Source: Ideonella oryzae (GTDB lineage Bacteria; Pseudomonadota; Gammaproteobacteria; Burkholderiales; Burkholderiaceae_C). From it: a stretch of 64,000 nt of DNA. Both the position numbers and the translations under genes were made by a program. The notes beneath the pieces are model-generated. The model did no database searches. It had not been told where the DNA came from and worked only from the letters and a program-made list of their open reading frames with translations. Of the stretch, positions 1-64,000 are shown one piece after another. Within the stretch, counting starts at the first letter, position 1. Every line of letters starts with the position of its first letter. The DNA is taken from contig NZ_JAMXMC010000014.1 of NCBI RefSeq assembly GCF_024055665.1, forward strand, positions 1 to 64,000. Direction: 5' to 3'.

Positions 1-1
1 G

Positions 2-448
2 AAGCTGCGCAAGGCGATCGTGGCGCACAACCAGCTTCGGGGGATCAACCCGTCGGGGACGTACCACTCGCTGAAGCTGCACAGTGGCGGTCTGACGACC
101 TACACCGATGCGTACAAGGACGACGCCTGGTATTCGGAGCAGGTGGTGGTGGCCAACAACCTCTTCGGCGACCCGTCTGACACGAACCAGTGGACGGTGG
201 CGATCTGCCCGCAGAACGACACCTCGGCCGAAGGCGTCACCAACGTCCTGATCCAGAACAACACCTTCATCCGCAACAGCCACACAAGCCTCGACCTGGC
301 GCTGGGCGGACGAGATTTCGTGATCGCCGGCAACCGAGTCCTGGGCGGGCATGGCCGGGCGCCGCTGTGGGTGGCTCCGGCGCACACAGGCGCCTTGCCT
401 TTGGCTTGGCGTCCCCCGTTGCCCATGCAGTCCGAGGCTGTCCCCTGA
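2..448 (+). CDS. C-terminal fragment of a right-handed parallel beta-helix protein (5' end outside window)
   Basis: The reading frame is open to the left edge, so only the last 148 or so codons are present; an in-frame GTG at 20 is probably internal. The visible part has the short repeated rungs of a parallel beta-helix, such as NNLFGD, VTNVLIQNNTF and FVIAGNRVLGG, with Asn-rich turns. Such folds occur in polysaccharide lyases, epimerases and secreted carbohydrate-binding proteins. Its position beside an EPS locus suggests a periplasmic or secreted carbohydrate-active role, but no catalytic residue can be assigned from this fragment. The last 35 residues are Pro/Ala-rich and no longer look helical; neither other frame continues the fold, so I do not call a frameshift. 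Confidence 0.6.
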   Translation, partial: KLRKAIVAHNQLRGINPSGTYHSLKLHSGGLTTYTDAYKDDAWYSEQVVVANNLFGDPSDTNQWTVAICPQNDTSAEGVTNVLIQNNTFIRNSHTSLDLALGGRDFVIAGNRVLGGHGRAPLWVAPAHTGALPLAWRPPLPMQSEAVP

Positions 449-705
449 ATCGAGGACGGGCGGCCGATGGTCTGCGGCGGTGGATCCTCGGGAGCAGGGA
501 TGGATTGGGGGACGGCGGCACTTTTACCCATCGGAGGGTCTGGACATCCCCGAACGGCCGGCGGAGTATGTGAACTGCCGATGGTCCCTCGGGCAGGTTG
601 GGGGTCATCCGAATGGAAGCGCAGTGACGCCAGTGGGGTCCGCGCGGTGCGAGTCCGAACAGCCTGCAGAGAAGAGGCATTGCTGGGCCTGACTGGTGGT
701 GTGAC

Positions 706-2100
706 ATGCAGGACGAACAAAGCACACGAAACATTTTCATCAATGACCCGCCCCCGGTGTCGAGCCTGATCTGGACGGTGCTCGAGCCGGGTATCGCCGT
801 GCTGCTGCTGTACGTGCTCCACCTGGCCTATGGGTGGCCATTTGGCGGAGTGGCCCGGGCGGTCGTGGTGTTTCTCCTGCTGACCTATCCCTGGCTGACC
901 CGCCTGCGGCATGGCCCAACCCACACCGCCACTGAAATCGTTCTTCATTGGCTGACGGTCTGTCTGCTGCTCCTGCTGTTGCTGGGGTATGTCACCGATG
1001 GCTGGGAGGCCTTTCCGCCCGACCTGCTGATCACATGGGGCATCGCCGTGCCCCTGACGCAATGGACGCTGGCCAAGGGGGTCGGTGCCTGGATGAGGCA
1101 TCGCGCCCAGACCTCGCCGACCCGCCGACCCGCCGTGATCGTCGGGGCCAACAGGATGAGCCTGCGTGTCGCCGAGGTGCTGGCCAAACGGGCCTGGGAA
1201 GGGCGGCAGCTGCTTGGCGTGTTTGACGACCGTTCGGGAGATCGTGTGCCCGAGTCCGCCCATGGGTACCTGCTGGGCAAGATGGATGAGCTTCCGCAGT
1301 TCATCGATGCGCATGGCGTGAAGGATGTCTTCATCACCTTGCCGCTCACGTCGCAGCCCCGCATTGCGGGGCTCATGGAAGCGCTTCAAAACACCACGGC
1401 ATCCTTGCATTTCGTCCCCGACATCTTTGGGCTGAGCATCATCCAGGGTCGTCTGACTGACATGGGGGGCGTGCCGGTGGTGGGCTTGCTGAGCTCACCC
1501 TTCACCGGAGTCAATGGTTTGATCAAGCGGGCCAGCGATCTGGTGTTGGCGAGCCTGATCCTTCTTCTGATCAGCCCGGTCATGCTGCTGGTGGCCGTGG
1601 GCGTCAGGCTGAGCTCGCCCGGTCCGGTGATCTTCAGGCAGCGACGCACCGGTTTGGACGGTGAAATCATCGAGGTCTACAAGTTCCGTTCGATGACGGT
1701 CCAGGAAAACGACGACGCAGTGGTCCAGGCCAAACGAGGCGATGCGCGGGTGACGCCCTTCGGCGCGTTCATCCGACGGACGTCCCTGGATGAACTGCCC
1801 CAGTTCTTCAACGTGCTCCAGGGGCGCATGAGCATCGTCGGCCCTCGCCCCCACGCGGTGGCACACAACCAGATGTACCGCAGCATGGTCAAGGCCTACA
1901 TGGCGCGGCACAAGGTCAAGCCGGGCATCACGGGCTGGGCGCAGGTGAACGGCTTGCGCGGAGAGACCGACACCCTGGACAAGATGGCCAGGCGAGTCGA
2001 GTACGACCTGGAATATCTGAGGAACTGGTCTCTCGGACTGGATCTCTTGATCATCTTCAAGACCGCCAAGCTCATGTTCTTCGATCGAAGCGCTTACTGA
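706..2100 (+). CDS. Undecaprenyl-phosphate hexose-1-phosphate transferase (WcaJ-like)
   Basis: Inner-membrane enzyme that moves a sugar-1-phosphate, usually glucose or galactose, from a UDP-sugar to undecaprenyl phosphate and so starts an EPS repeat unit. The 464-residue layout is typical: several N-terminal hydrophobic segments (about residues 15-130), a Rossmann-like CoA_binding_3 region (about 140-260), a single hydrophobic helix (about 275-305), then the catalytic bacterial sugar transferase domain with RQRRTGLDG, YKFRSMT, RRTSLDELPQFFNVLQG and SIVGPRPH. The C-terminal KPGITGWAQVNG and the final DLLIIFKTAKLMF are conserved. Homologues are called WcaJ, EpsB or PssY. The 257 bases upstream hold no recognisable gene. 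Sugar specificity cannot be read from sequence. Confidence 0.93.
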   Translation: MQDEQSTRNIFINDPPPVSSLIWTVLEPGIAVLLLYVLHLAYGWPFGGVARAVVVFLLLTYPWLTRLRHGPTHTATEIVLHWLTVCLLLLLLLGYVTDGWEAFPPDLLITWGIAVPLTQWTLAKGVGAWMRHRAQTSPTRRPAVIVGANRMSLRVAEVLAKRAWEGRQLLGVFDDRSGDRVPESAHGYLLGKMDELPQFIDAHGVKDVFITLPLTSQPRIAGLMEALQNTTASLHFVPDIFGLSIIQGRLTDMGGVPVVGLLSSPFTGVNGLIKRASDLVLASLILLLISPVMLLVAVGVRLSSPGPVIFRQRRTGLDGEIIEVYKFRSMTVQENDDAVVQAKRGDARVTPFGAFIRRTSLDELPQFFNVLQGRMSIVGPRPHAVAHNQMYRSMVKAYMARHKVKPGITGWAQVNGLRGETDTLDKMARRVEYDLEYLRNWSLGLDLLIIFKTAKLMFFDRSAY

Positions 2101-2363
2101 GATCCGGTTGGGTGCGTGGCCCCTGCCATGGGCACGGATGTCGTCCGGATGCAGGACGGTGCCATCCTGAACGCGTACGATGAAACAGGTGCTGGCCGCC
2201 CCAGGAATAACACTGTCCCGAGAGATGGTGTTCAAATGAAACGGCGGCCCAGCGCCGGGCTGCAGATATCAATTTCATGCGCCGTGCTTGGGTGTGATGG
2301 CGCCTGTGGGGGTCTTTGTCTAAAGCGGCAATGCGGACAGGGAAGTGACTCGAAGAGGAGCCT

Positions 2364-3311
2364 ATGCAGTTGTCGTCGCCTTTGTTGGAGTTTCCTTCCA
2401 CGTCTTTTGATCCCTGGCGGGTTTCTGAGCTCCGGCACCACCTGGGGGATCATCCCCTCTTCGCCAAGCCAGCCTTGATGGAGTTGGCGGCTCGGTTGGA
2501 GCAGCGACGCAGCGTCCGTGCGCACACGGCGCAAGCGACGGCCGGGACAGCGTTCAACCATGCCCCCGCCATCTTTCCGAATCGCCGAACCGCCGTGGCA
2601 ACGCTCGACGACATCGACAACGCGGGCGTCTGGATGTCACTCCTCAATGTCCAGGCCGACGAGATCTATCGGGAGCTGGTGGACGGCGTGCTGGACAGCG
2701 TGAAGCCCATGCTGGACAAGCTGGACCCGGGCATGTGCTACCGGGGCGGGTGGATCTTTCTGACCTCCCCGCGGGCAGTGACGCCGTTCCACATGGACAA
2801 GGAGCACAACTTCATCCTCCAGATCAAGGGTCGCAAGACCTTGTACGTCTGGGAGCCGGATGACCTGGAGGCGGTGAGCGAGGAGGCCCGTGACCTGTTC
2901 CATGCCAGCCACAGCCGTGATCTGGTGGCTTGGCGTGATGCCCTGCGGGCGCGGGCGCATGTTTTTCAGCTGGAGCCGGGCATGGGCGCCTACATGCCGG
3001 CCACCAGTCCTCACATGGTCGAGAACGGGGATGGTGCCTCCATCACCGCCAGCTTTACCTATTACACGCATTCCACCATCCGCAACGCACGGATGCACGC
3101 GCTGCACCAGCGGCTGCGTCAGATGGGCATGCAGCCCGCGCGGGTGGGGATGCATCCATGGTGGGACGCCTTCAGCGGGGCGCTCTACAGTGGCCTGCTG
3201 GGTTTGCAGCAGGCCTTCGGGCAAGGGCGCGGATCTGCCGGCGTGGGAGAGGAGTATTCCCGCTACGCACTGGATCCCGCGGCAAGGGAGGGCTCTCATG
3301 CCTCAATCTGA
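2364..3311 (+). CDS. JmjC/cupin_8-like Fe(II)/2-oxoglutarate oxygenase of the synthetase cassette
   Basis: A 315-residue soluble protein with a cupin/JmjC-type iron site: the H-x-D pair is His143-x-Asp145 in TPFHMDKEHNF, and the distal His is likely His217 in TSPHMVENGD. The basic residue in QIKGRKTLYVW is where JmjC-like proteins bind 2-oxoglutarate. Some family members hydroxylate free or carrier-bound amino acids or protein side chains. A good ribosome site (AGGAG, six bases before ATG) supports the start. The last 14 bases overlap the start of the hybrid synthetase, so the two are probably translationally coupled. I infer that it tailors the amino acid or the peptide made by the neighbours, but the substrate is unknown. 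It could also be a non-catalytic cupin. Confidence 0.72.
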   Translation: MQLSSPLLEFPSTSFDPWRVSELRHHLGDHPLFAKPALMELAARLEQRRSVRAHTAQATAGTAFNHAPAIFPNRRTAVATLDDIDNAGVWMSLLNVQADEIYRELVDGVLDSVKPMLDKLDPGMCYRGGWIFLTSPRAVTPFHMDKEHNFILQIKGRKTLYVWEPDDLEAVSEEARDLFHASHSRDLVAWRDALRARAHVFQLEPGMGAYMPATSPHMVENGDGASITASFTYYTHSTIRNARMHALHQRLRQMGMQPARVGMHPWWDAFSGALYSGLLGLQQAFGQGRGSAGVGEEYSRYALDPAAREGSHASI

Positions 3312-6300
3312 CAACGGTGTGTCTCTCAAGCATTTGTCCCCTGATTCCGGGGCCGCATGGCGAATCCATGCCCTGGTGGAAGCCCAGGCGGCGCTGCGGC
3401 CGGACGCGCGGGCCATCACGATGGATGGCGAGTCCCTGACTTATGCCGACTTGAACCGACGGGCGAACCAGCTGGCCTGGCACCTGCGGCGCCTGGGCAT
3501 CGGAGACGGTTCCCTGGTCGCGATCGCGCTGGAGCGCTCCATCGACATGGTGGTGGGGTTGCTGGGGATCCTGAAGTCCGGGGCGGCCTACCTTCCGCTG
3601 GATCTGGCCTACCCGAAGGAGCGCGTCAGCTTCGTGCTGGAGGATGCCGCGCCAGCGGCCATGCTGACGTCTGCGTCCAGCATCGATCGGCTGCCTGCGC
3701 TCGGGCGGCTGCCTGTGTTGCGGCTGGACGATCCGGCCCCGGCCTGGCAGCAGGAGGCGGCTGAGAACCCGCCGGCGACGGGGGGTGCCGATCCTCTGGC
3801 CTATGTGATCTACACCTCCGGCTCGACCGGTCGCCCCAAGGGGTGCCTGGTCACCCATGGCAATGTGCTGCAGTTGCTCATCGGCACGGAACCCTGGTTT
3901 GGCTTCGGGCCCCAGGATGTCTGGAGCTTCTTCCACTCCCACGCCTTTGACTTTTCGGTCTGGGAGATCTGGGGAGCCTTGGCCTATGGTGGACGGGTGG
4001 TGGTGGTGCCCTACCTCACCAGCCGCGCACCGAGGGAGTTTCTGAGTCTCCTGTCCCGAGAGGGCGTGACGGTGCTGAACCAGACGCCCTCGGCCTTCCA
4101 GGGGCTGGTCCTGGCGCTGGAGGACTGGGACGGTCCCTTGGCCTTGCGCTATGTGATCTTCGGTGGCGAATCCCTGGAACTGCAATCGCTGCGGCCCTGG
4201 TTCGACCGCTTCGGCGATCGACAGCCCCAATTGATCAACATGTACGGCATCACCGAGACCACGGTGTTTGTCACCTACCGTCCGGTGTCACTGTCCGACC
4301 TGGAGGCTCGGCGGGGCAGCGTGATCGGAGATCCCATCCCTGGCTGGGACCTCTGGCTGTTGGACGAGCAGCAGCGGCCGGTGGCCGAGGGCGAGGTCGG
4401 TGAGATCTATGTTGGCGGGGTGGGTGTGTGTCTGGGCTACCTGAACCGCCCGGATCTCAATGCCGCCCGCTTCCTGGAATGGACCCCCCCCGGCGAGGTG
4501 CAGCCTGTCCGCCTCTACCGTTCCGGGGATCTCGCCCGGTATCTGCCGGACGGCGACCTGGAGTACCTCGGGCGCATGGACCAGCAGGTCAAGATCCGCG
4601 GTTTCCGCATCGAAACCGGCGAGATCGAGGCCCAGATCCTCAAGTGGCCGGGGGTTCGTGCCTGCGCCGTGGTGGCGCGCAGCGAAGGTCCCGAGAGCGA
4701 GGCGCAGCTGGTGGCCTATCTGGTCCCACCCGCCCCTGAACTCCATCACGGGCTCAGGGAATTCCTGCTTCAGCACCTGCCCGACTACATGTGCCCGGTG
4801 GCGTTCGTGGGGATGGATGCCCTGCCACTGACCGAGAACGGCAAGCTCGACAAGCGGGCGCTGCCGGCACCCATGCGCCAGCGCCCCGACACGGCGGGCC
4901 CCTATCAGGCACCGCGTGGCGCCCTGGAAGAGGCGATCTGCCAGGTCTTCGCACGGCTGCTGGGCATGGCGGAGATCGGGCGCGAGGACAACTTCTTCGA
5001 GTTTGGCGGCAACTCCCTGCTGGCCATTCGGGCGGTCAGAACACTGCGGGAAGAGCAGGGCGTCACGCTGCCCGTGCCCGTCCTGTTCGAGCAGCCCACG
5101 GCGGCAGGGTTGGCACAGGCACTGGCCGCGGGCGGCACGGCGGCCATGGCCGCCACCGCAGGCACGCCTGCAGCGACAGGGGGCGACATCGCCATCATTG
5201 CCATGTCCGGCCGTTTCCCGGGCGCGGCTTCCGTGGAGGCGTTCTGGGAAAACCTGCGGCAAGGGGTGGAGTCTGTCGAGCGCTTTGACGAATCCACCGT
5301 GGACCCGATGGTGCCCGCCCGCCTGCGCGGCGACCCCGACTACGTCTGGGCCCGCGGGGTGCTCAAGCAGGTCGAGGAGTTTGATCCCGCCTTCTTCGGG
5401 ATCGGCGAGCGGGAAGCCGAGGTGATGGACCCGCAGCAGCGCTTGCTGCTGGAACTGGCCTGGGAGTGTCTGGAGCGCGCAGGGCATGCCCCCAACCGCT
5501 GCGACACGCCAGTGGGCGTGTTTGCCGGGGTGTACACCGGTCTGTTCGGCAACAGCTACGCCCAGCGCATCCTGAACCGATGCCCCGAGGTGGTGGAGCA
5601 GTTCGGTGAATTTCAGGTCATGCTGGCCAACGACAAGGACTATGTCGCCACCCGGATCGCGCATCGCCTGAACCTGAGGGGGCCGGCCGTGTCGGTCCAG
5701 ACCGCCTGCTCGACCTCCCTGGTGGCGATTGCCGAGGCGGTCGGGGCCTTGCGGCTGGGCCGCTGCCGCATGGCGCTGGCGGGTGGGGCGGCCGTGACCG
5801 TGCCCTGGCGAGCCGGCTACCTCTACCAGGAAGGCGCCATGCTGTCCAAGGACGGCCACACGCGCAGCTTCGACGCCGATGCCGGCGGCACGATCTTCAG
5901 CGACGGGGCGGCGATGGTGCTGCTCAAGCGGCTGGAGGACGCGTTGGCCGATGGGGATCCGGTGTGCGCGGTGATCCGCGGTGCGGCCATCAACAACGAT
6001 GGCGGGGGCAAGGCCAGCTTCACGGCGCCCAGCCCCGAAGGTCAGGCGGCCGTGATCCGCGCCGCGATGGAGGACGCTCGCGTCCAGCCCCGCGACATTT
6101 CCTATGTGGAGGCCCACGGCACGGCCACGCCCCTGGGCGACCCCGTGGAGGTGGAAGGCCTGGCGCGGGCATTTCAGGCCGCCGGCTTGCCCGCAGGGGC
6201 CTGCCGGCTGGGCTCTGCCAAGAGCAATGTGGGGCACACGGTGACGGCGGCAGGGGCGACGGGGGTCATCAAGACGGCCCTGTCCCTCATGCACGAGGAA

Positions 6301-9300
6301 CTGCCCGCCACACTGCATTACCGTTCGCCGAACCCGGCCATCGATTTCGCGCGCACGCCGTTCGTGGTGAACCAGGAACGCAGTGCCTGGCCACGCCGCG
6401 CTGGCCAGCCGCGTCGTGCGGGTGTCAGCGCTTTCGGCGTGGGGGGCACGAACGCCCATGTCGTGCTGGAGGAGGCACCGCAGCGTGCGCCCTCCAGCCC
6501 GGCCGTGGGGCCGCAGCTGCTGCTGCTGTCGGCGCGCAGCAAGGCCGCGCTGGAGACGATGGCCGCCAGCCTGGCCGAAGGTCTGAGCCAGGCCGGCGAC
6601 ACAGTCAATCTGGCGGATGTGGCGCACACGCTCCAGGTGGGCCGCGCCCGTTTCGGCCATCGCCTGTGTGTGGTGGCGAGTTCCGTGGCAGAAGCCGTCA
6701 CCGGGCTTCGCACCGCGGACGCTCCGGGGCGCGCGACGCGCATGCTGGGCCGGCAGGTTCCGCCGCTGGTCTGGCTGTTCCCGGGGCAAGGGTCCCAGTA
6801 CGAAGGCATGGGGCAGGCGCTCTATGACGCAGAGCCTGTGTTCCGCGCAGCGCTGGACCGTTGTTTCGAGGCGCTCCGCGGGACACTGGACTTCGACTTG
6901 AAGGACCGGATGTTCCATGGCGGGGCCGAGGTGTTGCGCCACACCGGCGTGACGCAGCCGGCCATGTTCTGCCTGGAATACGGGCTGTCGCAGCTGTGGC
7001 TGGCCCGGGGCCTGCGCCCGGCCGCCTTGATCGGCCACAGCGTCGGCGAGTTTGTGTGCGCGGTGCTGGCCGGGGTGATGGCCCTGGAGGATGCCGTTCG
7101 ACTGGTGGCACGCCGTGGCGCGATGATGCAGGCGCTCCCTGGCGGCGCCATGCTGTCCGTGCGCTTGTCTGCGCAGGAGGTCGCGGCCCGCCTGCCAGAG
7201 GGCTTGGCTCTGGCGGCGGACAACGGGCCCAATGCCACGGTGGTGGCCGGACCGGCCGACGCCATCGAGGCCTGGCGGCAGCAGCTGGAGTCCGCCGGCA
7301 TCGTGAGTCGTTCCCTGCAGACCTCCCACGCCTTCCATTCACCGATGATGGATGCGGTGGTCGCGCCCTTCGAGGCCGAGGTCCGGGCTGTCCGGATGGC
7401 GCCGCCCCAGCTGCCCATCTACTCCACCTTGACCGGCGCGGCGCTGGAGGCAACGCAGGCAACGGACCCGGCCTACTGGTCCCGGCATCTGCGTGACACC
7501 GTTCGCTTCTCGCCCGCGTTGCAGGCTGCGCAGGCGGGACTGGGGGACGTCGCCTTCCTTGAACTGGGCCCCCGCGGCACCCTGGCCACCCTGGCTCGGC
7601 AGCACCAGCGACCCGGTCAGGCGCCCCCGGTTGCCGTGGCCTGTCTGGCCGATCAGCCGCAGAGCGAAACAGCCACCGTGGCATTGGCCTGGGGACAGCT
7701 TTGGACGCTGGGCATCGAGCCCGCCATGTCGGTGGCGCATCCTGCGACGGATCGGCAAAGACTGGCGCTGCCCACCTATCCGTTCGAGCGGCGCAGGATC
7801 TGGTTGACCCCCTCGTCTCCGGAGGCAGGGCCCGCTTCCGCCTCCGTCCCTGCATCTGCCCCCGCATCCCTATCCCCCGTCTTGTCCGCCATTTCTTCTG
7901 CCGGGAGTTCGCCCATGGCCGCTGCTGCTTCCCTCTCCGATCGCCGTCCGCAACTGCTCCTTCGTCTGCGGGGCGTGTTCGAGGACGTCGCCGGCATCGA
8001 TCTGACGGATGCCGACAGCGATCTCGGCTTCGTCGAGCTGGGCCTCGATTCCCTGACCCTCACTCAGGCGGCGCTGCAGATCAAGAAGACCTTCAAGGTC
8101 TCGCTGACCTTCCGTCAGCTGATGGAAAACTACCGCAGCCTGGACGCGTTGACCGCGTTCCTGGACCAGACCCTGCCTCCGGAGGCCGCGCCTGCGTCGG
8201 AGGGGGCACGCGGGGCGGTGCCCTCTTCCGATGTCATTGCACCTGCGGGGTTGGCGGGGGGGGCGGGGGTGGCGCCGATGCTGCCGATGACCGGCATGGC
8301 GACGCCCGCCTTCGCCGCATCGCAGCCGCTGGTGCAGCAGGTCATTCAGCAGCAGATGCAACTCATGGCGCAGCAGCTGGCGCTGCTCCAGGGCGGTGTC
8401 GTGCAGGGCCCTGGCGGTGGCCAGCCGGCTGCTGCAGCCGCCGCTCCTATGCCCGCGGTTGCTCCGGCATCGACCGCAGCCCCGCTCCAGGGCGGCAACG
8501 GTGCACCGGTGGCCGCCGATGGAAGCGACGAGGCCAACGCAGCCCGCCGTTACGACGTGAAGAAGGCCTTCGGCGCGATTGCCCGCATCCACACCCAGCA
8601 CAGCGAGCTGACGGAGCGCCAGCAGGCCCGGCTGCAGGCCTTCATCCAGCGCTACACGGAACGCACGGCACGCAGCAAGCAGTACACCGAGACGCACCGG
8701 GCTCATCTGGCCGACCCGCGTGTGGTCAACGGCTTCCGCCCGATGACCAAGGAGATCACCTACCAGATCGTCATCGAGCGCAGCAAGGGGGCCCATCTCT
8801 GGGACTTGGACGGTCACGAGTATGTGGATGTGCTCAACGGCTTCGGCATGAACCTGTTCGGGTGGCAGCCCGACTTCGTCAACGACGCTGTTCGTCGCCA
8901 GCTGGACCTGGGCTATGAGATCGGGCCCCAGCACCCCCTGGCCGGCGAGGTGGCCCAGCTCGTCTGCGAGCTCACCGGTTTTGACCGGGCCGGCCTGTGC
9001 AACACCGGGTCCGAGGCCGTGATGGCGGCGGTGCGCATTGCGCGCACCGTGACGGGACGCAACACCGTGGTCCTGTTCACCGGGTCTTACCACGGCACCT
9101 TCGATGAGGTGCTGGTCCGGGCGGGCAAGGCTGCCAAGGGCTTGCCGGCGGCGCCCGGCATCATGTCCGGCATGTTCGGGGATGTGCGTGTGCTGGACTA
9201 CGGCACGCCCGAGGCGCTGGAGTTCATCCGGGCGAACGCCGAGGATCTGGCGGCGGTGCTGGTGGAGCCGGTGCAGAGCCGTCGGCCGGATTTCGCACCC

Positions 9301-10092
9301 CTGGACTTCCTGCGCGAGGTGCGCGCGATCACCGAGGCCAGCGGCACCTGTCTCATTTTCGACGAGGTCATCACCGGCTTCCGGGCCCACCTGGGTGGCA
9401 CCCAGGCCCTGTTCGGCATCCGCGCCGACCTTGCCAGCTACGGCAAGGTGATCGGTGGCGGCTTCCCGATCGGCGTGATCGCCGGCAAGCGCGACTACAT
9501 GGACGCGCTCGATGGCGGAGCCTGGCAGTACGGTGACGACTCGATGCCGACTGTCGGGGTGACCTACTTCGCAGGCACCTTCGTGCGCCACCCGCTGGCC
9601 CTGGCCGCGGCCAAGGCTGCGCTGCAGCATCTGAAGGACTGCGGGCCGGCCTTGCAGGAACAGCTCAACCGAGAGACCCAAGCCTTGGCCGATGACCTCA
9701 ACGCCTATTGCAAGCAGGTGGGGGCCCCGGTGGCGGTGCGGCACTTCGCCTCGCTCTGGCGCGTCAGCTGGCTGGAGGACCATCCGCTGCAGGATCTTCT
9801 GTTCGCGATGATGCGCAGCCGGGGCATCCACATTCTGGACAACTTCCCGTGCTTCCTGACCACGGCGCACAGCCCGCAGGACATCGAGAAGATCAAGGCG
9901 GCTTTCAGGGCCTCCGTGGATGAACTGCAGGAGGCTGGATTCCTGCCGCGTCTGAATGGGCCTGCACCGATCCTGGATGCCGGGCGGCCGCCGGTCGCCA
10001 ATGCCAGACTCGGACGGGACAAGGACGGGCGCCCTGCCTGGTTCGTGCCGGAGGCGGGCGTGCCGGGCAAATACATCAAGTTGGAACCCTGA
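3298..10092 (+). CDS. Hybrid NRPS-PKS with aminotransferase: A-PCP-KS-AT-ACP-AMT
   Basis: A 2264-residue assembly-line enzyme. The frame stays open to 2890, but the ATG at 3298 overlaps the upstream gene by 14 bases and gives a normal N-terminus. Domains: adenylation (about 20-500; YTSGSTGRPKG at 172-182); PCP with Ser573; ketosynthase (about 620-1040) with Cys804 in QTACSTS plus EAHGTATPLGDP and SNVGH; acyltransferase with Ser1248 in GHSVGE and HAFH at 1344-1347, the malonyl-CoA type; ACP with Ser1585 in GLDS; a Gln/Ala-rich linker; and a class III PLP aminotransferase (about 1790-2230) with FDEVITGFR and Lys2050 in SYGKVIGGG. There is no condensation domain at the front, so this is a loading module. 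There is no KR, DH or ER, so the beta-ketone should be converted directly to a beta-amine. The adenylation pocket reads D-F-W-N-I-G-M-V-F, one change from the known threonine code. Mycosubtilin and microcystin synthetases use comparable KS-to-AMT logic. Confidence 0.93.
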   Translation: MPQSDNGVSLKHLSPDSGAAWRIHALVEAQAALRPDARAITMDGESLTYADLNRRANQLAWHLRRLGIGDGSLVAIALERSIDMVVGLLGILKSGAAYLPLDLAYPKERVSFVLEDAAPAAMLTSASSIDRLPALGRLPVLRLDDPAPAWQQEAAENPPATGGADPLAYVIYTSGSTGRPKGCLVTHGNVLQLLIGTEPWFGFGPQDVWSFFHSHAFDFSVWEIWGALAYGGRVVVVPYLTSRAPREFLSLLSREGVTVLNQTPSAFQGLVLALEDWDGPLALRYVIFGGESLELQSLRPWFDRFGDRQPQLINMYGITETTVFVTYRPVSLSDLEARRGSVIGDPIPGWDLWLLDEQQRPVAEGEVGEIYVGGVGVCLGYLNRPDLNAARFLEWTPPGEVQPVRLYRSGDLARYLPDGDLEYLGRMDQQVKIRGFRIETGEIEAQILKWPGVRACAVVARSEGPESEAQLVAYLVPPAPELHHGLREFLLQHLPDYMCPVAFVGMDALPLTENGKLDKRALPAPMRQRPDTAGPYQAPRGALEEAICQVFARLLGMAEIGREDNFFEFGGNSLLAIRAVRTLREEQGVTLPVPVLFEQPTAAGLAQALAAGGTAAMAATAGTPAATGGDIAIIAMSGRFPGAASVEAFWENLRQGVESVERFDESTVDPMVPARLRGDPDYVWARGVLKQVEEFDPAFFGIGEREAEVMDPQQRLLLELAWECLERAGHAPNRCDTPVGVFAGVYTGLFGNSYAQRILNRCPEVVEQFGEFQVMLANDKDYVATRIAHRLNLRGPAVSVQTACSTSLVAIAEAVGALRLGRCRMALAGGAAVTVPWRAGYLYQEGAMLSKDGHTRSFDADAGGTIFSDGAAMVLLKRLEDALADGDPVCAVIRGAAINNDGGGKASFTAPSPEGQAAVIRAAMEDARVQPRDISYVEAHGTATPLGDPVEVEGLARAFQAAGLPAGACRLGSAKSNVGHTVTAAGATGVIKTALSLMHEELPATLHYRSPNPAIDFARTPFVVNQERSAWPRRAGQPRRAGVSAFGVGGTNAHVVLEEAPQRAPSSPAVGPQLLLLSARSKAALETMAASLAEGLSQAGDTVNLADVAHTLQVGRARFGHRLCVVASSVAEAVTGLRTADAPGRATRMLGRQVPPLVWLFPGQGSQYEGMGQALYDAEPVFRAALDRCFEALRGTLDFDLKDRMFHGGAEVLRHTGVTQPAMFCLEYGLSQLWLARGLRPAALIGHSVGEFVCAVLAGVMALEDAVRLVARRGAMMQALPGGAMLSVRLSAQEVAARLPEGLALAADNGPNATVVAGPADAIEAWRQQLESAGIVSRSLQTSHAFHSPMMDAVVAPFEAEVRAVRMAPPQLPIYSTLTGAALEATQATDPAYWSRHLRDTVRFSPALQAAQAGLGDVAFLELGPRGTLATLARQHQRPGQAPPVAVACLADQPQSETATVALAWGQLWTLGIEPAMSVAHPATDRQRLALPTYPFERRRIWLTPSSPEAGPASASVPASAPASLSPVLSAISSAGSSPMAAAASLSDRRPQLLLRLRGVFEDVAGIDLTDADSDLGFVELGLDSLTLTQAALQIKKTFKVSLTFRQLMENYRSLDALTAFLDQTLPPEAAPASEGARGAVPSSDVIAPAGLAGGAGVAPMLPMTGMATPAFAASQPLVQQVIQQQMQLMAQQLALLQGGVVQGPGGGQPAAAAAAPMPAVAPASTAAPLQGGNGAPVAADGSDEANAARRYDVKKAFGAIARIHTQHSELTERQQARLQAFIQRYTERTARSKQYTETHRAHLADPRVVNGFRPMTKEITYQIVIERSKGAHLWDLDGHEYVDVLNGFGMNLFGWQPDFVNDAVRRQLDLGYEIGPQHPLAGEVAQLVCELTGFDRAGLCNTGSEAVMAAVRIARTVTGRNTVVLFTGSYHGTFDEVLVRAGKAAKGLPAAPGIMSGMFGDVRVLDYGTPEALEFIRANAEDLAAVLVEPVQSRRPDFAPLDFLREVRAITEASGTCLIFDEVITGFRAHLGGTQALFGIRADLASYGKVIGGGFPIGVIAGKRDYMDALDGGAWQYGDDSMPTVGVTYFAGTFVRHPLALAAAKAALQHLKDCGPALQEQLNRETQALADDLNAYCKQVGAPVAVRHFASLWRVSWLEDHPLQDLLFAMMRSRGIHILDNFPCFLTTAHSPQDIEKIKAAFRASVDELQEAGFLPRLNGPAPILDAGRPPVANARLGRDKDGRPAWFVPEAGVPGKYIKLEP

Positions 10093-10099
10093 CTTTTCT

Positions 10100-13000
10100 A
10101 TGAACTCCATGGCGGCAGTGCGAGAAGCGGAATTCGATCCGTTCGCGGAAGGCGACTTCGACCGTGTCTTTCCGACCAGCGAAGCCCAGCGGGAAGTGTG
10201 GCTGGCCGACCGCCTGAGTCCCCAGGCCTCACTGGCCTTCAACGAGTCGGTCACCCTGCGCTTGAGGGGGGCGCTCGATGTGGAGGCCCTTCAAGGGGCC
10301 CTCAAAGCCCTGGGGCTGCGCCACGAGGCCTTGCGCTGCTGCTTTGGCGCCGACGGCAACGATCAGTTCGTGTCGCGTGATGCCGGGCTGATCTTGCAGC
10401 GCGTGGATCTCACGCGGCAGCCGGAGGATGCGCGGGAGGCCGCTCTGCGCCTGGCGGCGGAGCAGGCGGTTGAAACGGTGTTCGATCTGGAGCGCGGACC
10501 TTTGCTGCGGGCCGCCCTGTATCAGTTGGCGCCCGACGACCATGCGCTGCTGTTGACGGCCCACCACATCGTCTGCGATGGATGGTCCTGGGGGGTGATC
10601 GCGATGGATCTTGGGGCGCTGTATGCCGAGCAGATCGGCGTGGCCCCCGGCCCGCTGGATTGCGCTGGCTACAGCGACTACGTGCGGTGGGAGTTGGAGC
10701 AGGGCGCCAGCGAGGCCATGCGCGAGCACGAGCGGTACTGGCTGCATCAGTACCGAGGCAGCCTGCCGGTGCTGGATCTGCCGACGGACCGGGCTCGTCC
10801 GGCCATGCGGGGCTTTGCTTCGCGCCGTCTGGACCATGAACTGGATGCCGCCCTGCTGGGCGATCTGCGCGCTCTGGCCGCGCGCTCGGGCGTGAGCCTG
10901 TTCGCCTGTCTGCTGGGCAGCTTTGGGCTGCTGCTGAGCCGTCTGGGAGGGCAGGACGATGTGGTGGTCGGCGTGCCGGCCGCGGGGCAGGCCAGCTCCG
11001 GCCTGACGGGGCTCGTCGGTCACTGCGTCAACCTGCTGCCCATCCGCCTGGCGGTGGATCCGGGGCAACCGCTGTCGGAGCTGCTCAAGCACAGCAGCGC
11101 GCAGCTGATGGATGGGTTCGAACATCAGGCGCTGACCTATGCGGCCTTGCTCCGGCATCTGCAGGTCGCCAGAGACCCCAGGCGTCTGCCACTGGTCAGC
11201 GTGATGTTCAACCTCGATCAGCCGCTTCGCGGACTCGAGCAGGCCTATCCGAACCTGCGGGTCGATCTGAGCAGCAATCCGCGCCATTTCGAGAACTTCG
11301 AGCTCTTCGTCAATGCCGTGCCGGTCGGGGATCGCTTGCGTCTGGAGTGCCAGTACAACACGGACCTGTTCGATGAGGTGTCCGTGCGCCGCTGGCTCGC
11401 CGCCTTCGAGACCCTGCTGCGCGCGGCTGTTGGCCATGCGCAGTTGCCGTTGGGCGAACTCGCCTGGTTGAACGAGCCAGCGCAGGCCGAACTGAAGGCA
11501 CTTCAGCCTCCGCCCACGGCCGTGCCTGGCGCGCAACTCATGCACGCGGGGTTCGCTCAGCAGTGTCTGAAGACGCCCGACAGCGTGGCCGTGCTCGACG
11601 GCGCCGTCTCGCTCAGCTATCAAACGCTGGACCGCCGGGCCAATCAGCTGGCCAGGGCCATGCGTGCACGCGGCGTGCGGCGAGGGAGTCGGGTGGGCTT
11701 GTGCCTGACCCGGCAGGCCGAGATGGTGGTAGCCCTGCTGGCCGCCCTGCGCGCAGGTGCCGCCTATGTTCCGCTGGACCCGGGCTTCCCGGCAGAACGG
11801 TTGTCCTTCTACGCGGAGGATGCGGCCCTGGATCTGCTGGTGTTGGATGATGGGGCTGCCTCGAATGCGCCAACCACCTGGCGCCCGGATGCCTCCGAGC
11901 GCCTGCTGTGGCTGGACCGCCCCGCGACCTGGTCAGACCAGGTCGACGATCCGCTGGTGCCGGGTGAAGACGACCCCGGCCCGGAGGATGCTGCCTACCT
12001 GATCTACACCTCAGGCTCGACGGGCAAGCCCAAGGGGGTGGCGGTGCCGCACCGGGCCGTGGCGAACTTCCTGCACAGCATGGTCCGCGAGCCGGGCTTG
12101 GCTGCGGGCGACTGCCTGGCAGCGGTCACGACCCTGTCTTTTGACATCGCGGTGCTGGAGTGGCTGCTGCCGCTGCAGGTGGGGGCCCGCGCCCTCATCG
12201 TCCCGCGCGAGGTGGTGATGGATGCGTTCCTGCTGAACCGCTGGCTGGAACAGCACGCGGTCACGGCCATGCAGGGCACACCCAGCCTTTGGCGCATGCT
12301 GCTGGACACCCCCTGGCGTGGCGGGCGTGGTTTCAAGGCCCTGGTCGGTGGAGAAGCGTTTCCGCTGGATGTGGCGCAGCAGCTGCTGGAGCGGGCGGGC
12401 GAGGTGTGGAACCTCTATGGCCCGACGGAGACCACCATCTGGTCCACCGTCTGGCGTGTCGACGGTGCCGCGCTCAAGCATCGTGGCATGTCGATCGGCC
12501 GCCCGCTGGACAACACCGAGGTGTGGGTTCTGGACGCTCGGCAGCAGCCCTGTCCCGTCGGGGTGCCTGGGGAAATCTACATCGGTGGGCGCGGTGTGGC
12601 GATCGGCTATGTGAACCGCCCTGAGTTGACGCAGGAGCGATTCCTCACCGGCGGCTTGCCAGCGGCTGTCGCCGGCCCGCTGTACCGCACCGGTGACCGT
12701 GGGCGCTGGTGCAACGATGGCCTGCTGGAACATCAGGGGCGACTGGACTTCCAGGTCAAGGTGCGTGGTTACCGCATCGAGCTGGGAGAGATCGAGTCGG
12801 CCTGCGAGGAGGTGTCCGGTGTTGCGCAGTCCGTCGTCCTGGCGCGGGAGGATTCGCCTGGGGATACGCGGCTGGTGGCCTACCTGACCCTCCGGCCGGG
12901 CGCGACGCTGGACGAGGCGGCACTGAAGGCGCATCTGCGCGGCAAGCTGCCGGACTACATGCTGCCCCAGCATGTGGTGCCTCTGCCTCGCATGCCCCTG

Positions 13001-15919
13001 CTGCCCAATGGCAAGGTCGATCGCAAGTCCCTGCCCGCGCCGGAGCTGGGGGGCGCGCAGGAGACCGGTGCCCCGGTGCCGGCGCGCAACGACACCGAGC
13101 GCTTCATCCTGACCGCCATGGAAGAGGTGCTGAAGCTGCCCGGTCTGGGCGTTCAGCACGACTTCTTCGCGCTGGGGGGGCACTCCCTGCTGGCTGCGCG
13201 GTTGACGGCGCAGATCAACCGTCATTTCCAGATCAACCTGCCGCTGAGTGCACTGTTCGAGGCACCGAATGCGGAGCGGCTGGCGCTGGCCGTCACGCGT
13301 CTGTCAGCGGCAGGGCTGCCCAAGCGACAGCCCATCGTGGCCCTGCCCGGGCGGCGCACGGCGCCGCTGACGCCAATGCAGGAGCGCATCCGCTTCGTTC
13401 AGGAGCTGCACCCCGAGCGGGTGCTTTACAACACGCCCTCGGGCCATCGCTTCAAGGGGCCGCTGGATTTGCGGGCCTTCGAGCGGGCGCTGCAGCGCAT
13501 CGTCGATCGGCAACCGGCGCTGCGGACCCGGATCGCTCCCGCGGCCCAGGGCGCGTTGCAGATCGTCGAGCCGACCCTGGCCTTTCGTCTGCCCCTGGTG
13601 GACCTGACGGATGTGCCAGCTGCCGAGCGTGAATCGGTGCTGATGCAGCGCATGCAGGACGTGGTGGATGCGCCGATCGACATCCACCAGGGGCCGCTCT
13701 TCCGTGCGGTGCTCTACCGGCTGGCGGCGGACGAGCACGCGTTGCTGTTCATGCCGCACCACATCGTGTGGGATGGCTGGTCCTTTGACCTGTTCTATGG
13801 CGAGATGGCGGCGCTCTATGCGGCTTTCATTGAAGGCCGGGCCGACCCGTTGCCGCCGCTGACGGTCAGCTACGGTGACTACGCCGAGTGGTACCTGCAG
13901 TGGCTCAACGGCGCCGAGGCCGCACAGCAGCTCGACTACTGGAAACAGCGCTTCGCCAGAACCGAGGCGCCCGCCGTGCCGTGGACCGATTTTCCGCGTC
14001 GTGCGGGCATGAGCGGTGCCGGCGTCACCGAGTGGGTGCAGATCGATGCGCCGACCACCGAGCGCCTGCGCGCGCTGGCACGCAAGGAAGAGGTCACGCT
14101 CAACATGCTGGCCTTTGCGGTGTACACCGCCATGATGAGCCGGGTCATTGGCGGGGCTTCGATCGTGATGGGCGTGCCGGTGCGTGGCCGGCTGATGGCC
14201 GAGGTCGAGCCGGTGATGGGCTTCTTCAACAACCTGCTGCCCCTGCCGATGCGGGTCGATGCGACGCTGTCCTGGGCGACGTACATGCAGCAGGTGCGTG
14301 CCACGTTGGTCGAGGCCCTTCAGCATCAGGACATCGCCTTTGAGCGCCTGGCGATGGAGCCCGAGGTGGCGGCACTCTCCCAGAAGGCCGGGCTCTACCA
14401 GGCCCTGTTCTCCTACCAGGATGCCCGTGCCCGGGAATGGCAGTGGGGGCCGCTCACCCAGGAGCGCATTGCCATCTTCCAGAAGGGGGCGACCGAGGAC
14501 CTGGGTTTGTGGCTGATGGAGTTGCAGGACCGACTGGTCGGCGGCTTCACCTACAACGCCGACATCTACAGCCAGGCCACCGCGCAGGCGCTGCATGCGC
14601 GCTTCATGGAACTGCTGCAGCGGCTGGCCGAGAATCCCGACACCGACCTTGATCACTTGCTGGGCGAGAGTGACACGGTTTCCGGGCGCTACCTGCAGAG
14701 CCGCCGCGAGGGGGGCGAGCCGCCGGCGGCTCAGGCCAACGAGCCACCGGTTGCGAGCGCTGCGCAAGCGGTGATCCCGGACGAGAAGGACGCGAACCTC
14801 AGCCTCACCGAGGCCGAGCTGTGCCAGATCTGGAGCCGGCTGCTGGGTTTGCCGCACGTGGGCGTGCATGACAACTTCTTCAACATCGGTGGCAACTCGC
14901 TGAAGGCCATGCAACTGATCGCCGAGATCGAACAGCGTCTGGTCAAGCGGGTGCGGCCTGCGGTGCTGCTGGAAGCACCCACGGTGCGCCAACTGGCCAC
15001 GGTGCTGGACCAGATGGCCGGACGCAACTCGCTGGTGCGCCTGCGGGCGGGTGCTGGCCGGCCCGCGGTGTTCTTCATTCACGACGCCGACGGTGAGATC
15101 CTGCTGTACCGGAATCTGGCCTACCGGCTGGACGAGGGCCATGCCTGCTACGCGTTGCAGCCCCATGTCGATGAAAACGGGGTGGTGCTGCACACGGTGA
15201 TGTCGGACATGGTCGAGCACTACATGGCCAAGATCCGATCAGTCCAGCCGCATGGTCCCTACATCCTGGCGGGGCTGTGTGTGGGCGGGAACATTGCCTT
15301 CGAGATTGCACGGCGTCTGCAGCAGGAGGGCGAGGCCATTGCCATGGTGGCCCTGTTCGATGCGGCCGATGTCTTCGCTCCGAAAATCAAGGGGCTGCAG
15401 GCGCAGCGGCGCCTGAACCGGGTCACCCGGCTCTTCCAGGACGGGCAAGGTGAAGTGGCCCTGGGGGCGGTCGGCTCGGCCCTGCCCGGGCTGCTGCGCA
15501 AGATCAAGGGCTACGTGGGGTATCAGGTTGGCTCGAGGCTTGCCCGCCTCTGGGTGCAGGCGCGGGTGAGGTTGCTGCGGCTGTACCTGGCCCGCCAGTG
15601 GCGTGTGCCCGCGGTGCTGAGGGGGCTCACTGTGCGGGAGGTGCTGTCCTGCTCTGAATTGGCGCTGGGCCACACCGGCAAGCTGCAGGGCGATGTCTGG
15701 TTGTTCCGGGCCTCGGCGGGGACGCAGGATCCGGGCGACGAGCCTTTCGCGGCCTTCTACCAGGACGCTCAGTTTGGGTGGGACCGTCGCATCACGGGTC
15801 GGGTGCTTGGCTGCGATGTTCCAGGTGGCCATGCCAGTCTGTTGCAGGAGCCCCAGGTCGAGCACCTCGCGCAGTTGATGCGTGCCGACATCGACGTCGC
15901 CCTGGCCGCCAAGGACTGA
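10100..15919 (+). CDS. Non-ribosomal peptide synthetase: C-A-PCP-C-PCP-TE
   Basis: A 1939-residue NRPS starting seven bases after the hybrid synthetase stops. The first C domain has HHIVCDG at 155-161. The adenylation domain has YTSGSTGKPKG at 636-646 and pocket residues D-I-L-Q-L-G-L-I-W, the established glycine code. The first PCP carries Ser1029 (LGGHSL). A second C domain has HHIVWDG at 1220-1226. It is followed directly by a PCP with Ser1600 (IGGNSLKA) and no adenylation domain between them. The C-terminal thioesterase (about 1645-1939) has GLCVG, with Cys1727 in place of the usual Ser, and a likely catalytic His1911 in PGGHAS. The protein should receive the beta-amino acyl chain, add Gly, process it at the A-less module and release it by hydrolysis, cyclisation or transfer. 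Confidence 0.93.
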   Translation: MNSMAAVREAEFDPFAEGDFDRVFPTSEAQREVWLADRLSPQASLAFNESVTLRLRGALDVEALQGALKALGLRHEALRCCFGADGNDQFVSRDAGLILQRVDLTRQPEDAREAALRLAAEQAVETVFDLERGPLLRAALYQLAPDDHALLLTAHHIVCDGWSWGVIAMDLGALYAEQIGVAPGPLDCAGYSDYVRWELEQGASEAMREHERYWLHQYRGSLPVLDLPTDRARPAMRGFASRRLDHELDAALLGDLRALAARSGVSLFACLLGSFGLLLSRLGGQDDVVVGVPAAGQASSGLTGLVGHCVNLLPIRLAVDPGQPLSELLKHSSAQLMDGFEHQALTYAALLRHLQVARDPRRLPLVSVMFNLDQPLRGLEQAYPNLRVDLSSNPRHFENFELFVNAVPVGDRLRLECQYNTDLFDEVSVRRWLAAFETLLRAAVGHAQLPLGELAWLNEPAQAELKALQPPPTAVPGAQLMHAGFAQQCLKTPDSVAVLDGAVSLSYQTLDRRANQLARAMRARGVRRGSRVGLCLTRQAEMVVALLAALRAGAAYVPLDPGFPAERLSFYAEDAALDLLVLDDGAASNAPTTWRPDASERLLWLDRPATWSDQVDDPLVPGEDDPGPEDAAYLIYTSGSTGKPKGVAVPHRAVANFLHSMVREPGLAAGDCLAAVTTLSFDIAVLEWLLPLQVGARALIVPREVVMDAFLLNRWLEQHAVTAMQGTPSLWRMLLDTPWRGGRGFKALVGGEAFPLDVAQQLLERAGEVWNLYGPTETTIWSTVWRVDGAALKHRGMSIGRPLDNTEVWVLDARQQPCPVGVPGEIYIGGRGVAIGYVNRPELTQERFLTGGLPAAVAGPLYRTGDRGRWCNDGLLEHQGRLDFQVKVRGYRIELGEIESACEEVSGVAQSVVLAREDSPGDTRLVAYLTLRPGATLDEAALKAHLRGKLPDYMLPQHVVPLPRMPLLPNGKVDRKSLPAPELGGAQETGAPVPARNDTERFILTAMEEVLKLPGLGVQHDFFALGGHSLLAARLTAQINRHFQINLPLSALFEAPNAERLALAVTRLSAAGLPKRQPIVALPGRRTAPLTPMQERIRFVQELHPERVLYNTPSGHRFKGPLDLRAFERALQRIVDRQPALRTRIAPAAQGALQIVEPTLAFRLPLVDLTDVPAAERESVLMQRMQDVVDAPIDIHQGPLFRAVLYRLAADEHALLFMPHHIVWDGWSFDLFYGEMAALYAAFIEGRADPLPPLTVSYGDYAEWYLQWLNGAEAAQQLDYWKQRFARTEAPAVPWTDFPRRAGMSGAGVTEWVQIDAPTTERLRALARKEEVTLNMLAFAVYTAMMSRVIGGASIVMGVPVRGRLMAEVEPVMGFFNNLLPLPMRVDATLSWATYMQQVRATLVEALQHQDIAFERLAMEPEVAALSQKAGLYQALFSYQDARAREWQWGPLTQERIAIFQKGATEDLGLWLMELQDRLVGGFTYNADIYSQATAQALHARFMELLQRLAENPDTDLDHLLGESDTVSGRYLQSRREGGEPPAAQANEPPVASAAQAVIPDEKDANLSLTEAELCQIWSRLLGLPHVGVHDNFFNIGGNSLKAMQLIAEIEQRLVKRVRPAVLLEAPTVRQLATVLDQMAGRNSLVRLRAGAGRPAVFFIHDADGEILLYRNLAYRLDEGHACYALQPHVDENGVVLHTVMSDMVEHYMAKIRSVQPHGPYILAGLCVGGNIAFEIARRLQQEGEAIAMVALFDAADVFAPKIKGLQAQRRLNRVTRLFQDGQGEVALGAVGSALPGLLRKIKGYVGYQVGSRLARLWVQARVRLLRLYLARQWRVPAVLRGLTVREVLSCSELALGHTGKLQGDVWLFRASAGTQDPGDEPFAAFYQDAQFGWDRRITGRVLGCDVPGGHASLLQEPQVEHLAQLMRADIDVALAAKD

Positions 15920-15925
15920 CCGGCC

Positions 15926-17020
15926 GTGACTCGGGTCCTCGTCCTCGGTGCCCTGTCGCTGCTGTTGCTCGCTGCGGTGGCACTGGCGATTCTGTTGGCC
16001 AACGGACGGCTGGGCCCGGCGGAGCGCGGACTGCCCGGCATTCCGATCGGTGTCCTGGGCGATTCCGACAGCCAGTCCTACCAGGGGCGGATTCCCGTGG
16101 GGCCGGTGGGCCCCCCGGTGGGGGGAACCTTCCATGCCACCACCTTCCAATGGCCGGAAGTGCTGGCCCGGATGCGTGGGGACCAGCTCAACCTGGGGCC
16201 CTGGGGCATCTGGGGCGTGCCACGCTGGCAGTCGATGGCTCGCCTGCGCGATGGCCTGGGTCTGCACTGGCGGGCTCCACGCAAGGAGGACCACCGCCAC
16301 AACCTGGCCTGGGCCAGTGGCTGCGAGACCCTGATGGAGGGGCACTGGCGGCAGGCCCCCCGCCTCCTGGACATCATGGATGAAGACCCCGTCTGGTGGC
16401 AGCGTGGTGTCGTCGTGATTCGGACCGGCGTCAACAACTTCGGGAAGGAATCCCTCGACCTCCTGGCGGAAGACCCGGATTCACCCGTGGCGATGGGGCA
16501 GATGAATGCGTGCGTGAAGGCCATCCGCCAGACCATCGAACTGATTCGCGGGCGACATCCCGACACCCGCTTCGTGCTGGTGGGCATCTACAACAATGTC
16601 CATTGGCCTGGCTATTTCAGCAAGTTCCAGTCTTCCCGCGCACAGCAGAACATCGCTGCGGGGCTGGATCATTTCGACAAGGGATTGCAGGCCCTGGTCC
16701 GGCAGGATCCGGGCCGACGGGCCTTCTTCGATGACCGCGCCTGGTTTGAGCGGCTCTGGGGCGGTCGGGGGGACGATGGCCGTCCGGCTTACCGCCCGGT
16801 GGATCTGGGGTTGGGGTGGCGGGTGACGAATTCCGAGGGGGATGATCCGCGCAATGCCGTCCTGGCCAATGGCCATGCCGGTCTGGTCTGGAATGTGCTG
16901 TGGGTTCAGTCGTTGGTGAGCCTGATGCGGACATCCTTCGGGATGGATATCCCGCCGGTCAGCGATGACGAGGCACGGGCATTCGTGGCGAAGAGTCTGG
17001 CTTCGCCGCCACCCCCCTGA
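15926..17020 (+). CDS. Membrane-anchored SGNH/GDSL-type hydrolase or acyltransferase
   Basis: A 364-residue protein with a GTG start six bases after the NRPS stop. A single hydrophobic helix (about residues 4-25) should anchor it with the rest in the periplasm. All four SGNH blocks can be seen: Ser47 in LGDSDSQS, Gly132 in WASGCET, Asn170 in GVNNFG and His317 in ANGHAG. SGNH enzymes hydrolyse or transfer esters; AlgX- and AlgJ-like relatives acetylate exopolysaccharides. Placed between an NRPS thioesterase and a PPTase inside an EPS locus, it could move an acyl or peptidyl group on or off a periplasmic glycan or lipid. That role is inferred. The C-terminus is Pro-rich and ends by overlapping the next start codon by one base. 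Confidence 0.72.
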   Translation: MTRVLVLGALSLLLLAAVALAILLANGRLGPAERGLPGIPIGVLGDSDSQSYQGRIPVGPVGPPVGGTFHATTFQWPEVLARMRGDQLNLGPWGIWGVPRWQSMARLRDGLGLHWRAPRKEDHRHNLAWASGCETLMEGHWRQAPRLLDIMDEDPVWWQRGVVVIRTGVNNFGKESLDLLAEDPDSPVAMGQMNACVKAIRQTIELIRGRHPDTRFVLVGIYNNVHWPGYFSKFQSSRAQQNIAAGLDHFDKGLQALVRQDPGRRAFFDDRAWFERLWGGRGDDGRPAYRPVDLGLGWRVTNSEGDDPRNAVLANGHAGLVWNVLWVQSLVSLMRTSFGMDIPPVSDDEARAFVAKSLASPPPP

Positions 17021-17721
17021 TGCCGGCCGAGCCTGGCGATCATCTCGCGACGGCGTTGACGCCAGCGCGCCGTGCCGCGCCGCGCCAGGACGTGACGCTC
17101 TGGTTGCTGGGCCTGGACGACCCGGTTTGCCGGGCCTGCGCCACGGTGCTGTCAGACGCCGAGCGCGAGCGGGTCGGGCGCATGGCGTTCGACCGGGACC
17201 GTCGGCGCATGGCAGCGGCACGCGGCGCCCTGAAGGTGCTCTTGGGGGCTTGGGTTGGACAGTCGCCTGAGCGGCTGCGTCTGTCGGTACGGGACAGCGG
17301 CAAGCCCTGGATGCCGGATCACCCGGGCGTGTTCTTCAACCTCAGCCACAGCCAGAACAGCGCCTTGATCGCGGTGACCGCCACGGGTGAAGTGGGGGTG
17401 GACCTGGAGGTCTTGAGGCAGGGGCCAGATCTGTTGGAACTGGCTGGGCGTGTTCTCACCCCGCGTGAGCAGGCGGAACTCTTGTCCGACAAGGATGTCG
17501 CGGGCCGCGACCGGCGCTTCTTTCAGGGCTGGACGCGCAAGGAAGCCTGCCTGAAGGCCGCGGGCTGGGGGCTGGCCCTGGATCCTCAGGAATTCGAGGT
17601 GGGCACGGGAGAGGACTTCCGTCGCATCCGATTGGCCCATGCGGGCCAGCACTCGGACCTGGACCTGATGTCCCTCTCGCTGGCGCCCCAGGTGGCGGCG
17701 GCCCTGGCCATTCAGCGCTGA
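17020..17721 (+). CDS. 4'-phosphopantetheinyl transferase, Sfp type
   Basis: A 233-residue enzyme that converts apo carrier proteins to the holo form by moving phosphopantetheine from CoA to the carrier serine. The family motifs are present: FFNLSHS near 105-111, GVDLE with Asp128 and Glu130 (Mg2+ binding), and WTRKEACLKA with Trp171, Lys174, Glu175 and Lys179. The start codon overlaps the SGNH gene stop (ATGA). Its obvious clients are the four carrier domains encoded just upstream (PCP, ACP, PCP, PCP). A pathway-specific PPTase supports the idea that the five genes form a self-contained unit. It is the last gene of the cassette and converges on the reverse-strand gene that ends at 17744. Confidence 0.93.
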   Translation: MPAEPGDHLATALTPARRAAPRQDVTLWLLGLDDPVCRACATVLSDAERERVGRMAFDRDRRRMAAARGALKVLLGAWVGQSPERLRLSVRDSGKPWMPDHPGVFFNLSHSQNSALIAVTATGEVGVDLEVLRQGPDLLELAGRVLTPREQAELLSDKDVAGRDRRFFQGWTRKEACLKAAGWGLALDPQEFEVGTGEDFRRIRLAHAGQHSDLDLMSLSLAPQVAAALAIQR

Positions 17722-17743
17722 TGCCCCGGGGGCCCCGTGCGGC

Positions 17744-18721
17744 TCACTTGTACTCGATCAGTCGGCCGTGCTGGCGGCGCAGGCGCAGGATCCAGTAGCG
17801 CAGGGCCCCCTGCGCCTCCGCGAACTTGCCCAGGGTGTTGAAGAGGGACCACAGCCAACGCTGCGGGGAGGTCCTGGTGAGGGCCAGCCGCAGCCATTGC
17901 AAGGGGTACAGCAGCAGCAAGGCTGCGGCCCAGGCCCCGCCGCTGACCAGGCCCACCAGGACCACTGCAGGCAGGAGCAGTCCCCAGCCCACGGCGCGTC
18001 GCAGTTCGCGCACCCCGTGCCGCTCCGGTGGTGCGCCGTGCATGGCGACGCCTTCGGCATAGGCATAGCCCGCGCGCTTGCTGCGCTGCCACCACTGCCA
18101 GAAGCGATGCATGTCGGCATCGTGCCAGGTCATCTCTGCCGGCAGGATCTGGATCTTCCATCCGCTTTGCCGGAGCCGGACAGACCACTCGGGCTCCTCG
18201 CCCGCGATCAGGGTGGGGTTGTAGCCCCCGGTTTCGCGCAGCGCCTGGGCACGCACCATGGCATCCCCGCCAAAAGCCCGGGCCTCTCCCGTCGGAACGC
18301 CCCATTCCAGGTCGCACAGCTGGTTGTACCTGCTGCGCTCGGGGTGCCGCTCCCGGCGCCGTCCGCACACCACGGCCACATCGGGATGTGCCATGAGGTG
18401 CGCGCGCGCGGTGGCAATCCAGTCCTCACGCACCTCGCAGTCGCCGTCCACGAACTGGACAAGGGCCGTGGCCGGCCACCGCTGCAGTGCCAACTGCCAG
18501 CCTTCGTTGCGGGCGCGTGCCGCCGTGAAGGCCTGGGCCGGGTCGAGTTCCACCACCTGGGCTCCCAGCGTACGGGCCAGCTCGGCTGAACCGTCAACGG
18601 AACCGGAGTCGACATACACCACCGGACAGCCCTGACGGACCACGGACTGCAGGCATCTGCGCAGGCGCTCGCCCTCGTTGCGGCCGATGACCACCGCCAC
18701 GGTGTCTGGCGCCGTCGTCAC
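17744..18721 (-). CDS. Family 2 glycosyltransferase with C-terminal membrane segment
   Basis: GT-A fold transferase of about 325 residues. The N-terminus VAVVIGRNEGERLRRCLQ, then YVDSGSVDGS and FVDGDCE (the DxD-like metal site), are typical of family 2. A hydrophobic stretch near residues 255-295 suggests membrane association. I chose the GTG at 18721, which overlaps the upstream acetyltransferase stop by four bases (GTGA), over an in-frame ATG at 18790 that would overlap that gene by 73 bases. It is the last gene of a three-gene reverse block and faces the PPTase gene. It probably adds a sugar to the EPS repeat unit; donor and acceptor are unknown. Confidence 0.85.
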   Translation of the reverse strand: MTTAPDTVAVVIGRNEGERLRRCLQSVVRQGCPVVYVDSGSVDGSAELARTLGAQVVELDPAQAFTAARARNEGWQLALQRWPATALVQFVDGDCEVREDWIATARAHLMAHPDVAVVCGRRRERHPERSRYNQLCDLEWGVPTGEARAFGGDAMVRAQALRETGGYNPTLIAGEEPEWSVRLRQSGWKIQILPAEMTWHDADMHRFWQWWQRSKRAGYAYAEGVAMHGAPPERHGVRELRRAVGWGLLLPAVVLVGLVSGGAWAAALLLLYPLQWLRLALTRTSPQRWLWSLFNTLGKFAEAQGALRYWILRLRRQHGRLIEYK

Positions 18722-19227
18722 AAGGCGTCCTTGCGCGGTTTGATCACGGCTGGAACCCCGACGGCATAGCAGTTGTCCGGCACGTCGCACAACACCACGG
18801 CGTTGGCACCGATCAGCACGTTGTCGCCAATGCGGATGCGGCCCAGCAACTTGGCACCGGCGCCAATGTCGACGTTGTTGCCGATCGTGGGTGCGCAGGG
18901 ATCGTCGACACGACTCAATCCGATGACCACGCCGGTCCGGATTCGGCAGTTGTCACCGAACTTGGCGTACCCGCTCACCACGATGCCATCAAAGTGATCG
19001 ATGACGAAATTGCGGCCGATCTCGGCCTCACAGGGCAGTTCGGTACCGGTGAGGATCTGCACCAGTTTGAACAGTACCTTGTAAAGCAGGGAAAAGGGTT
19101 TGCGGATCCAGGGCTGGCCGATGTCATAACGCCAGCGACCGAATCGGTAAACCACCAGCACCCAAAAGCCCTGGGCACTCCAGCGCCCCCCATGAGCCCG
19201 CAGGTCGGACCTTATGTTGTCAAACAT
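18718..19227 (-). CDS. Hexapeptide-repeat acetyltransferase (CysE/left-handed beta-helix type)
   Basis: A 169-residue protein with an N-terminal helical region (FDNIRSDL, typical of serine acetyltransferase relatives) and a C-terminal left-handed beta-helix made of hexapeptide rungs, for example IGRNFVIDH, IGNNVDIGAGAKLLG and IGDNVLIGANAVV. This fold transfers acetyl from acetyl-CoA. The conserved HFDGIVVSG region fits the SAT-like branch often found in capsule and EPS loci, where such enzymes O-acetylate sugars. It lies between two glycosyltransferases, 13 bases from one and overlapping the other by 4, so sugar acetylation is more likely than cysteine synthesis. Lone SAT-like homologues are often mis-named CysE. 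Confidence 0.82.
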   Translation of the reverse strand: MFDNIRSDLRAHGGRWSAQGFWVLVVYRFGRWRYDIGQPWIRKPFSLLYKVLFKLVQILTGTELPCEAEIGRNFVIDHFDGIVVSGYAKFGDNCRIRTGVVIGLSRVDDPCAPTIGNNVDIGAGAKLLGRIRIGDNVLIGANAVVLCDVPDNCYAVGVPAVIKPRKDAL

Positions 19228-19240
19228 CGACGTCGTCTTC

Positions 19241-20254
19241 TCATCGGGTCGGGCGGCTGCCAGCGCGTGTTTGCCACATCAGCCGGCAGATCATTCGGGC
19301 CTGTTGGGTGAAGGCGGACAAGCCCGAGATGCGGCGGCGCTTCAAGACGAACTTGAGTCCCAGGACAATCTCGGTCAGAAAACAGAGGGCTGCGTGTCGC
19401 CAGACGCCAAGCAGGCCTCCATGTTTGCGAAAGTAGAGCAGACCGCTCTCTTGCTGGAACGAGGAAATCTGCCGTCCGACCGACAGCGCTCCTTCGGTCG
19501 CAGCGCTACCGCCACCCACGTGGGTCACGCGTGCGGTGTTCAGGCATTGAACGCGCCAGCCAGCGGCGTGAACGGCCAGGCAATGGTCGACTTCTTCGTA
19601 GTAGAGGAAGTAGCGGGGATCGAACAGGCCCACCTGGTCAATCAAGGAACGGCGCACCAGGTAGTAGCAGCCCACGACCCAATCACAGTCCTGCACCGGA
19701 GGCTGCGTGGGACCTTCCGCCGGCTCCGGGGGGCGTTGTCCCAGGCGGGGCAGCAGCCCCGTGCGGAGCAGGAATGTTTCCCAGGAGGAGGGAAATCTGC
19801 GGCCCGAGAAGATGCCATGTCCTGCCTCATCGACCAGATGTGCACCCAGCACCCCGCAGCGTGGCTCGTTGGCCATGTGCTTCAGGCTTTGCCGGACGGC
19901 ATCGGGATACACATAGGCGTCGGCGTTGAGCAGCAAAATGTAGGGAGCGGTGCAGATTTGCACGGCTTGATTGTTGGCGCGCCCGAACCCGACGTTGGTG
20001 GGATTGGCAATCAATTTTGCCCAGGGAAAATGATCCCTGATGTAGTTGGCGGACTCATCGCGTGACGCGTTGTCCACAATCACCAATTCAAGGGACAAGC
20101 CTTCGCAGGCCTTGCGCAAAGCTTGCACGCACCGCTCCAGCAGATGGGCGGTGTTGTAGTTGACCACGATGACCGACAGGTCTGGACTGCGCAAGGGGTT
20201 TGCGCAAAGGACCGGAGTGAGCGCACGGTCCTGGACAGGATGTCCTGATGTCAC
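19241..20254 (-). CDS. Family 2 glycosyltransferase, rhamnosyltransferase-like
   Basis: A 337-residue GT2 enzyme. It has LSVIVVNYNTAHLLERC near residue 30, VIVDNASRDES, and LLLNADAYV at the metal-binding site, followed by the VGCYYLVRR and YFLYYEEVDHCLA motifs that mark the WbbL/rhamnosyltransferase subgroup. It would transfer a deoxyhexose or hexose to a lipid-linked EPS intermediate at the cytoplasmic face. It is the first gene of the reverse block, so its promoter should lie in the 635-base gap that follows. Donor sugar is not determined. Confidence 0.87.
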   Translation of the reverse strand: MTSGHPVQDRALTPVLCANPLRSPDLSVIVVNYNTAHLLERCVQALRKACEGLSLELVIVDNASRDESANYIRDHFPWAKLIANPTNVGFGRANNQAVQICTAPYILLLNADAYVYPDAVRQSLKHMANEPRCGVLGAHLVDEAGHGIFSGRRFPSSWETFLLRTGLLPRLGQRPPEPAEGPTQPPVQDCDWVVGCYYLVRRSLIDQVGLFDPRYFLYYEEVDHCLAVHAAGWRVQCLNTARVTHVGGGSAATEGALSVGRQISSFQQESGLLYFRKHGGLLGVWRHAALCFLTEIVLGLKFVLKRRRISGLSAFTQQARMICRLMWQTRAGSRPTR

Positions 20255-20889
20255 AGCATTCCTCGGGGGGTGTCGCGGAATCTCCGGATGGTTTGGCTCC
20301 GCAACTGGGATGGAGTGGATGGCAGGGCCGTCTTCAGCAGCCTGCCTGCAGGCGCTTCAAGCCCATGGATCTTCACCCCTGAGGGATGTGGCCTCCAGGA
20401 CTGCACCGCCTGCATCACGGCAGGATGTCGAAAGGCCAAACAGGTCGCCCCCCGACACCCCATCCAACAGTCTGCACCCTGATCTGGCATTCACGGAACG
20501 GAGTGGATAACAACGCACAGCACCACCTCGCATCGGGCTGACACCGCATGGTCCGAATGCTTGAGAGTCTTGTCGCCGCACGGTGACTCGTCAAGCCCCC
20601 GATGAAGTACGTCAAACAGTAGACAGGCGAGGGGATACCCAAACGCAACAAGATGCGTCAGACTGAGACGCAGCGCACAAAACCGGCGCGCTGAGCCCGG
20701 TGCTCCCTGAGCGGCGGCGTGCATTCAACCGGCGTGGAAGATGTTCCAACGTCCTCAGCAGGGTGTTGTGGTGATCTCGGAGATCCTTTCCAGTTCCATT
20801 GGCAGTCTCTGGACGGAGGGTGACCTTCTCAGTCGGCATGGGGGGCGAAGCCCGTCGTCTGCCCTGTGTCTGGTGCCAGGCCTTTGCGC
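20255..20889. other. Intergenic region between divergent EPS transcription units
   Basis: These 635 bases separate the reverse GT2/acetyltransferase block from the forward WecG-to-CgeB block. Short open frames occur on both strands, but none has a ribosome site or recognisable domain. The stretch looks less GC-rich and less codon-like than its flanks. It should hold the promoters for both units. I see an inverted repeat at 20654-20672, a 10-base palindrome GCCTGCAGGC at 20344-20353, and a short repeat GATCT/AGATC at 20773-20785. I could not place convincing sigma-70 or sigma-54 hexamers. Confidence 0.6.
20654..20672. repeat. Short inverted repeat in the divergent EPS promoter region
   Basis: TGCGTC and GACGCA form a perfect six-base inverted repeat around a seven-base spacer. 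It lies about 220 bases before the WecG-STAS start. It may be an operator half-site pair or a small hairpin; its length alone does not rule out chance. Confidence 0.3.
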
Positions 20890-22083
20890 ATGGTGGGTGT
20901 GAACGTGCTGCGCCCGTCCTCTGTTCCGGACTTCACGCGCGATGTCGTCTGCGTGCTGGGCCTTCCGTTCGATGTGATCAGCCTTGAACAGGTGGCGGCG
21001 CGGGTGCGCTCCGCACGGCTCTCCCGGACGCCCCTGCTGCTGGCCACGGCCAACCTCAACTTCATCGTGGCGGCCCGGAACAACGCCCCATTTCGGCAGG
21101 CCATCATCCACAGTCAGCTCAATCTTGCCGATGGCATGCCCATCGTGTGGGTGGCCAAGTTGCTGCGGGTTCCGCTGCCCGCGCGTGTGGCGGGCTCCTC
21201 CTTGTTCGAGCGGCTGCAGGAGTCCTCTTCCGAGGCCCCGGTGAAGGTGTTCTTTTTCGGCGCGCCGGATGGTGTGGCCGAGCAGGCCTGTCACCGTGTC
21301 AACGCGCTGCAGGGCGGGGTGTGCTGTGTCGGTTACGAATCCCCCGGATTCGGCACCGTCGAGTCGATGAGCTCCGATGACCAGATTCGGCGCATCAACG
21401 AGGCGCAGCCCGACTTTCTCGTGGTGGCCCTGGGGGCCGAGAAGGGGCTGGCCTGGATTGAGCGCAACTTTGCCGGGCTGGAGGCTCCGGTGGTCAGCCA
21501 TCTGGGGGCCGTGGTGGGCATGGCCGCCGGCCACATCCACCGAGCGCCCCCGCGCTGGCAGCGGTGGGGATTGGAATGGCTTTGGCGAATCAAGGAAGAG
21601 CCTTTCCTGTGGCGTCGCTACTGGAGCGATGCCAAGGTGTTTTCTCGGCTGCTGGCGGGCAGTGTTCTGCCCCTCTGGTGGCATCAAGTGGTCGAAGGGG
21701 CTGCGGCCAGGGCCTCCGGCGTGCGCGCAACGGGGATGACGCGGGGGGGGGCTTTTCATCTCCGGCTGATTCGGGTGTCTGTGGATGAAGGGGATGGCGA
21801 GGCGCAGAGCCTGTCGTCTTTGAGGGCGCAACTGGCCAGTGCCGCGGCATCTGGGCTGCCTGTGGTTGTGGAGGCTCAGGATTTGGTTCACATTGATGGC
21901 AGAGTGTTGGGGTTGTTGATGTTGTTGTATGGCCATCTGAGGGACCGAAGCATGTCGTTCACGATCCAGGGCGTCAGTGCGTGTCTTCGCCGACAGTTTC
22001 GTTGGCACGAAGCCCTGTTCCTGTTGGACGCCGATTCGGCGGTGGCCCCCACCAGCTGGGGTCAGCCGCGGGAGGTGGCGTGA
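20890..22083 (+). CDS. WecG/TagA/CpsF glycosyltransferase fused to a C-terminal STAS-like domain
   Basis: The first 240 or so residues are a WecG/TagA/CpsF (GT26) transferase: LATANLNFIVAARNN, NLADGMPIVW, VFFFGAPDGVAEQA, DFLVVALGAEKG and HLGAVVGMAAG. These enzymes add an N-acetylmannosaminyl or related residue to a lipid-linked sugar. About 100 further residues (roughly 290-390) read as a STAS domain: alternating strands and helices with LPVVVEAQDLVHIDGRVLG, then LLMLLYGHLRDRSMSFTIQG and a final FRWHEALFLL. The ATG at 20890 is preferred to an in-frame GTG at 20866. It begins the forward EPS run and overlaps the Wzz start by one base. STAS domains usually mediate protein-protein or nucleotide-dependent regulation. 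Confidence 0.83.
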   Translation: MVGVNVLRPSSVPDFTRDVVCVLGLPFDVISLEQVAARVRSARLSRTPLLLATANLNFIVAARNNAPFRQAIIHSQLNLADGMPIVWVAKLLRVPLPARVAGSSLFERLQESSSEAPVKVFFFGAPDGVAEQACHRVNALQGGVCCVGYESPGFGTVESMSSDDQIRRINEAQPDFLVVALGAEKGLAWIERNFAGLEAPVVSHLGAVVGMAAGHIHRAPPRWQRWGLEWLWRIKEEPFLWRRYWSDAKVFSRLLAGSVLPLWWHQVVEGAAARASGVRATGMTRGGAFHLRLIRVSVDEGDGEAQSLSSLRAQLASAAASGLPVVVEAQDLVHIDGRVLGLLMLLYGHLRDRSMSFTIQGVSACLRRQFRWHEALFLLDADSAVAPTSWGQPREVA

Positions 22084-23483
22084 TGGCGGTGTCCTTTCGC
22101 CACCATCTGGTGGTGATCTGGCAGCGGCGCTGGTGGGTGTTGATGTCGTGCCTGCTGATGGGTGTCATCGGCACGGGCATGGCGCTGTGGCAGTCCCGGG
22201 CCTATACCGCAGAAGCCCAGTTGGTGCTGGACACGCGCCAGGACCCGATGACTGGGGGCTTCATGTCCGCCCTCAACATGTCCACGCAGCTGGAGGTCAT
22301 CAAATCCGACAAGGTGACCGGTCGCGCGGCCACGCTGCTGCTGGATTCAAATGATCTGCAGGTTCGTGCTGCCCTGCTGGGTCTGATGAAAGGCAAAGCG
22401 CCTTCGGTCAAGGGCTTGTCCGCCTTTTTGCAGGCTGGGCTGACCGCAGAGCCGGTGCGGGGAAGCAATGTGATCGCGCTGACCTGCATAGCACCATCGC
22501 CCGAGTTGGCCGTCGCCGCAGTGAATGCGGTGGCTCGTGCCGCCATGGACGTGTCCATCGAGATGAAGGTGGACCCCACCAAGGAGTCCGCTGTTTGGTT
22601 GCAGGGGCAGAGCAAGTCGGCGCGCGCTGCGCTGGAGGCCGCTCAGGCCAAGCTGTCCCGCTATCAGCAGGAGAAGGGCATTGTGGTCACCGATGACCGC
22701 ATGAACGAGGAAAGCGCGCGACTCAGTGCCCTGGAATCGGCCCTGGTGGACGCCGAGGCCAAGGCCATCGATGCGCGGGGGCCGGGGGGGGGCACGGGGA
22801 CGGAGTCGGGGCAGAGTGGGGCCGTGGCCAGTGTGCGGGCGCAGCTGTCGGCTGCGGAACTCAAGCTTCTGGATGTCTCCGAGAAACTGGGCAAGGAACA
22901 TCCCCAACGGATTGCGCTGGAGGCGCAGGTCGCCAATCTGCGTCAGCGTCTGGATGCCGAGACCGCCAAGGCAGCCCGGTCAGGGTTCGCGTCCGCTCAG
23001 GCCAGCCGTGGCAAGGTGGCGCAACTCAAGGCCATGATCGATGCGCAGAAGAAGCAGGTGCTCTCGTTGCGTGCGGCCCATGACGAGATCAGCGTGCTGC
23101 AGCGGGATGTGGACACCGCGCGGGCGGCCTATGAGTCCGTCAGCCAGCGCGCGAACCAGACCACGCTGGAAAGTCAAAGCACGCTGACGAGTCTGCGGGT
23201 GCTGAATTTGTCGGATGAGGCCACGGACTCTTCCAAGAAGAGGCGGATGGTGCGTATCCTGGGCGGGTTCGCGGGGGGCTTTGCCTTGGCGGCCATTGCC
23301 GCGATTCTTCTGGAAATGCGCAATGCCAGGGTGCGCTGTCTGGAGGATTTCCAAGACATTGAGGGAATTGCCATCATTGGTGTCCTTCATCCTCCTGGCT
23401 TTCAACCGCCGCAGTTGCTCGGGCTTCCCGGTCCGACCGGCCCCGGCGGACCCCCTCGGTTGTCCATGGGGGCGACCGAATGA
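22083..23483 (+). CDS. Wzz/GNVR-type polysaccharide chain-length determinant
   Basis: A 466-residue polysaccharide co-polymerase. The N-terminal transmembrane helix (about 17-38) leads into the Wzz domain (YTAEAQLVLDTRQD). A long Ala/Lys/Glu-rich coiled coil fills about 165-375, and a second transmembrane helix sits near 405-425 (RILGGFAGGFALAAIAAILLEMRN), followed by a short cytoplasmic tail. It sets EPS chain length together with Wzy and the ATPase encoded next. The ATG overlaps the previous stop by one base, and the gene overlaps the next by four. An in-frame start at 21981 would lie inside the WecG gene and is not used. Confidence 0.9.
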   Translation: MAVSFRHHLVVIWQRRWWVLMSCLLMGVIGTGMALWQSRAYTAEAQLVLDTRQDPMTGGFMSALNMSTQLEVIKSDKVTGRAATLLLDSNDLQVRAALLGLMKGKAPSVKGLSAFLQAGLTAEPVRGSNVIALTCIAPSPELAVAAVNAVARAAMDVSIEMKVDPTKESAVWLQGQSKSARAALEAAQAKLSRYQQEKGIVVTDDRMNEESARLSALESALVDAEAKAIDARGPGGGTGTESGQSGAVASVRAQLSAAELKLLDVSEKLGKEHPQRIALEAQVANLRQRLDAETAKAARSGFASAQASRGKVAQLKAMIDAQKKQVLSLRAAHDEISVLQRDVDTARAAYESVSQRANQTTLESQSTLTSLRVLNLSDEATDSSKKRRMVRILGGFAGGFALAAIAAILLEMRNARVRCLEDFQDIEGIAIIGVLHPPGFQPPQLLGLPGPTGPGGPPRLSMGATE

Positions 23484-24391
23484 AAATGTCCTCGATTGAA
23501 CTCGGGCCGCAGGCGCCTCCTCATCCGCCACTCGGTGCCCTGCTGGTGCAGTACGGATACATCCGGCAGGAGGACATCGACGCCATCCTTCAGTACCAGG
23601 CTGCACAGCGGATTCGCTTTGGCGAGGCCGCCATCCGGTTGGGCCTGGTCTCGGCCGAAAATGTTCGCTTTGCGCTGTCCAGGCAGTTTGAATTTGCCTA
23701 TCTGCGACCCGGGCGCGAAGGCAGCCAGATCAGCTCGGAGGTGGTGTCGGCGTGCGACCCCTTCAGCGGAGCGGCAGATCAGATCCGGTCCATCCGCAGT
23801 CAGCTCATGCTGCACTGGTTCGACAAACTCCAGGGGCGCAACGCGTTGGCCGTTCTCGGCGCCGTGGAAGGCGAGGGTCGCAGCTACCTGGCCGCGAATC
23901 TGGCGGTGGCCTTCGCCCAGGCGGGGGAGAACGTCCTGCTGGTGGATGCCAATTTCCGCGCTCCTCGCCAACACACCCTCTTTGGCATCCAGAACGACAT
24001 CGGCCTTTCGACCATTCTGGCGGGGCACCGGCACAGCGAAGCGATTCTCCGGGTGTCCGAACTGTCGGGGCTGTTCCTGCTGCCGGCAGGTGCACTGCCG
24101 CCCAATCCGCTGGAGCTTCTGACCCGAGCGACCTGGCAGGACTTCCTCGCCCGAGCGCGCAGCAACTTTGACATGCTGATCGTTGACACACCGTCCCTGC
24201 ACTGCGGGGAGGATGCTGTGTTCGCGGCGGTCAAGACCGGTGCGGCCCTGCTGGTGGCCCGAACGGGGGTCACGCCAGTGAAGGCCCTGGCCAACGCGGC
24301 GCGGGTGCTGGCGCGGGCGCGGGTGCCTGTTGTGGGCACCATCTGGAACCATGTGGCGGACAACTCTCCAGCGCACCTCGGTGGTGACTGA
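23480..24391 (+). CDS. BY-kinase-like ATPase partner of Wzz with N-terminal MshEN-like domain
   Basis: A 303-residue protein. Residues 15-75 resemble the MshEN/GspE N-terminal fold (LGALLVQYGYIRQEDIDAIL, RFGEAAIRLGLVS), which in other proteins binds c-di-GMP. Residues 100-300 are a CpsD/CapB-type ParA-like ATPase with LLVDANFRAPRQ (Walker A') and MLIVDTPS (Walker B). The Walker A loop reads GAVEGEGRSY, with Arg134 where most kinases have Lys, and the C-terminus lacks the tyrosine cluster that BY-kinases phosphorylate. EpsG-like proteins from methylotroph EPS loci share such features. It probably works with the Wzz protein to control polymerisation, perhaps without tyrosine kinase activity. 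Confidence 0.85.
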   Translation: MKMSSIELGPQAPPHPPLGALLVQYGYIRQEDIDAILQYQAAQRIRFGEAAIRLGLVSAENVRFALSRQFEFAYLRPGREGSQISSEVVSACDPFSGAADQIRSIRSQLMLHWFDKLQGRNALAVLGAVEGEGRSYLAANLAVAFAQAGENVLLVDANFRAPRQHTLFGIQNDIGLSTILAGHRHSEAILRVSELSGLFLLPAGALPPNPLELLTRATWQDFLARARSNFDMLIVDTPSLHCGEDAVFAAVKTGAALLVARTGVTPVKALANAARVLARARVPVVGTIWNHVADNSPAHLGGD

Positions 24392-24437
24392 GCCCATGGC
24401 CGGCGGGCATCGGGCGCGCAGCTGAGTCGGCCTGAAC

Positions 24438-25967
24438 ATGCCGGAACACCTGCGTGCGCTTGTCATCATCCTGGCGGCCAGCTTGCCCATCTGGCTCTGG
24501 GGGCGGCGGCTGTTCGCAGGGCTGGACACCTCGGCGGTCTACACCCAGCGGTTTCGGCTGTGGATTTTTTCGCTGCTGCTGGCGTTCCTGTCGCACAGCT
24601 TCTGGCTGTTCGTGATCGGACTGCTGCTGTTCCTCTGGCTCTCGCCTCGGGATCCCTACCCGTTCTCCGTCTACCTGCTTCTGCTGTTTCTGTTGCCATC
24701 GTTTCCGGTGCGCATCGATGGCTTTGGTGGGCTCAACTACCTGCTGGACATCAACCTGCCCAGGCTGCTCTCGCTGTTGCTGTTGTTGCCGTGGTGGATC
24801 CGGCAGAGGCCGGCAGCGGGGGAGCCCCGGTTCGGCAGCGGCTGGGCCGACCGTTGCCTGCTGATCTATCTGCTCCTGCAGTTCGTCTTGCAGTTGTCCG
24901 TCGACACGTTCACGAACAGTGCCCGCTTCGCGATCTACAACTTCCTGGATGTCTTCCTGCCCTATGTGGCGGCCACCCGTGCCATGGCGAAGCTGGAGCG
25001 TGCTCAGGATGCGATCCTGTCACTGCTTCTGGCGGTGATGCTGATGTCTCCTTTGGCCGTCTTTGAGTGGGCCAAGAAGTGGCTGCTGTACAACAGCCTG
25101 GTGGGCGCCATGGGCGTGGACCCCTGGGGCATGGGCGGCTACCTCATGCGAGGCGAGTCCCTTCGGGCCATGGTCACCACCGGACACGCCCTGGCACTGG
25201 GCTTTGTGATGGCCCTGGCCTTGGCCCTGTGCGCGGCTGTTCAGCCTCTGATGAATCGCCGGGATCACTGGATCCTTTGTGCCTGTGTGGGCGCCGGCCT
25301 GCTGGCGCCGGTGTCGCGGGGCCCCTGGGTGGGGGCCGCCGTCATCGTCGGTGTGCTGGTCCTGACCAGTCCGGCGTGGGGGCGCCGGCTGGCGCAGCTG
25401 GCGGGCGTGGTGCTGGGGTCGGCGTTGCTGTTGTCTGTCACGCCCTGGGGGGCCTCGGTGGTGGACCTGCTTCCCTTCATCGGCAAGGTTGATGAATTCA
25501 ACGTCACCTACCGTGAACGATTGATCGATGCCTCACTCGCGGTGATCGCGAAGAATCCCTTCTTTGGCAGCTTTGACTTCCTCTCGGCCAGCGAGATGCA
25601 GGACATGATCCAGGGTGAAGGCATCGTGGACATCGTGAACAGCTATCTCCAGGTGGCGCTGGCCTATGGTGGTGTGGGTCTGGTCCTGTTCGCGGGGGTC
25701 TTCGTCTGCGCGCTTTGGGGAGCCGTGCGTGCCTGGCTGGCGCTCAGAGCGGACCCGATGATGGGGGCCATGGGGCGGAGCTTGATCGCGGCGATGATCG
25801 GTGTGATCGTGATGATCACGACCGTCAGCAGCATCAACAACATTCCCATCCTCTACTGGATGCTGTCGGGGCTGTGTGTGGGGTATGCGAGGCTGGGATA
25901 TTTGCCAACCTGGCGCAGGAGCACCCCTCGGCAACACATGACTGATTCGCTCCCGATGGGGGCCTGA
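24438..25967 (+). CDS. Polysaccharide polymerase / O-antigen ligase-like membrane protein (Wzy/WaaL family)
   Basis: A 509-residue integral membrane protein with about ten to twelve hydrophobic segments spread over its length and a longer polar loop near 340-410 (VDEFNVTYRERLIDASLAVI, FFGSFDF), the pattern of the Wzy_C/O-antigen ligase family. Its place after Wzz and its ATPase, in a locus that also encodes a Wzx flippase, supports a polymerase that joins repeat units at the periplasmic face. It could instead be a ligase that moves finished chains to an acceptor. Sequence alone does not decide. Confidence 0.82.
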   Translation: MPEHLRALVIILAASLPIWLWGRRLFAGLDTSAVYTQRFRLWIFSLLLAFLSHSFWLFVIGLLLFLWLSPRDPYPFSVYLLLLFLLPSFPVRIDGFGGLNYLLDINLPRLLSLLLLLPWWIRQRPAAGEPRFGSGWADRCLLIYLLLQFVLQLSVDTFTNSARFAIYNFLDVFLPYVAATRAMAKLERAQDAILSLLLAVMLMSPLAVFEWAKKWLLYNSLVGAMGVDPWGMGGYLMRGESLRAMVTTGHALALGFVMALALALCAAVQPLMNRRDHWILCACVGAGLLAPVSRGPWVGAAVIVGVLVLTSPAWGRRLAQLAGVVLGSALLLSVTPWGASVVDLLPFIGKVDEFNVTYRERLIDASLAVIAKNPFFGSFDFLSASEMQDMIQGEGIVDIVNSYLQVALAYGGVGLVLFAGVFVCALWGAVRAWLALRADPMMGAMGRSLIAAMIGVIVMITTVSSINNIPILYWMLSGLCVGYARLGYLPTWRRSTPRQHMTDSLPMGA

Positions 25968-26036
25968 GGAAGTTTCTCGCGGCGGTCCAGCGGTTGGACG
26001 CTGAGAGAGCGGGTTCGTGAGCGGAGATTGGCAGAC

Positions 26037-26915
26037 ATGCCCGAGTTTGGTGTTCTGACGTTGGCGACCAACAGCGATTACCTCAAGGCCATTGGGTTGG
26101 CCTTGTCGTTGCGGGTCACCAACCCCGATGTCCCCCTGGCCATCGCCTGCAGCGCATCGGTCGCCGAGAAGGCCGGGCGCTTTTTCGACCATGTGATTCC
26201 GGAGCAAGCCGGTTTGCGCGGCTTTGTGCACAAGGTCTATCTGGATCGGTATTCGCCCTTCGAGCGCACACTGTTTCTCGATTCGGATGTGCTGGTGTTC
26301 AAGGACCTGCAACCCTTCGTTGAGCGCTGGAAGGGGCGTGCGTATTGCGCTTGCGGGGACTACCTGTCGGAAGGTGTGAGTCCCTTTGGACTGGACCGTG
26401 CCATGGTGCTGTCAAAAATTGGCAAGGATCGTCTGGTCTTCATTGACGGGGCGGGTCATGCCTATTTCGAAAAGCCGGCCTGCGTTGAAGTCTTTGAGAC
26501 GGCGCGCGAGGTGACCGGGCACTACAGGGAGTTGGCGGGTGCTATTCGCTATGCCGACGAAGACGTCATGGCCATCGCGATGACGATGCTCGGTCTTTCG
26601 CCGACCCCTGATCAGGACTTCCTGGCGCGGTACCTCAGCGCAAGGCCGGGCACCATGCGCATGGATGCGACGGCCGGCGTGTGTGAGTTCATCGCCGTCA
26701 CCACCGGGCGGCCCTTCGCGCCCTGCATGGTCCATTTCGCCGCGAACGAAGCTGCGGTGCCGTACACCCGGCAACTGCTTGCCTTGTTCAAGAAGTTTGG
26801 CGTGCCAACCGAGGGCCTCTGGACACAGGGTGTTCAAGACTGGTGGGCCTGGAATGTCCGGCTGCCCGTGCACCGTGTCGCAAGCTGGGCCCGCGGGCAG
26901 TTGGGGTGGGCCTGA
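26037..26915 (+). CDS. GT8-like nucleotide-sugar glycosyltransferase
   Basis: A 292-residue GT-A transferase. It begins with FGVLTLATNSDYLKAIGLALSLR and has RTLFLDSDVLVF with the metal-binding DSD at 82-84, then YADEDVMAIAM further on, resembling family 8 galactosyl/glucosyltransferases. The ATG at 26037, preceded by GGAG, is a better start than the in-frame TTG at 26028. It lies 69 bases after the Wzy gene and three bases before the flippase. It would add one sugar of the EPS repeat unit; the donor is unknown. Confidence 0.75.
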   Translation: MPEFGVLTLATNSDYLKAIGLALSLRVTNPDVPLAIACSASVAEKAGRFFDHVIPEQAGLRGFVHKVYLDRYSPFERTLFLDSDVLVFKDLQPFVERWKGRAYCACGDYLSEGVSPFGLDRAMVLSKIGKDRLVFIDGAGHAYFEKPACVEVFETAREVTGHYRELAGAIRYADEDVMAIAMTMLGLSPTPDQDFLARYLSARPGTMRMDATAGVCEFIAVTTGRPFAPCMVHFAANEAAVPYTRQLLALFKKFGVPTEGLWTQGVQDWWAWNVRLPVHRVASWARGQLGWA

Positions 26916-26918
26916 GGC

Positions 26919-28322
26919 ATGGGCAATGCTGTCGTGAACCCAAGCGGGCTGATGCCGGAAATCTCCGAGTCGGAGACGGCGGTGTTGCCTGCCGAGGCGA
27001 CGGGGGCGCCGGAGCCCGGGCTGATCCGACGCTCCTTGACGGGGGGGGCCTGGACTCTCTTCGCCTATGGTGGCGCGCAGGTGCTCCGGCTGGTCAGCAA
27101 CCTGGTGCTGACGCGCCTGCTGGCGCCAGAGTATTTTGGACAGATGGCCCTGGTGAATGTGTTCCTCATCGGCGTGAACATGTTCTCCGACCTGGGGCTG
27201 GGTCCCAGCGTGGTTCAGAGCGAGCGCGGCGGGGAGCGCCGCTTCCTGAACACCGCCTGGACCCTCCAGGGCATGCGCGGCGCACTCATCTGGCTTCTCT
27301 GCATTGCCGGCGCCTGGCCCTTCGCGCACTTCTACCGCGATCCCATGCTGGTCCCGCTGGTCATCGTCACCGGTTTGACGGCCGTGATCTCCGGGTTGAA
27401 CTCCACCAAGCTGCTGACCGCCTTCCGGGAGATTTCCATCGGCCGGGTGACCCTGATCGAGCTGGGCAGTCAGATCCTCACGGTGGCGGCCACGGTGGCC
27501 TTTGCCAGTGTGTATTCCAGCGTGTGGGCCCTGGTCAATGCCGCCTTGTTCGGGGCCATTCTCAAGATGTTGGCCAGTCACTACCTGATTCCGGGCCCCA
27601 ACGACCGATGGGCTTGGGATGCCGCGGCCGTGCATGAGCTCATCGGCTTCGGCAAGTGGATCTTCCTCAGCACCGTGCTGAGTTTTGCCACGAACAGTGC
27701 AGCCAGCCTGATCCTGGGTCGCTTTGTCAGCATGACCGAGGTGGGGGTCTTTTCCATCGCGGTCACCCTGGCCAGCGTGGTGGGACAGGCGTATGAGCAG
27801 ATCGGCTCCAAGGTGCTGTTCCCGCTCTATGCCAAGCTCAAGACTGAGGCCTTGCCCCAGTTGCGGACGAGGGTGGCCAAGATCCGCTTGAGCATGATGG
27901 CCTTGTTCGTTCCGCCGCTGTGGGTGCTGTCGGTGTTCGGTCAGCAGGTGGTCAATCTGCTGCTCGATCACCGCTACCACGATGGCGGGTGGATCCTGCG
28001 CCTGTTTGCCAGCTGTGCCATACCCTCGATCGTGACGGGCATCGGTCCCTTCTATCTGGCGCTGGGCAACTCCAGGTTGATGATGCTGAACTCCGCCATC
28101 CGCCTGGTGCTGTACGTCGCCAGTGCGTTCACCGGGCTGTGGTGGGGCGGGACGCATGGCCTGATCGTAGGCATCGCCGCCCACAGCTTGGGCATGTACG
28201 TGGTGGATGCCACGATCCAGTGGCGTTACCGGATCTGGATTCCAGCGCTGGATGCGCTGGGGCTGGGGGTGTCGGCGGCCGTGGTGCTCATGGGGACCCG
28301 GTGGCAAGGGGCCTTCTGGTGA
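26919..28322 (+). CDS. Wzx-type lipopolysaccharide/EPS flippase
   Basis: A 467-residue membrane protein of the polysaccharide transporter (MATE/MOP) family with about twelve hydrophobic segments. The start of the core, GGAWTLFAYGGAQVLRLVSNLVLTRLLAPEYFG, is characteristic, as is FSDLGLGPSVVQSE in the first loop. It flips the lipid-linked repeat unit across the inner membrane for polymerisation. With the nearby Wzy and Wzz genes this defines a Wzx/Wzy-dependent pathway. About 35 polar residues precede the first helix. Confidence 0.92.
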   Translation: MGNAVVNPSGLMPEISESETAVLPAEATGAPEPGLIRRSLTGGAWTLFAYGGAQVLRLVSNLVLTRLLAPEYFGQMALVNVFLIGVNMFSDLGLGPSVVQSERGGERRFLNTAWTLQGMRGALIWLLCIAGAWPFAHFYRDPMLVPLVIVTGLTAVISGLNSTKLLTAFREISIGRVTLIELGSQILTVAATVAFASVYSSVWALVNAALFGAILKMLASHYLIPGPNDRWAWDAAAVHELIGFGKWIFLSTVLSFATNSAASLILGRFVSMTEVGVFSIAVTLASVVGQAYEQIGSKVLFPLYAKLKTEALPQLRTRVAKIRLSMMALFVPPLWVLSVFGQQVVNLLLDHRYHDGGWILRLFASCAIPSIVTGIGPFYLALGNSRLMMLNSAIRLVLYVASAFTGLWWGGTHGLIVGIAAHSLGMYVVDATIQWRYRIWIPALDALGLGVSAAVVLMGTRWQGAFW

Positions 28323-28327
28323 GCGCG

Positions 28328-29083
28328 ATGCCGCAGGTCACCTCCCGCCACGTGTTGCTGTTGACGGCCACGGTGAGCCCGGCCGAGGGGCAACCCACCT
28401 TGGCCCTGCGCGACCCCGCCGAGCGTTTGGCCGAGTATGAGAGCGCGCTGGCCTTCTACCAGGGATTGCTGGTTCAAGGGGTGCTGCGGGCCATCGTCTT
28501 CGGTGAGAACTCCGGCTACGAGCTGACTCGGCTGGCCGCCAAGTTCCCCCATCCGGGCATTGAGTGGGTGGCCCTGGCGCCGCAGCAGCAGGCGCTGCGT
28601 TTCCACCGGGGCTATGCGGAGTTCCAGCTGATCGATGCGCTGTTTGCACGATCCCGTGTCTTGTCCTCGCTGGGGGACGATGCCCTGGTCTGGAAGGTGT
28701 CCGGGCGCTATGTGGTGGCCAATCTCGCCGCGCTGACACGTTCGGCACCGCGGCATGTGGACTTCTACGTGATGGCCGATCACCAATGGGTCGAGATGAG
28801 CGTGATGGCCTGGAGTGCCAAAGGATACCGGGCCATCGTCCGGGGCCTGTACACGCAGTTTGCGTCTCAAGAGCCGCCCGAGTTGATCCTGCGTCGACAT
28901 CTCGGTGAGCCCGTGAGGACCGATGTCAAATGCGTGCTGTCCTTCCGCTGGCCCGTTCGCCTGTTTGGGCGCCGTGGGACCGATGGCAGCCCGTATGAGG
29001 GCCGTCGCACACGCTATCGGTTTGCGCTGCTGGCCGGGTGGAAGTCGCTGTGCCTGCCATGGCGGCGGTGGCGGGATGTCTGA
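28328..29083 (+). CDS. EPS-locus protein of unknown function, possible GT-A-like transferase
   Basis: A soluble protein of 251 residues. The ATG at 28328 has GGTGAG five bases upstream; a GTG at 28319 overlapping the flippase stop is an alternative. It has no membrane segment. The pattern LLLTATVSP near the start, an acidic helix, and LVWKVSGRYVVANL near 120 recall the core of small capsule glycosyltransferases that carry a K-x-T/S-G-R-Y motif, but no clear DxD is present. I cannot assign a function. Its position between the flippase and a GT2 gene makes a sugar-transfer or assembly role likely. Confidence 0.6.
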   Translation: MPQVTSRHVLLLTATVSPAEGQPTLALRDPAERLAEYESALAFYQGLLVQGVLRAIVFGENSGYELTRLAAKFPHPGIEWVALAPQQQALRFHRGYAEFQLIDALFARSRVLSSLGDDALVWKVSGRYVVANLAALTRSAPRHVDFYVMADHQWVEMSVMAWSAKGYRAIVRGLYTQFASQEPPELILRRHLGEPVRTDVKCVLSFRWPVRLFGRRGTDGSPYEGRRTRYRFALLAGWKSLCLPWRRWRDV

Positions 29084-29101
29084 AATGCCATGGAGGTGGC
29101 C

Positions 29102-30064
29102 ATGAATTCGAGGGTCTCCGAGCCGGTGAGCGCACTGGACTCCGGCCGGGAGTTGCTTCAGACCGGCGCGCGCTACGTGCTGATCTCGCCCTGCCGCAAT
29201 GAGGCGGACTACATGCGACGGACGCTGGACAGCGTGATCGCGCAATCCTGTCCGCCTGCCTGCTGGGTGATCGTCGATGACGGCTCCACAGATGCCACGC
29301 CGGCGATCCTGGCGGAGTACGCACAGCGGCATGACTGGATCCGGATCGTGACCCGTCCGGACCGCGGACGTCGTTCGGTGGGCCCCGGTGTGATCGATGC
29401 CTTCTACGCGGGCTTCGACACCATCGACCCGAATGCGTTCGACTTCCTGTGCAAGCTGGACCTCGATCTCTCGCTGCCGCTGCGCTACTTCGAGCGACTG
29501 ATGGAGAAGATGCAGGCGGACCCGAGCATCGCCACCTGCAGCGGCAAGGCCTATCTGGAGGAGGACGGGCGGCTGGTCAACGAGCGCCATGGTGACGACA
29601 CCTCGCTGGGCATGACCAAGTTCTACAGGACCCGCTGCTTCCTGGCCATCGGCGGCTTTGTCCGCGAGGTGATGTGGGACGGCATCGACTGCCATCGCTG
29701 TCGCATGCTCGGCTGGAAGGCCTGCAGCTGGGATGAGCCCGACCTGCGTTTCATCCACCTCCGGCCGATGGGATCCAGCCAGAGCGGCATCCTGACCGGA
29801 CGGATGCGCCATGGCTTTGGTCAGTACTTCATGGGGACAGGGCTTCTTTTCATGGCGGCCAGTGCCGCTGGACGCATCAACCAGAAGCCCTACCTGGTCG
29901 GCAGCCTGGCCATGCTGTGGGGTTGGCTGCGCAGCGCCTTGCTGCGCCTGCCGCGCTACGAGGATCCGCAGTTCCGGGCGTATCTGCGGCGCTATCAGTG
30001 GCTCGCGCTGTGGCATGGCAAGCAACGCGCGGCGGAGTTGATGGCGTCGGGAGTGCGCAGTTGA
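29102..30064 (+). CDS. Family 2 glycosyltransferase
   Basis: A 320-residue GT2 enzyme with YVLISPCRNEADYMRRTL, WVIVDDGSTDAT and LCKLDLDLSLP (the DxD region), followed by acceptor-side motifs including MWDGIDCHRCRMLGWKA. A strong GGAGG five bases before the ATG at 29102 decides the start over the ATG at 29090. One moderately hydrophobic stretch near 240-280 may touch the membrane. It probably adds a sugar to the EPS repeat unit. Homologues in EPS loci act on lipid-linked intermediates at the cytoplasmic face. Confidence 0.86.
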   Translation: MNSRVSEPVSALDSGRELLQTGARYVLISPCRNEADYMRRTLDSVIAQSCPPACWVIVDDGSTDATPAILAEYAQRHDWIRIVTRPDRGRRSVGPGVIDAFYAGFDTIDPNAFDFLCKLDLDLSLPLRYFERLMEKMQADPSIATCSGKAYLEEDGRLVNERHGDDTSLGMTKFYRTRCFLAIGGFVREVMWDGIDCHRCRMLGWKACSWDEPDLRFIHLRPMGSSQSGILTGRMRHGFGQYFMGTGLLFMAASAAGRINQKPYLVGSLAMLWGWLRSALLRLPRYEDPQFRAYLRRYQWLALWHGKQRAAELMASGVRS

Positions 30065-30122
30065 ATCCATCCGAATGGCGGCGCAGTGTGTCGCGTGAAA
30101 TGAAGCAGCAAGGACGGCATCG

Positions 30123-30962
30123 ATGAGACTTCCCAATCTCAGTTTCCTGGCGCGGGTGGGGCAGGTGCGGGCGATCCAATCCCGCTACGAGACCCCGGAG
30201 AACCGCAACCCGGATCACATGGCGGTTCGCCTGCTGCCGGGCGGGAAACGCCTGGAATGCGCGGTGCGGGGCCGCTGGTTCCTGAATCGCTTGAGGGCCG
30301 AGCCCTTCTACGCCTACCTGCTGGCGCGCACCCGCTACTACGACCAGGTTTTTCTGGACGCTGTGGACCGCGGCGTCGATCACATCCTGAATCTGGGTTG
30401 TGGTGGTGACACCCGGGCCTACCGCTTCGAGGCCCTGTTGACGGCGCGTGGTGTCGGGGTGGTGGAGCTCGACCAGCCTGCGGCGATTGCCAGCAAGCAG
30501 GCGCTGGCCAGGGCGCGCCTGGGGGGCGGCGCTCACGTGACCTATCTGCCGCTGGATCTCAACGCACCCGTCAGCCCCGAGCTGAGCGCCTGGATGGACG
30601 CCCATGCCGGGGGGCGCTGGCTGGTGATGCTCGAAGGGGTCAGTCCCTACGTCGAGAAGACCCGATTCGAGGCCTTTCTGCAAGACCTGGCGCGACGCCT
30701 GGGCCCAGAGGGTGTGTTGGCCTACGACTTCAAGCGGCCCGAGGTGGTCCAGGATTTCGGTCGCAGTGAGCGGACTGTCGAGCCGTTTCGCCTGCCAGCA
30801 GACCGGGCGCAGGTGGCGGACTTCCATGCCCGGCTCGGCTATCGCACGCTGCATTTCGAGACCAGTGCGGCGCTGTGCTTTCGCCTGGCGGGGCCACTGC
30901 TGGCCGATGGCTGCCCCATCTTCGATGAAGACAGCCTGATCCAACTCTCGCCCAGCTCCTGA
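30123..30962 (+). CDS. SAM-dependent methyltransferase of the LCMT/PPM1-like family
   Basis: A 279-residue class I methyltransferase. It has RTRYYDQVFLDAV with RYYD at 71-74, the SAM loop LNLGCGGDTRAYRF at about 89-102, VVELDQP (the acidic residue that binds ribose), and LEGVSPYV near 183. These are marks of the leucine carboxyl methyltransferase/TcmP group, which methylates carboxyl or hydroxyl groups of small molecules and proteins. It sits inside the glycosyltransferase run, so it may methylate a sugar, a uronic acid carboxyl or a peptide carboxyl. The substrate is unknown. Confidence 0.78.
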   Translation: MRLPNLSFLARVGQVRAIQSRYETPENRNPDHMAVRLLPGGKRLECAVRGRWFLNRLRAEPFYAYLLARTRYYDQVFLDAVDRGVDHILNLGCGGDTRAYRFEALLTARGVGVVELDQPAAIASKQALARARLGGGAHVTYLPLDLNAPVSPELSAWMDAHAGGRWLVMLEGVSPYVEKTRFEAFLQDLARRLGPEGVLAYDFKRPEVVQDFGRSERTVEPFRLPADRAQVADFHARLGYRTLHFETSAALCFRLAGPLLADGCPIFDEDSLIQLSPSS

Positions 30963-30998
30963 AGGGGGCAAAGTCTGCCAGCCCGCCCAGAGCCACCC

Positions 30999-32228
30999 AT
31001 GCGCATCGCCTATTTCGTCAACCAGTATCCCAAGGTGAGCCACACCTTCATCCGAAGGGAGATCCAGGCGCTGGAAGCCCTGGGCCTCTCGGTGGAGCGC
31101 ATTGCCTTGCGGTCACCGGTGGAGGAACTGGTCGACCCGCAGGACCTGGTGGAACTGGGCCGCACGCGGCTGCTGCTGGATGCCCCCATGCGAGAGTTCC
31201 TGTGGGCCATGCTGACGGCGCTGCCCCGTTGGCCCGCGGCGTGGCGGCTGATGGCACGGCTGGCCTGGCGCAACCGCATCCCGGTGGCCAAGCTGGGCAT
31301 TGCCTTTGCTGAGGCCTGCCTGCTCAAGGCCTGGCTCCAGCACGGCGCGGTCAGCCATGTGCATGTGCACTTCGGGACCAACTCGGCCCTGGTCATGCTG
31401 CTGTGCCGGTCCCTGGGGGGCCCGGGCTACAGCATGACGGTGCACGGGCCGGAGGAATTCGATGCTCCCCATGCCCTGGCGCTGACGGAAAAAGCCAAGA
31501 GCGCGCGGTTCGTCGTGGCCATTTCCTCGTTTGGCCGGAGCCAGTTGATGCGCTGGCTCGATCCCGCCGACTGGCCCAAGGTGCAGGTCGTGCATTGCGG
31601 GCTGGACAGCACCTACTGGGCCCGCGCCAAGGTACCCGTCCCCGCGGGGGAGCCGGCTCAATTGGTCTGCGTCGGGCGGCTCAGCCCGGAGAAGGGGCAG
31701 ATCCTGCTGCTGCAGGCGCTGCGAAAGGCGCTGGACCAGGGCGCCGATCTTCGGGTGGTGCTCGCGGGTGATGGCCCAATGCGACCGCAATTGGAGTCGG
31801 ACATCCGTGCACTGAACCTGGCCGATCATGTCTGCATCACGGGCTGGATCGGCAACACCGAAGTTCAGGACCTGTTGCTGGCATCACGTGCACTGGTGTC
31901 CGCGAGCTTCGCCGAAGGCCTGCCGGTGGTGATGATGGAAGCCCTGGCCCTGCGGCGGCCTGTTCTGGGAACCTGTGTGGCAGGCATCCCCGAACTGGTG
32001 GAGCCGGGGCGCAGTGGCTGGCTGGTGCCGGCCGGGGATGTCGAGGCCCTGGCGCAGGCCATGCTGGCTGTGGCGCGGATGCCTGTGCCTGAGCTGGACG
32101 CCTGGGGCGAACATGGGTTCGCCCGGGCGCGGCAGCAGCACGCGGCCGAGACCGAAGCCGCCAAGCTGGCCCAGCTGTTGAAGGCCTGTGTTCCCCCCCT
32201 CGAGCGCTCGACGGAGACCCTGCCATGA
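30999..32228 (+). CDS. Family 4 glycosyltransferase (WcaL-like)
   Basis: A 409-residue GT-B enzyme. The N-terminal IAYFVNQYPKVSHTFIRREIQALEALG is typical of the colanic acid WcaL/AmsK subgroup. The C-terminal nucleotide-sugar domain has VCVGRLSPEKGQ and the EX7E motif with Glu306 and Glu314 (AEGLPVVMMEA). It would use a nucleotide-sugar donor to extend the repeat unit with retention of configuration. It overlaps the next gene by four bases (ATGA), so the two are coupled. Confidence 0.9.
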   Translation: MRIAYFVNQYPKVSHTFIRREIQALEALGLSVERIALRSPVEELVDPQDLVELGRTRLLLDAPMREFLWAMLTALPRWPAAWRLMARLAWRNRIPVAKLGIAFAEACLLKAWLQHGAVSHVHVHFGTNSALVMLLCRSLGGPGYSMTVHGPEEFDAPHALALTEKAKSARFVVAISSFGRSQLMRWLDPADWPKVQVVHCGLDSTYWARAKVPVPAGEPAQLVCVGRLSPEKGQILLLQALRKALDQGADLRVVLAGDGPMRPQLESDIRALNLADHVCITGWIGNTEVQDLLLASRALVSASFAEGLPVVMMEALALRRPVLGTCVAGIPELVEPGRSGWLVPAGDVEALAQAMLAVARMPVPELDAWGEHGFARARQQHAAETEAAKLAQLLKACVPPLERSTETLP

Positions 32229-33517
32229 ACCTCTCTGCCGGACAGCCGCAGGCCGGGCCTCCGACCCTGGCGCCGCCGGTGTTGCCGGGGCCTTGGCGGC
32301 AACGCTGGCGCAAGCTGGTCAGGGCCTGGCGCAGCCATCCGGGGACCTGGCCCTTGCGTCTGGTCTGGGCCCATGCGATGCGCTGGCTTGCGGGAACGCC
32401 CAGACCGGTCCGGGTGCTGCTGTGCAGTGACGAGCGCTTCTACACCAGTGAGCAGCAATGGGCCCCTGTCTGGCGGTGGGCGGGGGGGCTGGCGCGGCGC
32501 TGCGGCGTGGTGCTTTGCCACCGGCGGATCGAGCCCGGCCGGCCGGACGCGGTCAAGCACTGGGGGCAGTTTGATCTGATCGGCTTGAAGCTGGGGTTCA
32601 CCACGCCACAGGCGGAGGCCGTGGCCTGGGCGCGGCAACTCCGGGGTCAGTTGGCGGGGCCGGCGGCCCGTCTGGTGTATTTCGATGGCGACGACGATCT
32701 CAACGTGCAGTGGCCCGAACTGCTCGGGGAGGTCGACCGCTATGTGAAGAAGCACGCCTTTGCCGACCGTTCCGCCTATCTGCGTTCGTACCAAGGCAAG
32801 AGCAACCTCACTGACCACCTGAGCCGGACGCAGGGACTGGTGCTCACCGAACATGCGGTGCAGGCGTCCGAACCCTTGAATGCGGACCAGCTTGGCAAGA
32901 TCTCGGTGGGATGGAACATCGGGCTCGATGACAAGATCGTCGACCTGTTCCGCAGCCTTCCCGAGCCTCGCCTGGACGGGCGGTCGGTGGACATCGCCTC
33001 GCGTGCCTACGTGCCGCCCACGCTGTGGACACATGGCTTGCGTGCGCCGGTGGTCGAACAGCTTGAGCGGATGAGCGCCCGATTCCGGGTGATGGCCCCC
33101 CGCGACCGGGTGGGTCAGGCCCAGTACTACCGTGAGCTGCTCGATGCCAAGCTGTGCGTCAGCCCCTTCGGCTTCGGCGAGATCTGCTGGCGGGACTTCG
33201 AGGCCATCCTGTGTGGCTGCGTGCTGGTCAAGCCGGACATGGGGCATGTCCGGACGCAGCCGGATCTCTTCATCCCGGGGGAAACCTACTTGCCCGTGCG
33301 CTGGGACTATGCCGACCTGGCCGAGCAATGCGAGCAACTGCTGGCGGACGATGCGCGTCGCCAGGCCATGGCACGTCGCGCCCGGAGCGTGCTGGCTCAG
33401 GCGCTGGGCGAGGACTGGTTCCTGTCCCGGTTCACCGAACTGCTGCCGTCCCTCCCGCAAGGCAAGCTGGATCGGCGGGACGCCGAGATCTCCCGGAAAG
33501 GCGATCCGACACCGTAA
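32225..33517 (+). CDS. CgeB-like GT-B glycosyltransferase
   Basis: A 430-residue protein. The N-terminal half is divergent; it contains LVYFDGDDDLNVQWPELL. The C-terminal third carries the family hallmark SPFGFGEICWRDFEAILCGCVLVKPDMGH, close to the nucleotide-binding region of CgeB and related family 1 transferases, and then FIPGETYLPVRWDYADL. It is the last clear glycosyltransferase of the forward EPS run, and its start overlaps the GT4 gene by four bases. Donor and acceptor are unknown. Confidence 0.8.
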   Translation: MNLSAGQPQAGPPTLAPPVLPGPWRQRWRKLVRAWRSHPGTWPLRLVWAHAMRWLAGTPRPVRVLLCSDERFYTSEQQWAPVWRWAGGLARRCGVVLCHRRIEPGRPDAVKHWGQFDLIGLKLGFTTPQAEAVAWARQLRGQLAGPAARLVYFDGDDDLNVQWPELLGEVDRYVKKHAFADRSAYLRSYQGKSNLTDHLSRTQGLVLTEHAVQASEPLNADQLGKISVGWNIGLDDKIVDLFRSLPEPRLDGRSVDIASRAYVPPTLWTHGLRAPVVEQLERMSARFRVMAPRDRVGQAQYYRELLDAKLCVSPFGFGEICWRDFEAILCGCVLVKPDMGHVRTQPDLFIPGETYLPVRWDYADLAEQCEQLLADDARRQAMARRARSVLAQALGEDWFLSRFTELLPSLPQGKLDRRDAEISRKGDPTP

Positions 33518-33526
33518 CATCGGCCC

Positions 33527-34567
33527 ATGGCGAGTCGGGTCGATGGGGCAACCGCGTGTTGTCTGACAGGCAATCGAGGCCCGCATCCGGCGGGTGCGGA
33601 CGACCGACGTTCGTGGGTGCCAGTGGCGCATCTGGGGCTGGCGGTGACGCTTCTGGTCCTGGCCGGTTGCACCTCCACGCCGCGTCGGGATGGTCCACCC
33701 GCGGGCGGAGGGAGCTCGGTGTCCGGGGCGTCCGACGCGGTGCCGCGGGTCGAGCCGATCCGGGTGGGCGGCCCCAACAAGCCCTACACCGTCCTCGGAC
33801 GCAACTACACCCCGATGACGGCCGACCTTCCGCTCTATGAGGAGGGGCTGGCCTCCTGGTATGGCACCAAGTTCCACGGCGCCCGCACGGCCAGTGGCGA
33901 GGCTTACGACATGAATGCGATGACGGCGGCCCACCGCACCATGCCGCTGCCCAGCTACGCCCGGGTGCGCAACCCGGCCAATGGGCGGGAGGTGATCGTG
34001 CGGGTCAACGACCGGGGGCCTTTCGTCGATGGGCGGGTGATCGACCTGTCCTATGCTGCGGCGGTGAAGCTGGGGGTGCAGAACGGGGTGGCCCCGGTGG
34101 AGGTGCGGCGCCTCACCTTCGATGAGATCCGCGCCGGGACCTGGTTCACAGGCGGCACGGCCCTGGCGGCCGTGGCACCTGCGCCCGCGGTGGCGGCGCC
34201 CATCCCGGTCGTCGCACCGGCCCCCACGTTGCCCTCGTTGCCGGTGCCAGCACCGAACCCCGCCAGCGCGCCGTTGGCGGACGCCACGCCCGCGGCGTCG
34301 AATGCCTCCGCCTCCGAGCCCGCCGTGCGGGCCGCCGGCTTCTGGGTCCAGCTCGGGGCCTTCGGCCGCAGCGACGGGGCTGACAGCTTCCGCCAGAAGG
34401 TGGCGGCTGAGCTGGCCTGGCTCTCTCCCCAACTGGCGGTCTTTGCCGAGAACGGTGTGCATCGCCTGCAGGCCGGGCCTTATGCCTCTCGCCAGCAGGC
34501 CAGCGAAGCTGCGCAGCGGGTGCGCGAGGCGCTGCAGCTTGTGCCGGTGATCATCGAGCGGCGTTGA
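33527..34567 (+). CDS. rlpA: Septal ring lytic transglycosylase RlpA with SPOR domain
   Basis: A 346-residue outer-membrane lipoprotein that cleaves denuded peptidoglycan at the septum. A lipobox LAGC with Cys48 follows a hydrophobic helix; the N-terminus is longer than usual, so an internal start such as the GTG at 33617 is possible, though that leader would lack Arg and Lys. The double-psi beta-barrel spans about 105-197 (GLASWYGTKFHG, TASGEAYDMNAMTAAHRT, VRVNDRGPF), with Glu125, His136 and Asp162 matching known catalytic positions. An Ala/Pro linker precedes a SPOR domain (about 270-346) that binds denuded glycan. It starts ten bases after the last EPS gene and may share its transcript. 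Confidence 0.93.
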   Translation: MASRVDGATACCLTGNRGPHPAGADDRRSWVPVAHLGLAVTLLVLAGCTSTPRRDGPPAGGGSSVSGASDAVPRVEPIRVGGPNKPYTVLGRNYTPMTADLPLYEEGLASWYGTKFHGARTASGEAYDMNAMTAAHRTMPLPSYARVRNPANGREVIVRVNDRGPFVDGRVIDLSYAAAVKLGVQNGVAPVEVRRLTFDEIRAGTWFTGGTALAAVAPAPAVAAPIPVVAPAPTLPSLPVPAPNPASAPLADATPAASNASASEPAVRAAGFWVQLGAFGRSDGADSFRQKVAAELAWLSPQLAVFAENGVHRLQAGPYASRQQASEAAQRVREALQLVPVIIERR

Positions 34568-34723
34568 GCGCCTGCTGTCGGGTCAGGCGGTTCTGACGCC
34601 GGTCGCGGCTGGCTGCAGCCTGTCCCGCTCCACTGCGGTGCATCGCATGGCGCCACGGGGCGTCCGGGGCTTGGCTACAGTGCACCACATGGCTCTCTCG
34701 GGCCGTTCACGAGCAACCCCTCC

Positions 34724-36142
34724 ATGACGCAGTCCATCCCACCCACCGCCTCGGCCTGGTCGCAGCGCTGGCAGCGTTTCTCCGCTGCGGCCGTGCAGGC
34801 CTTCCATGTGTATGGCACCTGGCTGGCCAGCATCAGCTGGAAGCGCTTCGTGTTGCTCTCGGTGCTGCTGCTGATCGTCGTGAACCTGCTGCAGAAGCTG
34901 CCGCCGTTCACCTGGACCATCACCGAGTCTGTGACGCCCATGGTCGGGCGGGTGAAGTTGCCGACCGTGCCCCCCGTGCCGCCGGTGACGGTGCCGGATA
35001 TCCACATCGAGCTTCCGGGCTCGGTGGCCTCGGCCGCGAGCCGCGGCCCCAAGGGCATCGAGCTCTCGATCGACGAGCATGGGGTCAAGATCCTGAAGAA
35101 GGATGGTACGGAGCCCGCGGCCAGCGCGGCCTCGGCCAGCTCGGCCCCCGACGGGGCGCAGGTCGTGATCCGGGCGGGGGACAAGCGGGTGGAAGTCAAG
35201 CTCCCCCCCGGTGCCCAGCCTGACGAAGTGCGCGACGCGATCGAAGAGGCCAAGCAGCAGGTCGTCGACGCGATGCAGGAGGCCCGGGACGCCGCCCAGG
35301 AAGCTCGCGATGCCGCCCAGGAGGCGGTGGACGAACAGCAGGCCGCCACCGTGCGCACCCGCAAGGTCCACTTCGGGGACTTCTTGAGCGATCTGGCGGC
35401 GCTTTGGGTCGTGGCTTCGGCGATCATCAAGATCACCTACAAGGGCCGCATGCAGGCCGAGGTCAAGGCGGCCCAGGCGACCGAGACGGCCGAGGCCGAG
35501 TCGCTCAAGCGCCAGGTGGTGGAGGCGCGCATGGCCGCCATGCAGGCGCAGGTCGAGCCGCACTTCCTGTTCAACACCCTGGCCTCCATCGACCACCTGA
35601 TCGAGACCGATCCGCCGCGGGCCAGCCAGATGCAGAAGAACCTGATCGCGCTGCTGCGGGCCAGCATGCCCTCCATGCGCGACACCGCTGACGCCGGCAG
35701 CCGCGACCTGGGTCGCGAGCTGGCGGTGGTGCGGCCCTACATCGAGATCCTGAAGGTGCGCATGGAGGAGCGGCTGGACGCGCAGGTGGACGTGCCAGAC
35801 GGGCTGCTGTCGGCCGAGTTTCCGGCCATGATGATTCAGACCCTGGTCGAGAACGCCATCCGCCACGGCCTGGAGCCCAAGCCCGAGGGGGGGCAGCTGC
35901 GGGTCAAGGCCGAGATCGTGCACGGCAAGCTGCAGGTGACGGTGGCCGACACGGGCGTGGGCTTCGGCGCCGCGGCCACCTCCGGCACCGGTGTGGGCCT
36001 GGCCAACATCCGCGAGCGCCTGCAGCTGCTGCATGGCAGCAAGGCCAGCCTGACCGTGACGGCCAACCAGCCTTGCGGTACCGTCGTGACCATCACCGTG
36101 CCCTACCGCACGGTGGAGGGCGCCGGCAGCACCTCGGCCTGA
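34724..36142 (+). CDS. LytS/AlgZ-type sensor histidine kinase
   Basis: A 472-residue membrane kinase. The first transmembrane helix is near 42-56 and the second near 222-238, enclosing about 160 residues outside the membrane. That region is Pro/Val-rich, then carries an Ala/Glu heptad stretch (about 165-207, EEAKQQVVDAMQEARDAAQE), probably a coiled coil. The HisKA_5 box QVEPHFLFNTLASIDHLIE has His280 as phosphoacceptor. The ATPase domain has QTLVENAIRHGL (N box) and VADTGVGFG (G box). The LytTR regulator encoded 38 bases downstream is its evident partner. The sensed signal is unknown. Confidence 0.9.
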   Translation: MTQSIPPTASAWSQRWQRFSAAAVQAFHVYGTWLASISWKRFVLLSVLLLIVVNLLQKLPPFTWTITESVTPMVGRVKLPTVPPVPPVTVPDIHIELPGSVASAASRGPKGIELSIDEHGVKILKKDGTEPAASAASASSAPDGAQVVIRAGDKRVEVKLPPGAQPDEVRDAIEEAKQQVVDAMQEARDAAQEARDAAQEAVDEQQAATVRTRKVHFGDFLSDLAALWVVASAIIKITYKGRMQAEVKAAQATETAEAESLKRQVVEARMAAMQAQVEPHFLFNTLASIDHLIETDPPRASQMQKNLIALLRASMPSMRDTADAGSRDLGRELAVVRPYIEILKVRMEERLDAQVDVPDGLLSAEFPAMMIQTLVENAIRHGLEPKPEGGQLRVKAEIVHGKLQVTVADTGVGFGAAATSGTGVGLANIRERLQLLHGSKASLTVTANQPCGTVVTITVPYRTVEGAGSTSA

Positions 36143-36180
36143 ACGCCCGCCGTCCAGATCCCCGCCACCCACACCCCTTG

Positions 36181-37044
36181 ATGACCGTGAGTTCTGACGC
36201 CGATTCCTTCAGCGAGTCTTCCCGTGTACGCGCCGTGCTGGCCGATGACGAACGCCTGATGCGCGAGCAGTTGCGCGCCCGTCTGGCCGAGGTCTGGCCC
36301 GAGCTGGACATCGTGGCCGAGGCCAAGCATGGCGCCGAAGCCGTCGAACTGGTCCGGCAGCACCGGCCGGACGTGGTCTTCCTGGACATCCGCATGCCGG
36401 GCATGACGGGCGTCGATGCGGCACGCGAGATCGCCCAGATGGACGTGGGCGACGAGGGCTGGTTGCCGGAGATCGTCTTCATCACCGCCTACGACCAGTA
36501 CGCGGTGGAGGCCTTTGAGCAGGGCGCGGCCGACTATGTGCTCAAGCCAGCCGAGCGCGAGCGCCTGCAGCGCACCGTCGAGCGCCTGCGCAAGCGCCTG
36601 GCCGCTCGCGCCAAGCTGGAGGCGGGTGCGCCGGTGGCCCCGGACGAGCTGCCCACGGGTGGGTCCCTGCAGCAGCTGCTGCACCGCCTGGCTGGTCCGG
36701 GGGGGGCGCCGCGACCGGCACCACTGCAGTGGATCCAGGCCACGGTGGGCCAGAGCATCCAGATGATCCCGGTGGACGAGGTGCTGTTCTTCATCAGCGA
36801 CGAGAAGTACACCCGTGTCCAGACGCCGACGGTGGAGGCGCTGATCCGCAAGCCGATCAAGGAGCTGGTCGATGAGGTTGATCCGCAGAAGTTCTGGCAG
36901 ATCCACCGCTCCACGCTGGTGGCGGTGCATGCGATCGCCGCGGTGACGCGGGACTTCCGGGGCCGCCAGATCATCACCGTGAAGGGCAGCCCTGAAAAGC
37001 TCGAGGTCAGCCGCAGCTACACCCACCTGTTCAAGGGCATGTGA
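36181..37044 (+). CDS. LytTR-family response regulator
   Basis: A 287-residue regulator. The receiver domain spans about 15-135, with acidic pair Asp22/Asp23, phosphoacceptor Asp69 in VVFLDIRMPG, and FITAYDQYAVEAF followed by YVLKPAER at the switch Lys. A linker leads to a LytTR DNA-binding domain (about 182-287) with VDEVLFFISDEKYTRV, FWQIHRSTLVA and LEVSRSYTHLFKGM. The ATG at 36181 removes a long unsupported N-terminal extension. It probably acts with the kinase encoded just upstream; AlgR and LytR relatives control cell-envelope or polysaccharide genes. Confidence 0.92.
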   Translation: MTVSSDADSFSESSRVRAVLADDERLMREQLRARLAEVWPELDIVAEAKHGAEAVELVRQHRPDVVFLDIRMPGMTGVDAAREIAQMDVGDEGWLPEIVFITAYDQYAVEAFEQGAADYVLKPAERERLQRTVERLRKRLAARAKLEAGAPVAPDELPTGGSLQQLLHRLAGPGGAPRPAPLQWIQATVGQSIQMIPVDEVLFFISDEKYTRVQTPTVEALIRKPIKELVDEVDPQKFWQIHRSTLVAVHAIAAVTRDFRGRQIITVKGSPEKLEVSRSYTHLFKGM

Positions 37045-37105
37045 GGGCTTGGGGTGCGTGGCCCGACAATCGGTCCGGTCCTCGCCTGCATTTGCCGCAC
37101 TCGCC

Positions 37106-38014
37106 ATGAGCACCGCCCTGTTCGATCCGCAACCGCTGCCCTTCGCGCCCTGTGAACTGGGGGAGTCGCCGTTCTGGCACCCTGAGGAGGCCTGCCTCTA
37201 CTGGTGCGACATTCCGGGGCGCGAACTGCACCGCGCCGATCCGGTGCGTCTGAGCCATGACCGCTGGCACTTCGACAGCGAGCCGGCCTGCTGCATGCCG
37301 GTGCTGGGAGGGGGATTGGTGCTGGCCATGCGCGACGGGCTCTGGTGTTTCGACCCGACCCGTGGGGAGCGTACCCGCCTGGCACCGCCGCCCTACGACC
37401 CGGCCATCCAGCGCTTCAACGACGGCAAGGCCGATGCGCAGGGGCGCGTCTGGGTGGGGACCTTGCACGAGCCCAAGGACCGCCCGGCGGCGGCCCTCTA
37501 CCGCTGGTCGCATGGCGAGATCGACCGGATGGCCGATGGCATCACCACCAGCAATGGCCTGGCCTGGAGCCCGGATGGGCGCACCCTGTACTGGAGCGAC
37601 ACCCAGGCTCACTGCATCTATGCACTGGACATGGATGCGCAGGATGGCTCGCCCACACGTCGGCGCGTGTTCCAGCAGTTTCCGCTGAAGGCACCGGATC
37701 AGGATCTGGATCTGTATGCCGGCCGCCCGGACGGCGCGGCGGTGGACTCCGAAGGCGGCTACTGGGTGGCCATGTTCGAAGGGCAGTGCCTGCTGCGGCT
37801 CACCCCGGAAGGCGCCATTGACCGCCGGGTGCCGCTGCCTGTGCGTTGTCCCACCATGCCCTGCTTTGGGGGGGCGGATCTGCGCACGCTTTACATCACC
37901 ACGGCGCGTCACAAGCGGCCGGCGGCCGAGCTGGCGCGCATGCCTTGGTCGGGCTGTGTGCTGCAGATGCGGGTGGAGGTGCCTGGGTTGCCGACGAACT
38001 TTGCTGTTCTGTAA
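37106..38014 (+). CDS. SMP-30/gluconolactonase family sugar lactonase
   Basis: A 302-residue six-bladed beta-propeller enzyme that hydrolyses sugar lactones such as L-arabinono- or gluconolactone, using one divalent metal. The start CELGESPFWHPEEACLYWCDIPG contains the metal-binding Glu. TTSNGLAWSPDGRTLYWSDT supplies Asn and Asp ligands, and PDGAAVDSEGGYWVAMF supplies the catalytic Asp. Length and motifs fit the family throughout. It follows the response regulator gene on the same strand by 61 bases but has no obvious functional tie to it or to the ATP synthase operon. Confidence 0.9.
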   Translation: MSTALFDPQPLPFAPCELGESPFWHPEEACLYWCDIPGRELHRADPVRLSHDRWHFDSEPACCMPVLGGGLVLAMRDGLWCFDPTRGERTRLAPPPYDPAIQRFNDGKADAQGRVWVGTLHEPKDRPAAALYRWSHGEIDRMADGITTSNGLAWSPDGRTLYWSDTQAHCIYALDMDAQDGSPTRRRVFQQFPLKAPDQDLDLYAGRPDGAAVDSEGGYWVAMFEGQCLLRLTPEGAIDRRVPLPVRCPTMPCFGGADLRTLYITTARHKRPAAELARMPWSGCVLQMRVEVPGLPTNFAVL

Positions 38015-38103
38015 ACCGCGGGCGCTGTAACTGCGCCGTAACCGCAGGAGGCCGCCAGGTCAAGCAGAAGCCTGCGGACGACCCGCGGGCATGCTGGGGC
38101 ATC

Positions 38104-38130
38104 TAGACGATTGGGAATTGCCCCTATAAT
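38104..38130 (+). promoter_or_regulatory. Putative sigma-70 promoter of the ATP synthase operon
   Basis: A perfect TATAAT -10 element lies at 38125-38130, 38 bases before the atpI start. The best -35 match, TAGACG at 38104-38109, fits four of six positions with a short 15-base spacer, so the -35 assignment is weak. Confidence 0.45.
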
Positions 38131-38168
38131 CGCCCGGCTTTGCCACCCCGGAACCTGGAAGCGACACG

Positions 38169-38657
38169 ATGTCCGAGCGGCGTAACCTCCGCCCCGACGC
38201 GTGGGCAGATCTGGAAGATGAGGCGGACAAGCAGCCTTTCAAGGCCTTGACGCACGAAGAGGCGCAGGCCTTGATGGCCCGCGAACGGTCGGTCTCGCCG
38301 TGGCGGGTGATCGCGGTTCAGGCCGTGGTCGGCATGGTGATGGCTGGTTTGCTCTGGCTCATCACGCGACGTCAGGATTGGGCCGTGTCGGTGCTGTATG
38401 GCGCCGCCGCGGTGGTTGTGCCGGGTGCCTTGATGGCGCGCGGTGTGACCAGTCGGCTCTCCAGCCTGGCGCCGGCAGTTTCGGCTGTCAGCGTCATGTT
38501 GTGGGAGTTCGGCAAGATTGCGGTTTCGGTGGCCATGCTCGCGCTGGCCCCGAAGCTGGTGCCCGGTCTGAGTTGGCCAGCCTTGCTGGTGGCTCTGATC
38601 GTGTGCATCAAGGTGTATTGGGTCGCGCTCTTGTGGCGAGGCCGACGGAAGAGTTGA
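38169..38657 (+). CDS. atpI: ATP synthase subunit I (AtpI-like)
   Basis: A 162-residue membrane protein with four hydrophobic segments between about 42 and 155 after a charged N-terminus. It matches the position and topology of AtpI/AtpZ proteins, which help assemble the c ring or supply Mg2+. The family is poorly conserved, so the call leans on location as first gene of the atp operon and on helix pattern (WRVIAVQAVVGMVMAGLLWLI, VYWVALLWRG). A TATAAT box lies 38 bases upstream. Confidence 0.82.
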   Translation: MSERRNLRPDAWADLEDEADKQPFKALTHEEAQALMARERSVSPWRVIAVQAVVGMVMAGLLWLITRRQDWAVSVLYGAAAVVVPGALMARGVTSRLSSLAPAVSAVSVMLWEFGKIAVSVAMLALAPKLVPGLSWPALLVALIVCIKVYWVALLWRGRRKS

Positions 38658-38677
38658 ACTGAACTGAAACCCACGCC

Positions 38678-39891
<1,214 letters not shown>

Positions 39892-39973
39892 TTCGGCAAC
39901 GGTCGTGTTGAGAGGCCGGGGTGCGCTGCGGCGCGCCCCTGCTGAATGTCCCGTCACCGTTTGAGGCAAAAAA

Positions 39974-40444
39974 GTGAGCATCACCGGTACCCTCATCGTC
40001 CAGATGATCGTGTTCCTGATCCTGGTCTGGTTCACGATGAAATTCGTCTGGCCGCCGATCACCGCTGCGCTCGACGATCGCGCCAAGAAGATCGCCGAAG
40101 GCCTGTCGGCTGCCGACAAGGCCAAGAGCGAGCTGGCCGTGGCCAACCAGCGCGTCGAGCAGCAGCTGTCCGCTGCGCGCGACGACGCTGCCAAGCGCCT
40201 GGCTGATGCCGAGCGTCTGGCCCAGCAGATGATCGAAGAAGCCAAGTCGCGTGCCAGCGACGAAGGTGCCAAGATCGTCGCCGCGGCCAAGGCCGAAGCC
40301 GAGCAGGAGTCCGTGAAGGCCCGCGAAGCCCTGCGTGAGCAGGTCGCCGTGCTGGCTGTCAAGGGCGCCGAAGCGATCCTGAAGCGTGAAGTCAACGCCG
40401 GCGTGCACGCCGATCTTCTGAACCGTCTGAAGACCGAGCTGTAA
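39974..40444 (+). CDS. atpF: F1Fo ATP synthase subunit b
   Basis: A 156-residue peripheral stalk subunit with one N-terminal membrane helix (about 5-25, [22 protein letters not shown]) followed by a long charged Ala/Lys/Glu helix that dimerises and reaches the delta subunit. The start is a GTG at 39974 after an A-rich run. The gene ends two bases before atpH. Confidence 0.97.
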
Positions 40445-40446
40445 TC

Positions 40447-40980
40447 ATGGCTGAGCTTGCAACCATCGCACGTCCCTACGCCGAGGCACTGTACAAGTCC
40501 ATCGGCACGGACAGCGCCCAGGCCCTGGTCGACCAGCTCCACACCGTGGGGCAGGTGGCCGGCGACGCCCAGCTGCGCCAGTTCGCGGACAACCCGAAGG
40601 TGACTTCGGAGCAGGTGTTCGATCTGGTCACCAGCGTGGCCAAGGTCGCCCTGTCGCCCAAGGTCGCCAATCTGCTGAAGGTCGTCGTCGAGAACGGCCG
40701 TCTGTCTGCCCTGCCGGAGGTCGACGCCCAGTTCCGGGCGCTGGTCAACGCCAGCAGTGGTGTGTCGGACGCGATCATCGTCAGCGCCTTCCCCCTGGAC
40801 GCCGCCCAACTGGCCGACACGGTCGCCACGCTGGAGAAGCGCTTCGGTCGCAAGCTCAACGCGTCGGTGCAAGTCGATGAGTCGCTCATCGGTGGCATCC
40901 GCGTGGTGGTGGGCGACGAGGTGCTTGACACCTCCATCCAGGCCCGTCTGGAGCAGATGAAGGTCGCGCTGACCCACTGA
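40447..40980 (+). CDS. atpH: F1Fo ATP synthase subunit delta
   Basis: A 177-residue OSCP/delta subunit that ties the b stalk to the top of F1. The N-terminal [16 protein letters not shown] and the C-terminal [39 protein letters not shown] are the two conserved family blocks. It begins two bases after atpF ends, which suggests coupled translation. Confidence 0.97.
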
Positions 40981-41069
40981 GGCTCCGTCCCGCATCGGCA
41001 CCCAACCCCAAGGCATAGCCCACCCGGCAGCCAGTCTCCCGCCTGACTGCCGCGCTTTCGGAGAAAGCA

Positions 41070-42623
<1,554 letters not shown>

Positions 42624-42702
42624 AGCCACTGACTGACGGGACGGCACGCGCGCGCTCCAACGACACGAACGAGTCGTCCCTCACCCACTAGGAGAAACAG
42701 TC

Positions 42703-43587
42703 ATGGCAGTCGGAAAGGAAATCCGCGGCAAGATCAAATCGGTGGAAAACACCAAGAAGATCACCAAGGCCATGGAAATGGTCGCCGCGTCCAAGATGCG
42801 CAAGGCGCAGGACCGCATGCGTGCGGCCCGTCCGTACAGCAACAAGATCCGCAACATCACGGCCAACCTGTCCCGGGCGAACCCCGAGTACAAGTCGCCG
42901 TACATGCGCGCGGATGGCAAGTCGGGCATCACGGGCTTTGTGGTGGTCACCACCGACAAGGGCCTGTGCGGTGGCCTCAACACCAACGTGTTGCGTGCCG
43001 TCACCAACAAGATGCGCGAGCTGCAGGACCAGGGCCGCAAGGTCGAGGCCGTGGCCATCGGCAACAAGGGCCTGGGCTTCCTCAACCGCGTGGGCGCCAA
43101 GGTCGTGAGCCAGGCCACGCAGCTGGGTGACACGCCGCAGCTTGAAAAGCTGATCGGCCCGCTGAAGGTGATGCTGGACGCCTTCGTTGAAGGCAAGGTC
43201 GATGCCGTCTACCTCTGCTACACCCGTTTCATCAACACGATGAAGCAGGAGCCGGTGGTCGAGCAACTGCTGCCTCTGCAGGCCGCGGCGCTCGAACAGA
43301 GCGAAGCCGAGAAGGCCGCGCACAGCTGGGACTACATCTACGAGCCGGATGCGGCATCGGTGATCGACGAGCTGCTCAAGCGCTACGTCGAGGCGCTGAT
43401 CTACCAGGCGGTGGCCGAGAACATGGCCTCGGAGCAATCCGCCCGCATGGTGGCCATGAAGGCCGCGACCGACAACGCCGGCACGTTGATCAATGAGCTC
43501 AAGCTCATCTACAACAAGACCCGCCAGGCTGCGATCACGAAGGAACTGTCCGAGATCGTGAGTGGTGCCGCCGCGATCAGCGGTTGA
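42703..43587 (+). CDS. atpG: F1Fo ATP synthase subunit gamma
   Basis: A 294-residue central rotor shaft. The N-terminal helix [33 protein letters not shown] and the C-terminal helix [38 protein letters not shown] form the coiled coil that turns inside the alpha/beta ring. A good ribosome site (AGGAG) lies upstream of the ATG. Confidence 0.99.
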
Positions 43588-45066
<1,479 letters not shown>

Positions 45067-45149
45067 GCCGAGGCGCGGCTGCGCGGGTGGGCCCCACTCG
45101 CCAGCCGCCTTCTGTCTGCTGATCCATCTTCAAGTCAAAGGACCCGACC

Positions 45150-45569
45150 ATGGCAACCATTCACGTCGACGTCGTCTCCGCCGAAGAGAACATCTTCTCG
45201 GGCGAGGCGAAGTTCGTCGCGCTGCCGGGCGAGGCGGGCGAGCTGGGCATCCTGCCGCAGCACACCCCGCTGATCACCCGCATCAAGCCGGGCGCGGTGC
45301 GCATCGAGCGGGCTGACAACGGCCAGGAAGAGTTCGTCTTCGTGGCCGGTGGCATCCTGGAAGTGCAGCCACACTGCGTGACCGTGCTGGCGGACACCGC
45401 GATCCGCGGCCATGACCTCGACGAGGCCAAGGCCGCCGAAGCGAAGAAGCTGGCCGAGGAAGCGATGAAGAGCGCCAAGAGCGACATCGACTTCGCCCGC
45501 GCCCAGAGCGAGTTTGCCGTCATGGCAGCTCAGCTGGCCGCCATCCAGAAGCTGCGCAAGACCCGCTGA
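45150..45569 (+). CDS. atpC: F1Fo ATP synthase subunit epsilon
   Basis: A 139-residue subunit with an N-terminal beta-sandwich ([40 protein letters not shown]) and a C-terminal helical hairpin (about 90-139) that can inhibit ATP hydrolysis. It is the last gene of the operon; a strong hairpin with a T run begins 40 bases after its stop. Confidence 0.98.
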
Positions 45570-45608
45570 TCCATCCACTGCCCGCCGGTTCTCTGGTGGG
45601 CCCGGAAG

Positions 45609-45648
45609 AACCCGTCGCCTCCTCTCGGAGCCGGCGGGTTTTGTTTTT
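45609..45648 (+). terminator. Intrinsic terminator of the atp operon
   Basis: The left arm 45609-45622 (AACCCGTCGCCTCC) pairs with 45627-45640 (GGAGCCGGCGGGTT) around a TCTC loop; 13 of 14 positions pair when one G-U is allowed. The T-rich run TTTTGTTTTT follows at 45639-45648. The run touches the stop codon of the convergent TPM gene, so the terminator sits exactly at the boundary between the two units. Confidence 0.85.
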
Positions 45649-46172
45649 CAGCGCAGCACCGGGGCGTCGGGCAGTTCGTTGGGCCGCGGCGACTCATCGG
45701 TGCGCGCAAAGCCCGCGCACAGCAGCCGGTCGACCTCGGTCAGCGCTGTCGTCAGCCCGGCCTCGACCTGGCCCCGGGCAAAGGCCTGGCTGAGGCCCTG
45801 GGCCAGCGTCTGCCAGCGAGCCTCGGGAACATGCTGCCTCAGGCCACGGTCCGCCACGATCTCCACCGCCCGGTCGGCCAGCAGCACGTAGATCAGCACG
45901 CCGACGTTGTCTTCGGTGTCCCACACGCCCAGCTGCCCAAAGCACTCCAGAGCGCGTTGGCGCGGCGCGACGCCCCCCCAGGCGGCGGCCACCGGCAGGC
46001 CGGCTTCCACGCACAGGCGGATCTGGCCGCGGTGGCGTGCTTCGCTGGCCTGCACCAGGCCCGTCAGGCGGGCTGCAGCGGCCGGTGGCAGGGCGCGTGA
46101 GCTGTCCCGCTCATCCAGCCAGAAATGTCGCCAAGCCCGGGCCAGGCGGGGCAGAAGTGCGGTCAGGGTCAT
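45648..46172 (-). CDS. TPM-domain protein (short form)
   Basis: A 174-residue protein of the TPM (TLP18.3/Psb32/MOLO-1) family. The domain core reads HRGQIRLCVEAGLP, RALECFGQLGVWDTEDNVGVLIYVLLADRAVEIVADRGL, and ends with the family's acidic helix. No signal peptide is visible. The ATG at 46172 lies one base after the upstream TPM gene's stop; an in-frame start at 46310 would overlap that gene. Together with the long TPM protein and LemA it forms a three-gene reverse operon seen in many proteobacteria. The biochemical role is uncertain; phosphatase activity has been reported only for plant relatives. Confidence 0.83.
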   Translation of the reverse strand: MTLTALLPRLARAWRHFWLDERDSSRALPPAAAARLTGLVQASEARHRGQIRLCVEAGLPVAAAWGGVAPRQRALECFGQLGVWDTEDNVGVLIYVLLADRAVEIVADRGLRQHVPEARWQTLAQGLSQAFARGQVEAGLTTALTEVDRLLCAGFARTDESPRPNELPDAPVLR

Positions 46173-46173
46173 C

Positions 46174-47100
46174 TCACCACCGTCCCGAGGCGCCACCGCC
46201 GCCGAAGTCGCCCCCGCCGCCGGAGGAGAAGCCACCGCCGTCTCCGCCACCGCCCCAGGAGCCACCACCGCCGCCGCCCCAGATGATGGGCGGGCCGCCG
46301 GAGCTGCCACCGCGTCCGCCGCTGCCCATCACGCCCACCAGGATCCAGGCCACGACGCCCGCGCCCAGACCCAGCAGCCAGCTCGTGGCCAGCCAGCCGG
46401 CCAGCGTGCCGGCGCCCAGGCCGGTCAGCAAGGCGCCGGTGCGGCGGCCCAAAAAGCCCGACAGGATGGAGCCGAGGATGGGCACGCCAACGAAGAAGAA
46501 CAGGCCGAGGCCTTGCCAGTCGCCGCCGGTGTCCCGGGCGGGCCGCGCCGCTGGAGTGGGCAGGGCCTCGCCGCGGATTCGCGCGGTGAGCTGATCGACC
46601 GCGGCATTGAGGCCACCGGCGTAGTCGCCCTGACGGAAAGCCGGCACCAGGCTGCCCTGGATGATCTGGCTGGCAGCCAGGTCGGGGATCGCCCCTTCCA
46701 GCGTCTTGGCCACCTCGATGCGCACAGTGCGGTCCTGCTTGGCCACCAGCAGCAACACACCATCGCCGACGTCCTTGCGGCCGATCTTCCACTGGTCGGC
46801 CACGCGCCAGCCGTAGGCGGCGATGTCCTCGGGGGCCGTGGTGGGGACGATCAGGATCACGATCTGCGTGCCGGCGGACTGCTCAAAGGCGGCCAGCTTC
46901 TGCTCCAGTGCCTGGGCCTGTGCTGAGGTCAGCGTGCCGGTCTGGTCCATCACCCGGGCGGTGAGCGCCGGGATGGGCAGGCCGGTGGACTGGGCCCGGG
47001 CCATGCCCCAGCCCACGGCCGTCAGCAGCACCAGGGCGGCCAGCCACAGGCCGCGCAGCCAGGGCCTGGCGGGCCGGCGCAGAGCGGGTGCCGCGTGCAT
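46174..47100 (-). CDS. TPM-domain protein (long form, exported, Gly-rich tail)
   Basis: A 308-residue protein with a signal peptide (about 1-37, ending in ARAQS), a TPM domain (about 45-165; [64 protein letters not shown]), two or three hydrophobic segments (about 195-265) and a Gly/Ser-rich tail ending GGGGASGRW. This layout is the classic YgcG type. It sits between LemA and the short TPM gene in a reverse operon. Homologues are envelope proteins of unsettled function. Confidence 0.88.
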
Positions 47101-47108
47101 GCCAAGCT

Positions 47109-47726
47109 TCAGCGCGAAGCCGCCGGGGCCGCGCCGAAGTCCACCTTCGGCGGCTCGGCCAGTGCCTTCTCGTTGTCCACCGTGAAGTTGGGCTTCACTT
47201 CATAGTGGAACGCCATGGCCGTCAGGTTGGTCGGGAAGCTGCGGGCCAGCGTGTTGTAGTCGGCCACCGTCTTGATGTAGCGGTTGCGGGCCACGGTGAT
47301 GCGGTTCTCGGTGCCTTCCAGCTGCACCCGCAAATCCTGGAAGCCCTGGTTGGCCTTCAGGTTGGGGTAGTTCTCGCTCACCACCAGCAGGCGGCTCAGC
47401 GCGCTGCTGAGCTCGCCCTGGGCGGCCTGGAATTTCTGGAAAGCCTGCGGGTCGTTGATCAGCGCGGGCGTGGCCTGGATCGAAGTGGCCTTGGCCCGGG
47501 CTTCGATCACCCTGGTCAGGGTCTCCTGCTCGAAGTTGGCCTCGCCCTTGACGGTGGCCACCAGGTTGGGCACCAGATCGGCCCGGCGCTGGTACTGGTT
47601 CAGCACCTCGGACCAGTTGGCCTTGACGGCCTCGTCCTGGCGCTGAAATTCGTTGTAGCCGCAGCCCGACAGGCTCAGGCTGGCGGCCAGCACCAGGGTG
47701 GCGGCTCCAAGACGGCGGGTGTTCAT
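47109..47726 (-). CDS. lemA: LemA family lipoprotein
   Basis: A 205-residue lipoprotein. The lipobox LSGC follows a short signal peptide, and the rest is the LemA four-helix fold with [57 protein letters not shown] and the C-terminal [18 protein letters not shown]. The ATG at 47726 has GAGGAG nine bases upstream; an in-frame ATG at 47771 would remove the normal signal sequence. It is the first gene of the TPM operon. Despite the name it is unrelated to the Pseudomonas sensor kinase called LemA. Confidence 0.92.
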
Positions 47727-47834
47727 CGCAGCGTTTCTCCTCGTGTGCGGGATGCCCGGGATGGCGGGCAAACGTTTCAGAAAATGGGGGCGACGCGCGG
47801 CGCTTCAAGCAGAGGCGGCGGGGATAATCGCATC

Positions 47835-48929
47835 ATGTTCGCACCGCTGCTCAACGACACCTTCCTGCGCGCCTGCCTGCGCCAGCCGACGTCCCACACC
47901 CCCGTCTGGCTGATGCGCCAGGCCGGACGCTATCTGCCGGAATATTGCGCCACCCGCGCCAAGGCCGGCAGCTTCATGGGCCTGGCCACGAACGTGGACT
48001 ATGCCACCGAGGTGACGCTGCAGCCGCTGGAGCGTTACCCGCTGGATGCAGCCATCCTGTTCTCGGACATCCTGACCGTGCCCGACGCGATGGGCCTGGG
48101 CCTGTCCTTCCAGCAGGGCGAAGGCCCCCGCTTCGCCCAGGTGGTGCGGGACGAGGCCGCGGTGAACGCCCTTGCCGTGCCGGACATGGACAAGCTGCGC
48201 TACGTCTTTGACGCCGTCACCTCGATCCGCAAGGCACTGAACGGCCGCGTGCCGCTGATCGGCTTCTCTGGCAGCCCCTGGACGCTGGCCTGCTACATGG
48301 TCGAAGGCGGCGGGTCGGACGACTACCGGCAGGTCAAGACGCTGCTCTACAGCCGCCCGGACCTGATGCACCGCATCCTCCAGGTCAATGCCGACGCGGT
48401 GGCGCTCTACCTCAACACCCAGATCGACGCCGGCGCTCAGGCCGTGATGATCTTCGACAGCTGGGGCGGTGTGCTGGCCGATGGCGACTTCCAGGACTTC
48501 TCGCTGGCCTACACCCGGCGCGTGGTGCAGCAGCTGCGCCGCGAGAAGGATGGTCAGCGCATCCCGGTCATCGTCTTCACCAAGGGCGGCGGCCTGTGGC
48601 TGGAGGAGATTGCCGGCGTGGGCGCCGACGTGGTGGGGGTGGACTGGACGGTGAACCTGGCCCGCGCCCGCGCGGCCGTGGGCGACCATGTGGCCCTGCA
48701 GGGCAACCTGGATCCGACCATCCTGTTTGCCCCGCCCGCGGCCGTGCAGGCCCAGGCCGTGCGGCTGCTGGACAGCTTCGGCCGTCCGCAACGCACCGAC
48801 GGCCGCTGGGACGGCCACATCTTCAACCTGGGGCACGGCATCAGCCAGTTCACCCCGCCCGAGCATGTGGCCGCGCTGGTCGAGACGGTCCACGCCCACT
48901 CGCGCACCTTGCGGGCGCCTGCCGCCTGA
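47835..48929 (+). CDS. hemE: Uroporphyrinogen III decarboxylase
   Basis: A 364-residue cytoplasmic enzyme that removes four acetate carboxyls from uroporphyrinogen III to give coproporphyrinogen III in haem synthesis. The N-terminal [15 protein letters not shown] (substrate-binding Arg and the hallmark motif), [15 protein letters not shown] with the catalytic Asp, [19 protein letters not shown], and the C-terminal FNLGHGI with the conserved His are all present. The frame is open far upstream, but only the ATG at 47835 gives the conserved N-terminus. The neighbourhood hemE-priA is common in betaproteobacteria. Confidence 0.98.
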
Positions 48930-49031
48930 AAACGGTGCCTGGCGGCGCTTGCGTCAGGACAAACCCGCGCGAAATGGCGCCCCAAGTTGGTGGGGTGAGT
49001 GCTTGCTCAGTGCTTGACTTATCCCCATCTC

Positions 49032-49058
49032 CAGCGCAGCGAAACTCTTGCTGCGCTG
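49032..49058. repeat. Perfect 9-base inverted repeat upstream of priA
   Basis: CAGCGCAGC (49032-49040) and GCTGCGCTG (49050-49058) pair perfectly around a nine-base loop. It lies about 100 bases after hemE and has no T run, so it is either a hemE 3' hairpin that needs help to terminate or an operator. It begins five bases after a near-match DnaA box. Confidence 0.55.
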
Positions 49059-49209
49059 CGGAGGGGCGGTGGCGTGAATTCCTCAGGTCGTGCGTCGCAA
49101 GTGATTGTTTTCAAAGGAATTTTTTCATCGAGCTCCATCGATCGGTGGATGGGGATATCCCGAGTGCCCTTCGCGAGAGCAGCGTGGCACATGCGGGTTT
49201 CTCACAAAG

Positions 49210-49218
49210 TTATCCACA
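49210..49218 (+). promoter_or_regulatory. Consensus DnaA box upstream of priA
   Basis: TTATCCACA matches the DnaA-box consensus at all nine positions. It lies 106 bases before the priA start. One 9-mer can occur by chance, but a second site (TTATCCCCA, 49019-49027) differs at one position, and the flanking genes are replication-linked (priA, rep). Confidence 0.5.
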
Positions 49219-49323
49219 GAAATGCGGGCAAGTGGAAAAGCGTTTCTCAATCATGAACTTGGCGCCGATTCCTCATCAAAAGTCCTGGTGCCTGATGCAC
49301 TGCGGCAAGAAAGGCTTGGGCTG

Positions 49324-51486
<2,163 letters not shown>

Positions 51487-51490
51487 AATC

Positions 51491-51510
51491 CGGGCGGCAA
51501 CATCCGCCCG
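51491..51510. repeat. Hairpin between priA and rep
   Basis: CGGGCGG and CCGCCCG form a perfect seven-base stem with a six-base loop, five bases after the priA stop. No T run follows, so it may attenuate or protect the transcript rather than act as a full intrinsic terminator. Confidence 0.4.
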
Positions 51511-51550
51511 AGCCGCTGTCTCTCATCGCCGCCCCACACCGTCTTCGCCC

Positions 51551-53617
51551 ATGTCCTCTTCCGGTCCCAACACCCTGAACCCCGCCCAGATGGAGGCGGT
51601 GAACTACCTGCGGGGGCCCTGCCTGGTGCTGGCCGGCGCGGGCTCGGGCAAGACGCGGGTGATCACCCACAAGATCGCGCGGCTGCTGCAGGAGGGCCTG
51701 AGGCCCAAGCAGATCGCGGCCATCACCTTCACCAACAAGGCCGCACGCGAGATGCGCGAGCGAGCGCAGTCGCTGGTGGGGCCGCGCGCGGCCAAGGACC
51801 TGGCCATCAGCACCTTCCACTCGCTGGGCGTGCGCATGCTGCGCGAGGACGGCACCAAGCTAGGCCTGAAGGAGCAGTTCTCCATCCTGGACGCCGACGA
51901 CGTGCTGGGCGTGCTGCGCGATGCCGGCAGCTGCACCGACAACAAGATCGCCCGTCAGTGGCAGTGGACGATCAGCCTGTGGAAGAACCAGGGCATCAAC
52001 AGCAGCACCGCGCCCTCGGTGGCCAAGGACGACAACGAGCTGGTGGCCGCCAAGGTGATGCGGCTCTACGAGGAGCGGCTGGCGGCCTACCAGGCGGTGG
52101 ACTTCGACGACCTGATCAGTCTGCCGCTCAAGCTGCTGCAGACGAACGACGAGGCCCGCGCCAAGTGGCAGAACCAGTTCGGCCATGTGCTGGTGGACGA
52201 GTACCAGGACACCAACGCGGTGCAGTACGAACTGCTCAAGGCCCTGGTGGAGCACCCGGACGAGCGCCGCCACGGCCTGTTCACCGCGGTGGGCGACGAC
52301 GACCAGAGCATCTACGGCTGGCGTGGCGCGACGATCGAGAACCTCAAGCGCCTGCCCGAGGAGTTCCCCAACCTCAAAGTCATCCCGCTGGAGCAGAACT
52401 ACCGCTCCACCAGCGCCATCCTGCGCGCGGCCAACGAGGTGATCGGCCTGAACCCCAAGCTCTTTCCCAAGAAGCTGTGGAGCGACCTGGGCGAAGGCGA
52501 GCCGGTGCGGGTGGTCGAGTGCGACGGCGAGGAACACGAGGCCGAGCGGGCGGTCGCCCGGATCCAGGCCCTGCGGGCGCAGGACCCGCGCATCCAGTTC
52601 GCCGACTTCGCGATCCTCTACCGCGCCAACCACCAGGCCCGCATCTTCGAGCAGAAGCTGCGCATGGCCCAGATTCCCTACAAGGTCTCGGGTGGCCAGA
52701 GCTTCTTCGACAAGGCCGAGATCAAGGACCTGTGCGCCTGGCTGCGCCTCTTGGTGAACCAGGACGACGACCCGGCCTTCCTGCGCGCGGTGACCACGCC
52801 CAAGCGGGGCATCGGCCACCAGACGCTGGGCGCGCTGGGCGAGTTCTCCGGTCAGTGGAAGATGTCCATGTACGAGGCCCTGTTCGCGCAGAGCCTGTCG
52901 GCCAAGCTGTCGGCCAAGGCCATCGGCTCGCTGCACGAGTTCGGCCGCTACGTGAACGACCTGGAGTACAAGGCCCGCCACACCGTGGGCGGCGAGGACG
53001 CCAAGAAGTTGCTGATCGAGTGGCTCAAGGACATCGACTACGAGAAGCACCTCTTCGAGCACGAGGACAGCGAGAAGGTGGCCCAGGCGCGCTGGAGCAA
53101 TGTGCTGGACTTCGTGGACTGGGTGGCCAAGCGCTGTGGCGGCCAGATCCTGCAGGAGGGTGGCACCTTTGAGACCGAGAAGAAGAGCGTGCTGGAAGTG
53201 GCCCAGAGCATCAGCGTGATCCTGAGCCTGGCCGAGCGCGACGAGGGCCAGGACCAGGTGGTGCTGACCACGCTGCACGCCAGCAAGGGCCTGGAGTGGC
53301 CGCACGTCATCCTGGCCGGCGTCAACGAGGGGCTGCTGCCCTTCAAGGCCGACGAGGAGCAGATGACGCCCGAGCGGCTGCAGGAGGAGCGCCGCCTGAT
53401 GTATGTGGGCATCACCCGCGCCCAGCGCTCGCTGGTGGTCAGCACGCTGCGCCGGCGCAAGAAGGGCCGCGAGACCATCGCGGGCATCCCCAGCCGCTTT
53501 ATCGCCGAGATGAAGCTCCACGAGGCCGCGGGCCGCGAGGACCCCAAGGACCGCCTGAAGCGCCTGCGCGCCGAACTGGCCGCCAAGGCCGCCGCCGCGC
53601 CGCCTCCGGCGGCCTGA
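51551..53617 (+). CDS. rep: ATP-dependent DNA helicase Rep (UvrD/PcrA superfamily)
   Basis: A 688-residue superfamily 1A 3'-5' helicase. It begins LNPAQMEAVNYLRGPCLVLAGAGSGKTRVI (Q motif and Walker A at 29-35), with FTNKAAREMRERA, DEYQDT at 216-221 (Walker B), DDDQSIYGWRGA, LEQNYRST and the C-terminal VVLTTLHASKGLEWPHV and YVGITRAQ. The overall pattern and length favour Rep over UvrD, which is longer at the C-terminus. Rep helps forks pass bound proteins, fitting its place after priA. The start at 51551 removes a spurious extension into priA. Confidence 0.93.
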   Translation: MSSSGPNTLNPAQMEAVNYLRGPCLVLAGAGSGKTRVITHKIARLLQEGLRPKQIAAITFTNKAAREMRERAQSLVGPRAAKDLAISTFHSLGVRMLREDGTKLGLKEQFSILDADDVLGVLRDAGSCTDNKIARQWQWTISLWKNQGINSSTAPSVAKDDNELVAAKVMRLYEERLAAYQAVDFDDLISLPLKLLQTNDEARAKWQNQFGHVLVDEYQDTNAVQYELLKALVEHPDERRHGLFTAVGDDDQSIYGWRGATIENLKRLPEEFPNLKVIPLEQNYRSTSAILRAANEVIGLNPKLFPKKLWSDLGEGEPVRVVECDGEEHEAERAVARIQALRAQDPRIQFADFAILYRANHQARIFEQKLRMAQIPYKVSGGQSFFDKAEIKDLCAWLRLLVNQDDDPAFLRAVTTPKRGIGHQTLGALGEFSGQWKMSMYEALFAQSLSAKLSAKAIGSLHEFGRYVNDLEYKARHTVGGEDAKKLLIEWLKDIDYEKHLFEHEDSEKVAQARWSNVLDFVDWVAKRCGGQILQEGGTFETEKKSVLEVAQSISVILSLAERDEGQDQVVLTTLHASKGLEWPHVILAGVNEGLLPFKADEEQMTPERLQEERRLMYVGITRAQRSLVVSTLRRRKKGRETIAGIPSRFIAEMKLHEAAGREDPKDRLKRLRAELAAKAAAAPPPAA

Positions 53618-53623
53618 GCTCGT

Positions 53624-54115
53624 TCAGCCCAGCTCGGCCTTCAGGTAATGGGCGCCGGGCAGGGGGTTGAAGTAGTAGGGCGGAATCTCTTCGAAGCCCA
53701 GAGAGGCATAGAGCCCGCGCGCGGCCTCCATGTCGTCCAGCGTGTCCAGCAGCATGGCCGAGTAGCCGGCCTGGGTGGCCTGGTCCATCAGCGCCTGGGC
53801 CAGCAGCCGGCCCAGGCCGAAGCGGCGGAAGGCCCTGCGCACGAACAGCCGCTTCATTTCGCAGGCGTTGGCGTAGTCCACGTCGGGCAGCGGGCGGAAG
53901 GCGCCGCAGCCGGCCAGCTCGCCATCGACATAGGCCAGCAGCAGGTGGCCATGCGGTGGGGCATAGTCGCCCGGCAGGGCGGCCAGCTCGGCCTCGAAAT
54001 CCTGGAAGCCCAGGTCCACGCCCAGGGTCTGGGCGTATTCGGTGAAGACGACCCGGACCTGTGCCAGGGCGGCGTCTCCGTCGGGGGGCGTCAGCTGTAT
54101 CTCAGGGGTGTCCAT
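53624..54115 (-). CDS. GNAT family N-acetyltransferase
   Basis: A 163-residue protein with the GNAT fold. Motif A reads MKRLFVRRAFRRFGLGRLLAQALMDQA (the acetyl-CoA pyrophosphate loop), and motif B is near MLLDTLDDMEAARGLYASLGFEEIPPYYFNPLPGA. Such single-domain GNATs acetylate amino groups on small molecules or proteins; the substrate cannot be inferred. It converges on rep with only a six-base gap. Confidence 0.88.
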   Translation of the reverse strand: MDTPEIQLTPPDGDAALAQVRVVFTEYAQTLGVDLGFQDFEAELAALPGDYAPPHGHLLLAYVDGELAGCGAFRPLPDVDYANACEMKRLFVRRAFRRFGLGRLLAQALMDQATQAGYSAMLLDTLDDMEAARGLYASLGFEEIPPYYFNPLPGAHYLKAELG

Positions 54116-54170
54116 CGCCAGCGGGCGAAGTGGCGGGACCGACAGTCTAGCGGCAGGACGCCCAGCCTGC

Positions 54171-54863
54171 TCAGCCGCCCAGCCGGGCCACCCACACGGC
54201 CCCGCCCGCGCACAGGCCCAGCAGGGCCAGCGCTGCCAGGCGGCTGAGGGCGTTGTCGCGGCTGGCCGGTGTGCCGGCGGGCAGGGTCTGGTCGCCGGTC
54301 AGCATCGGCCGCACCAGGTCGTGCCTCTTCACCAGCCGGTGGAGCACGATGGCCACCACATGCAGGCCCACCAGTGCCAGCAGCAGGGTCTGACCGGTGC
54401 CCTTGTGCCAGCGGGTGCCCCAACTGGCCCAGTCCTCGGGCACCAGGGCGTTGAGCGGGCCCACGGTGGCGATCTCGTCATCGGCCACCAGGCCGGTGGC
54501 CACCTGCAGGGCCAGCACGGTCAACAGGGCCAGCACGGACCAGGCGCCCAGCGGGTTGTGGCCGGCCTGTGCCGGCCATTGCCCGCGCAGGTAGCGCCAC
54601 ACGGTGAGGGGCCCCCGCACGAAGCTGGCAAAGCGCGACCAGCGTCCGCCCACCAGGCCCCACACCAGGCGGAAGGCCACCAACGCCCCCGTGGCCAAGC
54701 CCAGCCGCAGATGCCAGTCCATGGCGTTGCCACCCACCTTGCCCGTCACGAACAACGCCACCACCGCGGCCAGCAGGCCCCAGTGGAACAGGCGCGTCGG
54801 CAGATCCCAGACGCGGACCGGCGCGGTGACCGCCTGGGGCGTGGTGGCGGGCGAGGCAGTCAT
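54171..54863 (-). CDS. Cytochrome b561-type membrane protein
   Basis: A 230-residue di-haem membrane protein with four transmembrane helices plus a C-terminal hydrophobic segment. Candidate haem ligands are in TRLFHWGLLA, DWHLRLGLATG and HKGTGQTLLLALVGLHVVAIVLHRL. It should pass electrons between the quinone pool and a periplasmic acceptor. It is divergent from the cytochrome c' gene across 187 bases; b561-plus-c' pairs occur in other proteobacteria, and the two may exchange electrons. Confidence 0.88.
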   Translation of the reverse strand: MTASPATTPQAVTAPVRVWDLPTRLFHWGLLAAVVALFVTGKVGGNAMDWHLRLGLATGALVAFRLVWGLVGGRWSRFASFVRGPLTVWRYLRGQWPAQAGHNPLGAWSVLALLTVLALQVATGLVADDEIATVGPLNALVPEDWASWGTRWHKGTGQTLLLALVGLHVVAIVLHRLVKRHDLVRPMLTGDQTLPAGTPASRDNALSRLAALALLGLCAGGAVWVARLGG

Positions 54864-55050
54864 TCAGAACTCCTGGGCGGTGGTTGGGTCAGGATGCGAA
54901 CCATACCGCGTGTTGGCGGCCACCGGTGTGCGGTGGGACACGGCGTGCGGTCAGGGCTTGCCTACACTTGGGCTGCGCCCGGGGGTCTGCTCGGGCGGTT
55001 CCCTGGATGTCACACGGGCCGACCTCGGCCCATCCACTTGGAGGAAATGC

Positions 55051-55503
55051 ATGAGAAAAGCCGTCGCCATCACCGCAGCCACCCTGGCCCTGTTCGCCGC
55101 CCTTCCTGCGGCCGCGCAGTTCGCCAAGCCGACCGACGCGGTCAAGTACCGCGAGGCGGCCTTCAAGCTGATGGCCAACCACTTCGGGCGGATCAATGCC
55201 ATGGCCCAGGGCAAGGTGCCGTTCGACGCCAAGGCCGCCCAGGCCAATGCCGAGGTGCTGAACATGCTGGCCAAGCTGCCTTGGGACGCCTTTCCTGCAG
55301 GCTCCAACGTCGGCAACACCGAGGCCAAGCCCGAGGTCTGGAGCCAGCCCGACAAGTTCAAGTCCGGCGCCCAGCTGCTGATCGACAACGTGGCCAAGCT
55401 GGATGCCGCCGCCAAGGCCGGCAACCTCGATCAGATCAAGGCCGCCGCCGGTGAGGTGGGCAAGTCCTGCAAGGCCTGCCACGAGACCTTCAAGAAGGAC
55501 TGA
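55051..55503 (+). CDS. Cytochrome c'
   Basis: A 150-residue periplasmic protein with a signal peptide (about 1-22, LFAALPAAAQ) and a four-helix bundle. The haem site CKACH (Cys140, Cys143, His144) lies at the very C-terminus, as in all cytochromes c'. These proteins bind NO and CO at a five-coordinate haem and protect against nitrosative stress. A GGAGG site lies before the ATG. Its stop codon abuts the stop of the convergent uup gene (TGATCA). Confidence 0.95.
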   Translation: MRKAVAITAATLALFAALPAAAQFAKPTDAVKYREAAFKLMANHFGRINAMAQGKVPFDAKAAQANAEVLNMLAKLPWDAFPAGSNVGNTEAKPEVWSQPDKFKSGAQLLIDNVAKLDAAAKAGNLDQIKAAAGEVGKSCKACHETFKKD

Positions 55504-57408
55504 TCAGGCGCGCTGGCCCAGCGTTTCCCAGCGTTCGAGCAGGGCCATGAGTTCCTCCTCGATCTTGCTGTGGCGCTGGGTCACCTCTGCCACACGCTGC
55601 GGCGGTTGGGTGTAGAAGCCGCTGTCGGCCAGCAGGCCGGCCAGTTCGGCCTGCTCGGCTTCCAGGGCCTCGATCTTGCCGGGCAGCTCGTCGAACTCGC
55701 GCTGTTCCTTGTAGCTGAGCTTGCGCTTGGGCTCGGCCGGCGTGGTCGCCGGGACGGCGACCGGTGCGGGGGGCGGTGCTGGCGCGGCCAAAGCGGCCGC
55801 CTTGGCCGCGGCCTTTTGAGCGGCGTCCTGCGCGGCCGCGCTGCGGGCCGACTGGGCCTGCCAGTCGCTGATGCCGCCTTCGTACTCGCGCCACAGGCCG
55901 CCGCCTTCAGCCACCAGGGTGCTGGTCACCACGTTGTCGACGAAGCGCCGGTCGTGGCTGACCAGGAAGACGGTGCCGTCGTAGTCCTGCAGCAGTTCCT
56001 CCAGCATCTCCAGCGTCTCGATGTCGAGGTCGTTGGTCGGCTCGTCCAGCACCAGCACATTGGCCGGGCGGGCGAACAGCCGGGCCAGCAGCAGGCGGTT
56101 GCGCTCGCCGCCCGACAGGCTCTTGACCGGCGAGTGGGCCCGGGCCGGCGAGAACAGGAAGTCGCCCAGGTAGCTCATCACGTGCTTGCGCTGGTTGCCG
56201 ATCTCGATCCACTCGCTGCCGGGGCTGATGGTGTCGGCCAGCGTGGCCTCGGGGTTGAGCACCTCGCGCATCTGGTCGAAGTAGGCGACCTCGACGCGGC
56301 TGCCCTGGCGCACCGTGCCGCTGTCGGGGGCCAACTGACCCAGGATCAGCTTGAGCAGCGTGGTCTTGCCCGCGCCGTTGGGGCCGATCAGGCCGATCTT
56401 GTCCCCGCGCAGCACGGTGGTGGAGAAGTGGCTCACCACCGTCTTGTCGCCGAAGGCCTTGCTCACGTCTTCCAGCTCGGCCACGATCTTGCCGCTGGCG
56501 CTGCCGGTGTCCACATCCAGCCGCACCTTGCCGACCACGTCGCGCCGCGCGGCACGGGTTTCGCGCAGCTTCTCCAGCCGGGCGATGCGGGCCACGCTGC
56601 GGGTGCGCCGGGCCTCCACGCCCTTGCGGATCCAGACCTCCTCCTGGGCCAGCAGTTTGTCGGCGCGGGCATTCTGCAGCGCCTCGGCCTCCAGCTCACG
56701 CTGCTTGGCCGCCTCGAAGGCGGCGAAGTTGCCGGGGTAGCTGCGCAGCTGGCCGCGGTCCAGTTCGATGATGCGGGTGGTCACCGCGTCCAGGAAGGCC
56801 CGGTCGTGGGTGATCAGCAGCAGCGCGCCGCGAAAGTTGTTGAGCAGGCTGGCCAGCCAGTCGATGGCGTCCAGGTCCAGGTGGTTGGTGGGCTCGTCCA
56901 GCAGCAGCACGTCGGGTGTGGCCACCAGGGCGCGTGCCAGGGCCACACGCTTGCGCCAGCCGCCCGACAGGGCGTCGATCCGGGCCTGCGGGTCCAGCTC
57001 CAGGCGCTGCAGGGCTTCGTCCACCCGCTGCTCCCAGTTCCAGCCATCGAGGGCTTCCAGCCGGGTCTGCAGCGCGTCCAGATCCTCGCCGGGGGCGTGG
57101 TTCTCGTAGCGATCGCGCACGGCTTTGGCTTCGGCCACGCCCTCGCTGACCACCTCGAACACGGTGGCGCCCGGCTGCAGGAAGGGCTCCTGCGGCACAT
57201 ATTCGCGGCGCACGCCACTCTGCACCTGCAGCAGGCCGTCGTCGGGCTTCTCCAGCCCGGCCAGGATCTTCAGCAGCGAGCTCTTGCCAGCGCCGTTGCG
57301 GCCGATCAGGCCGATGCGTTCGCCGTTGTCCAGCGAGAGGTCCGCCCCATCGAGCAAGGGCACGTGGCCGAAGGCGAGGTGGGCTTGGGTGAGGGTGAGC
57401 AATGCCAT
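55504..57408 (-). CDS. uup: ABC-F ATPase of the Uup family
   Basis: A 634-residue protein with two ABC domains and no membrane segments. The first Walker A is GRNGAGKS at 36-43 with signature LSGGWRKRV; the second reads GPNGAGKTT with LSGGERNRLL and DEPTNDLD. A C-terminal region of about 100 residues forms the Uup coiled coil (YKEQREFDELPGKIEALEAEQAEL). ABC-F proteins act on ribosomes; Uup affects 50S assembly and transposon excision. Convergent with cytochrome c' with no gap. Confidence 0.93.
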   Translation of the reverse strand: MALLTLTQAHLAFGHVPLLDGADLSLDNGERIGLIGRNGAGKSSLLKILAGLEKPDDGLLQVQSGVRREYVPQEPFLQPGATVFEVVSEGVAEAKAVRDRYENHAPGEDLDALQTRLEALDGWNWEQRVDEALQRLELDPQARIDALSGGWRKRVALARALVATPDVLLLDEPTNHLDLDAIDWLASLLNNFRGALLLITHDRAFLDAVTTRIIELDRGQLRSYPGNFAAFEAAKQRELEAEALQNARADKLLAQEEVWIRKGVEARRTRSVARIARLEKLRETRAARRDVVGKVRLDVDTGSASGKIVAELEDVSKAFGDKTVVSHFSTTVLRGDKIGLIGPNGAGKTTLLKLILGQLAPDSGTVRQGSRVEVAYFDQMREVLNPEATLADTISPGSEWIEIGNQRKHVMSYLGDFLFSPARAHSPVKSLSGGERNRLLLARLFARPANVLVLDEPTNDLDIETLEMLEELLQDYDGTVFLVSHDRRFVDNVVTSTLVAEGGGLWREYEGGISDWQAQSARSAAAQDAAQKAAAKAAALAAPAPPPAPVAVPATTPAEPKRKLSYKEQREFDELPGKIEALEAEQAELAGLLADSGFYTQPPQRVAEVTQRHSKIEEELMALLERWETLGQRA

Positions 57409-57471
57409 GGCGCGATTGTCCCCTCTGCGCTCCTTCTGCGCCGGCTGCCTGCGGGCCGCGCCGATTTCATG

Positions 57472-58434
57472 TCAGCGCGCGGCCACGGCGGCCTCCAGCG
57501 CGTCGACGAAGCAGGCCGCCACGTCGAAGCCGGTCTGGTCGGTGATCTCCTGGAAGCAGGTCGGGCTGGTGACGTTGATCTCGGTGAGGCGGTCGCCGAT
57601 CACGTCCAGGCCCACCAGCAGCAGACCACGCGCGGCCAGCACCGGGCCCAGGGCCTCGGCGATGGCCCGGTCGCTGTCGGACAGGGGCTGGGCCACGCCC
57701 TTGCCGCCGGCCGCCAGGTTGCCGCGGATCTCGCTGCCCTGCGGGATGCGGGCCAGGCAGAAGGGCACCGGCTGGCCACCGATGACCAGCACGCGCTTGT
57801 CGCCGTGCACGATCTCGGGCACGTAGCGCTGCACCATCACCGTCTGCGCGCCGTCGCGGTTGAGGGTTTCGATAATGCTGCCCAGGTTCAGGCCGTCCTC
57901 GCGCACGCGGAAGATGCCCATGCCGCCCATGCCGTCCAGCGGCTTGAGGATGATGTCGTGGTGCTCGGCGTGGAAGGCGCGGATGGCCGCCGCGCTGCGG
58001 GTGACCAGGGTGGGCGAGGTGAACTGCGGGAACTCGAGGATGGCGAGCTTTTCCGGGTGGTCGCGCAGCGCCTGGGGCGAGTTGAAGACCCGCGCGCCTT
58101 CGGCTTCGGCCCGGCCGAGCAGGTGGGTGGCGTAGAAATACTCGCTGTCGAAGGGCGGGTCCTTGCGCATGATGACCGCGTCGAAGGCCGCCAGGGCTTC
58201 GCTGCCCTCGCCCGCCACGGTGTACCAGTCCTTCACACCGGCCCCCGAGCGGCCGGTCAGGGCGAGGGCCTGAATGTGGGCGCTGACTTTCCCGCCGGTG
58301 ACCCAGGACAGGTCCTCGGGCCCGCAGTGGTGCAGGCTGTGGCCGCGCCGGGCGGCTTCGCGCATCATCGCGAAGGTCGAGTCCTTGTGCGTCTTGAAGG
58401 TGGACAGGGGGTCGGCAACGAACAGGAGTTTCAT
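57472..58434 (-). CDS. gshB: Glutathione synthetase
   Basis: A 320-residue ATP-grasp enzyme that joins glycine to gamma-glutamylcysteine. The N-terminal KLLFVADPLSTFKTHKDSTFAMMREAARRGH, then RKDPPFDSEYFYAT, KPLDGMGGMGIFRV (the Gly-rich ATP loop) and the C-terminal GLDVIGDRLTEINVTSPT with metal ligands are conserved. It follows 63 bases from the uup start on the same strand. Confidence 0.96.
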   Translation of the reverse strand: MKLLFVADPLSTFKTHKDSTFAMMREAARRGHSLHHCGPEDLSWVTGGKVSAHIQALALTGRSGAGVKDWYTVAGEGSEALAAFDAVIMRKDPPFDSEYFYATHLLGRAEAEGARVFNSPQALRDHPEKLAILEFPQFTSPTLVTRSAAAIRAFHAEHHDIILKPLDGMGGMGIFRVREDGLNLGSIIETLNRDGAQTVMVQRYVPEIVHGDKRVLVIGGQPVPFCLARIPQGSEIRGNLAAGGKGVAQPLSDSDRAIAEALGPVLAARGLLLVGLDVIGDRLTEINVTSPTCFQEITDQTGFDVAACFVDALEAAVAAR

Positions 58435-58599
58435 GGCGCGGGGCGACGGTCAGAAAGCGCCAGTGTGCCCTGAAGCTGCGGGCCGTGCCGCAACCAGGGT
58501 GTCACGTTTGTTCACGTGTTGAGGTGCCTCCGGTCAGCGCAAAGGCCGGGACCGGCGTTACATCTTCACCGCGATCCGATCCATTTCACAGGACACGTC

Positions 58600-59352
58600 A
58601 TGAACGATCCGCTTGCCTCTTCCTCCAACCCGGTGCCCGGTATGGCGCCGGCCCGTCGCACTTCCCCGGCTTTGCTGGTGGGGGCAGGGCTGGCCGCAGG
58701 GGTGTTTGCCGCCGCTGCAGGGGCCCTGGTCTGGCAAAAGGTGTCCACCCCCGCGGTGCTGCCACAGCCCGAGCCGGTGGCCTCCGCGGTGATGGCCCTG
58801 CCGGCCAGCGCACCCCCGTCCATCGCTGCGGTGGCCTCGGCGCCGGTGGTGGCCCAGGCGGCCTCTCCGGTGACGGCGCCTGCGCCGGTCCACAAGCCGT
58901 TGCACAAGCCCGTGACCAAGGCCCCGACGGCGGTGGCCGAGACTCCGGCGGCCTCGGTGCCCGTCACCACGGCACAGACGCCCCCCCCGGCCCCGGTCAA
59001 GGCGGTGTGCACCAACTGTGGCGTGGTGGAATCCGTGCAGGAAGAAAAGCACAAGGGCCACGGCACCGGCATGGGCGCGGTGGCGGGTGGTGTCGTCGGC
59101 GGGGTGGTGGGCAACCAGTTCGGCAAGAACTCCCGCATCATCGGCGCCATCGGTGGTGCACTGGTGGGGCACCAGATCGAGCGGGATGTGCGCTCGACGA
59201 TGGATTACAAGATCGTCGTGCGCATGGAAGATGGCAGCCGCCAGACGGTGACCCAGGCCCAGAGCGTGCCGGTGGGGACCCATGTGACCGTGCAGAACGG
59301 CGCGTTGCGGGTCAACAATGGGGCCACGGACAGCGGCAGCGGGTCGTACTGA
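58600..59352 (+). CDS. Glycine-zipper 2TM-domain envelope protein
   Basis: A 250-residue protein with an N-terminal membrane helix (about 25-46), an Ala/Pro/Val-rich linker (about 50-133), a CTNC motif at 137-140, and a glycine-zipper hairpin at about 157-190 (GMGAVAGGVVGGVVGNQFG, IGAIGGALVG). The rest is a small beta domain (YKIVVRMEDGSRQTVTQ). This is the SlyB/Rick_17kDa-like type common in proteobacterial envelopes. It replaces an outer-membrane lipobox with an inner-membrane anchor. A cytoplasmic or periplasmic role for the CxxC pair is unknown. Confidence 0.82.
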   Translation: MNDPLASSSNPVPGMAPARRTSPALLVGAGLAAGVFAAAAGALVWQKVSTPAVLPQPEPVASAVMALPASAPPSIAAVASAPVVAQAASPVTAPAPVHKPLHKPVTKAPTAVAETPAASVPVTTAQTPPPAPVKAVCTNCGVVESVQEEKHKGHGTGMGAVAGGVVGGVVGNQFGKNSRIIGAIGGALVGHQIERDVRSTMDYKIVVRMEDGSRQTVTQAQSVPVGTHVTVQNGALRVNNGATDSGSGSY

Positions 59353-59364
59353 GTCCGGTCGGCC

Positions 59365-60528
59365 TCAGTGGCGGCGCTGGCTGGTCAGCAGGGCCAGCGC
59401 CCCGGCCAGCACCCCCCAGAAGGCCGAGCCGATGCCGGCGATCGACAGCCCCGACAACGTGACCACATAGGTCAGCAGCGCCGCGTCGCGGTGGCGCTCC
59501 TGCTGCAGCGCGCTGGCCAGGCCGCCACCGATGGTGCCCAAGAGGGCCAGGCCGGCGATGCCGATCACCAGTTCCTTCGGGAAGGCCCCCAGCAGGCCCG
59601 CCACGGCGCCGCCTGCGAGGCCGACAGCGATGTAGAACACACCCGCGGCCGCCGATGCGGTGTAGCGCCGCTCGGGGTGTTCGTGGGCCTCCCGGCCCAT
59701 GCAGATGGCTGCGGTGATGGCCGCCAGGTTGAAGGCGAAACCGCCGAAGGGGGCCAGCGCCAGCGAGGCCAGGCCGGTGGTGCCCACGGTGGGGGAGACG
59801 GGAATCTGGTAGCCCGCCGCCCGCTGGGCCGCCACGCCGGGCAGATTCTGCGAGGCCATGGTCACGACGAAAAGCGGCAAGCCCAGGCCCACCAGGGCGT
59901 GAAGGGTGAACTGCGGTGTGACCCAGACCGGCTGCGCCAGGCCCCAGGAGATTCCACCGAGGTGCAGCAGCCCCTGGGCTGCGGCCAGCACAATGCCGGC
60001 CAGCAGCACCCCGGGCACGGCGTAGCGCGGCCACCAGCGGCGTCCGGCCAGGAAGGCCGCGGCCATGCCCACGATCAGCAGCGGCTGGCTGCGGGCGGCC
60101 AGGGTGGCATCCAGCGCAAAGCGGGTGAGCACCCCGGCCAGCAGGGCGGCGGCAATCGCCATCGGGATGCGGTCCATCAGCTTCTCGAACCAGCCGGTGA
60201 CGCTGACCAGCAGGATCAGCACCGCGCAGACGATGAAGGCGCCCACGGCCTCGGGCAGCGCGATGCCCTGGCTGGCCGCGATCAAGGCTGCACCGGGGGT
60301 GGACCAGGCCGTCAGCACCGGCTGGCGCGTCCACAGCGACAGACCCAGGCTGGTCAGGCCGGTGCCCAGGCCCAGGGCCCAGATCCAGGAGGCTGTCTGG
60401 GCCGTGTCAGCCCCCACGGCCTGGGCCGCCGCGAAGATGATGGCGATGGAGCTGGTGAAGCCCACCAGCACCGCGACAAAGCCGGCCACGACGGCCGACA
60501 GCGAGACATCTTTCCAGAACGCGCGCAT
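59365..60528 (-). CDS. Benzoate/H+ symporter, BenE family
   Basis: An inner-membrane transporter with about twelve hydrophobic segments. LSAVVAGFVAVLVGFTSSIAIIFAAAQA, QPVLTAWSTPGAALIAAS and PFGGFAFNLAAITAAICMG are hallmark BenE motifs. Most homologues start MRAFWKDVSLS-like, so I use the ATG at 60528 (387 residues). A GTG at 60570 would overlap kup by 20 bases; neither site has a clear ribosome site. Benzoate uptake is shown only for Acinetobacter BenE; the substrate here is unproven. Confidence 0.85.
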   Translation of the reverse strand: MRAFWKDVSLSAVVAGFVAVLVGFTSSIAIIFAAAQAVGADTAQTASWIWALGLGTGLTSLGLSLWTRQPVLTAWSTPGAALIAASQGIALPEAVGAFIVCAVLILLVSVTGWFEKLMDRIPMAIAAALLAGVLTRFALDATLAARSQPLLIVGMAAAFLAGRRWWPRYAVPGVLLAGIVLAAAQGLLHLGGISWGLAQPVWVTPQFTLHALVGLGLPLFVVTMASQNLPGVAAQRAAGYQIPVSPTVGTTGLASLALAPFGGFAFNLAAITAAICMGREAHEHPERRYTASAAAGVFYIAVGLAGGAVAGLLGAFPKELVIGIAGLALLGTIGGGLASALQQERHRDAALLTYVVTLSGLSIAGIGSAFWGVLAGALALLTSQRRH

Positions 60529-60550
60529 CAGGGCAGGGGAGAGAAGAGGG

Positions 60551-62527
60551 TCAGATCTCGACCTTGGCACCCAGCTCGACGATGCGGTTGGTGGGCAGGT
60601 TCAGGAAGTCGGCCATGTCGGTGGCGTTGCGGTGCATGCTGGCGAACAGCTTTTCGCGCCACATCGCCATGCCCGCGCCGCGGGTGGGCACCACCGTCTC
60701 GCGCGAGAGGAAGTAGCTGGTGTCCATGTCGTCCAGCGGCACGCCCCGGTCCTTCAGCAGCTTGATTGCTTCGGGCAGGTCCGGGTCGTTCTTGAAGCCG
60801 AAGCTCACCGTCACCTGCCAGCAGTCGTGGCCCAGCGAATGCAGGGAGAGGCGCTTGTCGAAGCCGATCCAGGGCACCTCGTGGTGGCGCACGGTCACGA
60901 ACAGGTTGTGCTCGTGCAGCACCTTGTTGTGCTTGAGGTTGTGCATCAACGCGTTGGGCACCAGATCTTCTTCGGAGACCAGGAACACCGCGGTGCCGGG
61001 GACCCGGGTGGGCGGGTTGATGAAGACCGCATCCAGGAAGCCTTCAAGCCGGATGGCGTCGTTGCGCACCTGCTCGCGCATGATCTGCCGCCCCTGCTTC
61101 CAGGTCAGCATCAGCATGAACATGCCGGAGCCGATGACCAGCGGGAACCAGCCGCCAGCGATCAGCTTGAGCAGGTTCGAGAAGAAGAAGGTGATGTCGA
61201 TGGTGAAGAAGAAGCCGGTGGCCAGCAGGCACAGGGCCAGCGGGTAGCCCCAGCCGTAGCGAATGACGTAGAAGGTCATCACCGTGGTGATGGTCATGTC
61301 CAGCGTCACCGCGATGCCGTAGGCCGAGGCCAGGTTGGACGAGGACTTGAACAGCGCCACCGCCAGCACGATGAAGACGTACAGGCCCCAGTTCACGAAG
61401 GGCACGTAGATCTGGCCGGTGTCCTTGACCGAGGTGTGGCGGATGGTCATGCGCGGCAGGATGCCCAGCTGGATGGCCTGCTTGGTGACCGAGAAGGCGG
61501 CCGAGATCAGGGCCTGCGAGGCGATCACCGTGGCCGCCGTGGACAGGAAGACCAGCGGCAGGCGGGCCCAGTGCGGCGCCATCAGGAAGAAGGGGTTGTC
61601 GATGGCCTCGGGGTTGCCCAGCAGCACCGCGCCCTGGCCGAAGTAGTTGACCACCAGGGCCGGCATCACCAGGCCGTACCAGGCGATGCGGATGGGCAGG
61701 CGGCCGAAGTGGCCCATGTCGGCATACAGGGCCTCGCCGCCGGTCACGCACAGCACCACCGCGCCCAGGGCGATGAAGGCCACCAGGGGCTGCTGTACGA
61801 AGAAGCCGATGGCATAGAGCGGGTTGAGCGCCACCAGCACGGCGGGGTTCTCGAGGATGTGCGGCAGGCCCAGGGCAATCAGAGCGAAGAACCAGATCAG
61901 CGTGATCGGCCCGAAGAACTTGCCGATGCCGCCGGTGCCGAAGCGCTGCACCGCGAACAGGCCGGTCAGCACCACCAGGGTGATGGGGATCACCAGGCTG
62001 TGCAGGGCGGGGGCGGCCACTTCCAGGCCCTCGACGGCCGAGAGCACCGAGACCGCCGGGGTGATGACGCCGTCGCCATAGAAGATGGCCGTGCCGAACA
62101 GGCCCACGACCATCAGGATGCGGCGCAGCAGCGGGCGCTCCTTCACGGCGGTGGTGGCCAGCGCCAGCATGGCGATCAGGCCGCCTTCGCCGTTGTTGTC
62201 GGCCCGCAGGATCAGCAGCACGTACTTCAGCGAGACGATGATGGTCATCGTCCAGAAGATGAGGCTGAGCACGCCCAGGATGTTCTCGTCCGAGGCCGGC
62301 ACATGGCCCGCATGGAACACCTCTTTCAGCGCGTAGAGCGGGCTGGTACCGATGTCTCCGTAGACCACGCCGAGTGCCGCCAGTGTCAGGGTGGCCAGGG
62401 CTGCCGGTGTCCGAGGGGCAGGGGTATGAGAACTCAAAGGAGCTTGCTCGTTGGAGAAACCCTTATTGTGCGCTTGCCCCGGGCGGGTCTGTCCAGCGGA
62501 ACGCGTCCGGCGGGGCGTGCGCGCCAC
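60551..62527 (-). CDS. kup: Kup-family low-affinity potassium transporter
   Basis: A membrane protein with twelve predicted helices and a C-terminal cytoplasmic domain. It begins its conserved core at [23 protein letters not shown] and ends [16 protein letters not shown]. Other family blocks are [20 protein letters not shown] and [13 protein letters not shown]. The longest frame starts at a GTG at 62527, but conservation begins about 45 residues later; a TTG at 62437 is another option, so the exact start is unsettled. K+ uptake is driven by protons. Confidence 0.92.
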
Positions 62528-62571
62528 GGCACAATCCGCGCTGTGCAGCGCCCTGTGCGGCCTGCCGGCCC

Positions 62572-64000
62572 ATGCTGTCTTCTACCGCGATGTCTTCAGC
62601 CGCCGCCCGCCCTGTCCGCTTCCATGTCGAACTGATCGATGGTCCGGGCGCCCAGGGGTGGGCGCTGGATTCTCGGCATCCGGGCCAGGAGGTTCTGTCC
62701 TTGCGCCTGGACGGTCAGCCGCTGCAGGCCCAGTGGCGCCGCACCTGGCGCCACGACGTCTGCGAGTCTACGGGCGTGCAGGGCGTGGCGCTGGGTTGGG
62801 TGTGTGACCTGCCTCCGGAAATCTGGGCGCGCTGGTTTGCCACGCGGGGAGAGCTGGAGTTTTGGGTGAATGGGCTGCGGCATCCCGGTCTGGCCTGGGT
62901 GTTGGATCCCACCTCGCTGCACCGCTGGCTGGCGCGGCGTCTGCTGGAGGCTGACGCGCGGACACGGGCTGATTGGCAGGCCCGCTTTCAGGCTCATCGC
63001 GCTGCCATTTCGAAGTGCGGGCTCACATGGCGTTCCCCGGCTGCGTCATTTCCGCCGATCGGGCAGCATGAGGGGCTGCGGGGACTCTGCCTGGTCGGTT
63101 GGCTGGCGGATGTCCCGACGGCGCGCCACGTGCTGGGCCTGCAATGCCAGGGGAAGCCCTTGCCGTGTCCGGTGCGGCGCCTGTCTCGCCAGGATGTGTG
63201 CCGTGCTCTGGACTGGCCCGAGGAAGGGATCGGCTTCGAGCTCGAACTGCCGGGTGTCTTGTGGCTGGGCGTGGCGCCGGAAAACCCTCTGGTGTGTCAG
63301 CTCACGGTGGACGGAAAGCCCTGGGGCGAGCCCGTGGCGCTGGATCGGCTGGACTTGGTGGCGGGCTTCGATGCCGCCGCAGGGTTGGCCGATGCCGGCG
63401 AGCGGACCCGTCAGGGCCTCTTGGCGCTGGAGCACATCTTGCATGCAGGTCTTTGGCACACCCTTGGGGGGGGCCGGCAGCGGAGGGCTGGGCAATTGGC
63501 GGCGCTGGCGGGGGTGTCCTCCTGGCTGGCCCAAATGACCGGCGATGCCAAGTCACCACCACTTTCGATCCTGCCCGAGCAGGCCCCGCAAGGGTGGCTG
63601 GGCCGTTGGGTGCAGCGACGTTGGCGTGCCTGGCTGGCCCTGGTCTGGCTGCAGTGGCTGCAGCGGTCGTCCCGACGGACGGCGTTGGCCCTGCGCACGG
63701 AGATTGCGCTCACCCAGGCCTTGGGCCTGTTCGATGCTGCGCTGTACGACCTGCAGGTGCCGGAGTCGCTGCGTCCGGGCCTCTCGGCGCTGGCCCACTA
63801 CGTGATCCAGGGGGATGCACGCTCGCTGGTGCCCCATGCTCTGCTGGATCCCCGTCACTACACGGGGCAGTTGCCCGGGCGGCGGCATCCGGGGATCAAC
63901 CGGCTGTTGCACTATGGTCTGAAGGGGCGGTTCGAGGCCCTGAGCACTTCGGCCTGGTTCGACGGCGGCGCCTATCTTCGCCGTTACAGAGATGTGCGGC
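62572..64000 (+). CDS. Polysaccharide-type glycosyltransferase or surface protein, 3' end outside window
   Basis: A frame open for 476 codons from the ATG at 62572 to the right edge with no stop. I read every codon from 62641 to 64000 and found no interruption. No catalytic domain is visible in the part seen. From about residue 390, [20 protein letters not shown], then [35 protein letters not shown], matches the D-x-x-Y-L-x-x-Y-x-D-V repeat that joins glycosyltransferase domains in large EPS and rhamnan-synthesis proteins. The front half is Trp- and Leu-rich and resembles a carbohydrate-binding or lectin-like region. The catalytic part, if there is one, should lie past 64000. Confidence 0.7.

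Follow-up and report, generated by a model that had tools for sequence, protein, structure and literature searches.

The NRPS-PKS cassette

The analysed stretch of DNA (hereafter the window) comprises 64,000 nucleotides of a contig from Ideonella oryzae and contains, inside a Wzx/Wzy exopolysaccharide (EPS) locus, a cassette of five genes which all lie on the + strand. They encode a cupin_8/JmjC-type protein (2364..3311; Pfam Cupin_8, 34.5 bits), a hybrid synthase with the domain order A-PCP-KS-AT-ACP-AMT (3298..10092), which is referred to as the PKS, a C-A-PCP-C-PCP-TE NRPS (10100..15919), an SGNH/GDSL-fold enzyme with an N-terminal helix that is predicted to be membrane-anchored and periplasmic (15926..17020), and a 4'-phosphopantetheinyl transferase (PPTase, 17020..17721; Pfam ACPS, 48.8 bits). 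The cupin and PKS genes overlap by 14 bases and the SGNH and PPTase genes by one base; gaps of 7 and 6 bases separate the PKS from the NRPS and the NRPS from the SGNH gene, respectively. Five closely packed genes on one strand with these domains had been described in the first-pass annotation and were confirmed by the ORFs, their translations and Pfam.

The most likely starts of the PKS and the NRPS are the ATG codons at 3298 and 10100. Longer starts at 2890 (PKS) and 9956 (NRPS) are present in the ORF list, but the shorter ones are preferred because long overlaps are avoided and the NRPS then opens near an FDPFA stretch, which by eye is also found in relatives. The large antisense ORFs opposite the synthases are read as mechanical ORFs of a GC-rich genome. 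A genome-wide profile search of the 4.7-Mb genome gave two condensation-domain matches, both of them in the cassette.

Domain organization and predicted product

According to Pfam, the PKS consists of AMP-binding, PP-binding, ketoacyl-synt N and C, Acyl_transf_1, PP-binding and Aminotran_3 domains, that is A1 (~3379-4854), PCP (4930-5124), KS (5185-6321), AT (6769-7641), ACP (~7957-8200) and AMT (8761-9834). A class III aminotransferase is therefore fused to the ACP, as Aminotran_3 follows the second PP-binding domain. The NRPS is composed of Condensation, AMP-binding, PP-binding, Condensation, PP-binding and Thioesterase domains, corresponding to C1 (10166-11494), A2 (~11552-13015), PCP (~13088-13315), C2 (13355-14659), a further PCP (~14816-15004) and TE (~15068-15910). 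No reductase domain was matched by Pfam in either synthase.

Active-site motifs are recognisable across KS (QTACSTS), AT (GHSVG and HAFH), AMT (GKVIGGG), the two C domains (HHIVCDG and HHIVWDG) and TE (GLCVGG), and the PPTase is encoded alongside. The HAFH motif is taken by us to indicate malonyl. In the TE motif a Cys occupies the nucleophile position, which holds for 10 of the 13 aligned TE rows.

The starter domain is an amino-acid adenylation domain (TIGR01733) and not a fatty-acyl starter domain. Adenylation codes were taken at positions that we placed by the GrsA numbering and were assigned to Thr, Gly, Val, Pro or Ser. With these settings A1 (DFWNIGMVF) is Thr-like and A2 (DILQLGLIW) corresponds to Gly. 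In 29 of 41 loci the first A domain after the AMT is Gly-like, and so are nine of the 11 second A domains of relatives that could be scored. The Thr-like code followed by a Gly code predicts a beta,gamma-diamino acid, formed from Thr and malonate and transaminated, which would be joined to Gly and probably to a second Gly. An earlier expectation of a diamino acid and glycine agrees with this prediction from domain order and codes.

Cupin and SGNH proteins

The cupin residues H143, D145 and H217 are invariant in all 31 aligned rows. The arrangement H143-x-D145...H217 is presumably the facial triad, and the protein is probably an Fe(II)/2-oxoglutarate dioxygenase.

The SGNH protein matches Lipase_GDSL_2 below the Pfam threshold (20.2 bits, cut-off 32.9). 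Its predicted structure shows a clear GDSL fold with the N-terminal helix at residues 2-25, and the catalytic Ser and His of that fold are present. The matches listed in a structure search are mostly esterases and lipases and not known glycan acyltransferases. Glycan O-acetyltransferases of the AlgX/PatB type do not occur among the 50 listed matches of the SGNH model, which excludes nothing.

The flanking EPS locus

The leftmost gene of the EPS locus encodes a WcaJ-type undecaprenyl-phosphate glycosyl-phosphotransferase (706..2100, + strand), which matches Bac_transf and TIGR03023 (485 bits, cut-off 410.75). To the right of the cassette two GT2 glycosyltransferases are encoded on the - strand (17744..18721, identified by Pfam, and 19241..20254). 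They are followed on the + strand by an EpsA-like glycosyltransferase of the WecG-TagA-CpsF family (20866..22083), EpsF-like (Wzz; 21981-23483) and EpsG-like kinase (23480-24391) proteins, both below the equivalog cut-off, a Wzy-type polymerase/ligase (24438..25967; Pfam Wzy_C, 38.7 bits) and a Wzx-type flippase (26919..28322; Polysacc_synt_3, 166.6 bits). Further glycosyltransferases and a methyltransferase are located in the right flank as well. The locus thus holds a Wzx/Wzy set of initiating transferase, flippase, polymerase, chain-length pair and glycosyltransferases, and it bears out the claim that the genes on both sides of the cassette make and flip lipid-linked sugars. The closest match to a Wza-type exporter (Poly_export) on the contig lies beyond the window (C6:79363), and the cassette adjoins no transporter gene except those of the EPS locus.

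This EPS locus belongs to the accessory genome: of four other genomes searched, Ideonella sp. B508-1 alone gave an EpsF orthologue, with 96% identity. Two genomes of the same genus (G076 and G181) have WcaJ homologues with 59-62% identity and EpsF relatives with just 31-35%; there is therefore no clean empty-site comparison. Homologues of both GT2s also follow the same cassette in a Vitreoscilla MAG, with 62% (17744..18721) and 57% (19241..20254) identity, outside any evident EPS locus.

Distribution of the cassette family

The cassette family is patchily distributed over Burkholderiales, Xanthomonadales and a few other groups. Out of 112 relatives in all, 80 loci were kept, and 50 of these, from SGNH-bearing genomes picked to spread over genera, were examined for the pairing of SGNH protein and KS-AMT enzyme. 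The first-pass annotation had proposed to look for such co-occurrence, and SGNH genes indeed lie nearly always in genomes that also encode the KS-AMT enzyme: 48 of the 50 genomes examined, all six SGNH genomes in a sample of 399 genomes of the order and all five among 200 genomes of the family. The two enzymes are genomic partners even where they are unlinked. The p values for the samples of order and family (8.6e-11 and 9.9e-8) overstate independence, because both include related genomes; in that of the order, a single genus supplies four of the six. Five of ten family genomes with KS-AMT gave no SGNH match, although in each of these five an EPS marker lies no more than 20 kb away. In two sampled genomes of the same genus as the window neither an SGNH nor an ACP-AMT match was found. 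Carriage on plasmids was considered and set aside, as a relative of the SGNH protein occurs in only two plasmid records, both from Variovorax.

Proximity to EPS genes

In at least 25 of 58 genomes (48 found through the SGNH gene and 10 others, that of the window among them) an EPS marker is located no more than 30 kb from the synthase. At most 3.2 would be expected if all markers are counted as separate and contig ends are ignored, so that the check for proximity gave a result far above expectation. The idea that NRPS clusters generally lie near EPS loci was set aside after a control, in which one of 26 other NRPS loci from 24 genomes was found within 30 kb of an EPS marker; this control is somewhat lenient to a surface reading because several of its loci are on short contigs. 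For seven Xanthomonadaceae, the marker closest to the synthase is a Bac_transf gene, which may be one of the cluster's own genes; if these seven are not counted, at least 18 linked genomes are left. In G248 and G225 this marker is indeed part of the cluster itself, an EpsB_2-type transferase between PPTase and PKS, and no EPS locus is evident there. When the linkage at 30 kb is placed on a tree of 41 loci, well-supported branches force at least four changes, and proximity recurs in separate branches whose EPS genes differ.

For 33 of the 58 genomes the matches listed include no EPS marker on the contig of the synthase at a distance of up to 30 kb, some contigs being short. To these belong all Variovorax, Xenophilus, Aquabacterium and Piscinibacter genomes of the set. 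In six Variovorax an RND permease gene adjoins the cluster, in one of them named together with an adaptor, and four clusters of genus g150 show no WcaJ or EpsB_2 match in 40-kb stretches.

In one genome (G165) XrtA-type EPS genes are located directly upstream of the PKS. Many clusters that lack the TE are accompanied by a hydrolase pair most similar, below cut-off, to the EPS-associated families hydr1_PEP and hydr2_PEP. The cassette is nevertheless not considered part of an exosortase (XrtA) system: 30 of the 58 genomes have any exosortase and 28 have none, only three (G214, G218 and G233) have one within about 50 kb of the synthase, and the copy in the genome of the window is on contig C5, not beside the locus.

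Proposed function and alternative explanations

The SGNH/KS-AMT pairing and the EPS enrichment in several branches support the earlier claim that the product serves the cell surface; the support is partial because of the 33 unlinked genomes and the RND neighbours in six Variovorax. The position of relatives beside surface-sugar genes in several bacteria suggests, and does not prove, that the peptide becomes a part of the cell surface. We give an even chance to the view that the cassette is a dedicated NRPS-PKS pathway for a short acyl-peptide, which is destined for a lipid-linked surface glycan and finished in the periplasm.

From the domains and codes we infer the exact substrates, the acceptor and the reactions of TE, dioxygenase and SGNH protein as follows. 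After activation of the carrier domains by the PPTase, A1 would load a Thr-like amino acid, to which KS and AT would add a malonate extension. The AMT would turn the beta-keto group into a beta-amine and so yield a carrier-bound 3,4-diamino-5-hydroxyhexanoyl unit. The NRPS would add Gly and then probably a second Gly through the C-PCP module, which lacks an A domain. The Cys-type TE may then transfer the acyl group, the most likely target being a hydroxyl or amine on a lipid-linked sugar; an acceptor transferase for the acyl-peptide was not identified. The dioxygenase may hydroxylate a building block or the product, and after flipping the anchored SGNH protein would transfer or trim the acyl group in the periplasm. 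More tentatively, and at a little under even probability, this scheme may extend to a family of NRPS-PKS lines in Burkholderiales, Xanthomonadales and beyond, whose beta,gamma-diamino acyl-glycine peptides would be built covalently into surface glycans, with handover by a Cys-type TE and periplasmic finishing by the SGNH protein.

The unlinked genomes and the RND permease neighbours would also fit a diffusible diamino-peptide (a signal, an antimicrobial or a metal ligand) that is exported and matured by the SGNH protein in the periplasm, the location near EPS genes being regulatory or ecological. Linked and unlinked loci share the same architecture and similar codes, the SGNH protein is a near-constant partner, as a maturation enzyme could be, and Cys-type TEs can cyclise according to the accessible part of PMC11298585. 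We regard such a product as possible but on balance doubtful, since the enrichment near EPS genes is not shared by other NRPS loci and recurs on the tree, genes for lipid-sugar transferases or glycosyltransferases are attached to clusters outside evident EPS loci, and no transporter besides those of the EPS locus adjoins the cassette in the window.

The patchy distribution, the two same-genus genomes that lack matches and the accessory nature of the EPS locus, with its close EpsF orthologue in one of four genomes, could likewise mean that a mobile natural-product cluster landed in this region by chance and is unrelated to EPS. Such an insertion appears improbable, because EPS proximity has recurred on separate branches that differ in their EPS genes, and because the Vitreoscilla MAG has retained the GT2 pair beside its cassette. 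The polyprenyl glycosyl-phosphotransferase inside some clusters would be in line with a product that is not a substituent but a precursor of the glycan backbone, resembling an unusual amino sugar or a lipid. The domain logic, however, yields an acyl peptide and neither synthase gave a match to a reductase domain, which makes a backbone precursor very improbable.

If the surface reading is true, secondary-metabolite machinery diversifies a structural polymer of the cell surface instead of making a free compound. The result would be a nonribosomally peptidylated EPS, whose cationic side groups would alter how the biofilm matrix is charged, adheres or binds metals. Assembly lines with an EPS-bound product would be a new class of targets for genome mining, as the bound product would be missed in culture extracts. 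They would also open a way of making beta,gamma-diamino acids and provide a testable explanation for charge differences between biofilms. Even with a diffusible product, the constant partnership, across many environmental genera, of the probably periplasmic SGNH protein and the synthase for a beta,gamma-diamino acid would point to an uncharacterised family of natural products.

Comparison with known systems

A search of open-access papers gave no description of the cassette and nothing that contradicts the earlier remark that a characterised system of this content is not known. An EPS locus for floc formation in Aquincola was considered as a counterpart and set aside, as the accessible main text (PMC9850573) contains neither NRPS, non-ribosomal and polyketide nor amino acid adenylation. 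As far as the accessible part of PMC11298585 describes them, the NRPS TEs SulM, ObiF and AB3403 have Cys in place of the catalytic Ser, as in the TE of the window. SulM and ObiF form beta-lactam or beta-lactone rings, and AB3403 is called uncharacterized there. The Cys-type TEs with products described in that part make strained rings and not glycan amides, which speaks against the surface reading.

Wzx/Wzy EPS loci, including those of the XrtA/PEP-CTERM type, have the initiating glycosyl-phosphotransferase, Wzx, Wzy and the chain-length proteins in common with the window, and hydr1_PEP and hydr2_PEP of the latter type resemble the hydrolase pair of the related clusters. In contrast to the usual loci, that of the window holds a full NRPS-PKS and has no exosortase nearby.

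The sheath glycoconjugate (thiopeptidoglycan) of Sphaerotilus and Leptothrix is a peptide-bearing surface glycan of sheath-forming Burkholderiales and may be analogous to the proposed product. A direct link was set aside, as no mention of an NRPS was found in the accessible parts of the sheath literature.

Amino acids are put on surface glycans by adenylation and carrier proteins in D-alanylation (DltA-DltC) and in the addition of glycine to lipid A (AlmEFG). The cassette may be compared with these systems in that it uses adenylation and carrier domains, but it is a multimodular line with KS, AMT, C and TE.

Synthases of the mycosubtilin/iturin type make a beta-amino acyl chain with KS-AT-ACP and a class III aminotransferase fused behind it, and this arrangement is shared by the cassette. 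They start from a fatty acid. The cassette instead starts from an amino acid, which is loaded by its first A domain, its predicted product is a short beta,gamma-diamino acid, and it has an SGNH partner and is often located near EPS genes.

The cassette and its gene neighbourhood

The five-gene cassette on one strand that the first-pass annotation had described at 2364-17721 is borne out by ORFs, translations and Pfam domains. All five genes were found as claimed, namely those for a cupin_8/JmjC protein, a KS-AMT synthase (3298-10092), an NRPS (10100-15919), an SGNH enzyme (15926-17020) and a PPTase (17020-17721). In this order, the first two genes overlap by 14 bases, the NRPS gene follows after a 7-base gap and the SGNH gene after a 6-base gap, and the SGNH and PPTase genes share a single base. 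The left neighbour encodes a WcaJ-type glycosyl-phosphotransferase (706-2100). To the right, on the minus strand, a GT2 gene (17744-18721) converges on the cassette; beyond it come a second GT2 gene and genes for an EpsA-like transferase, EpsF- and EpsG-like proteins, Wzy_C, Wzx and additional glycosyltransferases. Condensation domains were sought genome-wide and none were found besides those of the cassette.

Another EPS region of the same genome, on contig C5 (about 80573-84512), includes Poly_export, an EpsF homologue and an exosortase. In Ideonella sp. B508-1 the EpsF orthologue (contig C478, 43993-45489, 96%) has one internal TGA, which is either a disrupted gene or a sequencing error.

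Predicted chemistry and release

The Pfam domain orders are A-PCP-KS-AT-ACP-AMT for the first synthase and C-A-PCP-C-PCP-TE for the second, and all KS, AT, AMT, C and TE motifs that were sought are present. Adenylation codes were extracted at positions that follow the GrsA numbering; assuming these positions, we take the first A domain (DFWNIGMVF) to be Thr-like and the second (DILQLGLIW) to accept Gly. Malonate extension of an amino acid and transamination of the beta-carbon would give a beta,gamma-diamino acid, with Thr as starter presumably 3,4-diamino-5-hydroxyhexanoate. Since the final PCP has no A domain of its own, Gly would probably be loaded onto it in trans.

Among 38 scored loci the starter A domain has a Val-like code in 21 and a Pro-like one in 12 (including two with a variant); three are Thr-like and two different. 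Downstream of the AMT the A domain is Gly-like in 29 of 41 loci, as is the second A domain, where present, in 9 of 11 scored. Variovorax sp. JS1663 (L142-L145, contigs C34 and C43) carries two KS-AMT synthase copies whose starter codes differ.

A cysteine stands at the TE nucleophile position in 10 of 13 TE sequences, namely those from the window, from a Vitreoscilla MAG, from Ancylobacter and from seven Paraburkholderia/Burkholderia/Caballeronia loci; the remaining three (one from genome G204, two from G214) have serine. According to PMC11298585, the nucleophile is likewise a cysteine in SulM and ObiF, both of which form strained rings, and in AB3403, there termed uncharacterized. A cysteine thioester would suit attack by an amine. 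Many TE-less clusters contain two alpha/beta hydrolases; for the two proteins scanned the best NCBIfam matches were hydr1_PEP and hydr2_PEP, both under the cut-off.

Partnership with the SGNH protein

The co-occurrence of KS-AMT and SGNH proteins, which the first-pass annotation had suggested checking, is strong in one direction: SGNH genomes nearly always hold the synthase, but the converse is weaker. In the window's family (200 genomes, its own included) the ACP-AMT region was found in ten genomes and the SGNH protein in five, all among these ten, so that in five synthase-bearing genomes no SGNH protein was detected. The order sample (399 genomes) gave 11 and six, again with complete overlap (6/6), and its five further ACP-AMT genomes are distant (40-49% identity). 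Of 50 genomes reached via SGNH loci, 48 contain the ACP-AMT region, frequently far from the SGNH gene; in one of the two misses the locus (L052) breaks off within an A-PCP-KS gene. Three NRPS-free loci from Lysobacter and a gammaproteobacterial MAG (L049, L068, L082) pair the SGNH gene with a Cupin_8 dioxygenase, and for L049 and L068 a KS-AMT synthase is present at another site of the genome.

Surface glycan or diffusible product

Poly_export and Bac_transf domains, taken as EPS markers, were mapped in 58 synthase-bearing genomes by distance from the AMT. A marker lies within 10 kb in at least 10 genomes (at most 1.1 expected), within 20 kb in at least 17 (at most 2.1), within 30 kb in at least 25 (at most 3.2) and within 50 kb in at least 30 (at most 5.3), whereas of 26 other NRPS loci, found in 24 of the same genomes, one has a marker within 30 kb (Fisher p 2e-4). 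The linked loci include those of Paraburkholderia and relatives, of Ancylobacter, of seven Xanthomonadaceae and of Ideonella sp. B508-1, besides six from the family to which the window belongs, its own among them; annotated Paraburkholderia-type loci contain Wzx, GT, acyltransferase and GH16 genes. On the ACP-AMT tree (41 loci) six linkage changes are needed, at least four of them forced by well-supported branches. Two observations link the synthase with sugars also at sites without an evident EPS locus. In Pseudoxanthomonas (G248) and Lysobacter (G225) an EpsB_2-type lipid-sugar transferase sits between PPTase and PKS, the only match of our EPS query proteins in these stretches, and the Vitreoscilla MAG cluster, on a contig in which neither EPS marker was found, is followed by homologues of both window GT2 genes (62% and 57%).

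Two Xanthomonadaceae clusters with their own EpsB_2-type transferase (L134 4352-12740, L124 3122-11999) adjoin, by eye, lexA/recA-type housekeeping genes. A TIGR04325-family methyltransferase (L047 4816-5688 and homologues) recurs next to several clusters.

The proposal of the first-pass annotation that the product serves the cell surface is supported in part, by EPS proximity above expectation and by the several changes on the tree. However, no marker was found within 30 kb in those genomes of the set that belong to Variovorax, Xenophilus, Aquabacterium and Piscinibacter, and in the stretches read of the loci of genus g150 neither WcaJ nor EpsB_2 was matched. An RND efflux permease gene, of one and the same family, adjoins a KS-AMT cluster in six Variovorax genomes (e.g. 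L140 6367-10830 and L150 6377-10818); in the one genome scanned, that of L150, NCBIfam names permease and adaptor, the permease being MdtB/MdtC-like. A secreted, diffusible small molecule is therefore a serious rival, which we regard as the second and somewhat less probable explanation. A dedicated assembly line making an acyl-peptide that becomes attached to a surface glycan as a substituent is the most likely reading, held with about even confidence. No description of this arrangement and context was found in the literature searched; the domain types themselves are known.
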